A stretch of DNA of 64,000 nucleotides from Bryum argenteum (Eukaryota; Streptophyta; Bryopsida; Bryales; Bryaceae). The notes below the pieces were generated by a model. The model was not told where the DNA came from. It searched no databases and was given only the letters and a program-made list of their open reading frames with translations. Location: contig CM073329.1 in assembly GCA_037043015.1 (NCBI GenBank), positions 5,224,648 to 5,288,647 of the forward strand. The letters run 5' to 3'. The position numbers were made by a program, and so were the translations under genes. This document shows positions 1 through 64,000 of this stretch, one piece after another (the stretch's first letter is position 1; every line of letters starts with the position of its first letter).

Positions 1-780
1 TAATCCACGCACCAGATCAGTCCCATGAAATCATTTGTGGATTCTATTGGCACCTACACATTACCTGCTCTCCACGAGCTTTCAGCAAGGACTCGACCAT
101 CATCATTCATCACTACAACTTCCACTTTCAAAATGCCTCGCCCACATCCTGCTCCCATGAACTAAATGCTGCACCTCCCTGGAATGGTCAATCCTACCTT
201 GTAGCTCTCGTGGTCATGCTGGAGAGGGTGCTCGGTATCTATTCCTTCTTGCCGTTTTCCAGTAACAACGAGTAGGAGCTTCGAGATCAGCTTAGTTCAC
301 CATGTATTCATGTACGCAAATGCCCATTTCGGCTCGTCTGAGCGAGCTGTGAAGGGCCTCTGCCGACATTCAAGGCTCGGGCGTGAATATCCACGAGCAA
401 GCGTCCGTAAATCACCGCCAACACTTTCATAGCGCCATCACAAAGCCTCTCATCGCTTAGCACCGTGGTGATACTCTATGTACCCTCGAAGCCATGTGCA
501 AATTAAAGCGAATCTTGCGGTTGCTGTCGAATGCCTGTGCCGCCACTCTCAAGTATCTTCATGCGAATCTCCCGTGCACGTCGGAGCATCAGGTACTTGT
601 TTATAAGGTCCAGCGAGATCTGCAACTTCAATCCACGCACCAGATCAGTCCCATGAAATTGGTGCTGCATTCTCGTTACACATCCACATCTCTTCCCTCC
701 GCAAGCTCTCAGCCCACACCCTGCCATCACACGCATCCTACAGACATCAAACACTTGTGCACATTCACGGAAAGGTGATA
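1..780. repeat. Diverged tandem segment, about 626-bp period
   Basis: The string CCACGCACCAGATCAGTCCC near position 5 recurs near 631, followed by weaker similarity (CGAGCTTTCAGC at 78 against CAAGCTCTCAGC near 700). This looks like an old tandem duplication within element 1. The short reading frames here have no recognisable domain, and I see no gene. Confidence 0.5.
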
Positions 781-1026
781 CGTACACTCGAGCTCTGGCC
801 GCTGTTGACGCCTATAGTCTCAGGCTCGAATGTCAGCCCACCCCACACTGGTCGTAGGGAGCCAATCGCGGAAGAATGTTGGTCACGACGTGTCCCGATA
901 GCCGGAATTTGTCTTCATTGTTGCATTGCCCCGAGCCCGCCAATCTCTCTAGTTCCGGCATACTAACCTCCCTTCTAAATTTACAACAGAATAAATGAAA
1001 TGATAGAGTTCAATGTTCTTACCGGG

Positions 1027-1236
1027 AGAAGTATCTGGAGTGTCATGAATACGAATGACTCCAGATGGGACAGGTGTACTTGCTCCAGGTGACGCAATTT
1101 CTTCGGCGTCCTCCCCCGAAAGAGCTGGTGATCCAACAGATGCATTCTTCGACGTGGCATGGTCCATATCGACTGGCGACCCTTGCGTCATGGCTTGACC
1201 TGCAAAGAAGTCAACGGTCCTTTCTAAGTCTTCCAT
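1027..1236 (-). CDS. 5' exon of unidentified acidic protein in element 1 (gene C)
   Basis: The minus-strand exon begins MEDLERTVDFFAGQ. It is rich in Ser, Pro, Asp and Glu and ends at a GTAAGA donor (1,021-1,026). A TATTTATA box lies about 100 bp upstream at 1,333-1,345, reading TATAAATA on the plus strand. I recognise no domain. It could be a downstream exon of gene A rather than a separate gene, but the TATA box and ATG favour a separate start. The next exon may begin near 970, after a pyrimidine-poor AG. Function unknown. Confidence 0.4.
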
Positions 1237-1242
1237 AAACAC

Positions 1243-2460
1243 GAAAACACGGTCACTCTACTTCTTGCTCGCCGTGAACCTGCATAGCCACGAGAATAAT
1301 ACTTATCAGAGTAGAATCTTAGAGGCCAAGCTCGGTATAAATACAAGTTCTGAAATCTAGGCTGCATTTCAAACATGTGCCAAACGATCCTGCAACCTAG
1401 GGTTCGCTCAGACTCGTTCGCTCAGACCTCTGTGTCTGTGACTGGGGGATGTGCCGCAACGTCAATGATCCAGAAATGAAGCACCAGTTGCCGGCAAGGT
1501 GTGTTCGCTGTGCCTCAAACAGTTATCGCAGTGTCCCTCAAACAACGCCGTCGAGTACTCCGGTACCTCGTGACGACTCCGGTACCTCGTGAAGCTGGCG
1601 AAGCGAGTAGCCGATTAATCCGAGGAGATGCCGTTTGCGCCGTCGGGACGGCTTACGTGGCTACGAGCTGCAGCAGGTGCCGGCGAGGGAGTTATCCGAC
1701 CAATCCTTCAAATCCCAACTGCGCCGTCGACATGTCTGAGGAGCCGCCTCGATGAAAAGCTCTGCGGCGCGGCGGCACTGCGTCGATGAAGCACTGCGGC
1801 GCTGCGTCGATGAAGCACTGCGGCGCTGCGTCGATGAAGCAGGTGGCGCCTCAGCGACGGAGGCCACCTCGATGAAGTAGGTGCCTCTGCGAAGGTCCCT
1901 CGATGCAGCAGATCCGCACTACCGCCCCGATGAAGCTTGCCACCTCTCCGATGGCGCCGCAAAGGCTGTGATCTTGCACTGCCTCTCCGATTGCCAGTCC
2001 ACTGCTTCTCCGACTTGCACTCCAGACGCAGGACCTCCCAAACCCTAAACCCCTAAGCGTACTTCGAAACGGTGAGAGTATCGTGGTTGTGCCAACAGGG
2101 GTTGCTAGAATCCTTTGTGCATAGGGCAGCCCAAGGTACGATTGGCCTCGAGCAACGTTTACTGGCGGAAGGCTGCCGCGACAATATCGCGCTCCCAAAT
2201 GGGCCGTCGGTAGTGGAGAGGACGATTGCGCTCGTGCGATGTCAATGATGAAGGGCCGTTGTGGTCATTCACAGGGTGATCGCGATCGTCTTAACGGGTA
2301 CAACTCGGCATCAAGCTCAATGCTCCGTCCCGAGTGATTTTGTTGTCCATCGTAATCACGTATATCGATAACGACATTTACCAAGAGCAATAATCCTCAA
2401 CTAACAAAAAATCAATTGATCGCGTAATCGTTCCTGTCTATGTTGGCTTAGAATACTTCT
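1243..2460. other. Gene-poor stretch with 24-bp tandem repeat
   Basis: Between genes C and A I see no supported coding exon. A tandem repeat of about 24 bp (GCACTGCGGCGCTGCGTCGA plus TGAA) covers roughly 1,765-1,840, with degenerate units to about 1,940. It creates spurious open frames on both strands. Confidence 0.55.
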
Positions 2461-2463
2461 TAC

Positions 2464-2879
2464 CTTCTTCATCGTCCTTGCTGCTGCTCGTTTCATCTTT
2501 GTGATTCTCCATGTTGAGACTCTTTTCAAGCTCACCCTCACTATCCTGCATATGTATTATCAAATGAGCATGTCTTTTCAAACATTGAATCTCAGATATT
2601 AAAGAATATGAGCAGTCATGCCTGATTCTTGCGCCTGGTGTACGTAGTTCGAGCGCGCCCCATCTGTGAATCCAAGCCCAAGTTCTCTAAAATCGGAAGT
2701 AAAGCTTTCGCTGTATCGCCTATATCGACTGTGCTGCCCCGACTATCTTTGTTCTTCATCTGCCTCGCACTGGATCGCTTTTTCGAGAAATACAAGCGAC
2801 CCCCAGGTACTCTTTTTTTCCGTTTCTTACTTCTAGCACTCTTGCTACTTTGATCATACTCAGCTGTATTTCGCGGCAT
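2464..2879 (-). CDS. Gene A: small basic nuclear-type protein of element 1
   Basis: Exon 1 starts at the ATG at 2,879 (MPRNTAEYDQ) and runs to about 2,620. It contains a Lys/Arg cluster (SKKRKKRVPGGRLYFSKKR), a likely nuclear localisation or DNA-binding segment, and the motif ALLPILENLGLDS. Exon 2 (2,545-2,464) is bounded by ATGCAG/ and /GTAAGA and is acidic (DSEGELEKS). The exon 1 donor is not obvious. The gene lies back-to-back with the transposase. A homologue sits in the same place in element 2, so it is a conserved part of this transposon family. I do not recognise the family; a regulator or transposase accessory protein is a guess from position. Confidence 0.55.
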
Positions 2880-3558
2880 CACTAAGACATACCTCCTGAT
2901 GTGTAAAGCCCGGCAGATGCTCGGTTTCTTAACTCTAGGAGGTGTCCTATATGTCTACTGACACTACGTGGACAGAAACCTTTAATTCTATGCACGTTTC
3001 CTTAAAAAAACGGCGCTGTTTTCTAATTACTTAAGAAGCGTCCTTGTAACAAACCGCCGTCTCTCTTACTTAACTCTCATTAACCTCTAATCGTCAGTGC
3101 ATGCCCCTGGGGCTTGGTATCCACTGTATTTTCAGAGGGGCTTGTCATTTAAGGGTGAACACTTCAAAGTAGCCGTCTTCGTTCGAAAGGCCTCAATATT
3201 TTATTCTCTGCATACCGGGCCATCAATGGCTGAAGAGGACATGAAACCGCCCATGGGATTTATTGAGCCATAGTATCCCACATCCTATATTTTTTGGGTA
3301 GACCCTTTAATAATTTTTCCGGCCCATGCTTATTTCTGTGATCTGTCAGTTTACTAGAATGACGTCCATTGAGTACGCTTCCAAGGCCATCAATGTCAGT
3401 GGAGACTCCACTTCGATAGTTCATAGTACTACCACTTATAGCACTTATTATCCTCGTCAGCTACTATTATTCTAAATTTGAACTGGTTTCGAATGAACTG
3501 CAAGCTTGTCTAAGTAGTGCTTGTTGCATGCCTTGTTTGTGTGTTGTGTTTCTCACGA

Positions 3559-6500
3559 ATGGCAACGATTCGAGTAGATGCTGGGCGAGCCCCTTTACGT
3601 GTACTACCGCAATTTGATGGTCGCATTGTCGTAACTGCAAGAATGTTGGCTGCAAAGTTCAATTTGGGACTAGATTCGATCTTCCTTGAGGAAGAAGTCA
3701 TGGATGATGTAGGCAAGTTGTCTTATACTGTGCACATGGAGCCCATCGTCGAGAAAGATGTATACTAGATATTACAATCCTCGCAGAGACGTCGTGTTGA
3801 AGTCTTTGTCATCCAATCTCATCCGGTAGTTGTAACGTCCGTGTCGGAGTGCGAGGTCGTCCCGTCATGTGCAACGATGACCCCTATTATCAAGCTAGAT
3901 GATAGTGATGTTGAGTCTTCAAAAGAGACGGTTGTACCAGCTTCCCAGGATTCTCACCTACTAAAGACTAATCAAACTATGTCGGTAACACATTCTCCTT
4001 CTAAGTCCGAGAGTTTAAGCAAGAAGCCTCCGCGTCCACCATCAATCAAGGAATCTGTCGGTCTTTGTCACATGCATTCGAATCAGCGATTCGGGAAGGG
4101 GGCCAAGAGCGAACTCGTAGGTTAGATCTAAGTATGTATCGTACTCATTTGTTGATTCTTGCCGCCCCAAGATGACGACAATGTAATTTTCGAGTTTCCC
4201 CCCACCTCCGGAAGCCAAGACAAACTCGCGAAGAGATCGTTGGGGATGGACAAGCAATACGACGGTCACACATGGTGCCATTTGCGGACTCGAAACATTC
4301 AAAACGACCATGGTCTTACGTTCGCACGGCGTCTTGTCTTTGGTCATTTGCGATGTGAGAATCCAGTGCGGATTCCTTCATAGGCCCGGCGAGCCGATGA
4401 GATAAATGAGAAGTTGTGGGATGGCTTTGCAAAGAAGCCGTTCCTTGGGAAATGCCGGACTACTGAGTCGACTTTGGTGTGCGCTATATGCAAGGCAAAA
4501 CCGACTTGTATTCTCGCAATGCTCGCTATCATGTATTATGTCACGGGTGATACCAATACAACAGAGCATGTATCCATATTGGATACCACACTCACCCGGT
4601 AGGAGAAGGTACATGTAGGAAGTCCTTAGAGCTCCGTGACCAATTGTTAAAGGGTGCGCTTGAAAGATCACCGAAGGCCTCACCCTCTGCGATTGCATTG
4701 TCTCGCAAGCACGGAGTTCCTTGAGATTACCTATTGAAGAAGGATGGCGAGTCCCAATCATTCTTAACGGAATCGAAATGCGAGGATGTTATGTTCAAGT
4801 TTGAGAGCTTCACGAGTCCCACTATTCGACACAATGTGTCCCACTTGTAAGGATGGGAAGGAAGGGCATAATCGATGGAGTGTGCGATTGAGAGGCACCT
4901 CTCGGTGGCCCTATGTGCGGGAGAGAACGATTTCTGGCCAAGGTAGTAAGACCGACAAGGTGTTCGTCTTCAAAATGTCGGAGATCGGACCGGGATCTGG
5001 CGTTGATCTCGTTAAGAGAATGCAACCAGGAGGGGATCTGGAGCATGCATGGGTGATGTTCGATCACGTCAAGCGCATCAAACGGTACACAACTTTGCCT
5101 CGCCACGCGTTTACTCACTCAGATCGCAAGGTGATGACGATTGCAATCTGCGATATGATGTCGGAAACCCAAGATGCTCAATCATACCTGTGGAGAGGGA
5201 TCAATGCTGTTATGGCTGAGCACGGGGTTCACAACGTTAATTTCGCGGGATTCATGGTCGACGGTAGCGCAGCTAACCGGAATGCTGTTCGAGAGATCTA
5301 CGGTTCAGGTGATAAGACCGTTCCAATGCCTAATAAGGAACGCTCATGTCTACTACATTGGACTACTTGCATGCAAAGAGCAACAAACTCTTACATTAAG
5401 CCCGAGCTTCGAGACGAGCACAAGCGAATCTGTACCCAGTACAAGGACGCGCGCACATCTGATGAAGCGGAGTCCCGATACATGGCGATTCGTTCATGGT
5501 GGTCTACGAGTGGAGCAGCAAGTGACTCTGACATTCGTGCGCTAGACAACTGGTTGGCATGGTGGCACTTCCGATATTGGCAGTGGGGCGGATACATGAA
5601 CATGGTATGTTCTATCACGTTTCATCATTACTTTTTCGATATTCTGTCATATCAACCTACCTTTAAATTATTGTCACGTGTTTCCAGTTCACTTACTCCA
5701 TATTGTCATCTTCTCCAAATTTTGCTGTTGCAGGATCTTACAGAGGAACAAAGGGCGGAGATGCCGATGTGCAACTTGTCAGAGACTGTGCATGCCTCAT
5801 GGAGCAAGCAATCTGGCAAAGCTTGTGATAACATTTTTGAAGCTACTATTGAAGACTATTGCCGGGCCTTTGTTCAGTGCACCCGGTACAATGCCTACGA
5901 CAAAGGTCGGGGATCAGGTACTGGTCCCACTAAAGAGGAGTTGCGGTTCCGCGCGGCAACACGCTCTGCTACTACGACTGGTAATTTGAAGTCAGTATAT
6001 CGGGCAATGGACCTCATCCCTGGAGCGGAGAAATTTCTCAGTGGAGCCGCATCGTTCGCAGGAGAAGAGATTTTTGGATCCACGAAGCGGAGGCTCGATG
6101 CCGAACCAGGCTGCGACGACGACTCTCACCGGTTCGACAAGGTCAACTTTTCGCAACCAAAGACTATGAAGACTCGGCAACAAGGTTCGCCTTCAACTCC
6201 GATTCAGCTCGAAGATAACGGTGACGACGACGATGATGACCATGTTGTAGAGGAGACAACACATGTTCCATCACGACCGGTGGAGCACGTCACGAAGGTT
6301 TTGGAAGAGGACTGCTCACCAAAGATGTGGCACATTCGCCGCCTACCTTCAGTGGGTTCCCGTATTTGTACCGCCATAGTTCCCGACTCCAACCGAAAGT
6401 GCAATCGTGGGCTTCAAAATGGTGATCCTGCTCCTGCATACCACGGCGTGAAGCATGTCCGCTCTAAGAACAAGAATTATGCACAATTCTTCTATTTCTG

Positions 6501-7181
6501 TGCAGACAATGTTGCAGGGTGCGTAGCGGGGAAGCGGCGGAGGTGGTTCCCTGATTCGCCCAAGGTTCCACGTATCTGGCCGGTGTTAAAGGGAACTAAC
6601 CTCACGACGCGCGAGATTTTGACTTTGGAGGATGCAGGATTCCAGCTGCAACAGAGACCACCTATGCCAAGCGAGAGGCAGTTCGGCGATGACATGGCGA
6701 TTGCCGCGAGTATTGCAAGCATTCCAAAGACCGGAGAAACCCGATAAGTTCCCGAACATACGAAGCTCTCGTCCTTGTCGACGCAACGCTACAAAGAGTG
6801 GTGGCGACCGAGCAATTAAACAAGTGGGAATCGGCAATGCTACTCGATGTCCAGCTGACACGGATTATGTTGGTGCCAAGCCCGGGACTCGGGGCCGTCA
6901 TTGATTTCATTTCTAAGAAAGGTCCCGATCAAGATGCTCAGAAATACAAGGTCAGCATTGGTACATTTCCTGAGTGTACTTGCCCTAGCTTTACAAGCAT
7001 GTACGTCAAGTTCAAGTCGCGTGGATCCTATGCAAATTGCAAGCACCTGTACTACATTTACCGTGTGGTTTGTGGCCTTGATCGTGAGAGAGATCGGTTT
7101 GTCCATGCTCCGACTCTTAGTTTCAACGAGATCAAGCGACTTCTCCTAGGTGGAATTGTCCAATGTGTTCCGCGCACTTGA
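3559..7181 (+). pseudogene. Mutator-like transposase, copy 1 (SWIM zinc finger), frameshifted
   Basis: The start is MATIRVDAGRAPLRV, shared with copy 2. A zinc-type segment (DGHTWCH, CENP, VCAICKA, 4,240-4,560) resembles the GCM/WRKY-like N-termini of MULE transposases. A central domain contains FMVDGSAANRNAVREIYG and CLLHWTTCM, like the second catalytic Asp region and the C-x2-H motif of MULE transposases. The end carries a SWIM finger (ECTCPSF...NCKHLYYIYR, about 6,975-7,060). The N-terminal third has stops and frame changes near 3,765, 4,125, 4,380 and 4,600, and another lies near 6,745. The central frame 4,786-6,747 stays open partly because the 129-bp intron (5,605-5,733) has no in-frame stop. 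The family assignment rests on motifs, terminal repeats and the 10-bp duplication of element 2. Confidence 0.75.
5605..5733 (+). other. Intron in transposase copy 1, length a multiple of three
   Basis: The boundaries are ATG/GTATGT and TTGCTGTTGCAG/GATCTT. Copy 2 has the matching flanks GGxxMNx before and DL[ST]xxE after, with unrelated, longer sequence between, which supports removal by splicing. Because the intron is 129 bp with no stop, retention would insert 43 hydrophobic residues. Confidence 0.75.
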
Positions 7182-7399
7182 TGCTCTTCTAGAGGTTACG
7201 TATGGCAATGTAGAGAGCTTTAAGTTGATATCGTGGTTTAAACAACATTCCACATTAAAAGTAAAATGTTGCTTTGATTTGATATGGAGTCACTATATAC
7301 CGACATATATAAATATATATATATATATCAATATATCGAGCCAAACTATTCTATGTCTCGTAAATACTTCACACCTCTATATTCACATTGAAATTATAC

Positions 7400-7989
7400 T
7401 CACCAACGGTTACTATTATCTTCACTACATTCCTCTACGGCATCTTCCCAAATGGATGGTGATAGTGGAGGGTCGTACTTCTTTGCAGTGTCTCGAACGC
7501 TTCCCATGTCTTCGTCAATTCGGTGTACGTCTTTGTTGTCACAACTGAAGCACTTCCAAATCTCTGTAGAGCGTTGGATGTCTACTAAGTACTCGTCACC
7601 TTTGTTGTTCGACACACAACCAGTACACCACACCTTCGGACAAGCTCCACGACTAACTAATCATATTGTAGTGATGGTGAAGCACCAAGCTCTATACTCT
7701 TCCTTCCCGACCTCATTCTCGCCATACACAAGTGGAAAACGAATGGCACCAATTGTGAGAGATCATTATATTGAACAGAAACTGTAACATCAGACAACAC
7801 AAGATGTCCACAACACATTCCATTCTGTGACATTCCTACCTTAGTCCACTTCTTCTTTGCGTAGTCTGCACGGCATTCACAACAGAGACCAACTGCAAGA
7901 CGGGGGTGCTGCTGAAAGGAAATCTGAAACCTAGTATCCCCACAAGCGGAACAATCGTAGGTTGGACCACTGAGGGTGACCGAAGCCAT
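7400..7989 (-). pseudogene. ADD-type zinc-finger gene, copy 1 (probably degenerate)
   Basis: Exon 1 starts at the ATG at 7,989 and encodes CSACGDTRFQISFQQHPRLA followed by VGLCCEC, the GATA-like half of an ADD finger. The PHD-like half follows after an intron somewhere in 7,670-7,850: ACPKVWCTGC, NNKGDEYL, WKCFSC, then an acidic tail ending at 7,400. The gene aligns closely with the intact ADD gene at 9,284-9,721. The first Cys pair of the PHD half reads MCC instead of C-x2-C. A Cys expected before GAC is encoded CGT (Arg) instead of TGT, so zinc binding is probably impaired. A TATATA box lies at 8,051-8,057. It follows the transposase tail-to-tail. Confidence 0.62.
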
Positions 7990-8149
7990 ACTAAAGAATC
8001 CCAGCGTTCTAGCACCAAGAGCACACAGAAATGAACTTTCCGTGGCCACTCTATATACTTATGTAATATGATCTCTCAACCACTCGTTTGTCAACCACTC
8101 CTTTGTCAGACAATATCTACTTGTCAGTAGATCATAATCTCCCACGAAG

Positions 8150-8330
8150 ATTTCTAGAATTTACAAGTGCGCTACGTCCAAAGCCTTGTGTGCCGGCCCC
8201 ACCAACACGCGCTAGGTCCACCGCGCCGGCCCCACCAACAAGCGCTACATCCATCGCGTTGTGCGCCGGCCCCACCAACAAGCGCTACGTCCATCGCCTT
8301 GTGCGCCGGTCCCACGATGGGCTTCGCCGG
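8150..8330. repeat. GC-rich tandem repeat, about 48-bp unit
   Basis: Three imperfect units of GCCGGCCCCACCAACA plus GCGCTAC plus TCCATCGC lie between the two ADD genes. The stretch up to about 8,640 stays GC-rich, with several GCCGGC sites. The open frames here on both strands are products of the repeat. Confidence 0.6.
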
Positions 8331-8639
8331 AGCAAGCTTAGGGTCCGCCGGTGTCATACATGGTGAGCCGGCGCGGTGGGATCCACATTTGGGTGCTCCC
8401 CGTACTTTGCCGGCCCATGACCACTCGCGGCGGGTGCTGGGCTGGTGGCAGTAGACACATGGAGGTGCCGGCGGTGCATGCTCGGCCCCCCTTTCACGGC
8501 CACTGCCGGCACTTTGCTGCGCAGCCGGCCATTGCCGAGACTTGAGCAACACCTCCATATGGATGCCGGGACTTATGAGGTGCTCGGTCTTGCTTACATG
8601 CCACTCTACTGACGTCCAGCACATGCTTATATTGGCCGG

Positions 8640-9283
8640 CTAGGCGCGTGCCAAGGCAGAAACATGTGCGTCCAAAAATGCTTTCATTGTGTCCGTAATT
8701 TACACGCAATTGAAAATATGGCAACGCAAAGTGTGGTGCTGTGGCAATACAGTTTGAGCAGCTGTATCATGACATGAGAGCATTGGGACTTATCGTACCC
8801 ACTGAGGCTAGCATTCCCAAGTTCATAAGCGGCGTTATCAGACCTTCACAGTACCTCGAATTCTTCTACTAGGAAGGAGCTGGCTTCTTGAAATACAAGC
8901 CTCTTGAAAATCATCACGATTTTCCGAAATACTTACCATCCCCATTCAGTATCCTCCAGGTACCGTCATTCTTCTTCTGGGGATTCTTAAGCAGTCACGC
9001 AAGGGTCCTCGCAGTGCCGAAGTCTGTAACATGTATATCAAAATTCTAGCACATTCGAGGCCAACGCACATTCTTTAAGTAAGCCGTGACCTTACATCTA
9101 CTATTACTATCAAACAGAAAAGCCGCGGTGGACTTGAACTTCACAGCATCGAGTCAAGCAGTCAAGGAGGAGTCCTCAGCAATGCTGAAGACTGAAACTT
9201 GTATTTAGAAATCCGAGCACATTCACAGCCAACTCTCATTTCAAATGTGAGTTGTAGCAATCCAACTGCTGTAACTAAAAGCG
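8640..9283. other. Gene-less stretch between ADD genes
   Basis: No coding frame, RNA gene or convincing repeat is visible. It probably includes the 3' flank of the 9,284 ADD gene. Confidence 0.5.
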
Positions 9284-9721
9284 CTACTCGTAGTTGGAAT
9301 CACTATCAGAGTCACTGCTGCTGCGATCACCAGCTTGGTCAATGAATTCTACGAAATCCTCCCAAATCGTCTGCAGAGGCACTATCTCATACTTGTTGCA
9401 GCTGAAGCACCCCCAATTTTTGCCCGTCATGTCCTTCAGGTAGTCGTCTCCCTTGTTCCGTGCGATACACCCTGCACACCACGACTTGTTACAATAATCA
9501 CACGGGATCACAAACTGAATTCCCCCACACCAATTGCATTGCTCATCATCGTACTGCGCGTTCTTCGTGAACACAACGTCGTCCAACACAAGTTTGCACG
9601 AAATGCATATGCCAACACCGAGACGAGGATGCTCCAACAAACAAGCACGGATTTTTTTCTCCCCACACGCAGTGCAAGAATAAAGATACAAGGGATCGAA
9701 ATCGGCCGAATGCCCCGCCAT
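9284..9721 (-). CDS. Stand-alone ADD-domain (GATA-like plus PHD-like) protein, 145 aa, intact
   Basis: The first ATG of the open frame is at 9,721 (MAGHSADFDPLY). Residues 16-42 hold C-x2-C...HPRLGVGICISC, the GATA-like finger. Residues 62-108 hold C-x2-C, C-x2-C, C-x2-C and C-x2-C (CNWC, CDYC, CAGC, CFSC), the imperfect PHD finger. All twelve expected cysteines are present, in the order and spacing of ADD domains (ATRX, DNMT3), which read unmethylated H3K4, in ATRX together with H3K9me3. A Ser/Asp/Glu-rich tail follows. No enzymatic domain is fused and there is no intron. A TATATA box at 9,817-9,823 lies about 100 bp upstream. It sits inside element 1. A role in chromatin reading is inferred from the fold alone. 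Confidence 0.8.
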   Translation of the reverse strand: MAGHSADFDPLYLYSCTACGEKKIRACLLEHPRLGVGICISCKLVLDDVVFTKNAQYDDEQCNWCGGIQFVIPCDYCNKSWCAGCIARNKGDDYLKDMTGKNWGCFSCNKYEIVPLQTIWEDFVEFIDQAGDRSSSDSDSDSNYE

Positions 9722-10010
9722 TTGATCCACAACAGCAAGAGTAAGAATTTTCGAATGAGAGAATGAGATGGCCAAGGACTTGCTTTGAGATGGTTGCAAA
9801 CCTGCTCTTCCATTCTTGTATATACCAAGAGGGCACCGGATTTCATTGATCTCACTTCGGAGTCCAATCCAACCTCACCAACCCATCTTCACATCAGTGG
9901 CAGCGCCGACCGGAGCGGCAGCACCGGCAGCTTTGGCAGAACTGTACCCTCCAAGGCACCGACATTCCTCCAACGAATCGGAATCGGACACTTCACAGCA
10001 CCGACACAGC

Positions 10011-10520
10011 ACCGACACAATTTCGCATGACAATGGACATAAAATCTCGAGCAAAGATCGCATTCTCTTACATTTTCACGAGGTCGGGCGGGGACTCAAA
10101 TCACTCGAGCATCATTTCCTTCCATCCGTACCCCGCAATCAAAATAAGCTCCAACATGGCACGATTAAGTGGGACGTTTTCACCGACACTCCGACACTCC
10201 GACACTCCTTATCACTTGACCCATCCCCTCTCATGAATTTCAACATCACAACGAATTGGAATCCGACACTTCACAAAGACCGACACAATTTCGCATGACA
10301 ATGGACATAAAATCTCACCGCAACATTTGCATTCTCTTACATTTTCACGAGGTCGGCAGGGACTCAAATCACTCGAGCATCATTTCCTTCCATCTGTACC
10401 CGCAATCAAAATAAGCACCAACATGGCACAGTTAAGTGGGACGTTTTCACCGACACTCCGACACTCCTTATCACTTGACCCATCCCCTCTCATGAGGTTC
10501 AACATTACAATGAGCACCGA
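10011..10520. repeat. 268-bp tandem duplication
   Basis: ACCGACACAATTTCGCATGA at 10,011 recurs at 10,279. The following sequence (ATGGACATAAAATCTC, ACGAGGTCGG, TGGGACGTTTTCACC) is nearly identical in both copies. It lies in the subterminal part of element 1, and no credible protein is encoded. Confidence 0.8.
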
Positions 10521-10818
10521 CATCTTGTTCTAAGACCATGCTCTTTACTTCACCAACGTCACGGTACATGGGGCGTGTTCACTGGCCGGCCGGTTTGATA
10601 ATCGAGATTGATTTTTTAGACACGATGATGCTCGGACCGGCCTCCACACGGAAAATAAGAAATTTGTTTCAGCTCCAATTCAGCATTTTAGGGGTGCCGA
10701 AGTGTGAGCTTGTCGTTAGACTGTATAACTTGAAAAATTCACGCAGTGCCATCCACTGTCATGCAGCCCTCAAAATCATGCTCGGCCTTAAAGGGTCGAT
10801 GTGCAAACAGCTGATTCA

Positions 10819-11303
10819 GGGCCGATTCACACCTAGTGGTCGGGCCAAGTTTTCTTGGGGCCAATTGCTTGAAATTTCAGCCCGTTTTTGGGATGGGGCC
10901 GGCCTCATGTCCTCATTATAATATGATTAGAATGGGAGCTGATTTTCCCATATGTAATGGCCTTCGGGCCAAGAAGCCTGGCCATTTCAATAAAGTCCAA
11001 TAAAATTCAGCACTTCTCAAAAAATGGACGGATTTGAGTTGGTGAAAATAAAATTTAAAAAATAATAAAAGGTTTTTTTAGACAAATCTGACATTGGCTT
11101 TCCATTCTCGATGCACCCAATTCACCGAGCTCAGGCCATGTCAGAACTTGCATTTCTTGATTAAAAAAATTCTGCCACCAAATTGGCCCGGCCTTTAGGT
11201 GTAAGGGGGTTGAGCCAAATTTTTGCCTTTCGGCCAATCACGAGTGAGGATTTCAGCCCTCAAACGGGCTGAATTGGCCCGTCCCCTAGGTGTAAATTGG
11301 CCC
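10819..11303. repeat. Foldback (inverted repeat) of about 485 bp
   Basis: 10,819-10,848 and 11,274-11,303 are inverted copies matching at 26 of 30 bases. Further inverted matches lie just inside (TTTCAGCCCG near 10,877 against CGGGCTGAA near 11,265). This may be a small MITE or a long hairpin within the end of element 1. I could not define a target duplication. Confidence 0.6.
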
Positions 11304-11530
11304 TCATGGAGGCAATTTACCACGGATGTAGGGTCTGGATTGGAATTTAAACCTTAAAACTGTGGCATTTTGACAATTGGTCTAAATTCCAATTCCAATT
11401 CTCCACGGTTGTAGGGTCTAAATTGTTATGTACCGGCACTATTACCACGGTTATAGGGGTACACTCATACAAATTTTGTTCGAATAAAATCATTTTATAT
11501 TCACTTTTGGACCAGAATATTCCCTCGAAA

Positions 11531-11596
11531 TCTGCTCAATGATAGTAAAAATCTGCTCACCGCTCACCGCTCACCGCTCGCACCGTAATCACATTG
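11531..11596. repeat. Right terminal inverted repeat of element 1
   Basis: Reading inward from 11,596 on the minus strand: CAATGTGATTACGGTGCG, then GAGCGGT heptamers, then GAGCAGATTTT twice. This matches both ends of element 2 position for position around the CGGTGCG core. Confidence 0.75.
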
Positions 11597-11645
11597 ATAC
11601 AAAGTAGGCTGCAATATGAAAAGCAATTAGAAGTGAAGGACTTAC

Positions 11646-12627
11646 CTGTAGTACCGTGGAGGTCATCCTTGCTGCTGTCGTCAGAGCTTCCACCTTCATC
11701 GGATCCCGACATTGTTTTGCCCTCGATATCTTCCGGACGTCGTCCGCCTACGACCTTCGAACCTTCCGTACCGGTGTTGCCTGCTCCCACCAACCGCGCA
11801 CTGCGACGCACTGGTGTGGTTGCGTCGGCTACCAAAGATCGCCTCCTCTCATTCGGTTCTTTCGCTGCTGGCCTAGAAGCGATGGCGGAAGCATAGAAAA
11901 ATTTACAAGAAAATTAAGCAAACAACTTTCCCGCTAAACCGTAAACCTGGCTATGGTGTAACTTGACTAGACAGAGGAGAAACTAACAACACAAGCGTAG
12001 CAAAAGCTCCGGGAAAGCAAGTCGCGATTGCAGGGCCAGTTAAAATTGGAAGGGGGGGGAGAGACAACATCATAGCCACACGATTTTGTAATGATGAATG
12101 AGATCTCGACATTTGTGACGAAAAGATATGCTAGTGACACTGAGTGACCCACTTGGCCACGTAATGACTAAGCTATCACTTCACATGAGGGCTTCTCCGT
12201 CATCCTCGAGTGCGCAAGGTGGGCAGGTGCTTCTGAGCCATGGCCTCCCAACCTTTACTGAAAATTCAAATTATGTTGTGTTACATTTTTTTTTAGGGAT
12301 GTCGTCGCTCTATTCAGCAGTAATTGACAATGTGGAGTGAGTTTTCTAACTTACAGGGATGCAAGTGCAGTTTGCACATTTCTAAACGCTTCAGAATTCT
12401 GCAGGAGCTTAACCCTGGCGTCTCGTTGCTTTTCATACTCTGTCTTCTCGCCGTCATCGTCCTTCCGCTTCGTCTTTTTTGCTTGACCCATCCTCAATAT
12501 CAAAGTGCGAACAATCACTACGTGATTGTAACCTGCTACAGTAGGGCGCGTCTCCGTAGGTCGAGCACAGACTTGATTGACGAAGGCACTGAAATCGGGT
12601 CCAATTCGTAATAACAGAATGCTTGGG
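11646..12627 (-). CDS. Unidentified spliced gene, two internal exons
   Basis: The upstream exon (12,627-12,355) follows a strong polypyrimidine acceptor (TTTTCCCCTAG) and ends in CCCT/GTAAGT. The next exon (11,872-11,646) follows CTTCTAG and ends at ACAG/GTAAGT. The phases join in frame (ALAS-L-PAAKEPN). The protein is basic (MGQAKKTKRKDDD), then carries PVRRSARLVG and an acidic Ser/Asp stretch. No known domain. The last donor lies 50 bp from the end of element 1, so downstream exons may be interrupted by that element. It could be the second gene of the CACTA element or part of another gene. Confidence 0.5.
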
Positions 12628-13249
12628 CTAGGGGAAAAAAAAAAACAAAACAAGACACACTGAACGCACTGTCGAAAATCTCTGTGTAAGGACTGTAGTC
12701 ACTGTGCGTACAAAAAGGAGGGCGGTGAATTCTGGTGTTCTTGAAACCCCGGCTTCAGAAAAGCAGGTAAACGGTGTTCGTCTTAAGATAAGGTAGATAT
12801 CACTCTTTAATGCGTCGGCATTATTGGAGAGATACTGGAAGCAGAGTAGGTGTCCAATGAACGTTTTAAGCTAGTCATTACTGAGTCATTTCTTTGTGAC
12901 AGTCTACTTATTTTCCTCAAAGAGTAGTCATAAATTGGATTAGGCTGAAAGGGTACTCATACAGTAGTCACCACTTCGTTTTCCAATTCTACGCAAAGTA
13001 TATATCTCTAGTTTCAGGGTTTTTATTTAAAGTTTTCGTTCATATGTTGCAGTGTATGTTGTAGTAAACTAAGTTGTACGATGAGACAATAACACCTGTA
13101 TTATGATATTGATTCCTCATTTTACAAAGTCTCTTCATATTCATTTAAGGTTCGGTAACATGATCGTTATCAATTTCTTGGACCCACGCAGGACATTTTC
13201 CATTTATAGGACTTATTACATATGGAGAGTTAACCTCAAGTCTTCAATT

Positions 13250-16200
13250 ATGGACGTCAATGGTAACGATGTTTTTCGTGCTCTACCCGTTACTGATGAC
13301 AGCAGAAAAAGATTACGAGACAACAACCTTTGGAGAAGAGAGGTCCAAAGAGCTGCTACTTCAGGGTTCAGAAAGTTGTACTGCCCTTGTTGGTCATGCA
13401 AGGGTGGTAAGAAAAGGCTCATCGACATTGTCCGGAAACACTTACTTCAGAACGGTAGGCATCCTGATTTCCGGAGGTGGAGGGGTCCCGGAACAAAAGC
13501 AGCTTCAGACAACGAATGGGAGGAAGAATTCTGGAGTAGGAAGCATGAAGCAAGTGAACAACTTATACAGGACGAATATATCAACACTCAGGGCATGATT
13601 GTAGATACATTTTTCGATCCAACTATAGAAAGTGGAAGGAGTGGGGAGGATCGAATTCAGGAGGAGGCAGTCCATGCATTTTCGGTTGCAGATGAAGTAC
13701 ATGAAAACGTGGTTGACATGGAAGACGAAAATGAAAACAATTCTGATGAGTACTTTGAAGATTTTGGAGATGGTGATGGAAGTTACGTACGTGATGAAGA
13801 GGTTGCCTTTGTGGAAGAAGCGGTACCTGATACTACTAATGAATACTCATTTGAAGACGCCAATCTTCTTGAGAATGCAGTGAAGCCGTTGTATGAAGGT
13901 GCACGTGCTACAAAGCTGGCGGCCACAATATTGCTAATGAACTTGTGTACAGTTCATGGAGTCTCGAACACTTGTGCTAATGAGTTGTTGGCACTATTGG
14001 GGAAACACATACTTCCAGAAGATAATTCTCTACCGAAGAATTATCACGCCGCGAAGACGTTGACATACAAGTTGGGCCTATCTTATGACAGTATTCATGC
14101 TTGCGAGAGGGGATGTGTTCTGTTTCGAAACGAACTAGCCAACGCCACCAGGTGCCCAACCTGTAATGCAGCAAGGTATCGTGACGAGAGACGCTCCCTA
14201 CTTCCAGTTAAGGTATTGCGTCATTTCCCCATCATTCCGAGGATCAGGCGGTTGTTCAGAAGTCCAACCATTTCTAAACTAATGCGTTGGCATTCGGAGA
14301 ATCGGAGTGACAGACCTGGTGGCGACAACCTCGTACGTCATCCATGTGACTCGAAAGCATGGAAACACTTTGAAGCTAACGTCGATCCGAGCTTCTCAAA
14401 CGACCCAAGAAACATTCACTTAGCCCTTGCAGCAGACGGCGTCAATCCATTCAAGCAGATGCGGTCGAGTTGGTCGACTTGGCCAGTTACTCTTCTAAAC
14501 TACAACCTACCTCCGTGGTTGTGCACAAAAAAATTCTTCATCATGTTAGCTTTGCTAATTCCAGGGAAGCAATCAGTTACAGGTGATAACTTTGATGTTT
14601 ACATGGAACCATTGGTTGAAGAACTTCTTCAGATGTGGACAGGAGTCGAAGTATATGATATAAACGAGCAATCTGGATCGAGGGATTTCAAACTGCGTGC
14701 AATGCTTCTGTGGACAATCCACGATTACCCAGGTTACGGTACAGTTGGAGGATTTGTGCACCAGGGATATGCAGGATGCCCATATTGTGGACCAGATTTA
14801 GGAATGGAGTATTCCACTGAACTTGGGAAAGGTATATATGCAGCAACAAGACGCTGGTTGCCCATGGATCATGCATATCGGCAACAACACATGAACATTC
14901 ATTTCAATGGAAAAAGTGAGATGCGAAATGCACCCAAGGTAGTGACAGTGGACGAGCAAATGCATAATGCAGTTGCTTACGAAACTTGGAAGACTGAAGG
15001 CAATCGAGAGGGAGGAGTGGGTGATCCATCAAAGACACACGGAGTGAAACGATTAAGCATTTTATTTCGGTTGCCGTATTGGAAGGTTAGTTATCATATG
15101 CCATTTTCATATTCTGTGCGTATGATAATAGGTAGACATTGTAAAGTCGTATAACATGATTATAAGACATGAATTCACAATTCTAAGAACCACGTGTAAA
15201 GTCGGGAAATTTACGTATGTGTTGTATGACGTGTAAATTGAGCAGGATTTGCTTGTTCGGTGGACTCTCGATGTGATGCATTGCGAGATGAACCTCGCAA
15301 AGAATTTCCTGAAAACTATCAGTGGGAAGAAAGATACAGTCAAGGTTCGTCGAGACTTACAGAGACGTGGGATTTGAAGACACTTGTGGCTAATGCCGAA
15401 TCCACGTCGCGGCAAGAAGATGCTGAAGCCAAAGGCGTCTTACGTGCTGTCGAACGAGGAGTATGACACTTTCGCAAGTACATTAGAGAATTTGAAAACA
15501 CCCAAAGGATACGGATCGTCATCGATTGGAAGTAACATAAGAGGGAAGAATTTTGGAGCATTGAAATCCCATGATTACCATTTGCTTATGCAACAGTTGA
15601 TGCCGTTGGCTCTGCGTGGGTTGTTGAAGCCAGGTGCGAGAAAAGCTGTAATGCGGATGTGCATAGTCTTTAGACGTATATGCAAGAATACATACGATCC
15701 TACGGAGTTTGTATCATTGCAGGTAGACTTAGCAGAGAGTATGGCAATCTTGGAAATGGAATTTCCTCCATCCTTTTTTGATATTATGACGCATCTGCCG
15801 TACCACATCGTGCAAGAGTTGGACATATGCGGACCAGTATCCACGAGGTGGATGTATCCTATAGAGAGGTACATGAAGACATTGAAGAACTATGTCCGCA
15901 CTTATGCGAGACCAGAGGCATCAATGGCAGAAGGGTACATAAAAGAAGAGTGCTTAGGATATGTCACGGAATACATGCAGCGTTTTGACGTGGTTGAGAG
16001 ACGAGTGTGGGATGCAGACGAGGAATTTGGAGATGCAGAAGAGGTACTCGAAGGTGCAGGCAGACCGTACGTGATGACATCGGCATTACGGGACATTGCA
16101 CACAATTATGTCATCACTAATTATGCAGCAATGCAGCCGTTCTTGCGGTAGGTTTCCTTTTGTAATGCACCGTATGTCTTTGAATTCCACATATCTGGTT

Positions 16201-17042
16201 GCAATTCCACAAGTGACTTCGAATTGGACGTATGCATGGATGCCGGTAGATTAGTGCAAGGTCTGTGCACCGCAGAATGTAATGATAAATGAAATGTGTG
16301 TGTATACAGGGATTGGGAAGCAGAAGTCGAGTTGAGAAGCGACACTCCAGCATTCGAGGATTGGATTGTACAGACTCTGGACAGGGAGATCGTGCAAAAT
16401 TCCGACATCGACATTGACATGCTGTGTGTGAGCAGAAGGCCGAAAAACAAGTGTTTGAGGTATGGAAGAATCAAGGCTTTTGGAAACCATTTTAGAGTGG
16501 ATGATAACAACGAGATCATAATGAAGACATACGATTCTGGGGTGGCAACCGTTGCTGATGATCCAGTTTTAGACGCAAGGGATGTGTCTTCAATAAATTA
16601 TGTAGGTGTCTTGAAAGACATATTGAAACTGGATTATGGACCAGTTCGGGGTCCCATAATCTTACTTAGGTGTGAGTGGATCAAGAAATTCGACAATCGC
16701 AACAATCCAAATACGTACGTCAGGGATGAAAGTGGTTTCTTGATGGTCAACTTCAAACACAAGCTCCCGAAAATGCAAGATCCATTCATATTTCCGAGTC
16801 AGGCCACTCAAGTTTTCTTCTCAGACGATCGAAAGAAACCAGGTTGGAAGGTAGTACTACGGAAAGATCCAAGGGCACGTCGGGAGGTGGTAGATTCTTC
16901 AGATGTCTTCTATTCGACGTCAGTGAACACTGTGCACTTAATGACTCCGACGGTAATACCACCACCGCCTGAAGTCCCCTCATTGGAAGGAGCCGTCGAG
17001 TTGACCAACGAGGACCACCTCTTAGCAGTAGCAGCATATTAA
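13250..17042 (+). pseudogene. CACTA (En/Spm) transposase, three exons, one in-frame stop
   Basis: Exons 13,250-15,085, 15,246-16,147 and 16,310-17,042 join in phase (GGAAG/GTTAGT...GAGCAG/GA; TTGCG/GTAGGT...ATACAG/GG), giving 1,157 codons. The N-terminus has the transposase-associated domain (YCPCWSCKGGKK). An acidic linker and the TNP2 domain follow (VNPFKQMRSSWSTWPV, then LWTIHDYPGYG and GCPYCG). LDVMHCEMN lies across the first junction. DUF4218 (PLALRGLLKPG, LPYHIVQELDICGPVSTRWM) and C-terminal DUF4216 (GVLKDILKLDY) complete it. A TGA at 15,375-15,377 replaces a sense codon between RRGI and RHLWL. The other domains are undamaged. No upstream CACTA terminus was found. Confidence 0.85.
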
Positions 17043-17371
17043 TTAATACAAGGTAAGCATTGCAAACTTATTTAAATTTACCAAGAGTTCCATATGAATA
17101 TTATTTGCGCATTTGCGGAAAGGGCACTTTAAGAAACTAAAATAATCGCAAGTGGCCGGGGAATCATTGCAGTGTTACATTTTGATGGATGGATGCAACG
17201 TCACGGGAGCCAAGCGCAACATAAGAACGTCGTAAGCTTTGTGGACATGAAGTCAGCAGCACATAAGGAGCTCAGGAAAGAGACCAATCGACAAGAGTGA
17301 GATAAAATAATGGCCGAGCTGTGATGACTAAGGAGGAACTGTGAGGTCGAATTCCGGTGTCCCGGTTTCTA
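17043..17371. other. 3' flank of CACTA transposase
   Basis: No gene. It contains several TGATGACTAAGG-type motifs that resemble CACTA subterminal repeats. Element 2 is inserted at its right edge. Confidence 0.45.
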
Positions 17372-17381
17372 ACTCACAAGT
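17372..17381. repeat. Target site duplication of element 2, left
   Basis: ACTCACAAGT directly precedes the left terminus of element 2 and recurs exactly at 37,530-37,539 after the right terminus. Ten bases fits the 8-11 bp typical of Mutator-like elements. Confidence 0.85.
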
Positions 17382-17475
17382 CAGGATTGCTACGGTGCGT
17401 GCAGTGAGCAGATTTCCATGAGCGGTGAGCAGACTTTCATGAGCGGTGAGCAGATTTTCGTGAGCAGTTTTCCGT
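17382..17475. repeat. Left terminal inverted repeat of element 2
   Basis: It begins CAGGATTGCTACGGTGCGTG, followed by GAGCAGATTT and TGAGCGGTGAGCAG repeats. The first 27 bases align without gaps with the reverse complement of the right end, with an identical CGGTGCGTGC core. Confidence 0.85.
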
Positions 17476-17711
17476 TTCTAGAGGGAAGTTTTGACTGAGT
17501 TTGGGTCAACTTATTTGGATCAATTATGAGGGTTCTTGCTTTTAGTTGAAATAAATTAGACGTTGCTCCAATTTGGGTTGAATAATGAACGATATGATGA
17601 CTAAGAGTTTAGAGAAGGAGTGTGTAAAACCGTGGTTTAGGGTGCCTATGACCGTGACATATTACTGTTTAGACTGGAACGTCTCTAATTATGTTTTATA
17701 GGAATTAGGGC

Positions 17712-18896
17712 TGACGTCATATATATGGTAGTTTAGAAACTTAGGGTTGACGTCATCAATGTGTTCTATTCCCCGTCTCAGTAAAATACCATAGTTTGGT
17801 AAATTTGTCGGATTTAAAAACAATGGTATTTTAAGTTTTCTAAAACACCATTTCCTTGAGTATATGGCATGTGGCTTGTGGTTTAGGGTTCAGGGAAAAA
17901 TTAGGGCTGACGTCATCATGGACATACAACAAAAATACATTGAAAGCAAAGAACCCTAAAGATCCATACTACATCCTCGGATGTAATGCGCCTCTTACGT
18001 AATTCGCTGCCCATACGAGCCCGACAAAGGTCGAACCGCGCCTTCGCTATGCAAACATAGTGTCTTCCCATCCACCTCATGAAATCTACATGTAGTGTTG
18101 ATTTCTAGGATTCGTCACTTTCACTGCGTGCACTTCACTCTACAAATTCTTCTTAAGGTGGTAGCTCAATATCTTGGAATTCGTGTTCGTAATAGTACTA
18201 CAAGCTTGGAATTTGTGGCCTTTCTCTATATTAACATAACATCAATTTTTTACTATTACGCGGTTTCTATTGTTATCAAAGATTTAGTTTCATGATTTAG
18301 TCTCATGATTTAGGACAATGTTATTTCAAGTTCTCCAAATCAATATTGAGTATTTGGCATGTGGCTTGTGGTTTAAGGTTTAGTTATATATTAAGGCAGA
18401 CGTCATCATGGAAATATAAAAAATACTCCACAAAATCCAAGAATCCTACAGATCCATACTACATCCTCGGATAGCGGCCTCTTACGTAACGCGCTAATCA
18501 GACGAGCACGACGAGGGTCGAACCCATGCCTTTGCTAAGCTAACATAGTGTCTTTGCATCCAACCCATGAGATTACATGTAGTGTTGATTTCTAGGATTC
18601 CTCAATTTCGTGGCGTGCACTTCATTCTACAAATTCTTCTTAAGGGGGTAGCTCAATATCATGGAGTGGAGTTCCTATTAGTGTATTTGTGACTTTTCTC
18701 TATATTAACAGAACATATCAAATTTTAACTACTATGCAGTGTCTATTGTTATCAAAGATTAAGTCTCATGATTTAGTCTCATGATTAAGGTCAAAGGTAT
18801 TTTATGTTCTCGAATTCACTATTGACTTGAGTATTTGGCATGTGGCTTGTGGTTAAAGGTTTAGTTATAAATTAGGGCTGACGTCATCATGGAAAT
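17712..18896. promoter_or_regulatory. Cluster of TGACGTCA (CRE/bZIP-type) palindromes
   Basis: Perfect TGACGTCA occurs at 17,712, 17,748, 17,908 and 18,889, and AGACGTCA near 18,399. In plants such sites bind bZIP factors. Three of the five lie in the repeated 485-bp unit, so their number partly reflects duplication. Confidence 0.5.
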
Positions 18897-19260
18897 ACAA
18901 AAAATACTCCACAAAATCAAAGAACCCTCTGAGATCCACACTACATTCTTGGATAGTGGCCTCTTACGTAACGCGCTGCTCACACGAGCACGACGAGGGT
19001 CGAACCCACGCCTTTGTTAAGCTAACATAGTGTCTTCGCATCCAACCCATGAAGTTACATGTAGTGTTGATTTCTAGGATTCCTCAATTTCGTGGCGTGC
19101 ACTTTGGTCTAGAAATTCTACTTAGGGGGTAACTCAATATTAGGGAGTGGTGTTCCAATTAGGGAATTTGTGGCCTTCCTCTATATCAACAAAGTGAATG
19201 TGGGTTTCTTGCAACTATGCAGTTTGGATTGTTATTAGAGCTTGAGTCTCATGATCTAGA
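17865..19260. repeat. Three tandem copies of a roughly 485-bp unit
   Basis: Units begin at TGGCATGTGGCTTGTGGT near 17,865, 18,355 and 18,836. Each contains a GACGTCATCATGG motif, TACGTAA, GAGCACGACGAGGGTCGAAC-like sequence, ACATGTAGTGTTGATTTC and TAGCTCAATAT. On the minus strand each has GGGTTCGACCC, resembling a pol III B box. The units are diverged, so the amplification is old. No protein is encoded. Confidence 0.85.
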
Positions 19261-19321
19261 GTGAGATTTTGTATTTGAAGTAGTTTTATTTGTATAAACA
19301 AAAGTCCTTGAATGTTCCTAG

Positions 19322-19457
19322 TTAGTCTCCATAAAAATCTGTTCCCACCAACATGCTATGTGCTTGAACACCTCGTCATAAGACCCCCAATCAAGCACAT
19401 AGCATGTAAGTGGAAACATTTTTTTTACGAGAGACTAGGTTTTCTATGGAGACTAAG
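19322..19457. repeat. Foldback hairpin / possible MITE
   Basis: The perfect 17-bp inverted arms ACATGCTATGTGCTTGA (19,351-19,367) and its complement (19,391-19,407) enclose a 23-nt loop. Outer arms TTAGTCTCCATA (19,322) and TATGGAGACTAAG (ending 19,457) extend the structure. It fits a tiny foldback element or a small-RNA precursor. Confidence 0.7.
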
Positions 19458-19459
19458 TA

Positions 19460-20010
19460 TGACACTTTTTAGTGGAGTACGATTTTTATGATCACATTTA
19501 ATATGTTCCCACGACCATGGATGGTGGTCAATTCTACACCGTTTTGAAAATAAGGCAATGCCCTCTCATTAAATTTTTAAAGCACGCTAAGTACCAAAGC
19601 GAAGTGCGAATGGGCCATTACGATGAATTCCTACTTCTCTTATGTAAGGTTCTATAATGCAACAATTGTGATGTTCAGTTTCATCAAGTCAATTCTTGGC
19701 CGTAATTCAAGCTTTTTCATCACCCAAGTTTAGAGATTCTCCAAAGGCATATTTTTATGCGACCTCTCGAAAGAAGGGTAATATGGTTATTTTTGTGGTG
19801 GTTATTTAGAATCGAGCCTCCTTGTAAGTGAATGGATTTAATTATATGTCGCAAATAAGAAGATATTTTGAACCCATTATGGCAGATGTGACCCATGAAT
19901 CGACTGAAATCCTTGGGGCGCGTGAGATGTCACCTGAAATCCTCGCTTGACGTGAAACGTAAGGTGATATGACGCAATGTAGTAATTGCATCTTGGATTA
20001 TCGAGGCGAC
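19460..20010. other. Gene-less stretch upstream of ADD gene
   Basis: No coding or RNA feature was recognised. A TATA-like CTTATAATATAG at about 20,012-20,023 marks the probable promoter of the ADD gene to the right. Confidence 0.45.
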
Positions 20011-20643
20011 CTCTCTTATAATATAGACCAGAAGCACCACGGACTTCATCTCTCACCCAAACAGGGACCGCATCTAACACATTTCTTAGTTTTTTCGACC
20101 AGCTGAGCATTTGAGCGATTTCCTCTATTTGCTTGATTGTAGTGACTGATTGTAGTGAGCGATTTTCACACCTCTGTCAACACAATGGGTTCGGAGATTA
20201 CGTCTTGGTGCTCGTATGCTCGAGGTTAGATTTGTCGGAACTAAACTCTCTGAATTGTAGTGAGATTGACTATCGTTGTATTGTGGCTGCCAAGCATTCG
20301 GAGATTTTCTCAGATGTGGTCGGGTTCACGAGGTTAGTGTCATCGGTGGTGTGGTTCGACAATGCTGTTTGCCTGTTTGACGCAATGAACTATTCCAAGT
20401 AGTCATCGTGATTCTAAATCGGACCGGATTCCTCGGAGCAGTGGTCACCATGTTCTTGCTGATTGGAGTTCACGTTGTGTAGCGATGGACATTAGTTTTA
20501 CCGTTTGTTTGGTGTGATGGAATGTTGGCATGTGCTTGAACGCTGTGCGCTGCCGAATATGGAAGAACTGACTGGATGTGGTCTTGGTAGAGCAACAATG
20601 TGTATCCGACAATGAATCTCGAATTTGCGCAGCAGTGGAGCCC

Positions 20644-21492
20644 ATGTTTCATTCACAGGTGCAATCGTGTACTGCTGCATCCAAAGAGTCCGTGGTTCTT
20701 TCAAACGAGATATCGAATGTCTCACAGCTCAGGTCAACTGAGCCAGCTGTATGGTGCACAGTGTGTGCTCAAGAGCTAATGCAAGTCAATGCGGTCAAAC
20801 TCCACCCAGATTTGGCCGTAATTAACCGGCCTCAACATTTGCCTGACGTGGAAACATCCGATTGGTGTTCGACAGACACATTACAGCCCGTAATGTCTAG
20901 TGTGCGGATGAAAGTTTGTAATATGGAGCTTTATGGATGAAAACCTCTCGTCCGGTGAATTACGCCCGGTAATGTGAGCCTCTCGCAGCGCCGGATCATA
21001 CTGTCGCAGCGCTCACGCGCTGCTCCATTACTCTCCGTAACGCTGCTCGAGGCCCCCATTACCTAGTCCGTAATGATGTGCGAGACCTGCTTGAATGCCT
21101 TGGAGGACAGACGAACGACCATGAACAACAACAAGAAATCAGTAAGTATTACATTTATTTGGTGCGTGGTGACATGTTAATGTAGTTGGAATCACAACTT
21201 GAATTTGGTGCTACAGGTCACGATGGATGGCATATGCTATTGGTGTGGATCAGATGAAGAGTTGAATGAGTGCAGCTGCTGCGATCTGGAGTGGTGCTTG
21301 AGGTGCATCCTCCGAAATATTGGTGACGAATCGCTGGTAGAAATCGACGAAGATTACTGGTGGACGTGCTTCGTATGCTCCCCAGAGCTCCTTCATGGTG
21401 TGAAAGACGAGCTAGATTTCTTCATGGATGTTGCAGCTGAGAATGGCCATGATGCAAATTGCAACCATGGCATTCTATTTAAATGTCGCTAG
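20644..21492 (+). CDS. ADD-type zinc-finger gene of element 2, three exons
   Basis: Exons 20,644-20,817, 21,067-21,141 and 21,217-21,492 join in phase. The introns are GCC/GTAATT...CCTAG/TCC and TCA/GTAAGT...CTACAG/GTC. The product of about 174 aa has CTVC...HPDLA then MMCETC (GATA-like half), then CYWC, CSCC, CLRC and CFVC (PHD-like half), followed by an acidic tail. All twelve cysteines are kept and the alignment with the 9,284 ADD protein is clear (WCLRCILRNIGDESL against WCAGCIARNKGDDYL). The start is uncertain: upstream exons at 20,185-20,400 are possible, because a TATA box lies near 20,015. A chromatin-reader role is inferred from the fold. Confidence 0.68.
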
Positions 21493-22033
21493 GAACTTTG
21501 TTAGTGTAGTCAGCGTGATGCCGTTTTGGACATCCAGGCAGCAAATGAGCAGTAGTAGTGAAAGACTGAAAGACGTGCCATAGATATGTAGACACAAATG
21601 TTTAGGTCCCAAGTACTTTGGCAGAACGATGCGGACGTGTTTTGATTTTCAAATTTTGATGTAGATACCTATTGTGAATATTTATTGTGAATAAATATTG
21701 TGAATACATATGTGATACCTAAGTAATATTAAGATTATGAGTTGGAAAAAATCCACACTCTTTCAAATTGAATTAGTAATTTGACAACTTCATTTGGTTG
21801 ATTTACAAGTGAGTGCGTGATCTCTCAAATCATTGATCTGTATGCCTATATCCCCCATGCCGCGAGCAGGGCGACGAGAAACCTCGTCGGGCAGCTGAGG
21901 ACCCCAATCACAAGGGGCTAAAGCAGTGAGGGTGCTATAACTGGAGAGTTATGGTAGAACTCAATGCTCACATTTTAAAAAAGCAAAGACAGGAGTCTTA
22001 ACAATATGGTTATAACATGCACTAATAGTTGGC

Positions 22034-25000
22034 TTATGGAGTTTCTGAGTCTGACTCTGCTGCACTTAAGTCAAAGTACTGCCTAACACGACTATGAATA
22101 CGAGGTGGTGGAGTTGGCCCATCACTAGAATCGGATATAACACTTGCAAACGCTCGAGCCGGAGATCTTTGCATAACTTGGGAGCCGGAACGAAGGTGAT
22201 GGGGTTCGAAAAGTGGCTTGAAATCCTCGTTTTACGGATGTGAACGCTGGACTCTTTAAACTGCAAGTGAAAGTAGTTTTGTTAGAAGTGAGGATTAATG
22301 AGGTCTCAAAAATAAAGACTTTGGGGTAACTTACTTACAGCAGGCCTCATACGGAGCATCGAAACCGGAGAATCTTCCATGTCGGTGACGCTTTTTTGCC
22401 GAGGAGTTTCAGTGTATCTGGAAGACCTTTTTGAAGAGGTACAAGAACCTCCTCGTATAGCTTGGTTTCACTCTCCATAGCGAATATGTTGCGGTTCAGA
22501 GTCATGGCTGCTGTCACGGACGATCCTGGTGTGGGGAGAAATTGTCAAATTTTTGATTCTGAGTGAGCACGACAGAGGAAAATGAAAGGAGTTTGAGCCA
22601 CTTACCCACTCCGGTTTTGAAGTCCACAATTGTTGCGTTCTCAGGACTAATTCCATGAATTAGTGTCTTCAAGAGGAGAGTAGACTTCTGCTTTGCACCA
22701 CGCCATGGTGTACCATCGGATTGCTTGCAGACAAGGTCATCAACTCCTAGAAGGTTGTACAGCATATCGTCGTGGGTAAGATCAACATCTGGAACGTATT
22801 GTGTGGGGTTGATATGAAGTGGGGTTGGCTGCCTTGCGATCTTCTTGTCGATTGAGCGAACAAGAAGAAGAGCTTTGAACATGTTTGTCTGCAAAAAGGT
22901 AAATCACATTGAGAAACTAGAAGCAGGTGCCATGGCTGAAGTTTAGCATCTAAAATGGGATGATAGAACATACCGTCTTTGATTTGTTGACATGGCTGGC
23001 TAGAGGAAGTGTTTGAAACACGTTCCATTCGTCATACAACTTCAGCTTGTAGTTGTTGAAATAGGACACTATTTCCTTTTTGATTTTCGCTGAGTCAGGG
23101 TAAAATAGCAACATCACGCCGTCGTCATGCAAATACCTTGCTGAATACTGCATAACACTCTTCAAGAAGCCAACGTTTTGCTGGTTCCAATTCGGAACAG
23201 CTTGTGGTGGATCAGAGACACCAGGCACCCTCAGGCCGTCTGGATAATCAGCTATGATGAGATCGACTGCTATAATGGGCTCTGTACTCGGCTTCATCAG
23301 CTTGCCATCTTTGAAGAACGTCCTCCCTTGCACAACCTGTTAGCCAAATTGGAAAAGTCAAAAACTAGGTGATAGCTACAATTCCAAAGAGTATGGAATC
23401 GATGACATACCTCAGCCAAGAAAGATTTCATGTCGTCGTATTCCTTTGGAAAAGGCTGTTTCATAGATTTCAACTCCATCCAGCGCACAATGGAATCATT
23501 GACGACGAGGCAACGAGCGGTGGATTTGGTGCGACCTTGTTGGGGATCCACCATCATTCGCAACATAGAGTGCGGGCAATGCTGGGTAGCGGGGCCAGGA
23601 GACTCGCTGGGGCCGTGCTTGGTGCGTTTCGGCCGTGATGACTCTCCAGGGAGGTTGAGGGGCGTCACACAGCGTGGACGCTCGGCTGGCTCGACTTCCT
23701 CGTCTTCGTCTGAATGAGGCAACTGAAGCGTTCGTTGGCGATGTCGGGTCAGCAATGGCACATTCACCTCTCCAAGCTGAGATTCAGGGGGAGTCGAATC
23801 TTGAACCACTTGGCTCTGAGTAAGCGCAACATCCTGAAGCGCTGCTGATTGCCTTGGAGTTGGCTGCGGTCCTGGCGTAGGATCTGCAGGTGCTGGTGTT
23901 GTAGGAACAGGGGCTGGAGCTGGATTGTCAGGAGGTGCCTCACCCTTTCTGAGGCGCTTCTTTGACTTCTTCTGCTGTGGTGGAGGCGTGGTATCCTCGA
24001 CTTTGTCCAAGTCAACGACGTCTTTGCTAACATTGCGAAGCCTGGCTCAATGCGGTTGAGTCGTCCAACTCCCAACTTGGGCATTTGTTCCTTTGGCGGT
24101 CAAATACCACCCACAGAAATCAAAGTGCCGACGCCCGTACATTGATTGGATAGCGGTGTACATGCACGTGTCCCGAGTAGGATCATCCGATTCTCGAAAT
24201 ACACCGGAAGCTTCAAGATTGCTTTATTTGGAAGCAACACGTGCTTGAAGTAGCGGTATAAAACTCGACGACTTGCCTCTTTGAATCCAAGTTGGGCCTC
24301 GGCTTTGTAGCCCTTGTAGATGCCAAGCGAGGTGGGGTCTTTGGGATCCACTTTTGGGCGGAATTCTCGGTAGAACGCCGGAGCCCCAGTCCGCAGCGCA
24401 TCCGCTCTACGTAGTCCTCGATTGTCCGAATGCGCTCTCGACCCTCGGGTTCGTACTCAACAATGACCTTCAACGTCTTGAGCCCCAACTACTTGGGTTT
24501 GACAATCTTCCGAGAGCCGCACAAAAGGGAAATCCAGTTGTATTAGGCCCTCAACTCGCTTCCAAATTCAGAATTGTCAATGATATAAGGATTTACTGTG
24601 CCTTAAAGTTGCCTTGTTTAAGAACGTGTTGAATTGCTCATCCGAGAACTTCAATTTTGGGAATTTCAGCTCCTCCCTCGACTTGGGGTCCCAGTTCCAC
24701 CTATCCAACCAGGTGAGCTTGAGTTGATGTCCATTGCGGTGGTTGCCAACGAGTACTGACTTCTCGATGAGCATCTCGGGGGATGAAATTTTTCGTAATG
24801 CTCCTTCACCTTCTCAATGAACTTGCCTTCGTATTTGTCATCACACATAGGAAGCAACTTTTTTCATTTCACGTTCGGTACCTCTCGCGGCCGATACATG
24901 CTTGTGGATGTATTCGTTGATCCCCCGCCCACCCCAGTCGTCCTTATCGGGAAATTCTTCTCAAAATTCTTATTTTGCCTCGTCGTGACCTACGATAAAT

Positions 25001-26213
25001 CACTCTGCAAGTAAACAAAGTGAATTAGTGATGAGTTCTCTAGTGTATGTTAAGTTTCCGGACTCGTTTGAATACTAACCTGGTGAAGGAAGTTCGTGAG
25101 CCTCAGAATCGTAAGCGAGAACCAAGTGGTTCCACTTTTAGCCTCGACTTTGGAATAATCGCTTGTGACACCAAGCCCTTGAAATATTCAAGAGGCTTCT
25201 TTCCAATCGCATCTGATCGGTACAACTTGTGCACTGATTCTCTCCTTCACATTTGTTTTGATTGCGCTTTGAGAAAACATTTGATGAATAAGGTCCAGAA
25301 ATGAGATAAACTTAGGAGCGTTGAAAGAAATTGGAAGAGAACTTACTGATTTATGTCATACAGCAAGGAGAGCGTATCCATAATTCTACCCCTGACGTCC
25401 AAAATGATACAATCAACTGAAAAGTGCCACTCAATATCGTGAGGATGCTTCTTGTTGATGATTGGTAGCCAAGCTTGCAACCTGTGATTGCCATCCCAAA
25501 CATTAAACATTTTGTTTGAGAATTGTTGCAACACTGGATCTGCAGTCAATTTGGCCTCAAACTCATTGTTGACAGCACGCCAGTTGTCGCTCCAGGACAA
25601 AACGTCGTCCTCAGTGACGTCATGGGACTTAGATTCGTCGTCCTCGATTGCGACGTAGAAAAAGCAAGCAGATGCCTTCAATATATCCTCCATTGACAAA
25701 TCGCTTTTGAAGAAGTTCGATGTCATTCTTCATTGCTGGTCGAACAGCTGTTAACCCCTTAAGCCTGCAGAGAGGAATGGTCAAACGAGACTTCTCCTTG
25801 GGTTTGAAACGAAGTGAGTCAACACGGGATCCAGTGCACAGCCTCTTCGCTTACAAGACGCTCCAACTTCTCTTCGACCTCAGCCCCCGTCAGGGGAATG
25901 CTATTAACATCCACCGCGCCCTCAGCTGTTTGCGTATCTGAAGTAGAGGGTCCAGCATGATGCACACTCTGCTCAGCTGAGTGCGTCTCCTCAGCAGGCT
26001 GTGTAGCGTGAACCATTCTGGGCTCAACTGCGCCAGACACTTCACCAAGCCCTCCACCTTCAGTTCTCTCCTCAGCGGGTAGCTTGCCCTTATCCTGCCT
26101 CATGGATGACAAATGCTTCTCGCTTCGCTCAGCTGGGGCATCGTCATCCCCAACTGATGCTGGTTTTCTCTGGGGTATCGGTGTTGAGTCGTGCTCATGC
26201 TCATGCTTTTCAT
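22034..26213 (-). pseudogene. ParB-like domain plus beta-class DNA methylase-like protein, frameshifted
   Basis: The first visible exon starts at 26,213 after TTTCTCCAG; earlier exons are unknown. Domain order: a disordered N-terminus; a ParB/Srx-type fold (RLTIPLCRLKGLTAVRPAMK, 25,780-25,720, then WDGNHRLQAW near 25,500); a middle region of unknown fold; a Pro-rich basic linker (24,000-23,600); and a methylase domain. The methylase has motif IV-like DLIIADYPDGL (about 23,240), the motif X-like RGAKQKSTLLLKTLI, and motif I DFKTGVG/SSVTAA...FAMESE across the 22,606/22,525 junction. Methylase exons are 23,336-22,974, 22,888-22,606, 22,525-22,339 and 22,260-22,034. Single-base frame shifts lie near 25,830, 25,670, 25,110, 24,850, 24,770 and 22,400. 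The SAM pocket looks kept, but DPPY is replaced by DYPD, so activity is doubtful. No eukaryotic family name comes to mind. Confidence 0.72.
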
Positions 26214-26399
26214 CTGGAGAAACAAAATAGTCACGTCAGTACATATGGATTTGACTAAAAACTTGGGACCAACTTGTTTGACGTTGCTATAGTAATGGAG
26301 CTCATTCCAGTGAGGGCAGGGAATGAGAGCTGAAACATATGGTCTTTGAACTTGAAGCTGACAAAGGTTGATGATTCTGAGGTGCAAAAGTCGCCACTA

Positions 26400-27345
26400 G
26401 AGGCCCCTGGAAGCCATTGTCGGGTGCCAGGCCACCTCCCAGCTGCCTTGGGACGCCTGCGTGGGGGCGGGCCTTTGCTTGCCCTAAGCACCCCGTCGGG
26501 CGCCCGACCCTCAACACTGCTGCTTTGGGGCGCTGGCGTGGGCGCGCGGTGGCCGGGGCTTGATTGCCATGCGGCACCCCGTCGGGTGCCCGACTCCAAC
26601 CGCACCTTCCGGGGGGCGCGGCATGGGCGGGCGGGCGTGTCAAGAAGGCTCTTGTCACCCCATCCGGTGCCCGACCCCTCCCCGATGGCCTTTGTGCTAA
26701 GGCGAGTGGGCGGCCAGGCGGGTGCCTGTGGCGGCCTGGCGGCACCCGTCGGGTGCCCGACCCCCTCAACTGGGGCCGTGGGGCTCTGGCGTGAAGGCGC
26801 GACCCCGGAGGCCCCTAGCACCTCGTCGGGTGCCCGACCCCCTCCACTCGGGCCGTGGGGCTCCGGCTTGGGGGCGCTGGGGGCGCGACCCCGGAGGCCC
26901 CTGGCACCCCGTCGGGTGCCCGACCCCCTCCACTGGGGCCGTGGGGCTCCGGCATGGGGACGCTGGGGGCGCGACCCCGGAGGCCCCTGGCACCCCGTCG
27001 GGAGCCCGACCCCCTCCACTGGGGCCGTGGGGCTTCCACGTGGGGCCGCTGGGGGCAGGACCCCGAAGGCCCCTGGCACCCCGTCGGGTGCCCGACCCCC
27101 TCCACTGGGGCCTTAAGGCTCCGGCGTAGGGGCGGGACCTCGGAGGCCCCTGGCACCCCGTCCGGTGCCCGACTTCCTCCATGGGGGCCGTGGGGCTCCG
27201 GCGTGGGGCCGCTGGGGGCGCGACCCCGGAGGCCCCTGGCACCCCGTCTGGTGCCCGACCCCTCCATTGAGGCCTTGGGGCTCCGGCGTGGGGGCGCTGG
27301 AGCGGGACGTGAAGACCACATAGCGCCCCGTCGGGCGCCCGACCC
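26400..27345. repeat. Satellite 1: about 12 units of ~83 bp with a 14-bp palindrome
   Basis: The core GTCGGGTGCCCGAC, a perfect palindrome arm pair around TG, recurs near 26,499, 26,580, 26,747, 26,827, 26,911 and 27,082. Variants sit at 26,662, 26,997, 27,168, 27,246 and 27,330. The rest of the unit is GC-rich (CCCCTCCACTGGGGCCGTGG, CGCGACCCCGGAGGCCCC). Long frames on both strands are repeat artefacts. It lies just 5' of the methylase-like gene. Confidence 0.92.
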
Positions 27346-27615
27346 CCTCCCTAACTGTAAAAAGTCCCTGCAAAGTATCATAACAAGCTTAGTTTCGGTA
27401 CAGATCGACACGATTGGCACACTCGGGTACTCGAGGGGGTCAAAATCATACTATTTACCGCAATTCTTTCCATAAAAGTGCAAACTCGAATGCAAAATTG
27501 TACGCTGAGGCCATTTAGAGCTGAAACACATACAAATCTTAGGGCCAGACTAACCTCATTGGATGCCAGATTCGAGATAAGAATGTGGCAGTCGATTGGC
27601 GCATACAGGACGAAT

Positions 27616-27870
27616 TCAAGCTTGGGACTCCATGAACTGTCTCAGGCGCCCTATCCCGCCTTGAGTTCTGATTGCAACATCGAGTGGTAAACCGTCTGAG
27701 TAACCCTGTTGTCCACCAAGTGGGGGAGGGCGTTGGCAGTAGAGGTCCACTACTGGGGCGGTCGGGCACCAAAAGGGGTCAAATGGGAAGCATTCGCTCC
27801 ATAAGTTTATGACTTGTGCAAGACACTCCGTCACCACACCTCGCAAAAGCTGTATTTCTTTGTTAGCAAA
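27616..27870 (-). CDS. Unidentified possible exon upstream of satellite 1
   Basis: The minus frame includes VVTECLAQVINLW, CFPFDPFWCPTAPVVDLYCQ and IRTQGGIGRLRQF, which reads like real protein (Cys, Trp and Pro spread, balanced composition). I cannot assign a domain. It could be an N-terminal exon of the ParB-methylase gene with the satellite in an intron, or a separate gene remnant. Confidence 0.3.
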   Translation of the reverse strand, partial: FANKEIQLLRGVVTECLAQVINLWSECFPFDPFWCPTAPVVDLYCQRPPPLGGQQGYSDGLPLDVAIRTQGGIGRLRQFMESQA

Positions 27871-27909
27871 CGTAACATGTTGAGTTTTTGTAAGGATCAG
27901 AAACATCAC

Positions 27910-28760
27910 TGATTGAAAATGTAGGAGGAATTACCTTGTCAAGGATTGGTCATTTGGCCATCTTTGCAGACTCTCATTCCGCCCTCGAGTTCATTTCTTG
28001 AGCTCCAATGACCGAGAATTGGACTTGAGCAGTAAATCAAATTAGGTCAATCTGAATTATATTACGGGGAATTCCTTCGATCATCTCCCGAGTCCTCTCG
28101 ATAGTCAATGAAGCAACCACGTTGAAACCAAGCTCGACCATTTTCGCGTTGCCTCTACTTCAACAAAAACTAGTTTATATGGATAATGAAACTCATTCAT
28201 GAGCTCCGGAGCGGAGTCAAAGCAAGAGCTCGAGGGGGGGAGAATAAGAGCGCGAGAGATCGATGGGAAGTGCGAGGGCGAGATCGCTGCAATTTCGAGA
28301 TCAAAGCAAAAGTGTTTATGAGCATTTACTTTGTAGTCTGCGTTTCTTGTGTCCTCTCATCTCGCCGTGTGTCATTTGGATCGGTCGGAGGAGGTGGGGC
28401 GTCGACCCCAAGGTTAGCCAACAATTGCAACATATTCAAAATTCACACCGACAACGAACGACCGATCTAATGTCAAGGTAACTCAAATTTTCTGCGATGA
28501 GGCTCCACGGGTGAAGAAACAAGTGATCGGGTGGAGCAAGAGAGACGGAAAAACGAACGAGAATGGCAATCAACGCAGCGGTGAAAAGAGGAGAGAAGAA
28601 AACAAAAGGTCTTTGGGGTTTTAGGTCAAGAAGAAGGTGCCGCGCCCGTCAAGAGGCGATGCGACGACCCTCCACTCGACGTGACTTTGGACTTGATGTG
28701 ACCCTCGACATGACCCTCCACTCGACATGTCAAATCGGCCGAAAAGGTACATTAAGGTCA
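27910..28760. other. Gene-less stretch
   Basis: No supported exon. The short plus frames at 28,186-28,480 have no domain and look like chance. Confidence 0.45.
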
Positions 28761-28772
28761 CATCGAACTCAC

Positions 28773-29188
28773 CAAATTCTTCTTCACTTCCCGAATCACC
28801 ACTTTCAAATTCCGCACGTTGGATTACAAAGAAGCCCCCAAAACAATCGGTCACAAACATTTCTCCCTAGAAATGTACCGTAATCGACCCTAAAACAATT
28901 ATTAACACAAAGAACAAGCGCAAGAAAATACGGAACACTAAAATTTAAACAGTTACCTCATCTGATGGTTCCTCGATTAGTGGCTGTTTCGTATACGCAC
29001 TTCGAGAATCTTCAGCAACGTTCTCTAGAATTGGCAAAAGAGCTTTTCTTTGTTTCTCCCATTGCACTTCTTTCATTGTCCTTGCGCGTCATTCGTCTCC
29101 TAGTACTCTTGTTCGAAAAGAATAGCCTCCCCCCAGCAACTCGCTTTCTACGCCGCTTACTTCGATCTACTTCTATTGCTTCCGGCAT
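28773..29188 (-). pseudogene. Gene A': element 2 homologue of gene A, 1-bp frameshift
   Basis: It starts at the ATG at 29,188 (MPEAIEVDRSKRRRKRVAGG), matching the basic segment and GGRLFFS of gene A. After GETKK the frame runs to a stop. One base out of frame it continues ALLPILENVAEDSRS, the counterpart of ALLPILENLGLDSQ in gene A, so one extra A lies in the run at 29,044-29,047. Exon 1 ends at GATGAG/GTAACT (28,957). An acidic exon (AEFESGDSGSEEEF) ends at 28,773 before GTGAGT. Position and orientation relative to the transposase are as in element 1. Confidence 0.65.
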
Positions 29189-29785
29189 CACAGACTACGA
29201 CAATGTGTAATGTCATTGGATGTGAAACAGTTCAGCAATGATTGAAGTTCTTTACCATGACACTTAGAATGGTGGAATTAGAACTACTGGCGGCGCTGTC
29301 TACTGAATTAACTACGTTCTCATCCCTGAAAGTACTATTAATTTACAAGTACTATACGAAGTTAGTGCTGAGCTACCATTTTAAAGATGTCAGTAAAGGC
29401 GACCTAAATGTGGTGTGGAGGCCTAGTTTCAAGAATGGGGCCATACAACTGGAGCTGTTACACATAAATGGTGGCCGACAGTATTTTACGCTCTCCAACT
29501 TTACTCTTTTTATTAGTTGTTTTTGCATGTCAAAGCCATTGACAATGTACCCAAGCCTCTCAAATGAGGTCGGGTTTAGACTGGGGCCAAGGCCAAATGA
29601 AAACTAATGCCACTTCCTGTTGACAAACAAAAACAATTATTCTGGCGCAAGATGGTAGGGCAAGGACTATATCCTTGTCTCTAATTGCTACAATTGGAGA
29701 CATAATTGGTTCATTTTCTATTCAAGGACGAGGGGAAGGTGGAAGCCCTCTTCTCAATGGGGCTGGCCTTACCCCCAAAACACCA

Positions 29786-29895
29786 TGATGCCCAATTACA
29801 AAAAGTGCCCTATTCATGATGCCCATGATGCCCAATTACAAAAAGTGCCCTATGCATGATGCCCAATTACAAAAAGTGCACTATTCATGATGCCC
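29786..29895. repeat. 38-bp tandem repeat, three units
   Basis: GATGCCCAATTACAAAAAGT plus GCCCTATTCAT recurs three times. It lies between gene A' and the transposase, in the shared divergent promoter region. Confidence 0.85.
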
Positions 29896-30296
29896 AAGAC
29901 TAAAAGATGTTGTGATCCAATTTCGGGCTGCCCCTTTCAATCCCCATGTCGTTCGAAGGTTAACTTCTACTAACACCAATGGGACAACTACTTTAAAGCC
30001 GGACTTACATGAGCGTTCCTTTCCATTTCCTTGCGGCAGTGTCAGGTCATTAAATGCTCATGCTTTCATGAGGGAGTGGGGGCTCTGGTGGATGCCACGT
30101 AGGATGCATTGGCCGTCATTTTCCCTTGGCGTTGGCCCAATAATGTGCCTCATAGTGGAGGACGATCCCCACCCTCAATGTCATCAATATCAGCTTGTCA
30201 GTGATCTTCGAACACCTTCTTCCTCCACCAAGCTCGTTCTAGTATTCTCTCCCTTTGCTGTTTTCCAAATTTGAACTTTCCCTATGATTGCCAAAC

Positions 30297-33200
30297 ATGG
30301 CAACAATTCGTGTTGAGGGTGGTCGAGCCCCCCTTCGGGTTTCCCCACAATTAGATGGACGAATTCTTGTCAATGCTAGAATGCTCGCCTTGAAGTTTGA
30401 TTTCAAATTAGACTCTATATTTCTAGAGGAAGAAGTTTACGATGATAGCGGCGCGCTGCTTTACACTGATGCTGTCATATGTAGTGCCAACTTAGAAGGT
30501 GGTGTTTGGGTCCTGAAACCCACTACTTACTGCTTGATTGGTGAGAGCACAGGAGTGCATCATCGCTCACAATCGCAGACAGTTGGTGCAACGGTCTTAA
30601 GTTCTAAGTCAGAGGCTGCTGTACACCATTCTCAAGTCCCTGAACCCTTGAAGTCAGATTTTGTAACTGTAGAGGAGTCCGAGTCGGAGTCTGCTTTAGG
30701 CAATGCGGAACTTGGGAAAGGTCTAGCTCAAAGTGAACTTCCAGCACCTGGTGGTACCTCAAGCCAGAAGCCACCATTGTCACCCGCATCATCATCTACC
30801 TTAAGTTCCATAGCCTGCATTCGAAAACTCCAGTTTCGTAAAGGAGCGAAGAGTGAACTTAGCAAGCTAGACCTAGATGCTTTCCAGCATTCTTTCGTTC
30901 ATTGGTTGCCCGCAGAATACAATGGCAACCACGCATTCGAGTTCCCTCCACCACCACCCGATCTCAAGTCTGGTCATGCTAGAAAGCTTTACGGGATGGA
31001 TAAATCTCATGACGGCCATGTGTGGTGCCATTCTAGTACTCGCAATATCCAAAATGATTTTGGATTAAGTTTCCGTTACGCTCCTTTGTGCGGGCCACCT
31101 CCGTTGTGAAAATCCCCAGTGTCCATTTCTTAATCGCGAAGGCCACATTGATAGTGTCAACGAAAAGAAGTGGGTTGGTCATGTGAAGGGGCAGTTCCTC
31201 GGCAAGATCCACCCCTTGAATTCTACATTGGTGTGCGCGATTTGTAGAGAGCCTCCTACCTGCGTGAAGTTCTGCGATGCTGTTATGTACTGGGTGACGG
31301 GTGGAGAGTCAACAACGCGTGCTTGTATACATATTGGGCATCATGATCACCCTGTTGCAAAGGGTGATTGCAGAGAATCACGTGTTCTACGTGATCGTCT
31401 TATTTCCGAAGCTGTTGATAGGACTCCAAAAGCCAGTCCGTCTTCCATAACAATGTCAGCAAGTTTAGAGTTTTTGGGGGACTTGCTACTTCGCGAGGAA
31501 GGAGAACCATCCATTCGGATGAGCGTACGAGAGATGCACGGGAGGTCATGCACAAGTTCGAGAGCTATACAACTCCAACTATTCGTCACAACATATCTCA
31601 GTTTAGACGAATGGGGAAGCGAGGGGTCATTGATGGAATATGCGAACTTAGGGGAACATCTCGGCCTTTTGTGCGGAGAATAGATTTCCAGGCCAAGGAA
31701 AGGACACTGACAAAGTGTTCGTTTTCAAGATGTCTGAGATTGGACCAGGTTCGGGCGTTGACCTCGTTCGACGCATGCAATCTGGGAATTTGAAGGACTC
31801 CTGGATCATGTTCGACCACGTCAAACGGATCAAGAATTACACTACGTTTGCTTGTCACGTTTACGACTCCACGTACGCGAAGGTTATGACGGTAGCCCTT
31901 TGCGACATGCAATCTGAAACACATGACGCACAGTCATACCCTTGGAGAATGCTGAACGAAGTTATGGCGCGTCATGGAGTCCATAACGTCAATTTCAAAG
32001 GTTTCATGGCTGACAACGCCCAAGCGAACTGGAACGCGGTTCGAGAGATTTACGGAACAGGGGACAAGACTGTGCCTATGAAAGACAAGGAGAGATCGTG
32101 TCTACTCCCTTTGGACCAAATGCATGCGGGGTAACGAATTCGACGTGAGCCTGGGCGCTCCGCAACGAACACAAGAGACTCGCTACACAATATAAGGACG
32201 CCGCCAATATGGACGAGGCCGAAACACGCTACCTTGCAATTCGATCGTGGTGGGTGTCAAGTGAAGGCATTTTGAATCGAATTTGCCGACCATGGAGTCT
32301 TGGCTCGCATGGTGGCATTTCCGTTATAGGCAATGGGAAGCTTCATGAATCTAGTAAGTCCGCTTTACCTAGCTATGTTAATTTCAATTGCGACGATTGC
32401 GGCCCTTCTTTCAACCTCATCACAACTTCATCTCTTGATGTTACAGATGTCCCCCGTTACACATGCCCCCCTCGTTAACATTTCAAATCTGAATCCCAAT
32501 ACCGATGTTTGGATTTAGTCCTAATGTTTATTTTGAATACGTGCGGGGACCTTAGCGATGACGAGAAATTTGAAATGCCAAGGTGCAATTTGGCTGAAAC
32601 CATCCATGGCGCTTGGTCCAAACAATCTGGTAAAGACGTTCAGGATATCTTCGAAGCGTCCGCGGATGATTTTGTAAGGGCATTCATGCAGTGCACACGA
32701 TACAACGCATTTCTACATGGTAACCGTGGTGGAACAGGACCGGACAAAGAGGAGCTCCGTTTTCGGCTTGCCAGTCGAAGTGGGAATCTGAAGACAATGT
32801 TCAAAGCCATGGAAGCTATTCCCGGAGCGAAGGACTTCTTAGTTGCCGACCCCAATTATGCTGGTGAGGAAGTTTTTGGATCAACGAAAAGGCGTCTTCA
32901 AGCGGAACCAGGTGCAGATGATGATTCCCATCGATTTGACAAAGTTAACTTCTCCCAGCCGAAGTACTCCAAAAGGAGAACACGATCGCAAGGATCACCT
33001 TCTACTCCTATTCGATTGGATGACGAGGACGTGGATAATCACCCAACTCCTCTGCAAGTTCCAACTTCACCCGTTGTGCATGTCACTCAAGTCCAGGAAG
33101 ATGACTGTGACAAAGCGAAATGGCACATCCGCCGTGTTCCAAGTAATAGCAATCCAACGTGTACTGGAAACCGGAGCGCTTCGAAGCAATGCCAGCAGAA

Positions 33201-33950
33201 GATCAGTGGACCTGCACCCACATTCCACGGCACTCGTCATTATCGCCCGAATAACCTCGACGTCAAGCAATTCTTCTACTTCTGCCCTGATGATCTACAG
33301 AGGTGTGTTAAAGGCCATCGCAGGAGGTGGATTACGGATCTAATTCCTGAAGTTCCAACCATTTGGCCGGTTCAGAAAGGGACGAACCTAACCATCCGTG
33401 AAGTCTTGGCACTTCAAGAAGCGGGGTTCCAGCTACAACAAAAACGTCCTCTGCCGGTGGAGCGTCAGTTTGGATCTAACCTTGCCATAGCGGATCAAAT
33501 TGATAGCATTCCCACCCCAACACAACCTGATAAGTATGTTACTGTGCGCAATGGCAAATCCTGCAAGCGGTTCCTCACTCGAAAGAACTCGGAGAAGCAG
33601 CTCGCACGGTGGGAGTCAGCAACACTTCTCAACGCGGAGATTACCCGGATCACCCTCATTCCTAGCCCAGGTATCGGAGCGAGTCATTGATTTGAAATCA
33701 ACCACCGGGTCGAGGAAGCGTGAGTATAAGATTACCATCGGATCATTCCCACCGCACTTGTATTGATTTCACGGATATGGCATTGCATCACAAAGGGCGT
33801 GGAGGGTGGTACAAGCGCAAGCACCTTTGCTACATTTACCGCATGGTATGTGGATTGCGACTTGAAGATGACGGCTCGTCAGCCACGCCACTCTAAGCTT
33901 CAACGAGATAAAGCGTGTGCTACTTGCGGGGATTGTGGATAGGATTCGAT
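30297..33950 (+). pseudogene. Mutator-like transposase, copy 2, multiply frameshifted
   Basis: It opens with MATIRVEGGRAPLRVSPQLD and stays in one frame to 31,109, giving the clean N-terminal sequence missing from copy 1 (Ser/Pro-rich linker, then GMDKSHDGHVWCH). Frame changes follow near 31,090, 31,540, 31,690, 32,110 and 32,280, with further ones near the end. The zinc-like part (CENPQCPFLNREG, VCAICREPP) and the catalytic core (FMADNAQANWNAVREIYG) are recognisable. 32,509-33,690 is again open (DLSDDEKFEMPRCNLAETIH onward). In the SWIM region the CKH triplet has become RKH (CGC for TGC) and the CTC is broken by a shift. It is the same family as copy 1, and element 2 therefore encodes no intact transposase. 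Confidence 0.78.
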
Positions 33951-34127
33951 TCATAATCGTGAGTCCGTGTTCACCTCATGTTCGTATCGGGAAGGTCTAA
34001 CTCACAACCTTCGGTGTTCATGAAGCAAAGTGGTTTAACCAACATCCCACTTACCAAAAAAAAAATGTTGTGACTCTTGGATGGATTTATTGAACGCTTT
34101 ATATTATGAGCGACTACTTAATTTCAA

Positions 34128-34560
34128 GTGACTTCTATTTCCCATACAAAAGCGAGAACTTGCAAACTCGCTAAAGTCGTCGCGCATTCGTCAAACCTTA
34201 TCCTAATTGACGCACCACACTCCGTCACCTTCGCCTTTCGGCCCACCGCCATCACTTTCAGGCCTCGCGTCCACGCCTTCACCATAGTGGACGCGCTTCA
34301 ACACACATCGAGGACGCGCTTCAACACACATCGAGGACGCGCCTCGCCCGCAGGGTGGACGCGCCCCCGCCACAACGGTAAAGACACCCCTAACGCTATC
34401 AGAACCCATGGCGGGTGCCCCACGCCCCCATAAGAGAAGCCACGGAAAAGCCTCCGGTAGCAACCGAAGGGGTTCTCATTGCAACCGAAAGGCTTGGGGC
34501 CGACACCCAAGAGGTGCTTCAGACCTCCCAAAGAGGGCATCAGCCAACACCTCAAGGGCG
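34128..34560. other. Gene-less GC-rich lead-in to satellite 2
   Basis: A short tandem AACACACATCGAGGACGCGC lies near 34,300-34,340. No coding feature. Confidence 0.5.
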
Positions 34561-34574
34561 GGTCCCGGCCCCCT

Positions 34575-36905
34575 TTAAGGGTTCTGGCCGTGACCCGAGC
34601 GGGTCCCGGCTACCACCCGTGGGATGTTCAGGCCCTGACCCGAGCGGGTCACGGCCTCCACCCCTAGGGAGGCTTAGCCTGTGACCCGAGCAGGCCACCA
34701 CCCCCACCCCAGGGGGTCTCTGGCCGTGACCCGAGCGGGTCACGACCCCCACTCCAGGGGGTTTCAGCTCGTGACCCGAGCGGGTCACGACCCCCACCCT
34801 GGGGTTTCGGCCGTGACCGAGCGGGTCACGACCCCACCCTAGGGGTTTCGGCCGTGACCGAGCGGGTCCCGCCGCCACCCTTGAGGGGTTCGAGGCCCCG
34901 ACCCGAGTGTGGTCACGGCCTCCACCCCCGGGAGCTTAGGTCGTGACCGAGCGGGTCACGATCCCCCCTGCAGGGTTTGGCCGTGACCCGAGCGGGTCAC
35001 GGCACCCACCTCGGGGGTTTTCGGTCGTGACCGAGCGGGTCCCGACCCCCACCATGAAGGGTTTCGGCCGTGACCCGAGCGGGTCACGGCCCCCACCCCA
35101 TGGGGTTTCGGTCGTGACCCGAGCGAGTCACGACCCCCATATCGAGGGTTTTCGGCCGTGACCCGAGTGGGTCCCGGCTGCCACCCTTGAGGGGTTCGCG
35201 CTCTGACCCGAGCGGGTCACGGCCTCCACCCCTGGGGAGGCTTAGGGCGTGACCGAGCGGGTCACGACCCCCACCCTGGGGTTTCGGCCGTGACCCGAGT
35301 TGGTCCCATTTTTGCCACCACCTGGGGGTTCAGGCCCTGACCCGAGCCGGTCACGGCCTCCACCCCTGGGGAGGCTTAGGTTCTGACCCGAGCGGGTCAC
35401 GACCCCGATCCCAGGGGGTTTCTGGCCGTGACCCGAGCGGGTCACGGCCCCCACCCCAGGGGGTTTCTGGCCGTGACGCGAGCGGGTCACGGCCCCCACT
35501 CTAGGGCCGGTTCTGGCCGTGACCTCAGCGGGTCGCGGCTGCCACTCCTAGGAGGGGTGCTGGCCTTGACCCGAGCGGGTCACGGCCTCCACCCCTGGCG
35601 AGGCTTAGGCACTGACGCGAGCGGGTCACGGCCCGCACCCCATGGGGTTTCTCGCCGTTATCCGAGCGGGTCACGGCCTCCACCCCTGGCGAGGCTTAGG
35701 CAGTGACGCGAGCGGGTCACGGCCCGCACCCCATGGGGTTTCTCGCCGTGATCCGAGCGGGTCACGGCCTCCACCCATGGCGAGGCTTAGGCAGTGACGC
35801 GAGCGGGTCACGGCCCGCACCCCATGGGGTTTCTCGCCGTGATCCGAGCGGGTCACGGCCCCCACCCTAGGGCCGGTTCTGGCCGTGACCTGAGCGGGTC
35901 ACGGCTGCCACCCCTGGGGGGGGTGCTGGACCTGACCCGAGCGGGTCACGGCCCGCACCCCAGGGGGTTTCTGGCCGTGACCCTAGGGCGGGTTCTGGCC
36001 TTGACCCGAGCGGGTCGCGGCTGCCACCCCTGGGGGGTTCTAGCCTTGACCCGAGCGGGTCGCGGCTGCCAACCCTGGGGGGTTCTAGCCTTCACGCAAG
36101 CGGGTCAAGGCCTCCACCCTTGGGGAGGCTCTGGCTGTCACCCACGCGGGTCACGGCCCCCACCCCAGGGGATTTCTGGCCGTGACTCGAGCGGGTCGTG
36201 GCTGCCACCCCTGGGGGGTTCTGGCCTTAACTCGAGCGGGTCACGGCCTCCACCCCTGGGGAGGCTTAGGCTGTGACGCGAGTGAGTCACGGCCCCCACC
36301 TTAGGGGTTTCTGTGCGTGACCCGAGCGGGAGACGGCCCCCATCCCTGGGGGGTTCTGGCCATGAACCGAGCGGGTCGCGGCTGCCGCCCCTTGGGGGGT
36401 TCTCGCCGTGACCCGAGCGGGTCGCGGCTAGCACCCGTCGGGGGTTCTCGCCGTGACCCGAGCGGGTCGCGGCTACCACCCGTCGGGGGTTCTCGCCGTG
36501 ATCCGAGCGGGTTGCGGCTACCACCCCTTGGGGGGTTCTGGCCGTGACCCGAGCGGGTCACGACGTCCACCCCTGGGCAGGCTCACGCTGTGTCGCGAGC
36601 GGGTCACGGCCGCCTCCCCTGGAAGATGGCTGTCATCCGAGCGGGTCACAGCCCGCACCCCAGGGGGTTTCTGGCCATGCCTCGAGTGAGTCCTCGCTGC
36701 CCCCCCGTGGAGGGTTCTGGCCATGCCTCGGGTGGATCCTGTCCGCCACCCTTTTCGAGATCTGGCCGTTCCTTGATCTGGTCGTGGCAACCACCCTTGA
36801 AGGGTTCAGGCTGGCTCCCGTCGGGTTCTCGGCTGGCAACCGTGGGGGTTCCGAGTGGCACCCGTGGGGGGTCCCGACTGACACTGGAGCGGGTTCCGAC
36901 CGAGA
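34575..36905. repeat. Satellite 2: about 50 units of ~45 bp built on an 18-bp palindrome
   Basis: The core GTGACCCGAGCGGGTCAC has perfect 8-bp inverted arms around AG and recurs roughly every 44-47 bp. Variable C/G-rich spacers of the type CCCCCACCCCAGGGGGTTTC lie between cores. Units decay at the right edge (36,700-36,900). Long frames such as 35,794-36,276 are artefacts of the period. It occupies the right subterminal region of element 2. Confidence 0.95.
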
Positions 36906-37436
36906 GGGACATTACCTTTGTGCCCCTGGGATACAATGGGTTCAACACGGAATACTGGTGTGCCACTGTGAACACGGAGAAACTGTTTCCCAAAGCTTTG
37001 TACCGCGTTGTGCGCCTTCAACAACTCCTGTGTTGATCTTTGTCGTATCCTAGTATTGCCTCCATCATTAGAACCCATCACAAAGTATTGATTTACGACA
37101 TTGAGCTTGCAAAGACTAGTACATGCAATTCTTCCGCTCCTCAAAGGTCGGTTTATCCTACTCTAAACCCGAGTGCCCTCGTTTAACGTCTTCACTTCCA
37201 TGATAATCCTTATTGCCATCTTTGATGAGCTTCTTCCTAACCGCACTATTGACGCCTAAAACCGTGGTCGCTATATGCCTTGAATTGATGCGTACAAGCA
37301 TTTTTATTAGAGTGATGGACTTCTATGGGAACTAGTGTACACGGTCATAGGACTATGTCATGAACAGTTGACCCTTTCGCCGTGGCCGTCTAAATTGACA
37401 ATTTGATTGCACTCTGTATAAATTACACTCAAAATT
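36906..37436. other. Gene-less stretch between satellite 2 and right terminus
   Basis: No coding frame or RNA was recognised. Confidence 0.5.
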
Positions 37437-37529
37437 CTGCTCATTGCTCGTGAAAATCTGCTCATTGCTCGTGAAAATCTGCTCACCGCTCACCGCTCAC
37501 CGCTCACCGCACGCACCGACACCACCTTG
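37437..37529. repeat. Right terminal inverted repeat of element 2
   Basis: It reads ATTCTGCTCATTGCTCGTGA, then AAAATCTGCTC, four tandem CTCACCG heptamers, then GCACGCACCGACACCACCTTG at the outer end. It is inverted relative to the left terminus. Confidence 0.85.
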
Positions 37530-37539
37530 ACTCACAAGT
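37530..37539. repeat. Target site duplication of element 2, right
   Basis: ACTCACAAGT, identical to 17,372-17,381. Confidence 0.85.
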
Positions 37540-40500
37540 GGGCCGTGGAGATGGGTGCACACAAGACAATCCTTCCAAGCAATGGACAATAAAATTCCTA
37601 CATGCACACAATTCCTAATTCAAATTCCACATGGAAGCACAATCATTCAATCAAGCCTCAATTTAATCCCAAACACGTAATTCCAGCGATGAAATGAGTC
37701 TCCCAAGCATGCCTAGGAGGTTCAATTAGCCCTTAATTGACCACCAAGGGCCTAGGGCTCAATTGTGGGCACAAAAATGACCAAATGAACACTCAAGGCC
37801 TTCAAAATGCATATGGACCAAGAGGTCCAGCACACCAATCAGGGTTGGAAGAGGTCACAATTCACCTCTAAACACCTTTTGCCTCAATCCTAAACAACCC
37901 AATCACATGTAGGTGTTAACAATCCACTAAGCAAGTAATTCACCACCTCTAATACAATTTAGGTTTAGTTGGGAAATATTGGGCAGCGCTTCCGCACCGA
38001 TTGCAAATTCCCAAATTTTTAACCTATCTTTTGTAATGTCAGCCCAAATTTGGGCAGCGCTTCCGCACTACCCTTTACACGCGGTGCACCCTAGTTACAC
38101 ATCTATCATTTCAGCAAGCTTATTCATTCAACTAGACAACCACCACACACACAAGATAACATGAATCACAAAAATCAACAAACAATCAATTTTTTTTGGC
38201 AAGGAGATTGCCGCTTTTTAGAATGAAGTCCACAATTCTTACTATGTATAACTACACAATCTACCAACACAAGTGATGAATTAATCAAGCAAAAAAGGGG
38301 AAGGAAGGGCTCCCTCCTTAATGTCACCCTGTCCACCCTCCGTAATATCACGGGGGAGACAGGGCGATGGACCTTGGGTGCCGAACTACGCTGGAGGCCG
38401 CTGTTGCTGCGTCGGCAGAACCGAATGGTCGATGCTGGTCGCCCTCGTGGCTGGCCTTGACTCCTCCTGCTCGGCCCTGTCGCTCCGCCGTCTGCTCCCT
38501 TCGGCCGCGCCGGTGTCGGCCCTGACGAGCTCCTTCGCGTACCAACTTCGGCGCTGCCAAGTGCTGTTGGCCGGTCTTCACGTCGTCGTCGAAGCTCAAT
38601 GAGTCGCCAGCGCGGTCCCTCCGCATGAGCTGCCGGTGCTGGCCAGTGCGTCGGGGTGGGACTTCCGCTGTCCTGCCGATCGGAAGTCAGAAGCTGCGAA
38701 AGCTGCTTCCGAAGTTGGGCTGCTGCGTACGGTGACGGCTCCTCGCTCCGCCGATGCCGGACTGACGTCGCGCTGCTGACGCTGAGCGTCGTCCTCCCCG
38801 ATCTGCTTCCGGTCGTAGTTCCGACTCCGCACCTCCGAGCTCGCGATCTTCAGAGCTGTCGGTGGCGCTGCCGCCGCTGACCGTCATTCCGATGCTGTCG
38901 CCGGAGGATCGCCCTCCTTGCCTGCCGTTCGTCTGGTTGCGAGGCTGCCTCGTCGTTCCGATGCTGTCGCCGGAGGATCGCCCTCCTTGCCTGTACCGTC
39001 CCAGCGCTGCCGTTCGTCTGGTTGCGAGGCTGCCTCCTCAAACTGCTTCAACGATGTTGGTGCTCCTATCGCGTCCTCGCTCCTCCCGATCTCCTCTCAG
39101 AAAATCACACAACTTCTCTCCTGCCCTAGATCTAATGCCACGAACAAAAACACACCCAAAACTTGAATCTCCACGCAACCAAAACTCCAAAAATTGCACA
39201 CACCAAAAAACTAGCCTAACGGCCTCACTTCCAACTCCCCTCCTCCCTGGCTGATCCAGGGAGGTTGAAGCAAAAAGCTTCATCCGTCCAATTGGGCGGA
39301 TTTCATCCGTCCAGTTGGACGGACTTTCATCCCTAGTTTCTTCTAACTAATTAGGCAAGCTAAAGGCACCACCTTTCATATTAGGGGTTTTGTAGAAAGT
39401 AAGGGCGAAATGGAGTAACCCGGGCCCTACTCATGAATACATAATTGCTAAAACATACTAAAACTCGCCATTTAATATATTGGCATTTATCAAAAATACT
39501 AATTAGGTATAAATTAGAACAAGAACGGCCGCTTGTGCCAAAACCTCTTATGAGACCATGGGTATCCCGTGAATCTACGAAATGAGCTAAAAAGACTAAT
39601 TAAACCATGGAAACTTGATAATTACGCGCTAAACTTTGCGGGGAACGTATTCCCGCTAGAGTGAACCGTTTCGCGGGTTCACAGGAACATCCGAACGTTC
39701 TTTACGAAACGATGCGAGAATTGAATGATGTGAACTATATTTTCTATGGATTCCCTACTTCATTGAATAATGCTTTCCATGATGTGATGTTGAACGCTTG
39801 GTGGAGTGAAAGTATCTGTAATCCTTGTTGATTTCTTGTAGGTGAATGACAATTTAATTTTTTTTCCATGCAATAGGTTTCTGTACTCCCTGGCGGTTGG
39901 CATTTACAACACATTTTCATAAATTGATGTTATGAAAATGTTGCGACTTCAGTTGCACAAAACTAAATGGTGAGAAGTAAAACATATACAATGGCTACCA
40001 CTCTACCATGACTGCAAAGTGGATAAATCTTCGTTATAAGGGATATTCTAATAATCACACTTGCCAGCTCAGGGCGTATTCTCTCCAAAACACAAAAAAC
40101 AAACCCATATACTCATTCTACAGTCATATAGGAAAACTCCTATGAGTCCACGCTGGCAGAGTATACTAATTAGATAAGGATGAACTCAAAGTTCTTGCCA
40201 ACTCAGACGAATAAAAAATTTCCCCTACCGAAATGAGTGGAGAATGACTAGAATTATACACGTCAGAAAATGATTAAAACACAGAGAAACTAAATATTAA
40301 AAGTTAAAAGCCACGTAGGATACCAAAAATCAGTCCCATTTTCCACCACATCTTTATGACTACGAAACGACTTCTACTCATCCAAGTCAGCATATAGTTA
40401 TCCTCCCAAAATTATGCATACAAAGTATACAAGCCACGTCGGATTCCATAAACTTGCCGTAAAAATAGAGCACAGTCAGACCGATGGTGAGACGTATCCA

Positions 40501-40734
40501 TGACTGCGAAATCACTGGCGTCTGGCCACGTCGGCAAGCAAGATGAGAAGCTGTGGATGGAAATGAAATTCCGCCACTTTCATCTCTCAAGCTATTTGTA
40601 AATGACAGGCAAATGACTAGGACCATTTTTTTGAAAAATCTTCAGTCGTATGAGCGTATTTAGTCAATCTTTAGTCATTTGGGCCACAGAGTCATTTCTT
40701 TCCCGGTCACCAAAACACGTTTTTTCTACTAGTG
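37540..40734 (+). mobile_element. 3' terminal region of a CACTA element
   Basis: It ends at 40,734 with CGTTTTTTCTACTAGTG, the complement of a canonical CACTAGTAGAAAA terminus. It sits directly against copia integrase sequence, with TCA as the likely 3-bp duplication. The last 700 bp are full of short AGTCAT/ATGACT motifs typical of CACTA subterminal regions. 38,300-39,260 is GC-rich, with a ~70-bp tandem repeat (GATGCTGTCGCCGGAGGATC at about 38,890 and 38,957), perhaps captured sequence. GGGCAGCGCTTCCGCAC occurs twice near 37,981 and 38,050. No protein was recognised. It may belong to the CACTA transposase at 13,250. Confidence 0.65.
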
Positions 40735-42852
40735 TCATCCATCTTCCAAGAATGTCACATCTCTACACTTGATGATGGCCTTGGTCTCCACACACATTAG
40801 CCTATAGGCCTTAGTTCCCTCACAATACCCAAGAAAGAGACACTTGATGCCCTTGGCATCCAACTTGGTCCTCTTTGCATTTGGAACCAACGCATACGCA
40901 ATGCAACCAAACACACGCATATGGGACACATGGGGCCTCTCTCCACTCCAAGCCTCTTGAGGTGTCTTGCTTACCAATGCTTGAGTGGGGCAGCGGTTCC
41001 TTGTATACACCGCATTGCTCACGGCCTCACCCCATAGCTCATACTTGAGCCCTTGGCCATGAATCATGGCCCTTGCCATCTCCACAATGGTGCGGTTTGC
41101 ATGCTCCGCAACACCATTTTGTTGAGGCGTGTAAGGGGCTGAAGTGTGGTGCTCAATGCCATGGGCTTTGAGGAAGTTCTCAAAAGCCTTGGAGACATAC
41201 TCCCCTCCATTATCCGACCGCAGCACCTTCACCTTGCAATCAGATTGGGCCTCCACAAGCGCCTTCCAAGTCTCAAAACGCCCAAACACCTCACTCTTGC
41301 ACTTCAGCATATACACCCATATCTTGCGTGAGAAATCATCTATAAAGGTGACAAAATACCTTGCTCCTCCAATGGAAGTGGTCTTCATTGGCCCGCACAC
41401 GTCTGAATGCACCAACTCCAACTTCTTGGTGGCCCTTGTTGCTCCATCCTTGGGGAAGGGCTGCCTTGCTTACTTGCCCTCAATGCATCCCTTGCAAGCC
41501 ATGGAACTCCATTCGTGCTTGCAAGAAGAGAGGTTCAGCCCCTTCACAATGTGTTGGAGGCCCTTCAAGCTCTTCAAATTCAAGTGGCCAAGCCTCCTAT
41601 GCCAAAGATTGACAAACTCCTCATGGGCTGATCCTTGAGCCACACAAGCAAATTAACTCCCATTCACCTTGGTGAATTGAAGTAGATACAAATTGCCCTC
41701 ACGAGGGGCTGATGCAATCAAAGCACCACTTGGTGACCTCACAACACACCCCACATTGTTGAAGTGCACCTTCAAACCTCCCATAGCCAATTTGCTTACC
41801 GAAAGCAAGTTGGCATGCAACTTGGGCACATGGAGCACCTCACGGATGGTGATTCTCTTGGGCTGGCCCTTGTCTTGCACCTCCACATGCACCTCTCCAA
41901 TGCCAAGTGCCTCTACCATGCCATTGTCTCCCATGTAAATCTTCTTGCCGGAAATCGGATGATAGGTATGAAAGGCATCTCGATGGCTGGTCATGTGTTG
42001 TGTGGCTCCCGAATCCACAATCCAAGTGAACATGTCGGCCTTCTCTCCTCCTCCATGTGCGGCAAAGGCAAAATCCTCCTCTTCCTCCACTTTGGACGCT
42101 TGATGTGCACTCTCCTTGCCTTGGGCTAGGTTGGCCCTACAATACTTAGCAATGTGGCCTGGTTTGCCACACTTGAAGCATGTCCTTGTCTCCTTAAAAG
42201 CCTTTGTCTTGCCTCCCTTGGCAAATCTTGACACAAGGGCTGATCCCTCTCCTTGGGGCTCATTCTCTTTGCGCTTGGTCACCTCATGCATCAAACGCGC
42301 TGTAACAAACTCCAAGGTCAGCTCCTTCATTGGCCTTGTCTCCAAAGCCGTGATGAGGAACTCAAAGGATGGTGGCAAGCTCTCCAACAATGTCATGATC
42401 ACATCACCTTCCGTCGCGGGTGCCTCCAAGCAAGCCAATTCAGCAGCCAATGCCTTGATCTTGTTGACATGATCCAACAAGTCATCCTCCTCTTGCATCT
42501 TGGTAGTGAAGAAGCGCCGCCGAAGAAATAGGATGTTGGAGAGACTCTTGGTCTCATGGATATTGCAAAGCGTACTCCATGCTTCCGCTGGTGTCTTGCA
42601 ATGGCGGATGTGTGCAATTTGCTGATCCGCAAGATTGGTGACAATGAGAGCAAAGGTCTTCTTCTCCTTCCTCTCAAACGCCTTCTTGGTCTTGAAATCA
42701 GCATCTTCACTTGGAGGCTCCTCACTCCCATCCGCCACATCCCACAAGTCCTTCTCCGCAAGAATCATCTCCATCTTGAACTTCCACATGCCAAAGTTGA
42801 CACTGTTGAACTTGTTGATGATGCGCACGCCATCTCCATCACTTGCAACCAT
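40735..42852 (-). pseudogene. Copia GAG-protease-integrase reading frame with two stops
   Basis: It starts at the ATG at 42,852 (MVASDGDGVRIINKFNSVNF). A gag domain is followed by the zinc knuckle CFKCGKPGHIAKYC, the aspartic protease motif WIVDSGATQHMT, the gag-pre-integrase (NLWHRRLGHLNLKSLKGLQ...C..C) and the integrase core (LVHSDVCGP, LRSDNGGEY, QNGVAEHANRTIVEMAR) with all three acidic residues. TAA at 41,653-41,655 and a second in-frame TAA near 41,470 interrupt it. The frame is otherwise unbroken, so decay is light. It is truncated after DVTFLEDG by the CACTA insertion. Confidence 0.88.
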
Positions 42853-42899
42853 GTTGAAGTAGCTCCCACTTGTTGGCAGCACCTAAGGAGGGTAGAGGA

Positions 42900-44170
42900 G
42901 TTGAAAAACTCAACTCAAGCTCCCCACAATTCCTAAAACAAAGGCAATGGCGCTGAAATTGCACCAACCAGCCCTTGCAAGATCCTCACAAGGAGCTCTC
43001 AACCTATGGACCACAAAAAACACCTCTCTCAAGTATATCACCACACTCACCACCAAATCAGACCCCAATCTTGCTCACAACACCCACATGGGCTTCCTAG
43101 GCAAGAACTTCTTCAATTCAGCCACTGACTCACAATGTCTTCACACAAATTGTGCAATCCACACCTCAAGGAGCTAAGAGACTCCCAATCAGCCTTGCAA
43201 GGGATCCAATATGAACAAATGACTGTAATTTGCTCACAATCACTCCACAAAGCTCACAAGGGCTGAATTCAGCCCTAATGCATCCCTAAACTCGACCTAA
43301 TCACTCACACAAGTGTAATCAGCTCTCTTGCAATCACAAATGCAAGAAGCTCGCCTCACTCACTCAAAAGCGTCCAAATTAGCCCTCTCCAACTCACCAA
43401 TGCACTCACTTCACCAAATCAGATCTAGATCTAGATCTAGATCTCTCTCCAACTCTCCAATGCTCAAAAGTTCCACATTCACTCACAAGAGCACAAATCA
43501 GCCCTCTAATGAATGGCAAACTCCTCATTCAACTCAAAGATGCTCCCAATGCACTCTAAACACTCTCACAAGATTGCAATTGCCTCAATTGCAATCCCTA
43601 ATGCACCCAAGTGCACAATCAGCCCTAATTGGCTCCCAATGTGCAAATCTAAGCACAAACTCAATCAAAGAGCATGCAACCAGCCCTAACAAGGTCTGAT
43701 CTCTCTCAAAACACAACCTCACACTCAAATGCACTCAACAACTCCAATTTCAGCCAACAAACTCCAAAGAAAATGCACTTCAAGACTTCTCCATTGGAAA
43801 TGGACTTACACCAATTGGTTTGAAGGTGCACATGTAACCAAGGCTGATTTTGTTCCACAATCACCACGATCCTCTCCAAATGATCTGAATTTCTCCTTCA
43901 AGCGCACCACCACGTGCGTGGGCCCATAACCTATTGAGATTTGAAGGGAAAGACTTTACTTAGATGGTATGGGATAACTTCAGCCATGCAAGGGCTGAAT
44001 ACATGTAGGAGGAAGCCTCCTCTACCTATCTCCTAACCATGTGGGATAACTCACCACTATGGGCTGCCATTGACTACAAGCAACACCTAATGGAGTCTAC
44101 GAACTAACTAAGTGTGTAGTTCTACTCATAACACTCCATGTACACTAACTACTCCAATAGGTACATGTTT
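42900..44170 (-). repeat. Copia LTR and leader region
   Basis: No coding content. It contains repeated CTCACAA/AATCAGCCCT phrases and a short (AGATCT)n run at 43,424-43,443. The LTR/leader boundary could not be set because the second LTR is absent. Confidence 0.5.
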
Positions 44171-44171
44171 C

Positions 44172-44963
44172 TCAACACAAAGTACGTGCTTGATTGTCCC
44201 AACCCATAATAGTATACTCCATGAAAGATCTTGAAAGAACCGTCCATGCAGATCCCGTAAATAGAGTAAATGATGTCGGAAGGTCTCGAAGATAATTTGT
44301 GTCCACGATGTTTCCATCAATACCGTGAGTTAAGTATAGTGTTATATCAACAATGATAGGTTGTGCTCTTCCGTGATATTTCCATCCGAGGTCTGTAGTG
44401 TGTTCAATAAAGTTGAGGTCTCGCGGCAAGGATGAAAATACATTCAAAATATCATCTTGGGTCATGAGAGGGTAGTCAGAAGCACTCAAGTTGATGAACC
44501 AATCCCAATCGGTAGAATTCTTTAATAGTACCGCCGCACCGTGAAGGGTTTCAGAAACCATAGTTGGACCTCTATATGTCACTAAATTGGCCTTCTTTAT
44601 CATCAATACATTCTTCACCTTCTGGAAAAGAGGTTGATCGCTTATGTATCTATTCAGGTCCTCTCTTTCTTCTGATGATGCCTTGAGATCAAGATGGAGC
44701 ACATAGTAATTTCTTGGATGGTAAAGAGCTTGTAATGTTCTTTGGATTCGCAATCCATCGCCTTGAGTTCCCGGGATTAGATATGCAAGTCGAGGAAGAA
44801 CAAGCTTGGATTCAATAAGTGCATTTGGAACCTCTGGAAATACATAAGTAGTAGCATCTTTACTTACACACAATGAAGGCCTGAGATTTGGCAAGACAAT
44901 TGAAGTTCCTACAAAAATTATGAGTAAAAAAACTAAAAGTGGTAACCACCACTTTTGATTCAT
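44172..44963 (-). pseudogene. GT14 (GlcAT14-like) glycosyltransferase, truncated at the C-terminus
   Basis: The start is MNQKWWLPLLVFLL, a type II membrane anchor at residues 5-25 as expected for a Golgi enzyme. Family-14 signatures follow: LAYLIPGTQGDGLRIQRTLQ, YYVLHLDLKAS, TYRGPTMVSETLHG, DWFINLSASDYPLMTQDD and GSAWTVLSRSFMEY. Family members of this type (arabinogalactan beta-glucuronosyltransferases) run to about 400 aa. Here the frame ends at 263 aa, just after GWDN. The stop TGA lies within the first bases of the copia LTR, so the insertion seems to have cut the gene. Substrate is inferred from the family. The missing 3' part was not found in the window. Confidence 0.82.
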
Positions 44964-45269
44964 GGGTAGTACTTTGATAATTTTACAATTAGTGTTAAAA
45001 CTACTTTCTATTTTTATACAAACTCCCCGCTATCAATGAAGGTGTCACACACTAGAGTCCAGGACGAGTGAGGGACACCGATGACGAACCCTAGGAGAAG
45101 TGTGAATAGTGTGGGTAGAAAAATTATTGTTGCATAGTTTAGAAGTTTTCACTACAATGTGAAGTCATTACCAACGTGGCTAGTGGGTCATTGCGTATAA
45201 AATTAGGAGTAAAATTGTCAATATGTTCATGGTGATCAATTTAGGCCTTTGTTCTTTTTTCAAATTAGT

Positions 45270-45375
45270 AATTTTTAAAGACTTTGCTTGTAATTCATAA
45301 ATGTCTCAGCACTCTCCTTGTAATTCATAAATGTCTCAGCACTCTCCTTGTAATTCATAAATGTCTTATCACTCA
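45270..45375. repeat. 30-bp tandem repeat, three units
   Basis: TTGTAATTCATAAATGTCTC plus AGCACTCTCC is repeated. It lies in the gene-less interval upstream of the GT14 fragment. Confidence 0.85.
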
Positions 45376-46908
45376 TCTTTAATTGTTTCCACTCAAAAAA
45401 TGTAAAATATTGCCTTCCATGTCAACAACATACATCACAATTGAAGGCTTCAAAAGAACCCCTAGGTTGGTGTGAATATAGTCTCCGTTCGACATGCTTT
45501 TAATGATATGCCCACGAGACATAAGAATAGTGATGTAGGGCTAGTATCTCCTCTTAGGGTGCTACACTGTAAAGAAACAACCAAGAATCAATAACTTGTG
45601 AAGTAGCTGTTTGGGATGTATTTTATTGTACAAAAGTAGAAGTTTAGTTTCGTTTGGTTATTAGATTGTCGACATATCAAATTGTTTGAAAAAAATATAT
45701 ATGTGTTTTAACGATGGTCCGGGTTCCATTCCCTTGATCTCCTGTATTGAAGGCTTTCCTTTGTACTCACATGATATTGATATTGCCAATATGCACTGAA
45801 GCAAAGCCTCAAACCCTTACATGGTAAGAATAGGTCAAATATTAGAATTTCCAACTTTTTCGTAAATCAACGGCTTTAGGTCGCCACAGGCACCAGTCGG
45901 TGCTCCAAGCACGGACACAGGACGCGGCACGGCAATGCACGGCGACTGAACAGACGCTGCTCCCGAGCCGGGAAGACGGATTGCATGTCCGCAACGGCTG
46001 AAAGCGGTTACAATCCAGCGCTCTTTTCATCAACTGCACCGCGAACCACGGAATTTTTTGTCCCATCGCAGCCATCGCGATTGCTTCAATTCAGCTTCAG
46101 TCCAGAACTCGGCTCAATTTCATCCCGCTCTAGATTTCGCACGATCTGGTGCTCAAATCAGCTTGTAAATTGATACACAATATTTGCGACAATCAGTTGC
46201 ACCCGGAGGACAACAAAACAGGGTTTAGGGCTTGTTCTTGAGACCGCGGATTCTGAAATACTGAGCTCAATACACATTTTTGATGGAGTTCCCAGTGGTC
46301 GATCCATCTATGTGAAGACTTTGGACTTTGGTTGAACATTTTGAAGCTGCCTGAGGTCCGAGCCAATGCAACTGATGAAGAAATGATGTAAAACGGAGCT
46401 TGATTGAAAGTCTTAGAGCTTCCAGGTACTTAATCGAAATTTGAGCACATGGAGTTGAAGCGTGATTTACATAGTGGTTGGAGCTTGATTGGAGGTCTTG
46501 GCGCTTTTCTGGCGAGGATTGGACGCCTTTGATGCTTGGAGTTCGATGTGGTAGATGAGAAAAACAGAGCTTAACTTCAGATGATATAGCTCCTAGGCCG
46601 GATGTGGTGGATTATGTATGAGGAAGGTTGACCTTTCTTGGAAGTGTTGAAGCATTCATTCTGAGTTGCCGGAGGTTTGAGCCTATATGATGTATGTGGC
46701 TTGAAGTTGTAAATTAGGCAGAAGAATATGGAGCTTGGTTGAAAGTGTTGGAACTTTCAGGCCTTGGAGCTCTTTTGATCGAGCTGCTGAAGAATTTGAC
46801 GTATCATATGGCTCCTGGCTTCGGTACATTGAGATTAGAGAGAAGGGCCTGGATGTGCGATGTTAAGGCCGTTGTGGCCGATACGGAACCTCATTCGTGT
46901 TGATCCTC
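45376..46908. other. Intergenic and probable promoter/5' UTR of the coiled-coil gene
   Basis: No domain-bearing frame. 46,200-46,900 has a leader-like texture with many short upstream ATGs. Transcript evidence would be needed to place non-coding exons. Confidence 0.45.
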
Positions 46909-49900
46909 ATGTTTACCTCCAATGACGAGCTTTACAGCAAGCTCTTTGGCAAAATTCCGGAAAGCGGTATCGTTGAGCTGGTTGGCTCGCATTCTGGTGC
47001 CAATCGAGGATATGATGAGGATTTTTTACGCAGGGCATGTGCCCGGCTTGGGCCGGACAATGACAGTCGGTTCGATCGAAGGTTGCCTTCACAAAGTGGT
47101 GGTAATGTGAAACTAAAAGAACCGGAGAAGGATCAGGATCTGGACCAGCGGAAAGTTCATTTCCGAAATGCTGCTCGAAATATGTATGGTAAAGATGCGC
47201 GCGATCTATATTCCGGCATCAGGAATGGTTCAGCTTTGGACGAAGATAGCTCGGGCAGCAGCGGTAGCAGATATGGTGGTCCGTCGAGGTACACCAAATT
47301 GCCTCAGAGCTATCTCAGAACACAGTCAGAGTTTAAGACGCCATCAAATTTGAAGACACCACCAGATTTGAAGGCTTCACCAGATGTGAAGACGCCACCG
47401 AATTCGAAGGCGATACCCCAGTTTTTGCCACCACAGGGTAATGACAGACCATCACCTGAGTTCAACAAGCGTGACAATCATGGTGACCGTCAATCATATG
47501 GGAATCAGTTATTGAACTTAAGGGCTGCCCTGAGTGAGAAAGAGCTGCAACTTGTTGAGCTTCGGGAGCAGCATCTCAACTTGCTTAACCGCGCAGCAGA
47601 GTCGCGGCAGAACTGGGAGGAGGCTCTTGCGTCTAAAGACCGAGTGATATTGCAACTTCATAGGAAAACGCAACAGCAGGAATCTCAATTGGACAGGTTC
47701 AATGCCTGCAATCTTGGAACTCTTAATCTGCGTGCATGACAACTTGCTCACCTCCCCTCCCTTCCCCTCCCCTTAGAGCATATTAAGCGGTTCTCATTTC
47801 TCTGCCAATGTTCACGAAAAGAAGTATGAATTGTAGAATCTGTGTATCAAGTACAGAATATCTCATTGTAAGTTAGGGTTATATTTTTTGCCCTTGGATC
47901 CGGCGTTTGTTTCTTGCATCGTCTCTCCGTTTTCCCAGACTGAGAGTGCATATATATACTGGAAGTACACACCTTCTGGTTTCGATGTTGGAACTTTTGC
48001 CACTTGTTAGTTATCTCTGATATCTTCTTCGACTAAATGTTTAAATCTGAGTCGAGTATGTTTGAATATGTGATTTGCAGGCAAGAGAAAGAGAATCAAG
48101 AAAATTTATATGCGCTCAGGAAAAGACAGGATGAGGTCCGGAATATAAGAATAGTTTGACCTCATTGACAGTAGACACTACTCTCAGCCCGGCAGATCAG
48201 AGTATTAGGCTTTGGGCTTATGCTGAATGTTACGTTACTGGAACGAGACATTCCCTTCAAAATTGACTTACAGTCTCATTTCCTTGATCTTCAGATCATG
48301 AAGCCCCCTCTTCAGTCATGGCTTTGCTACGAGATGTTTGACAAGGTTTTCTATGCTAGTAGTAGAGTCAGTCTACCTACGAATACGTCATGCAATTCGA
48401 AGAAGTAGTTGTGGTTCTACTTTTTCAGGTCTCAGCGGGTCTTTGACTACATGTTAGTGTTTGTGAGTTCGAGTACGATTCGGTAGGCAACTTATGAGGG
48501 GGTTTGTCTGATGAGGTTCAATATCTCCAATTCTCTTTTGATTTTGTGCTTTGTTTTCACCAGCAGTCCGAGGAAGTGGAGAAGATAGAGCTCAAAGTAG
48601 CTTTCTTGGAGGCCAAGAATGCACAATTTGTGCAGGAGTTGATGGAGCAGCAGAAGCTTATAACCAGGATGAAGCGCCACATCGATGAGCAGGAGAAGTT
48701 ATGCGCCCATCAATGTCGAAAGGTCAGTTCTTACTCCTCAGATACAGTTGAAACCTTGTAAGTTGAATGCTTATTTTTGATGTAAAGTAATTTTATGTTT
48801 CTATATACTCTGCATTCAATTATGACCAAGTGTTTTGCACTCTACCGCCAAAAACAACACCATTAGCATGGGTTTGGAGAACAGGTGCGAAAAAGTGGTA
48901 GAAATACCTGGAGGATCTCCTCGTCATTCATTTTCATCTCTTTTGGTCTATCACAACAAAGGATTCACGCATCCTTTTTCTGAACACTTGCAGATGGAAA
49001 GATTGAACGGAAAAGTTCAAAATTTGAAAGCATCTCTTCACGAAAAGGCAGAGGTAGGTCTAAATTACAAACTTATGGCGCGAGATCCTTAAATTGATTA
49101 TCAACATACAAGGATTTCTAAAAGTAAACTTCTAAGACGTTTCAAATGTAAGTAATGTTTTGTAGACAGGCGATCGCTCCCTCTTGTGCGAATATGCCTG
49201 TTAGTTTTCTTTCATATATCAACTTCTCCTCGCAGATGGCTGAAACGCAAGACAAATACGTCACCGAGTTGAAAACCTTTCTATGGAAACGTGACTCCAT
49301 AATTGCCCAGTTGCAACTTACTGAGCAACAACTCCAGTCTGCTTTAGCACGGTATGATCAACTTGCGGAAGTCCTTAGGCTGGTTGATACCCTCAGAAAT
49401 GTTCACTTTCACGCTGTTACTGAATTCATAGGGCTCCATAAGTCTGGATGACTTATTCATAGCAACGTTCCTTAAGATCTCAGTTGTTGGAAGAGCACTA
49501 CCAAAAGTCACAAGATTCAATACTTTAATAAGTCCGAGTTCTGTTTTTGATGTTTTGCAGAGAAAAGGCAGACCGTGAAGCACTATCAATGTCTCGAGAA
49601 AAGGTGCAAGAGGAGAAAGATCTTATTGAAAAGGTGCCTCAAACTTGTCCTCCACTTCTCATTTTAAAATGTCATATACTGGTCAAAGCTCAATGTTTAT
49701 GGTTTTCTGATACAGAGACTTTTTGTGCCTTCAGAGACTGTCTGAGATGCAGAGCCAGCAGAAAGCTGTTGCGAATGGAGCTTCTCAAGTCCATCATGAG
49801 AGAAGACATCATCAATCTGAAACAAGGGTATCACACGGCACATTTTTTAAAATTCTGATGAGATGCTTCGGGACACTTTTGAATTGAGCACGGTGTTCGG

Positions 49901-52900
49901 CATGAGCATTCGGCAGTATAATCTCACTCACTATTAGGATCTGGCTGAGCCGAGTAGTGCGGAGATTTGTGCCCTCGAGTGACCACACAGTTTTTCATGG
50001 AAGAAAGTTGTGAAATTATTAATACTGTGTCATTTCTGTGCATTTGCTCTTGTGTTTTGAAGAAATTGGCTGAGCTGAAAGATGACTTCAGCAATATCCA
50101 AGAAGGTGTCCTGAAGGTAAACACGATCACTAATCCACTCTATCATTGGCATTGTATCATATTCTAAGGTTGTACTTATTTGAATTTTGGGTAGAACAGT
50201 TTGTGGAAGCTGATAGATTCTAGAGAATTCCATTGCCTGTTTCTTTGGATACATCTCTCGAGAAAGAGGTCTAAATAGACGTGATCGCTGCAATAATCAG
50301 TAATTCGCATATTCTGATGATCATCCCATTTGCTTCTTGTTTCGCAAGTCTTCTAAGTCGCGGGTTCTTCAATTCTCACTTGTTGAATGTGAATCTATTA
50401 GGACGTAGACGACAAAGAAGGGGTGATGCATAGGATGCAGAAACGCATCCGTGAGTTACAGAGGTCTTTAAAGAGCAAGGATATTGCGCTAAGTGAAAAG
50501 AACAGTGAACATCAGCAGGCTCTTCAAGACATTCAAAGGTGAAAACAATCTTCCTTTTGATGAAGATTCCAGGTGTATGATTTCCTGATCCTTCTTCCGT
50601 GGTTGTGCTAAGCTTTTAAGATACAGAACTGAGAAGGATTGTCATCCTCTAGAGTAGAAGGTGCTTTACTTGATGAGAATGAGTTTGATTTGTTAGGATC
50701 GCGGAGGACTATGAAGCTCTGAAACAAGAATACGAAGAAGTCAACAAGAGGAATGATGACCTTGAAAATACGGTCTCGCACTTGCAGGAATATTCGGACG
50801 GACGAATGTGAGAAATTCTATTCGCATTCAGCTTGTTCTTTGGGTTCTTAGTAAGTTCGATGCATGTTTTACGTAAGGAAAGGTATTGCTCGACGTGAGT
50901 TTTGATTTCAGGTCTTGACTTCATTGCAGGGATGCTTCGGTCTCTGAAGTTTGGACTCCTCCAGTTGAAGTGTTGCCCTACGAATGTTCTATGGGTGGAT
51001 CGACTGGTGAAGGTGAGTCCTTAACTTCGTCTTCTCGACGTTGATTATCATACAAATACATGTTCTAATTGTTATCACGCAACACCAGAGCTCAAAAACT
51101 CCTCATTTGATTCTTTGCAGGCTCTCCAAGTAATTTCAAAGGTAATCTGCGTACTAGTAGTGTAGTTTTTGCTACTCAATAGCACTGAGAAAGCGATCAA
51201 GAACATACAATATTGAGATACAAGACTTGTGTTGCAGATCTAGTTGATAATACCATGCTGGATAGCACGGAATTCGAGTCAGAGCAGCTGTCGAATGCGA
51301 GTGTTTACCATGCAAATTTTGAAAAGATTAAGGTTAGTACTTATTTGAATTTTCATCCATCAGCCTAAGATTGTTATAAACCAATTCCTTAAATTGACTG
51401 CTATCTCAAGAGGTTGTAGCAGTAGATCGCAATTGGCTTCTATACTGATATATATGTTGAACTGCCGATGTTCTTAGAATCAGGAGTGATATGAGCCTTT
51501 GCAGGTTTTGTAATAGAGAACATAGTGCATCTGATTTCATTGTAACGTAGAAGGGGAATTCAAAATGTTCACTCTTTGAACCAAGGCTTGTCTTTAGCTT
51601 CTAGACTGAGTTTCCAAACTGAGGGGTTTCATTGATGCAGTGTGGCACTCCCGTGCAGATTATCGAAGTTGAGATGCCAGACATCGACCAACAGCAGCAG
51701 AAGCATGGAGCAACTGCTGGCAACTCTTCCTTTCCACCTCCAGTCCCTCCAGTTACTCCTCTACCACCATCTGTTCCCGCCTCTCCTCAACAGCCTCCGC
51801 TTGGAGCACCACCACGATCGTCGCCTCCCCCTTCGGCCGGCCCTTCCGACAAGAATTGTGAGGGCCATTCGTCAGATTTTGAGGCCAAACATAGTTCCAT
51901 TCAAGGTATGTTTAAGCCTCAATTATGCTCGTGATTGAAGCTGGTCGATTACTTGCGATTGCAGCAAAACAATTCTGCATAAATCTGGATTGGCGACTTC
52001 TTCAATGAAAGGAATGATCAGTTTGTGAAAGCCAACCAGACAGTTAGCTAGACACGAGCCCCCAAGGAGAGTGCATGCACCATTTCAGTCCCGCTCTCAT
52101 AACTAAGAACAGTGGTAATATATTCTATTTAATTGGAGGATAATGCTTGAATCGTTAAATGGGCTGGTTGGACAGATGAGATTATGAGACGGGAGCAGTC
52201 CTGGAGGAAGACCGAGGAGCTTATGCGAGCAGCATTGACTCGACGAATGAAGCTATTAGAGCTAGCCCGAGATGTCAAGTCTGCCAAGGTACCCTAGTCA
52301 CTTGGTTTCAAATCAAGAACATCGTTGACTTAGTGCAACATTCAAAAAGGGTCCTCGCTGAAGGCGAAGTGTCGAGCTGAATTTTACCAATATTTTATTA
52401 TAGTCAACCCGTCCCACAAGAATTGCTTTCAAGCTTTCTTATATATCTGATGGTTTCCATGGTTACTCTTACTGCAGACTGAAACTGCAATTGCGGAGAC
52501 GGAATTGCACAACAGAAACGGACACCTGCATATTCAACACCATCTTGAGGTGGAAGCAAGCGTAAGAGAGAATCAAGCAATTGCTGATCACAAAACAAGA
52601 TTGAAAGAAGCGCAACGGATACACCTCTGCAGGAAACCGATTGACGGCGAGGGTCACAGATTGAAGCACCACATTCCGCATCGGAAAGTTAATGGTCAGA
52701 AACACCATGCACACGATGGTCATGCCAGCAGGCGTCATCGACACGCTCATGAGCACGACTTCTTTCAGGAAGAGTGTAGAATCAGTCACAACATGAGAAA
52801 AGGTGAGAGACGGCACCAGCATGGTGAGCCGGAAATGATGGCAGACCGAAGGAAACATTCCGTTCAGAACAGTCAGCTGGAGGACTGCACTGCTCGCTCT

Positions 52901-52975
52901 GAGCACTATGGTCACTATGAAGGCAGCGGGCACAATGCACGAAGTGGTTACACGCGAAAAGGGAATGCTTCGTAG
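46909..52975 (+). CDS. Host coiled-coil protein with Pro-rich and His-rich C-terminus, 16 exons, 905 aa
   Basis: Exons: 46,909-47,696; 48,081-48,135; 48,567-48,722; 48,994-49,053; 49,236-49,351; 49,561-49,633; 49,735-49,827; 50,063-50,116; 50,402-50,538; 50,697-50,807; 50,930-51,012; 51,121-51,141; 51,238-51,332; 51,641-51,905; 52,176-52,288; 52,478-52,975. All introns are GT-AG and the total is 2,718 nt (905 codons plus stop) with no frame break. Residues 1-200 are polar and low complexity, with repeated KTPP/KASP phrases. About 203-580 is long heptad-type coiled coil (LSEKELQLVELREQHL, IRELQRSLKSKD). About 638-680 is Pro-rich. 745-905 is basic and His-rich. The coil resembles centrosomal or basal-body proteins in style only, and I cannot assign a family. 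Confidence 0.82.
51121..51141 (+). other. 21-nt microexon of the coiled-coil gene
   Basis: It is flanked by TTCTTTGCAG and GTAATC and encodes GSPSNFK across its junctions. The reading frame of the whole gene closes at exactly 906 codons with it included. Being a multiple of three, it could also be skipped without a shift. Confidence 0.65.
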
Positions 52976-54420
52976 CTATTTTGAGTTCATCTTCAACCCA
53001 CACCAGTGCAGTGGGACATGGATGCAATGACCTTCTCGACGTGAATGTGCATGAGGCTTTCATGTCCGCTTCGGCTTTCTCTTGCGCTACGCAGTTTGCG
53101 AAAGTGCTGCAGCAAGAGCTGAACCAAGAAACTTGGCATTTCATAATAACTGCCACGGAGGAGGACCTTCGGTGGGTTTCCACGAGGCTCATATCATCGA
53201 GATTGCTACGTGGGAAGAAAGGTGAATTCGCATCCACTCTCAAAAGCATGTCGGTCTTCAATTCTTTTGTTTGAAAATCATCGATTTGGTCTAATAATCA
53301 TCTCTATGGATGCAGGTCATTAGCTAGCAATTGCATGTTTCGATCTCACAGTTTAAGTGATTACCAGCTCAATGACAGGTACGTGCTCACCAATATGAAG
53401 GTAACGTGTTTAGCGATTAGATATTGCTTAATTATCTCAAACATATATTTGCCCGTAATTTCTTTCCCATCCTCTTGCTCAGTACTGTCAGTAGTCAAGT
53501 CTGCATCAAGCAGAGTATACAATTCTAGTATAACCTCATTCGGTTAGAGCCCATATACAAGCCCTATTGGACCTAATACTTAGAATATCACAGTACTATT
53601 ACCTCAGATAAGCCTCGATTCTTCAGCCTCAGAGCATGTAACCAGAGCGTAATTACATTTAAAGACCGAAAGTTTCAATATTCTCATGAGGAATGTTTCT
53701 GACAATCGGGGTGTCAACAGTGCCTCACGGTGAATCTTTCAAGGACTTGTTTATTCGTGACGTCGCATGAAATGAAGACAAGAGACTCGAGCTTGAAAGG
53801 TAGAGCGCTGCATCAATTGGGCGACGAGATTGTTGACGAAATCGAGCAGCATATGGTGTTCTGATCTCTAAATGAGTTGACCTCACAGATCGACCATCCA
53901 AGGGGGAAATGACCTGGTGAGTTGACACTATCCAGTAGCCTCTGACGAATCATACCCACCATCTAATCCAATGTCTTCAGCTTCGGAATAAAGGGGTGTT
54001 GGGGATTTCAGATTGAAGACGACCGACGCAGCAGTTGCAGCATTCGAAGTGGCCAGCCTCGTCCGTCAGGTGAGATTGAGACTACTAACTCTGTAATTCA
54101 CGTGCTTTATTGAAGATTCTCTGTCGTCCAACTTTGAGTCTGAAATTTCTACTGTATTGCTGTGTTTGTAAGGCACAGTACTTTTCAGATGAAGAATTCC
54201 AAGAAGTGGTCGGTTCATGAGCAAACCTAAAAGTGATGTTTCTCTGGTGTGGGGTCCTGAACACGCGGGCCGCGTGAAGGGGATTGCTCGTCATCCGTGA
54301 ACACTCTGACCTCGATCCTTTGATGTTCATTGTCGAGATCATATATACGTACCAATCACAAATGAAATAAATAATATTTGATGGTGGAAAGAATAAAGTC
54401 ATGGTGACGACATGTTCTGC
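52976..54420. other. 3' flank of the coiled-coil gene
   Basis: Short frames only. A possible non-coding exon (after TGTCTTCAG, about 53,980, to /GTGAGA, about 54,070) could belong to the 3' UTR. Confidence 0.35.
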
Positions 54421-57400
54421 ACAGTACTCTGCCTCTAGGGTCCAGTTCTAGGCCGGTGGTCTATTCAGCTCCTAGTGTCACCCCTCTCCCTAAGGTAGAC
54501 TGTTCTTAACTCCCCTGATTTGAGTATTCACCTGAACTGTAGTTGAAAGTGACATTTTCGTTTGATAGAGTGATCTTATGCTTGAAGATTGATTTCCTCT
54601 AGGTACTCAGTTGTTTCACATGCGAAAGTGATAGTTTTTCACAGTTTTGGGCTGTCCATCTTCACAAGGAACCATACGAATTACCATTTAAGAAAAGTAA
54701 AATTGAGTGCTTTGCTTTACAATGTTGCATCTAACTAAATGATCCTTAAATAACTCGAGAGGGATCTTTAGGAAGATCTCTTTATGGGGGATCTCTACTG
54801 AAATTCTAGCAGAAACATAAATAGCTATTAACATATAATATTGGAATTTCCAATGAAGTAAAATCTATTAGTTTCCTAGTTTTATTGAGCTATATATTTT
54901 GCACAAGTTTGAATCACTAGAAATCTCACTTGTCTAATTGTGTAACTTTTTTGTGTATTGGTATAGCTTAAGAATTCAAAATGATAAATTGGTGCCTCAT
55001 ACCCAAGAAATCCAGAATGACCTTGATTGTAGTGGTGCTTGAGGTTTTCAACAATACATGTTTTGTTATATTTGCCTATTTTTCAACTTTGTTGGGTGTA
55101 CACAAGGCCTCTCTAATTCCTTTTTCCTACAACCTCTCTAATTGGATACTCTTTATAAATCAAGATGTTTTACAAACTATGACATCACCTAACGGAGGTA
55201 AGATGTAGGAGTTAGGTAATGGCGAGTATTAGCTCAAGTATCACACAGTAGGTAATGACAAGTTTAGCTTAAGTATCACCGTAATTATTTGCTCAACTAC
55301 CGAAGTGTCATATTTCAATTGACAAACCATTTTCCATCATAGGGAGCTTATAACTGGATCTAGAAAAGTTTAGAAACTCTTAAGTTGGCTTTTAACAAAT
55401 GTGACATCTACATGCTACCAGTTGCATACACATCTCCTTCATAACCAACATCAATCGATTACTTCAAAAGCACTATAGTAGGATAATATAATAGAAATCA
55501 CAAATTCTCCCTCTCCGAATGTTTTTATATATTAAATTGATCATCCACAAACTATACCTATTCTCTTAAACAAATATAGCTTTGCTATTTACCTTAGAAC
55601 CAACTCAATTGCAATTACATATTTCTTATATGTAATCCACTTCCATACTAATGAGGAAGAACTGAAAGTCAAGGAAAATAATTCATATTAAGCAGAAACT
55701 GTTTCTACCACAACACACCCTCTCCAACTAATTAGATCCCATTTAATACACTAGAGTGATCTAAAATGGAGCAACCATCCCGTAATAGAGCTCTAGTAAT
55801 CTTCAGTCAAACTAGGTACATAATAGCTAATACCCAGTCCAAGAACACCATGTACTCACAACAAACATCACAAAGCACCATTTCAGAAACACCTTCACAA
55901 AGTCCGTCTTCAAAAATTCATAACTAATTGTAAAAGAGTCCAAAATTGATGATTCCAGTTGCTCTATCTTCCTACTTACTTTCCCCATACACAAAAGTTG
56001 CTTACACTATTAACTTCGCTATAAATTTCCCATCTATTAGCACCTCACTAGATTCCACTTACCTCCAATTCCAACCACAAATAATTCTCTCCAATTCAAT
56101 TGTGGAGGATGAACATATATATAGCTTAGGTTGTTGAAGGGTTGATAAGTTTGTTAGGAAATTAATATAACATCAGGTAGTTACTCTAGGGGATTGAGAA
56201 TTAATATTCCACCAAGGGAAGTACGTGCAATTAATTGCAATTTCAAAGTGGAATTGAAACAGAAAGTGTGCAGGCAGGAGTGGGTGAAGCCGTTGAACTG
56301 CAGTTTGGGACTTATAATGAAAGCTGGAGTGCTCCCAATTTTCTAATATTTGACTTAAACACTTATCAATCATTGTTGTTGCAGTTTCCCCACAAATCAA
56401 TCAAAGTGGACACAAAGTGTTCGATGAATGAATTTGAGATCTGGAATGACTGGAAAGATTCGTCCAAAATCATCTTTCCAAATTCCTCATCATCCACCAC
56501 AAACTACACTCCCTAAGAGACATTGGAAAATATGAAATACTGAGGTTCACCTCTCACTAATCAATTTGTTACATTTGGTAAAGGACAAGGTAAGATGCTT
56601 AATAACTGCACTTTAGATTGGGAAGCTTATTAGGGTGTGGCAAAAGGAGTGAATTTTGGAAAATGTGTAAAGTATGTAGGAGATTGAACCGATTGGAATC
56701 AAAAATATTGAATGTACCTGAAATCGTTTTTTTTTTTTTTTTTTTTTTTTTTTTCAAATTTAAACTTGTAGGTGTATTGAAACCAATCAGTCTAAATGTA
56801 AACCATGAGTACATTATGATTCAAAGTGAGAAGCTACAATATACCTTATGCTTGAATGTCCTTAGTAAGCAAGTTTTGGTATTGTGTGGCTTCTGAGCCT
56901 CCTACCTTATCATACTTGCTTTTCAACGTTCTTGAGCTCGGATTAATACCTACACGTTTATGATAATTTCAGTCAAAAAACACATTTTCAAAGAAAACGT
57001 CATAGATGAAAATGAAGATGAGCTATTTAGATCCTCACCATACAAAACTGTCATAGACTTGTTGTAGGTCATGTGGACCAAAATTTGAGTTATGAAGACT
57101 CATATATCGCAAAATCGCAAAGTCATATCGTATCAGTAAGCAAAATAAGCTACACGTTTTCATTATTTTTGCTTAAGAGTGGAAAGTTTACCAACAAAGC
57201 TACTACAATTGAAAAAATCCCCTACTAGGAAGTTATTCATCTTCATCTCAAAACACTTAAAATAAAAAGGGCGTACTGATGAGACATTTTGGGTCAGAAG
57301 GAATATTAATCATTTGAGCAATACATCACAAACCAAGGTAGAAGCATGGGAGTGGGGTAGTTTTTTTTTTAAAATCTAAAAAGAGGCCTTACTAAAACTA

Positions 57401-58020
57401 CCTCTTGGAATATACTACTAAAGCTAGCATTCTAAAGTTCCAACCCCACATTATAAATGAATCTTGGAGAAGGGGGATATTCTCAATACCTTACAATTTT
57501 TAATGAATTTTGAAAAGTAGGATAAGATATTGGAAATCTAAATATAGAATTGATGAATTGGAATTTTTTTACTTCTTTTGGATTGTTTTGAGATGAGAAT
57601 GTTGACTTTATGAACATGAGAGTGTTGGAAAGTGGATGAGAAGTCATGGTTGACCTTCAAATTCCTCCTACCCTACTCTCAAAAATGTGACTTTGAAATT
57701 GATGCCTATTACATGGCAATAAAATAGAATAGCCTGGTGTTCAAGTTGAATATAATGTGCAAAAGTCGGATTCACTCATCTCTCGGAATCTTATCAAAAT
57801 AGGGGTAAACCCAACTCCTTGACTCAAATACTCCTCGTTAAAATTACACAATCACTAATTAATGACAACCATGCAAATGTTATTTGGTTTTTCTCTCCCT
57901 AAAATGCTTAATTTTCTTGAATCCCATTGAAGAAGTGCATTTAGTTCTTTCTTTTAAAGATACAATATAATGTTTCCACAAACGTAGGATAAAACCCTAC
58001 TGGCCCTTAGCCCATCCAAG

Positions 58021-58053
<33 letters not shown>

Positions 58054-58260
58054 ACACCCACCCTCAACAAAAGAAGGTGCCTCGAGGATCTCGTTAAGAT
58101 TCCACGCCTCGGAAAGGGGGCCCTCGTAAAGGGGGGCCCAGCCTGCCTGCACCCGAAATCACTCTCTCTCTCCTGCCAGGGATTTGAATAAAAACCACTT
58201 CCGGTCAGTAGTTGATTTTTTCAAAATATTCATAATAGCAAAGTCAGGAGTTTCGCCCTC
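54421..58260. other. AT-rich gene-less interval
   Basis: No recognisable coding exon, RNA gene or transposon domain. It includes a 28-base T run (56,727-56,754) and an (AAC)n microsatellite (58,021-58,054), followed by a short GC-rich stretch to about 58,140. Confidence 0.6.
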
Positions 58261-59178
58261 ATAAATTACAAGTTAAACCTACATGGGCAGAGCCGTGCCG
58301 TGACAGATACCCACAGCAGCACCAGCAGCACTAGTACCTCGATGAGAGCAACAGGGGTTGAGTTAAGTTGAGAGAAAACGCCAATGCCACGAAACGCTGC
58401 CGCAATCCCTCGTTGAATTTCCTTCGTCTCGCTCACTTGGGCCCCTTGTTTCCGCATTTGCATTTTCATCTTCTTCTCCGAGCTCTCGCATCAACTCCTT
58501 CTTGTAGCTTCTCCGGACTGGCTCCTCAGGTGCACGCTTCATTCACTCCATTGAAATAGTTTGAAGCAGGAGAATACCCACCTTTAGATTTTTGAATGTG
58601 CACGACATTCTTGTTTCGGGAGAAAAGAGTTTCAGTAGGTTTTGAACGTGCATTCAAGCTCGATATTCGTTTTCAACACAGCTTTCTGTTTGGAAAAAGA
58701 GTTGTTTTGCAGTCTCGAATCACGTTTACAGTGTTCGCTTGCTATCTAGTTTTTCACGGTGGTTTAGAGTCACGCTCCTGAGAGGGATTAGTATTCCTTT
58801 CGTATGTCGAACTGACAGTTTATTCCCGTCAGCCTGAGAAAGAGAACTGACGCAGTGACGATTCTCTGTTGACTTTCCTCTTCCAGAATTTCCAACGATT
58901 CTTTAGAGTAGCGAATGCATTGTGCTTGGGGATATGAAGCTGGTGGGGTTTTAGTGTGATTGCAGTAATGGTGTTCGATATTCTGGTGTGAGCTATGGGC
59001 TGATGATTTTATAGGGAATGTGACTGCAGGTCGATTGATTGATTGATTGCGAGAAAGGTGGGCTGCAAAGTAGTCGCGGAGTAGCGTTATCAACAGCAGC
59101 ATCGTCGGCAATGGCGCAGTGATATAGCAGTAAAAACCAACCCTAATTTTTTTGGACAGCTTTTTGAATTCTACAGCA

Positions 59179-59724
59179 ATGGCGAAAGGACGGAGTTTTG
59201 CGTGTATGCGTTCGTGTTCAATGGACGGAAGCTACAACAGGATCACACCCGGAAAGGATCTCTACAGCATCAACGAGCTTCACACGACTGAGGTGCCATC
59301 ATCCAGTTTCGGATACGAGCGAGTAAGCGTCAACGACAACGGCAAGCCATCCATTGCACGCAGGTCGAGCTTTTCGTGGGGCAGGAGACCGTCGAAGAAA
59401 CACATTGATTTCCAAGAAGAAGCAGCAACAACGAAGCCCTCGCCGATGACAACTCCGACGGAGGTCGTGCCACCGAAGACGAAGACGAAGAGTAAGAGAG
59501 GGATCAAGAACTTTTTCAATGGGATTCTGGACTCGTATAGGAAGATCATGCAGTCTGCCGAAGAGGTTGACATGCAGCTCGGTGATTTGTACCCGGGTAA
59601 TCACATGGTTGCACCTGTCACTCCCGCGGCTAGTACCAGGAGTATCAAGTACATCTCCCCGTCTCCTGGTGTCGGCCGAAACTCGCTCGTTCGCGTTGCC
59701 GAAGAATCTTCTCGCGAAAGATAG
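59179..59724 (+). CDS. Small basic Ser-rich protein, single exon, 181 aa
   Basis: The first ATG of the open frame is at 59,179 (MAKGRSFACMRSCSMDGSYN); no in-frame ATG precedes it. The protein is Ser/Lys/Arg-rich with phosphosite-like RRSSFSWGRRPSKK, a Pro/Thr/Lys linker (TTPTEVVPPKTKTKSK), a probable amphipathic helix (GIKNFFNGILDSYRKIMQSA) and a C-terminal Ser/Pro tail. There is no signal peptide or membrane segment. About 800 bp of GC-moderate leader lies upstream (58,300-59,150). The composition and unbroken frame make it a likely host gene, but I do not recognise the family. Confidence 0.7.
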   Translation: MAKGRSFACMRSCSMDGSYNRITPGKDLYSINELHTTEVPSSSFGYERVSVNDNGKPSIARRSSFSWGRRPSKKHIDFQEEAATTKPSPMTTPTEVVPPKTKTKSKRGIKNFFNGILDSYRKIMQSAEEVDMQLGDLYPGNHMVAPVTPAASTRSIKYISPSPGVGRNSLVRVAEESSRER

Positions 59725-59951
59725 CCCCTCGTGCTTCATCAAATACAGTTTAGGGTTTTGGGGGAGGTTCTGTGGATTGACAGGACAAGGCTTCTTCTTC
59801 TTCGGAAGGTTTCGTCACAAGTCAAGATGATGCTGGACTGTCGCCACATCCCGTTTTTTACTTTAGTTCGGAGCTTCATCAATTGCTTGAATGCGTCTGT
59901 GGACGCAGATGCTCGATGGCTCGTCACATTCTATTTTAGTTTTGAGCTTTA

Positions 59952-60011
59952 CCAATGTAAGCCAACCCTTTCGGAGGAAATTGCTTTGCTCGAAGGGTTG
60001 GCTTACATTGG
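59952..60011. repeat. Hairpin A, about 21-bp stem, 3' of the small gene
   Basis: 59,952-59,973 and 59,991-60,011 are complementary along their full length with a single bulged T; the loop is 17 nt. It begins about 230 bp after the stop codon, so it is probably within or just past the 3' UTR. Confidence 0.85.
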
Positions 60012-60275
60012 CATCAATCAGATGTAGAAGATTAGATTAACGTTTGTTCTGTGGGAAGCTCGTTGTGTCTGTGGACACACATTGCGAGTTGAGGAATGCT
60101 CTTGTGTGCATTGCGAGCGACGATACTGGAGCTCTATTGTATTCAATGTCGATGCCAAGGTAGCATTTTTTCTCAGCGAAGATTGAAACCATTAATGTGA
60201 AAAGGATTTACAGTCAATCATGCGCCTGTTTTGTGCATTTCATCTCATTGCATTCTATCTGTTTTGTGCATTCGA

Positions 60276-60326
60276 GAATTTCTCGAAGTGAATTTGTGCA
60301 TTCTATCATTTCACTTCGAGGAATTC
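60276..60326. repeat. Hairpin B, 17-bp stem
   Basis: 60,276-60,292 pairs with 60,310-60,326 at 16 of 17 positions (GAATTTCTCGAAGTGAA arm); the loop is 17 nt, the same length as that of hairpin A. Confidence 0.75.
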
Positions 60327-60530
60327 CAGCGACAAGCACCATCCTTCGATTGCCAAACTGAAGAGCATGGGAAAGGTTCGGAAAGTCAAATGCTTGCGCG
60401 TTTCTCAGATTCAAACCGATCAGCTTCATCAATTATACTGACTCAATGTTGTATCAATGTCCTCTCTTTGGTCGGTAAAGTCTACGAATTGCTGGTTTGA
60501 GGTTGAATTGGTTCCCTGGGGAGGGAGAGA

Positions 60531-60722
60531 GGGCTGCGCCAGCCAAGGAGGTAGTGCAAGACCAAGGCGACGCGCGCGGGTCCAGGCAGCAAGCTACCAG
60601 ACGGACTCGCACCCGAGAAAAATGAGATTAATATCGTGGGGATCGATGATCCCCATATCAGATATCAAACTGATAAGAACAGATACTACACTTGATCTTA
60701 GCCAAAAGGCCGAGAAAGGTAT
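60531..60722 (-). ncRNA. U2: U2 spliceosomal snRNA, copy 1
   Basis: On the minus strand it begins ATACCTTTCTCGGCCTTTTG at 60,722 and includes the branch-point recognition segment GTGTAGTATCTG. Next come stem IIa/IIb sequence (ATCATCGATCCCC), the Sm-type ATTTTTC, and the 3' stem-loop around GTCTTGCACTACCTCC ending at GCAGCCC. At 192 nt it fits plant U2. U2 pairs with the intron branch site in the spliceosome. Upstream, GGTACAAGAAG (60,745-60,755) and TTTTCCCATAG (60,784-60,794) sit at TATA and USE positions but match the consensus poorly. Confidence 0.95.
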
Positions 60723-61921
60723 ACCTCTCCATCCTCACCTCGCCCTTCTTGTACCTCCGCCCTAGTCTCAGAAGTTGCCATAGTCTATGGGAAAACTCGA
60801 TCCACAATCTCTGATGTGGCTAATTCCGGAAGACTGCTGTGATCGATGGATACCTCTACGAGAATTCACCCGATCAGAGGGAGGATTCTTATTGGTTCTA
60901 CTCTGACAGCTTCAACTGAATCTCTGAAGGTCTCTGATTGACCAAAATGGTGAAGATGTTACGCTGCTATCAGCCAAACGGCAGTCAAGAGGATTACGAA
61001 CTAAACGAAGGCGGAATCACGTTCTAAGGGTCACAAAGAAAGTTCAAGTCTTGCATTCGAATAAGAATTTATTGGTGTCGTATGACAAATGCCGGATTGT
61101 GTCGGTAGCCCTGTCCGTGTCGTGCCTGCGTCTCTGGTCCTGTCGGCGTGGTTTGTGTGGTCTGTGGGTCGGTCTTGTTTTGCCAGACGAATCCGAAATT
61201 CATTCAACACGTGATCGGAATGACGTCTCGAATACGGTTCCGAATCCAGTCGTTGTGACATCCAACATTACATTTCGTCCTCGAAGGTGAACGGAAACGA
61301 TCGAATGGCCATCGTACTGGACTCCATTCATGAACAATAGAGCAGCGTGTAGGATATGCACCCGTGGTAATTTGCAGCTCAGATTCACTCGTTGAGGGGC
61401 ATCGTAGGGCCATTGATCGAAGCGATGCAAGCTCCGGCGCTCGAGATATATACTCAATTTACTACACGAACACAAGTTCGTGCTCTTTCTCGATTATCGC
61501 TATCAAAAAGTGCAAGAGCTCGTAATACTTTTCAATTGATGCCATTCTTAAGTTGTGGAACGTGCGGAAAATTTCAAGAGCTCATAGCAATTCTACTTAC
61601 AACGTGATCAAGCCTTGGACGTGCTCAAGAAAGAACTCAAATATCACAGCTTAGTTTGTAAAAATGCATTCCACAATGAAGGCTCAGTTGCAAGCACTAC
61701 GGCTCTGAGCAAACTTCCCGAGACATGTACACAAGTGCTCCCTTCGTTGTTGAATCCTGTTATACGATTGGAAACTCACGTGTTAGTGGCGTACTCTATC
61801 GATCGAATTGAGAGCTGGAATTTTGGTAGTCGGGCAGCTAAGAAGATGTAACTGCTTGACTCTTCGCCGAAGTTCGAGCTGCTGCTTTGGGTTTGGATTG
61901 GTTCCCTCGGAAGGGAGAGGA

Positions 61922-62113
61922 GGGCTGTGCCGGCCAAGGAGGTAGTGCAAGACCAAGGCGACACTCGCGAGTCCAGGCAGCAAGCTACCAGACGGACCCG
62001 CTCCCGAGAAAGATTAGATTAATATCGTGGGGATCGATGATCCCCATATCAGATATTAAACTGATAAGAACAGATACTACACTTGATCTTAGCCAAAAGG
62101 CCGAGAATGGTAT
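61922..62113 (-). ncRNA. U2: U2 spliceosomal snRNA, copy 2
   Basis: It has the same architecture and length as copy 1. The 5' end is ATACCATTCTCGGCC (one change), and the branch-point segment and Sm site are intact. Small differences lie in the 3' stem (GGCCGGCACAGCCC). The promoter elements upstream are well formed, so this is a likely active gene. Confidence 0.95.
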
Positions 62114-62135
62114 ACTACTTTGCTCAGAACTCGCC

Positions 62136-62188
62136 GTTTCTATACCCATACTCGTCCACAATCTTCGTCAGAAATGTATGGGACAAAT
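62136..62188 (-). promoter_or_regulatory. U2 copy 2 promoter: TATA-like element and USE
   Basis: GGGTATAGAAAC (62,136-62,147) lies about 23-34 bp and ATTTGTCCCATAC (62,176-62,188) about 63-75 bp upstream of the RNA start. Both are at the expected positions for plant snRNA TATA and upstream sequence element (consensus RTCCCACATCG). Confidence 0.75.
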
Positions 62189-62865
62189 CTGTCTGGTACG
62201 TTGGATTGTGCGCGTTTAATCCTAGTGATCTGTCTGATTGATTCACATAACAGAGTACTCTTCCGAACGTTTCCGGAATCTGGCTGTTGAGTATCAAGGT
62301 CCATCGACAATGAAGGAGAGTGTATATTTTGCAGGAGAGGGTTATGTGACAAGCTTTATCTCCTCGCATTGATCGGAAACTCTCTCGTCCGCGGTGCAGA
62401 CAATTCTTCTCCTGGAAGTAAAAGCGTCAGCACGCATTTATGAATTTATGGAAGCAGCAACTCTCTCTCTCGAGATACTGAATTGACCAGTTGCACACAA
62501 GATTGCGCGCGACAAATCCCAGAAGCACATAACATAATTCTTAACTGTAGGCGGAGAACGTACGTTCTCAAGTCGAAAGAACCCGAACATGCAAAGAGGA
62601 AAGTTCTGAAGTGCATTCCACGATGAAGGTTCACTCCATCAGCTGCTGTTCTGTGCAAGGATCCTATCGGTTTCGGACTTCAAATTTCTATTGACATGCA
62701 CACAAGTCGGTCATTGCAAAAGCAAGGATAGAATACGTAATCGCTTGCGAGTTCCTGCTAGATAATCGTGGTTGCACTAATATTGGCTTTGCCGAAACAA
62801 ACAATGAGTATCTTTTGACCGTAGACTTGCTGGTTTGTTTTGCATTGGTTCCCTCGGAAGGAGGT

Positions 62866-63058
62866 GGGCTGCGCCGGCCAAGGAGGTAGTGCAAGACCAA
62901 GGCGACGCGGGCGGGTCCAGGCAGCAAGCTACCAGATAGACTCGCACCCGAGAAAAATGAGATTAATATCGTGGGGATCGATGATCCCCGTATTAGATAT
63001 TAAACTGATAAGAACAGATACTACACTTGATCTTAGCTAGAAGGCCGAGAATGGTATA
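62866..63058 (-). ncRNA. U2: U2 snRNA, copy 3, divergent (variant or pseudogene)
   Basis: It is homologous over the whole length, but stem I reads GGCCTTCTAGCT instead of GGCCTTTTGGCT, and the stem II region reads CTAATACGGGG instead of CTGATATGGGG. The branch-point segment is unchanged. The stem I change weakens its base pairing. The upstream GGGTACAAGAAG (63,080-63,090) resembles copy 1, while the USE position has GATCCCCTACG. Confidence 0.88.
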
Positions 63059-63409
63059 TCTCTCTACCCGCACCTCGCCCTTCTTGTACCCCGTCCAGTC
63101 GCCAGCATGGAGTCAAAACGTAGGGGATCATCATTGCCTCCCATCCCAGGTTCTTCTACTGAAGACCTCATGCCATTGTCGCATAAATCCTCCCGCACGG
63201 TTAGGTCTCGCATTCTGCTTGGATAGATTCACATACAGTTCGCATTTTTCTGCGAGGAATGTTTTATTGGTGATGGAGCATGCAGATCGGGTGGAGATGG
63301 GTGGAGTTTCTCACCAATATTGGTGCTGTACAGATCGTGGCCACAGTATTGCCCCTGCAGAATCAATTCCTGTTTGGATTTAGATTGGTTCCTTCGGGGG
63401 AGGGAAGGA

Positions 63410-63601
63410 GGGCTGCGCCGGCCAAGGAGGTAGTGCAATACCGAGGCGACGCGCGCGAGTCCAGGCAGCAAGCTACCTGACAGACTCGCACCCGAGAAAA
63501 ATGAGATTAATATCGTGGGGATCGATGATCCCCATATCAGATATTAAACTGATAAGAACAGATACTACACTTGATCTTAGCCAAAAGGCCGAGAAAGGTA
63601 T
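63410..63601 (-). ncRNA. U2: U2 spliceosomal snRNA, copy 4
   Basis: It matches copy 1 through the first 100 nt, starting ATACCTTTCTCGG, with an intact branch-point segment, Sm site and 3' stem. The flank is nearly identical to that of copy 2, indicating tandem duplication of gene plus promoter. Confidence 0.95.
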
Positions 63602-63624
63602 ACCTACCCACTCAAAACTCGCGG

Positions 63625-63676
63625 CTTCTGTACCCATACTCGTCCTCAACATTCGTCAGAAACGTATGGGACAAAT
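63625..63676 (-). promoter_or_regulatory. U2 copy 4 promoter: TATA-like element and USE
   Basis: GGGTACAGAAG (63,625-63,635) and ATTTGTCCCATACG (63,663-63,676) sit at the same distances as in copy 2. Confidence 0.7.
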
Positions 63677-64000
63677 CATGAGCACAATCTCAGGTTGGTT
63701 CTTTATAGTGCAGCAACTGGCTGTGCACCTCAAACCCAGTTCATCGGTCTAATGATGTGATTCCGCTTCGGGCGTTGGAAGAAGACCGTCGCTGCTCATT
63801 TATGGAAATCTAAACAGGAGTAGTAAGCCGCCTATCGAATCTTTCTGTCATGAAGTATTTTACTATACACCAAAATTTGGATCCCGGGTACTGTTATCTG
63901 CACATGTTTCTTCGGGAACCATCAAACGCATTCTGTCACAACGTTTTGAAATTAGACATCAAAACCATCCCACATCAAAACCATGTACGATAGCTCAACT

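Follow-up and report, generated by a model that had tools for sequence, protein, structure and literature searches.

A ParB-like and methyltransferase-like gene with an altered catalytic motif in a family of Mutator-like transposons of the moss Bryum argenteum

Results

A 20-kb transposon with Mutator-like ends

The stretch of DNA analysed here (64,000 nucleotides, termed the window) corresponds to C9:5224648-5288647 of the Bryum argenteum genome (258.8 Mb). Five places in this genome match the LEAFY family, and next to the best of them a DNA-binding exon agrees at nearly every residue with PDB chain 4bhk (FLORICAULA/LEAFY HOMOLOG 1, from the moss Physcomitrium; E 3.7e-72, versus 2.7e-50 for the following chain), as fits a moss host. 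The window contains a DNA transposon whose genes and repeats are listed in Table 1. The element has inverted termini (CAGGATTGCTACGGTGCGTGC and CAAGGTGGTGTCGGTGCGTGC), with the left terminus (CAGGATTGC...) beginning at 17382 and the opposite-strand terminus (CAAGGTGG...) at 37529. Most of the best 40 genome matches to the left end begin at the first of these positions and most of the best 40 to the right end begin at the second. When both flanks were compared by eye, six of eight elements (the window, C7, second C9, C10, C5 and C2 copies) were found to have a perfect 10-bp target duplication, and none was seen at the C6 and C11 copies. Mutator-like elements duplicate about 9-11 bp of target. 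As no Pfam transposase model matched the ORFs of the window or of a neighbouring element, the Mutator-like assignment rests on duplication length, the termini and a weak SWIM-like finger.

Table 1. Features of the transposon in the window (window coordinates)
Feature	Position	Strand	Basis or remark
DNA transposon carrying the ParB-like/methyltransferase-like gene	17382..37529	.	20,148 bp; termini and duplication read
Target site duplication, left (ACTCACAAGT)	17372..17381	+	perfect 10 bp
Target site duplication, right (ACTCACAAGT)	37530..37539	+	perfect 10 bp
Small cysteine-rich ADD/PHD-like ORF adjoining the methyltransferase end	21181..21492	+	weak zf-4CXXC_R1, E 0.051
ParB-like/methyltransferase-like gene, broken copy	22034..26235 (outer limits approximate)	-	compared with uninterrupted relative L020
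Methyltransferase-like exon, remainder of motif I and motif II (LNRNIFAMESE)	about 22370..22523 (end approximate)	-	ORFs
Methyltransferase-like exon, motif X (PWRGAKQKS) plus beginning of motif I	about 22604..22888	-	profile and alignment
Methyltransferase-like exon, altered motif IV (ADYPDG)	about 22974..23336	-	aligned to DPPYG
ParB-like exon, frame-shifted in the window	25343..25850	-	family profiles A2, A7
G+C-rich tandem array, ~86-bp unit, upstream of ParB-like exon	26415..27350	.	
Fragmented transposase-like gene, divergent from the ParB-like gene	about 30288..33766	+	ORFs, genome matches; no Pfam match
G+C-rich tandem array, 45-bp unit, 26-bp palindrome GGCCGTGACCCG-AG-CGGGTCACGGCC	34579..36722	.	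downstream of transposase ORFs

The SWIM-like finger (6693-7181, E 0.11) lies in another element from this superfamily, which spans the left edge of the window (1-9874). There it follows a transposase ORF (4768-6747) and is followed by ADD-like ORFs at 7657-8058 and 9284-9874 (minus strand); the ParB-methylase gene of this element (L016) falls outside the window, 4-7 kb to its left (C9:5217631-5220304). Small cysteine-rich ORFs lie on either side of the cassette, and two of those in the neighbouring element score against ADD_ATRX (E 0.0016 and 0.011), below the curated cut-off. The ORF at 21181-21492 had no ADD match of its own in the profile search, and it matches an ADD_ATRX-scoring ORF of the neighbour at E 9.5e-6. 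For the transposase-like piece, 987 candidates yielded at least 150 genome matches, among which open frames reach 1222 aa.

Genes of the EnSpm/CACTA type (Transposase_21, DUF4218, DUF4216) are present at 13085-17042, immediately to the left of the element, and the minus-strand ORFs at 40735-42882 are, we presume from their motifs, the gag and integrase of a Copia-type retrotransposon. Approximately 246 bp at 20822-21068 are missing from the near-identical copies L009 and L010 and are probably a small later insertion.

The window gene is a broken copy of a spliced two-domain gene

An earlier note on this DNA, made from the letters alone, had placed fragments of ParB and methylase exons at 22034..26213 and had described the gene as spliced and enclosed by MULE termini. 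The exons are indeed there, on the minus strand, with GT-AG borders (read by eye), inside the element with Mutator-like ends and a 10-bp duplication described above. The motif LTAVRP lies within 25629-25850 and WDGNHRLQAW within 25343-25729, both on the minus strand. The methyltransferase-like fragments, on that strand too, lie within 22950-23339 (motif IV), 22514-22903 (motif X with the first half of motif I) and 22347-22544 (the remainder, including FAMESE). The ParB-like exon is split over shifted frames, so the window copy is broken, whereas in a near-identical copy on C10 (L010) this exon is a single open frame of 296 aa.

A search for intact genomic copies yielded L020, in which seven exons over six GT-AG introns encode 1037 residues without a stop. 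The donor of exon 2 was picked by hand among three open donors, and 1037 aa is a lower bound on protein length. This uninterrupted copy has both the ParB-like and the methyltransferase-like parts, rather than lacking the pair.

The N-terminal part is probably ParB-like

Searched against metagenome and assembly data, a family profile of the ParB-like part matched 264 proteins (E<=0.01); no Pfam domain was found in the best 120 of them. These 120, together with L020 and four further copies, gave 125 aligned sequences, in which a box V-W/Y-E/D-G-N-H-R is near invariant (G in 124, N in 125, H in 125 and R in 121). A G-x-x-R box is typical of the ParB/sulfiredoxin domain. The most frequent profile match was to the phrog_1033 ParB-like partition protein (11/125 members, best E 0.0021; the next profile matched 4/125), and these matches are not independent because the members are related. 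No significant match to Pfam or NCBIfam and no PDB relative was identified by sequence, a predicted model of low confidence had no structural match, and nothing significant was obtained from phage and plasmid records (best E about 1). The motifs named in the earlier note, LTAVRP and DGNHRLQAW with its GNHR box, are present, but the ParB label they were given is weak; judged from motif and profile, a ParB-like identity is probable.

The C-terminal part is a beta-class methyltransferase homologue without the canonical motif IV

The C-terminal part is homologous to beta-class amino-methyltransferases and has the motif order IV-X-I, as the earlier note had read it. PF01555 was matched by all nine spliced domains at E<=0.01 (8/8 without the faulty L024 row), with the L020 domain scoring 28.4 bits against a cut-off of 26.7 and the entire L020 protein just under it at 25.2 bits. 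Alignment with hhalign gave E 2.3e-11, and structural comparison recovered the Rossmann methyltransferase fold with CcrM as the top match.

The catalytic motif (D/N/S)PP(Y/F/W), its position fixed by hhalign, is absent from all 20 loci examined (L009-L028), none of which has DPPY. Instead, motif IV reads D/E-x-P-D/E in 18 of the 20, and at every one of the 20 its aromatic position is taken by D or E, with N in one metagenome relative. SAM-side residues are retained. In motif I, five of nine rows carry S or A in place of the first glycine. The suggestion that the transposon carries DNA adenine methylation machinery is therefore unsupported as it was written, because motif IV differs from DPPY at every locus.

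The gene pair is coupled to transposase across a diverged family

The ParB-like and methylase-like parts each have at least 150 matching places in the genome, in several diverged subfamilies. Coupling was counted among the best 150 ParB, 150 methylase, 150 transposase and 149 ADD-like matches, drawn from 831 and 920 candidates for the two gene domains, 987 for transposase and 214 for the ADD-like ORF, such that all counts are lower bounds; in the shuffled control the sizes of contigs 4 and 11 were entered as approximations. A methylase match was found 1-8 kb downstream on the same strand for 82 of the 150 ParB matches listed (median 2.4 kb; shuffled mean 0.5). Of the 150 methylase matches listed, 58 have a transposase upstream (shuffled mean 1.8) and 41 an ADD-like ORF downstream (shuffled mean 0.3), in both cases on the opposite strand, and an ADD-like ORF accompanied 15 of the 150 transposase matches listed (shuffled mean 0.6). 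Among the matches listed, 83 ParB-methylase pairs were identified, with a transposase in 45, an ADD-like ORF beside the methylase in 33 and all four genes in 10. The number of matches per domain and the excess of pairs over shuffles exclude chance pairing of the two domains and, from these counts, the cassette is an old unit and not one capture. On the 44-Mb contig C1 we observed 62 of the 150 methylase-exon matches and 76 of the 150 ParB-exon matches listed, a larger fraction than C1 makes up of the genome.

The introns, the copy number and the diverged subfamilies rule out contamination by bacteria as well as a recent capture. A search for full-length homologues returned no match among 8000 candidates. 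A viral origin was also considered and rejected: the ParB-like part had no confirmed relative in IMG/VR among 25 pattern matches. For the methylase part, two of 112 IMG/VR matches were confirmed (L062 and L063); the L063 viral contig has a 243-aa methylase ORF with DIPY (ADIPYG), and L062 has no ORF of 150 aa at its match.

Close copies of the exons show purifying selection

Close copies are under purifying selection, with median dN/dS of 0.09 for the ParB-like exon (9 of 91 pairs), 0.07 for the motif-IV exon (8 of 105) and 0.15 for the motif X/I exon (8 of 45). Only pairs at 0.15<dS<1.5 were kept, which leaves 25 of 241, few and related; five of these 25, all distant, gave dN/dS of 0.34-0.59. 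That the exon without DPPY has the lowest median argues for a retained function of the motif-IV region, although such strong selection could equally reflect catalysis through the changed motif.

Tandem arrays are concentrated upstream of the ParB-like exon

Of 20 loci, 13 have tandem arrays in the region that lies 200-1500 bp ahead of the ParB-like exon; arrays occupy 25.1% of that region, compared to 4.6% elsewhere. The palindromes of these upstream arrays were considered as parS-like sites. Ten of the 12 arrays scored do not beat shuffles (p 0.18-1.0) and two 42-bp arrays do (p 0.025-0.03), leaving parS-like sites as a lead. In the array at 34579-36722, shuffles equalled a palindrome of 24-26 bp no more than once in 400 trials when the units were 45, 91 or 136 bp long, and the palindrome was no better than shuffles when the array was read as 22- or 114-bp units. 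The ParB-like protein might act at adjacent arrays, to which position is its link.

Discussion

We find a conserved two-domain architecture, coupled to transposase, in which canonical motif IV has been lost and SAM-side residues have been kept. We favour, at a probability of roughly 60%, the reading that the product serves the transposon as a DNA-binding accessory protein and has a methyltransferase fold lacking the standard catalytic motif. The gene would be a long-lived accessory of an autonomous family of Mutator-like moss transposons, and would have stayed beside the transposase while the family split into subfamilies. Judging from its motif and weak profile matches, the ParB-like part may bind element DNA, possibly the upstream tandem arrays or the terminal regions. 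METTL14 serves METTL3, and by analogy with METTL14 the methyltransferase-like part could be a SAM-binding or DNA-reading module that does not perform standard base methylation. With the small ADD-like proteins, the accessory protein may aid formation of the transposition complex or escape from host silencing.

Alternatively, the protein may be an amino-methyltransferase that works on DNA (yielding 6mA or 4mC) through a non-standard motif IV; the ParB-like domain would direct it to the element, and the transposon would thereby mark its own DNA. The kept SAM-side residues and the lowest median dN/dS, that of the motif-IV exon, are in line with this, the viral-contig ORF with ADIPYG indicates that the second motif position can vary, and the authors of the Ectocarpus study predict N4mC or N6mA for a similar protein (PMC12477816). 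The acidic residue at the aromatic position at every locus (N in the metagenome relative) and the substituted first glycine of motif I point the other way, and we hold active methylation to be the less likely reading. It is doubtful that the element has a chromatin system of its own, in which the ParB-like part would load on element DNA at iterated sites in the arrays, the amino-methyltransferase fold would use a new motif for catalysis or for sensing SAM, and ADD fingers would read the histone tails of the host, together shielding the element from host silencing or marking it for transposition.

That the ParB-like part is instead an enzyme, such as a nuclease, of the ParB/sulfiredoxin superfamily, making a protein that cuts or processes DNA as well as binding it, seems improbable. 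The conserved GNHR box, with its invariant N and H (125/125), would suit such an enzyme, as would the strand-helix order of the low-confidence model, which agrees with that of the ParB/sulfiredoxin fold, but no profile or structural match to a superfamily nuclease was obtained in what are weak tests. Most improbable is a fragment of a host or bacterial gene captured once, in the style of Pack-MULEs, and carried as a passenger, from which a single origin in one subfamily and neutral decay would be expected. The window copy is broken, and an end repeat lying ~1 kb from the ParB-like exon at some places suggests internal deletions, yet gene order with the transposase is constant across diverged subfamilies, the exons are under purifying selection, an uninterrupted 1037-aa copy exists, and the ParB-like part has no confirmed relative among 16 pattern matches in prokaryotic genome contigs.

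The ParB-methylase accessory kind is already known, because PMC12477816, which cites Iyer et al. 2011 and Petroll et al. 2025, describes algal cases: Sola1-1_Ec32 of Ectocarpus (21.5 kb), which encodes a 1104-aa ParB-like and N4mC/N6mA methyltransferase protein opposite the transposase, and similar proteins from green and red algal transposons. The novelty claimed in the earlier note was thus overstated as regards the type of protein, while a moss as host, Mutator-like elements as the setting, ADD-like ORFs as partners and a catalytic motif lost under selection look new; literature searches found no moss example by title among the papers listed. The accessory protein of algal transposons is therefore also found in a land plant, at high copy and under selection, and its many natural copies are available for asking whether transposons carry their own epigenetic tools. 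The changed motif IV is a caution against taking genes of this type to prove that plants have 6mA.

Compared with the published description of the brown algal Sola1-1_Ec32, the moss protein is alike in joining both domains in one protein of ~1.1 kaa (1104 versus at least 1037), with the ParB-like label weak in moss, in its strand opposite the transposase and in an element of ~20 kb; it is unlike in its moss host and 10-bp duplication, and may be so in its lost motif IV and ADD-like ORFs. With the beta-class amino-methyltransferases of PF01555 (CcrM, RsrI and phage DNA methylases) it shares the fold, the IV-X-I order and most SAM-side residues, but it lacks DPPY (mostly D/E-x-P-D/E), has PWRG before motif X and contains several introns. 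The phrog_1033 partition proteins provide the profile most often matched by the moss family, which is spliced and eukaryotic, unlike those proteins, and reaches E 0.0021 at best against them. Finally, the element resembles MULEs in its target duplication of ~9-11 bp, its inverted termini and the weak SWIM-like finger of the related neighbouring element, and differs from them in a transposase that lacks a Pfam match and in the additional genes that it carries.
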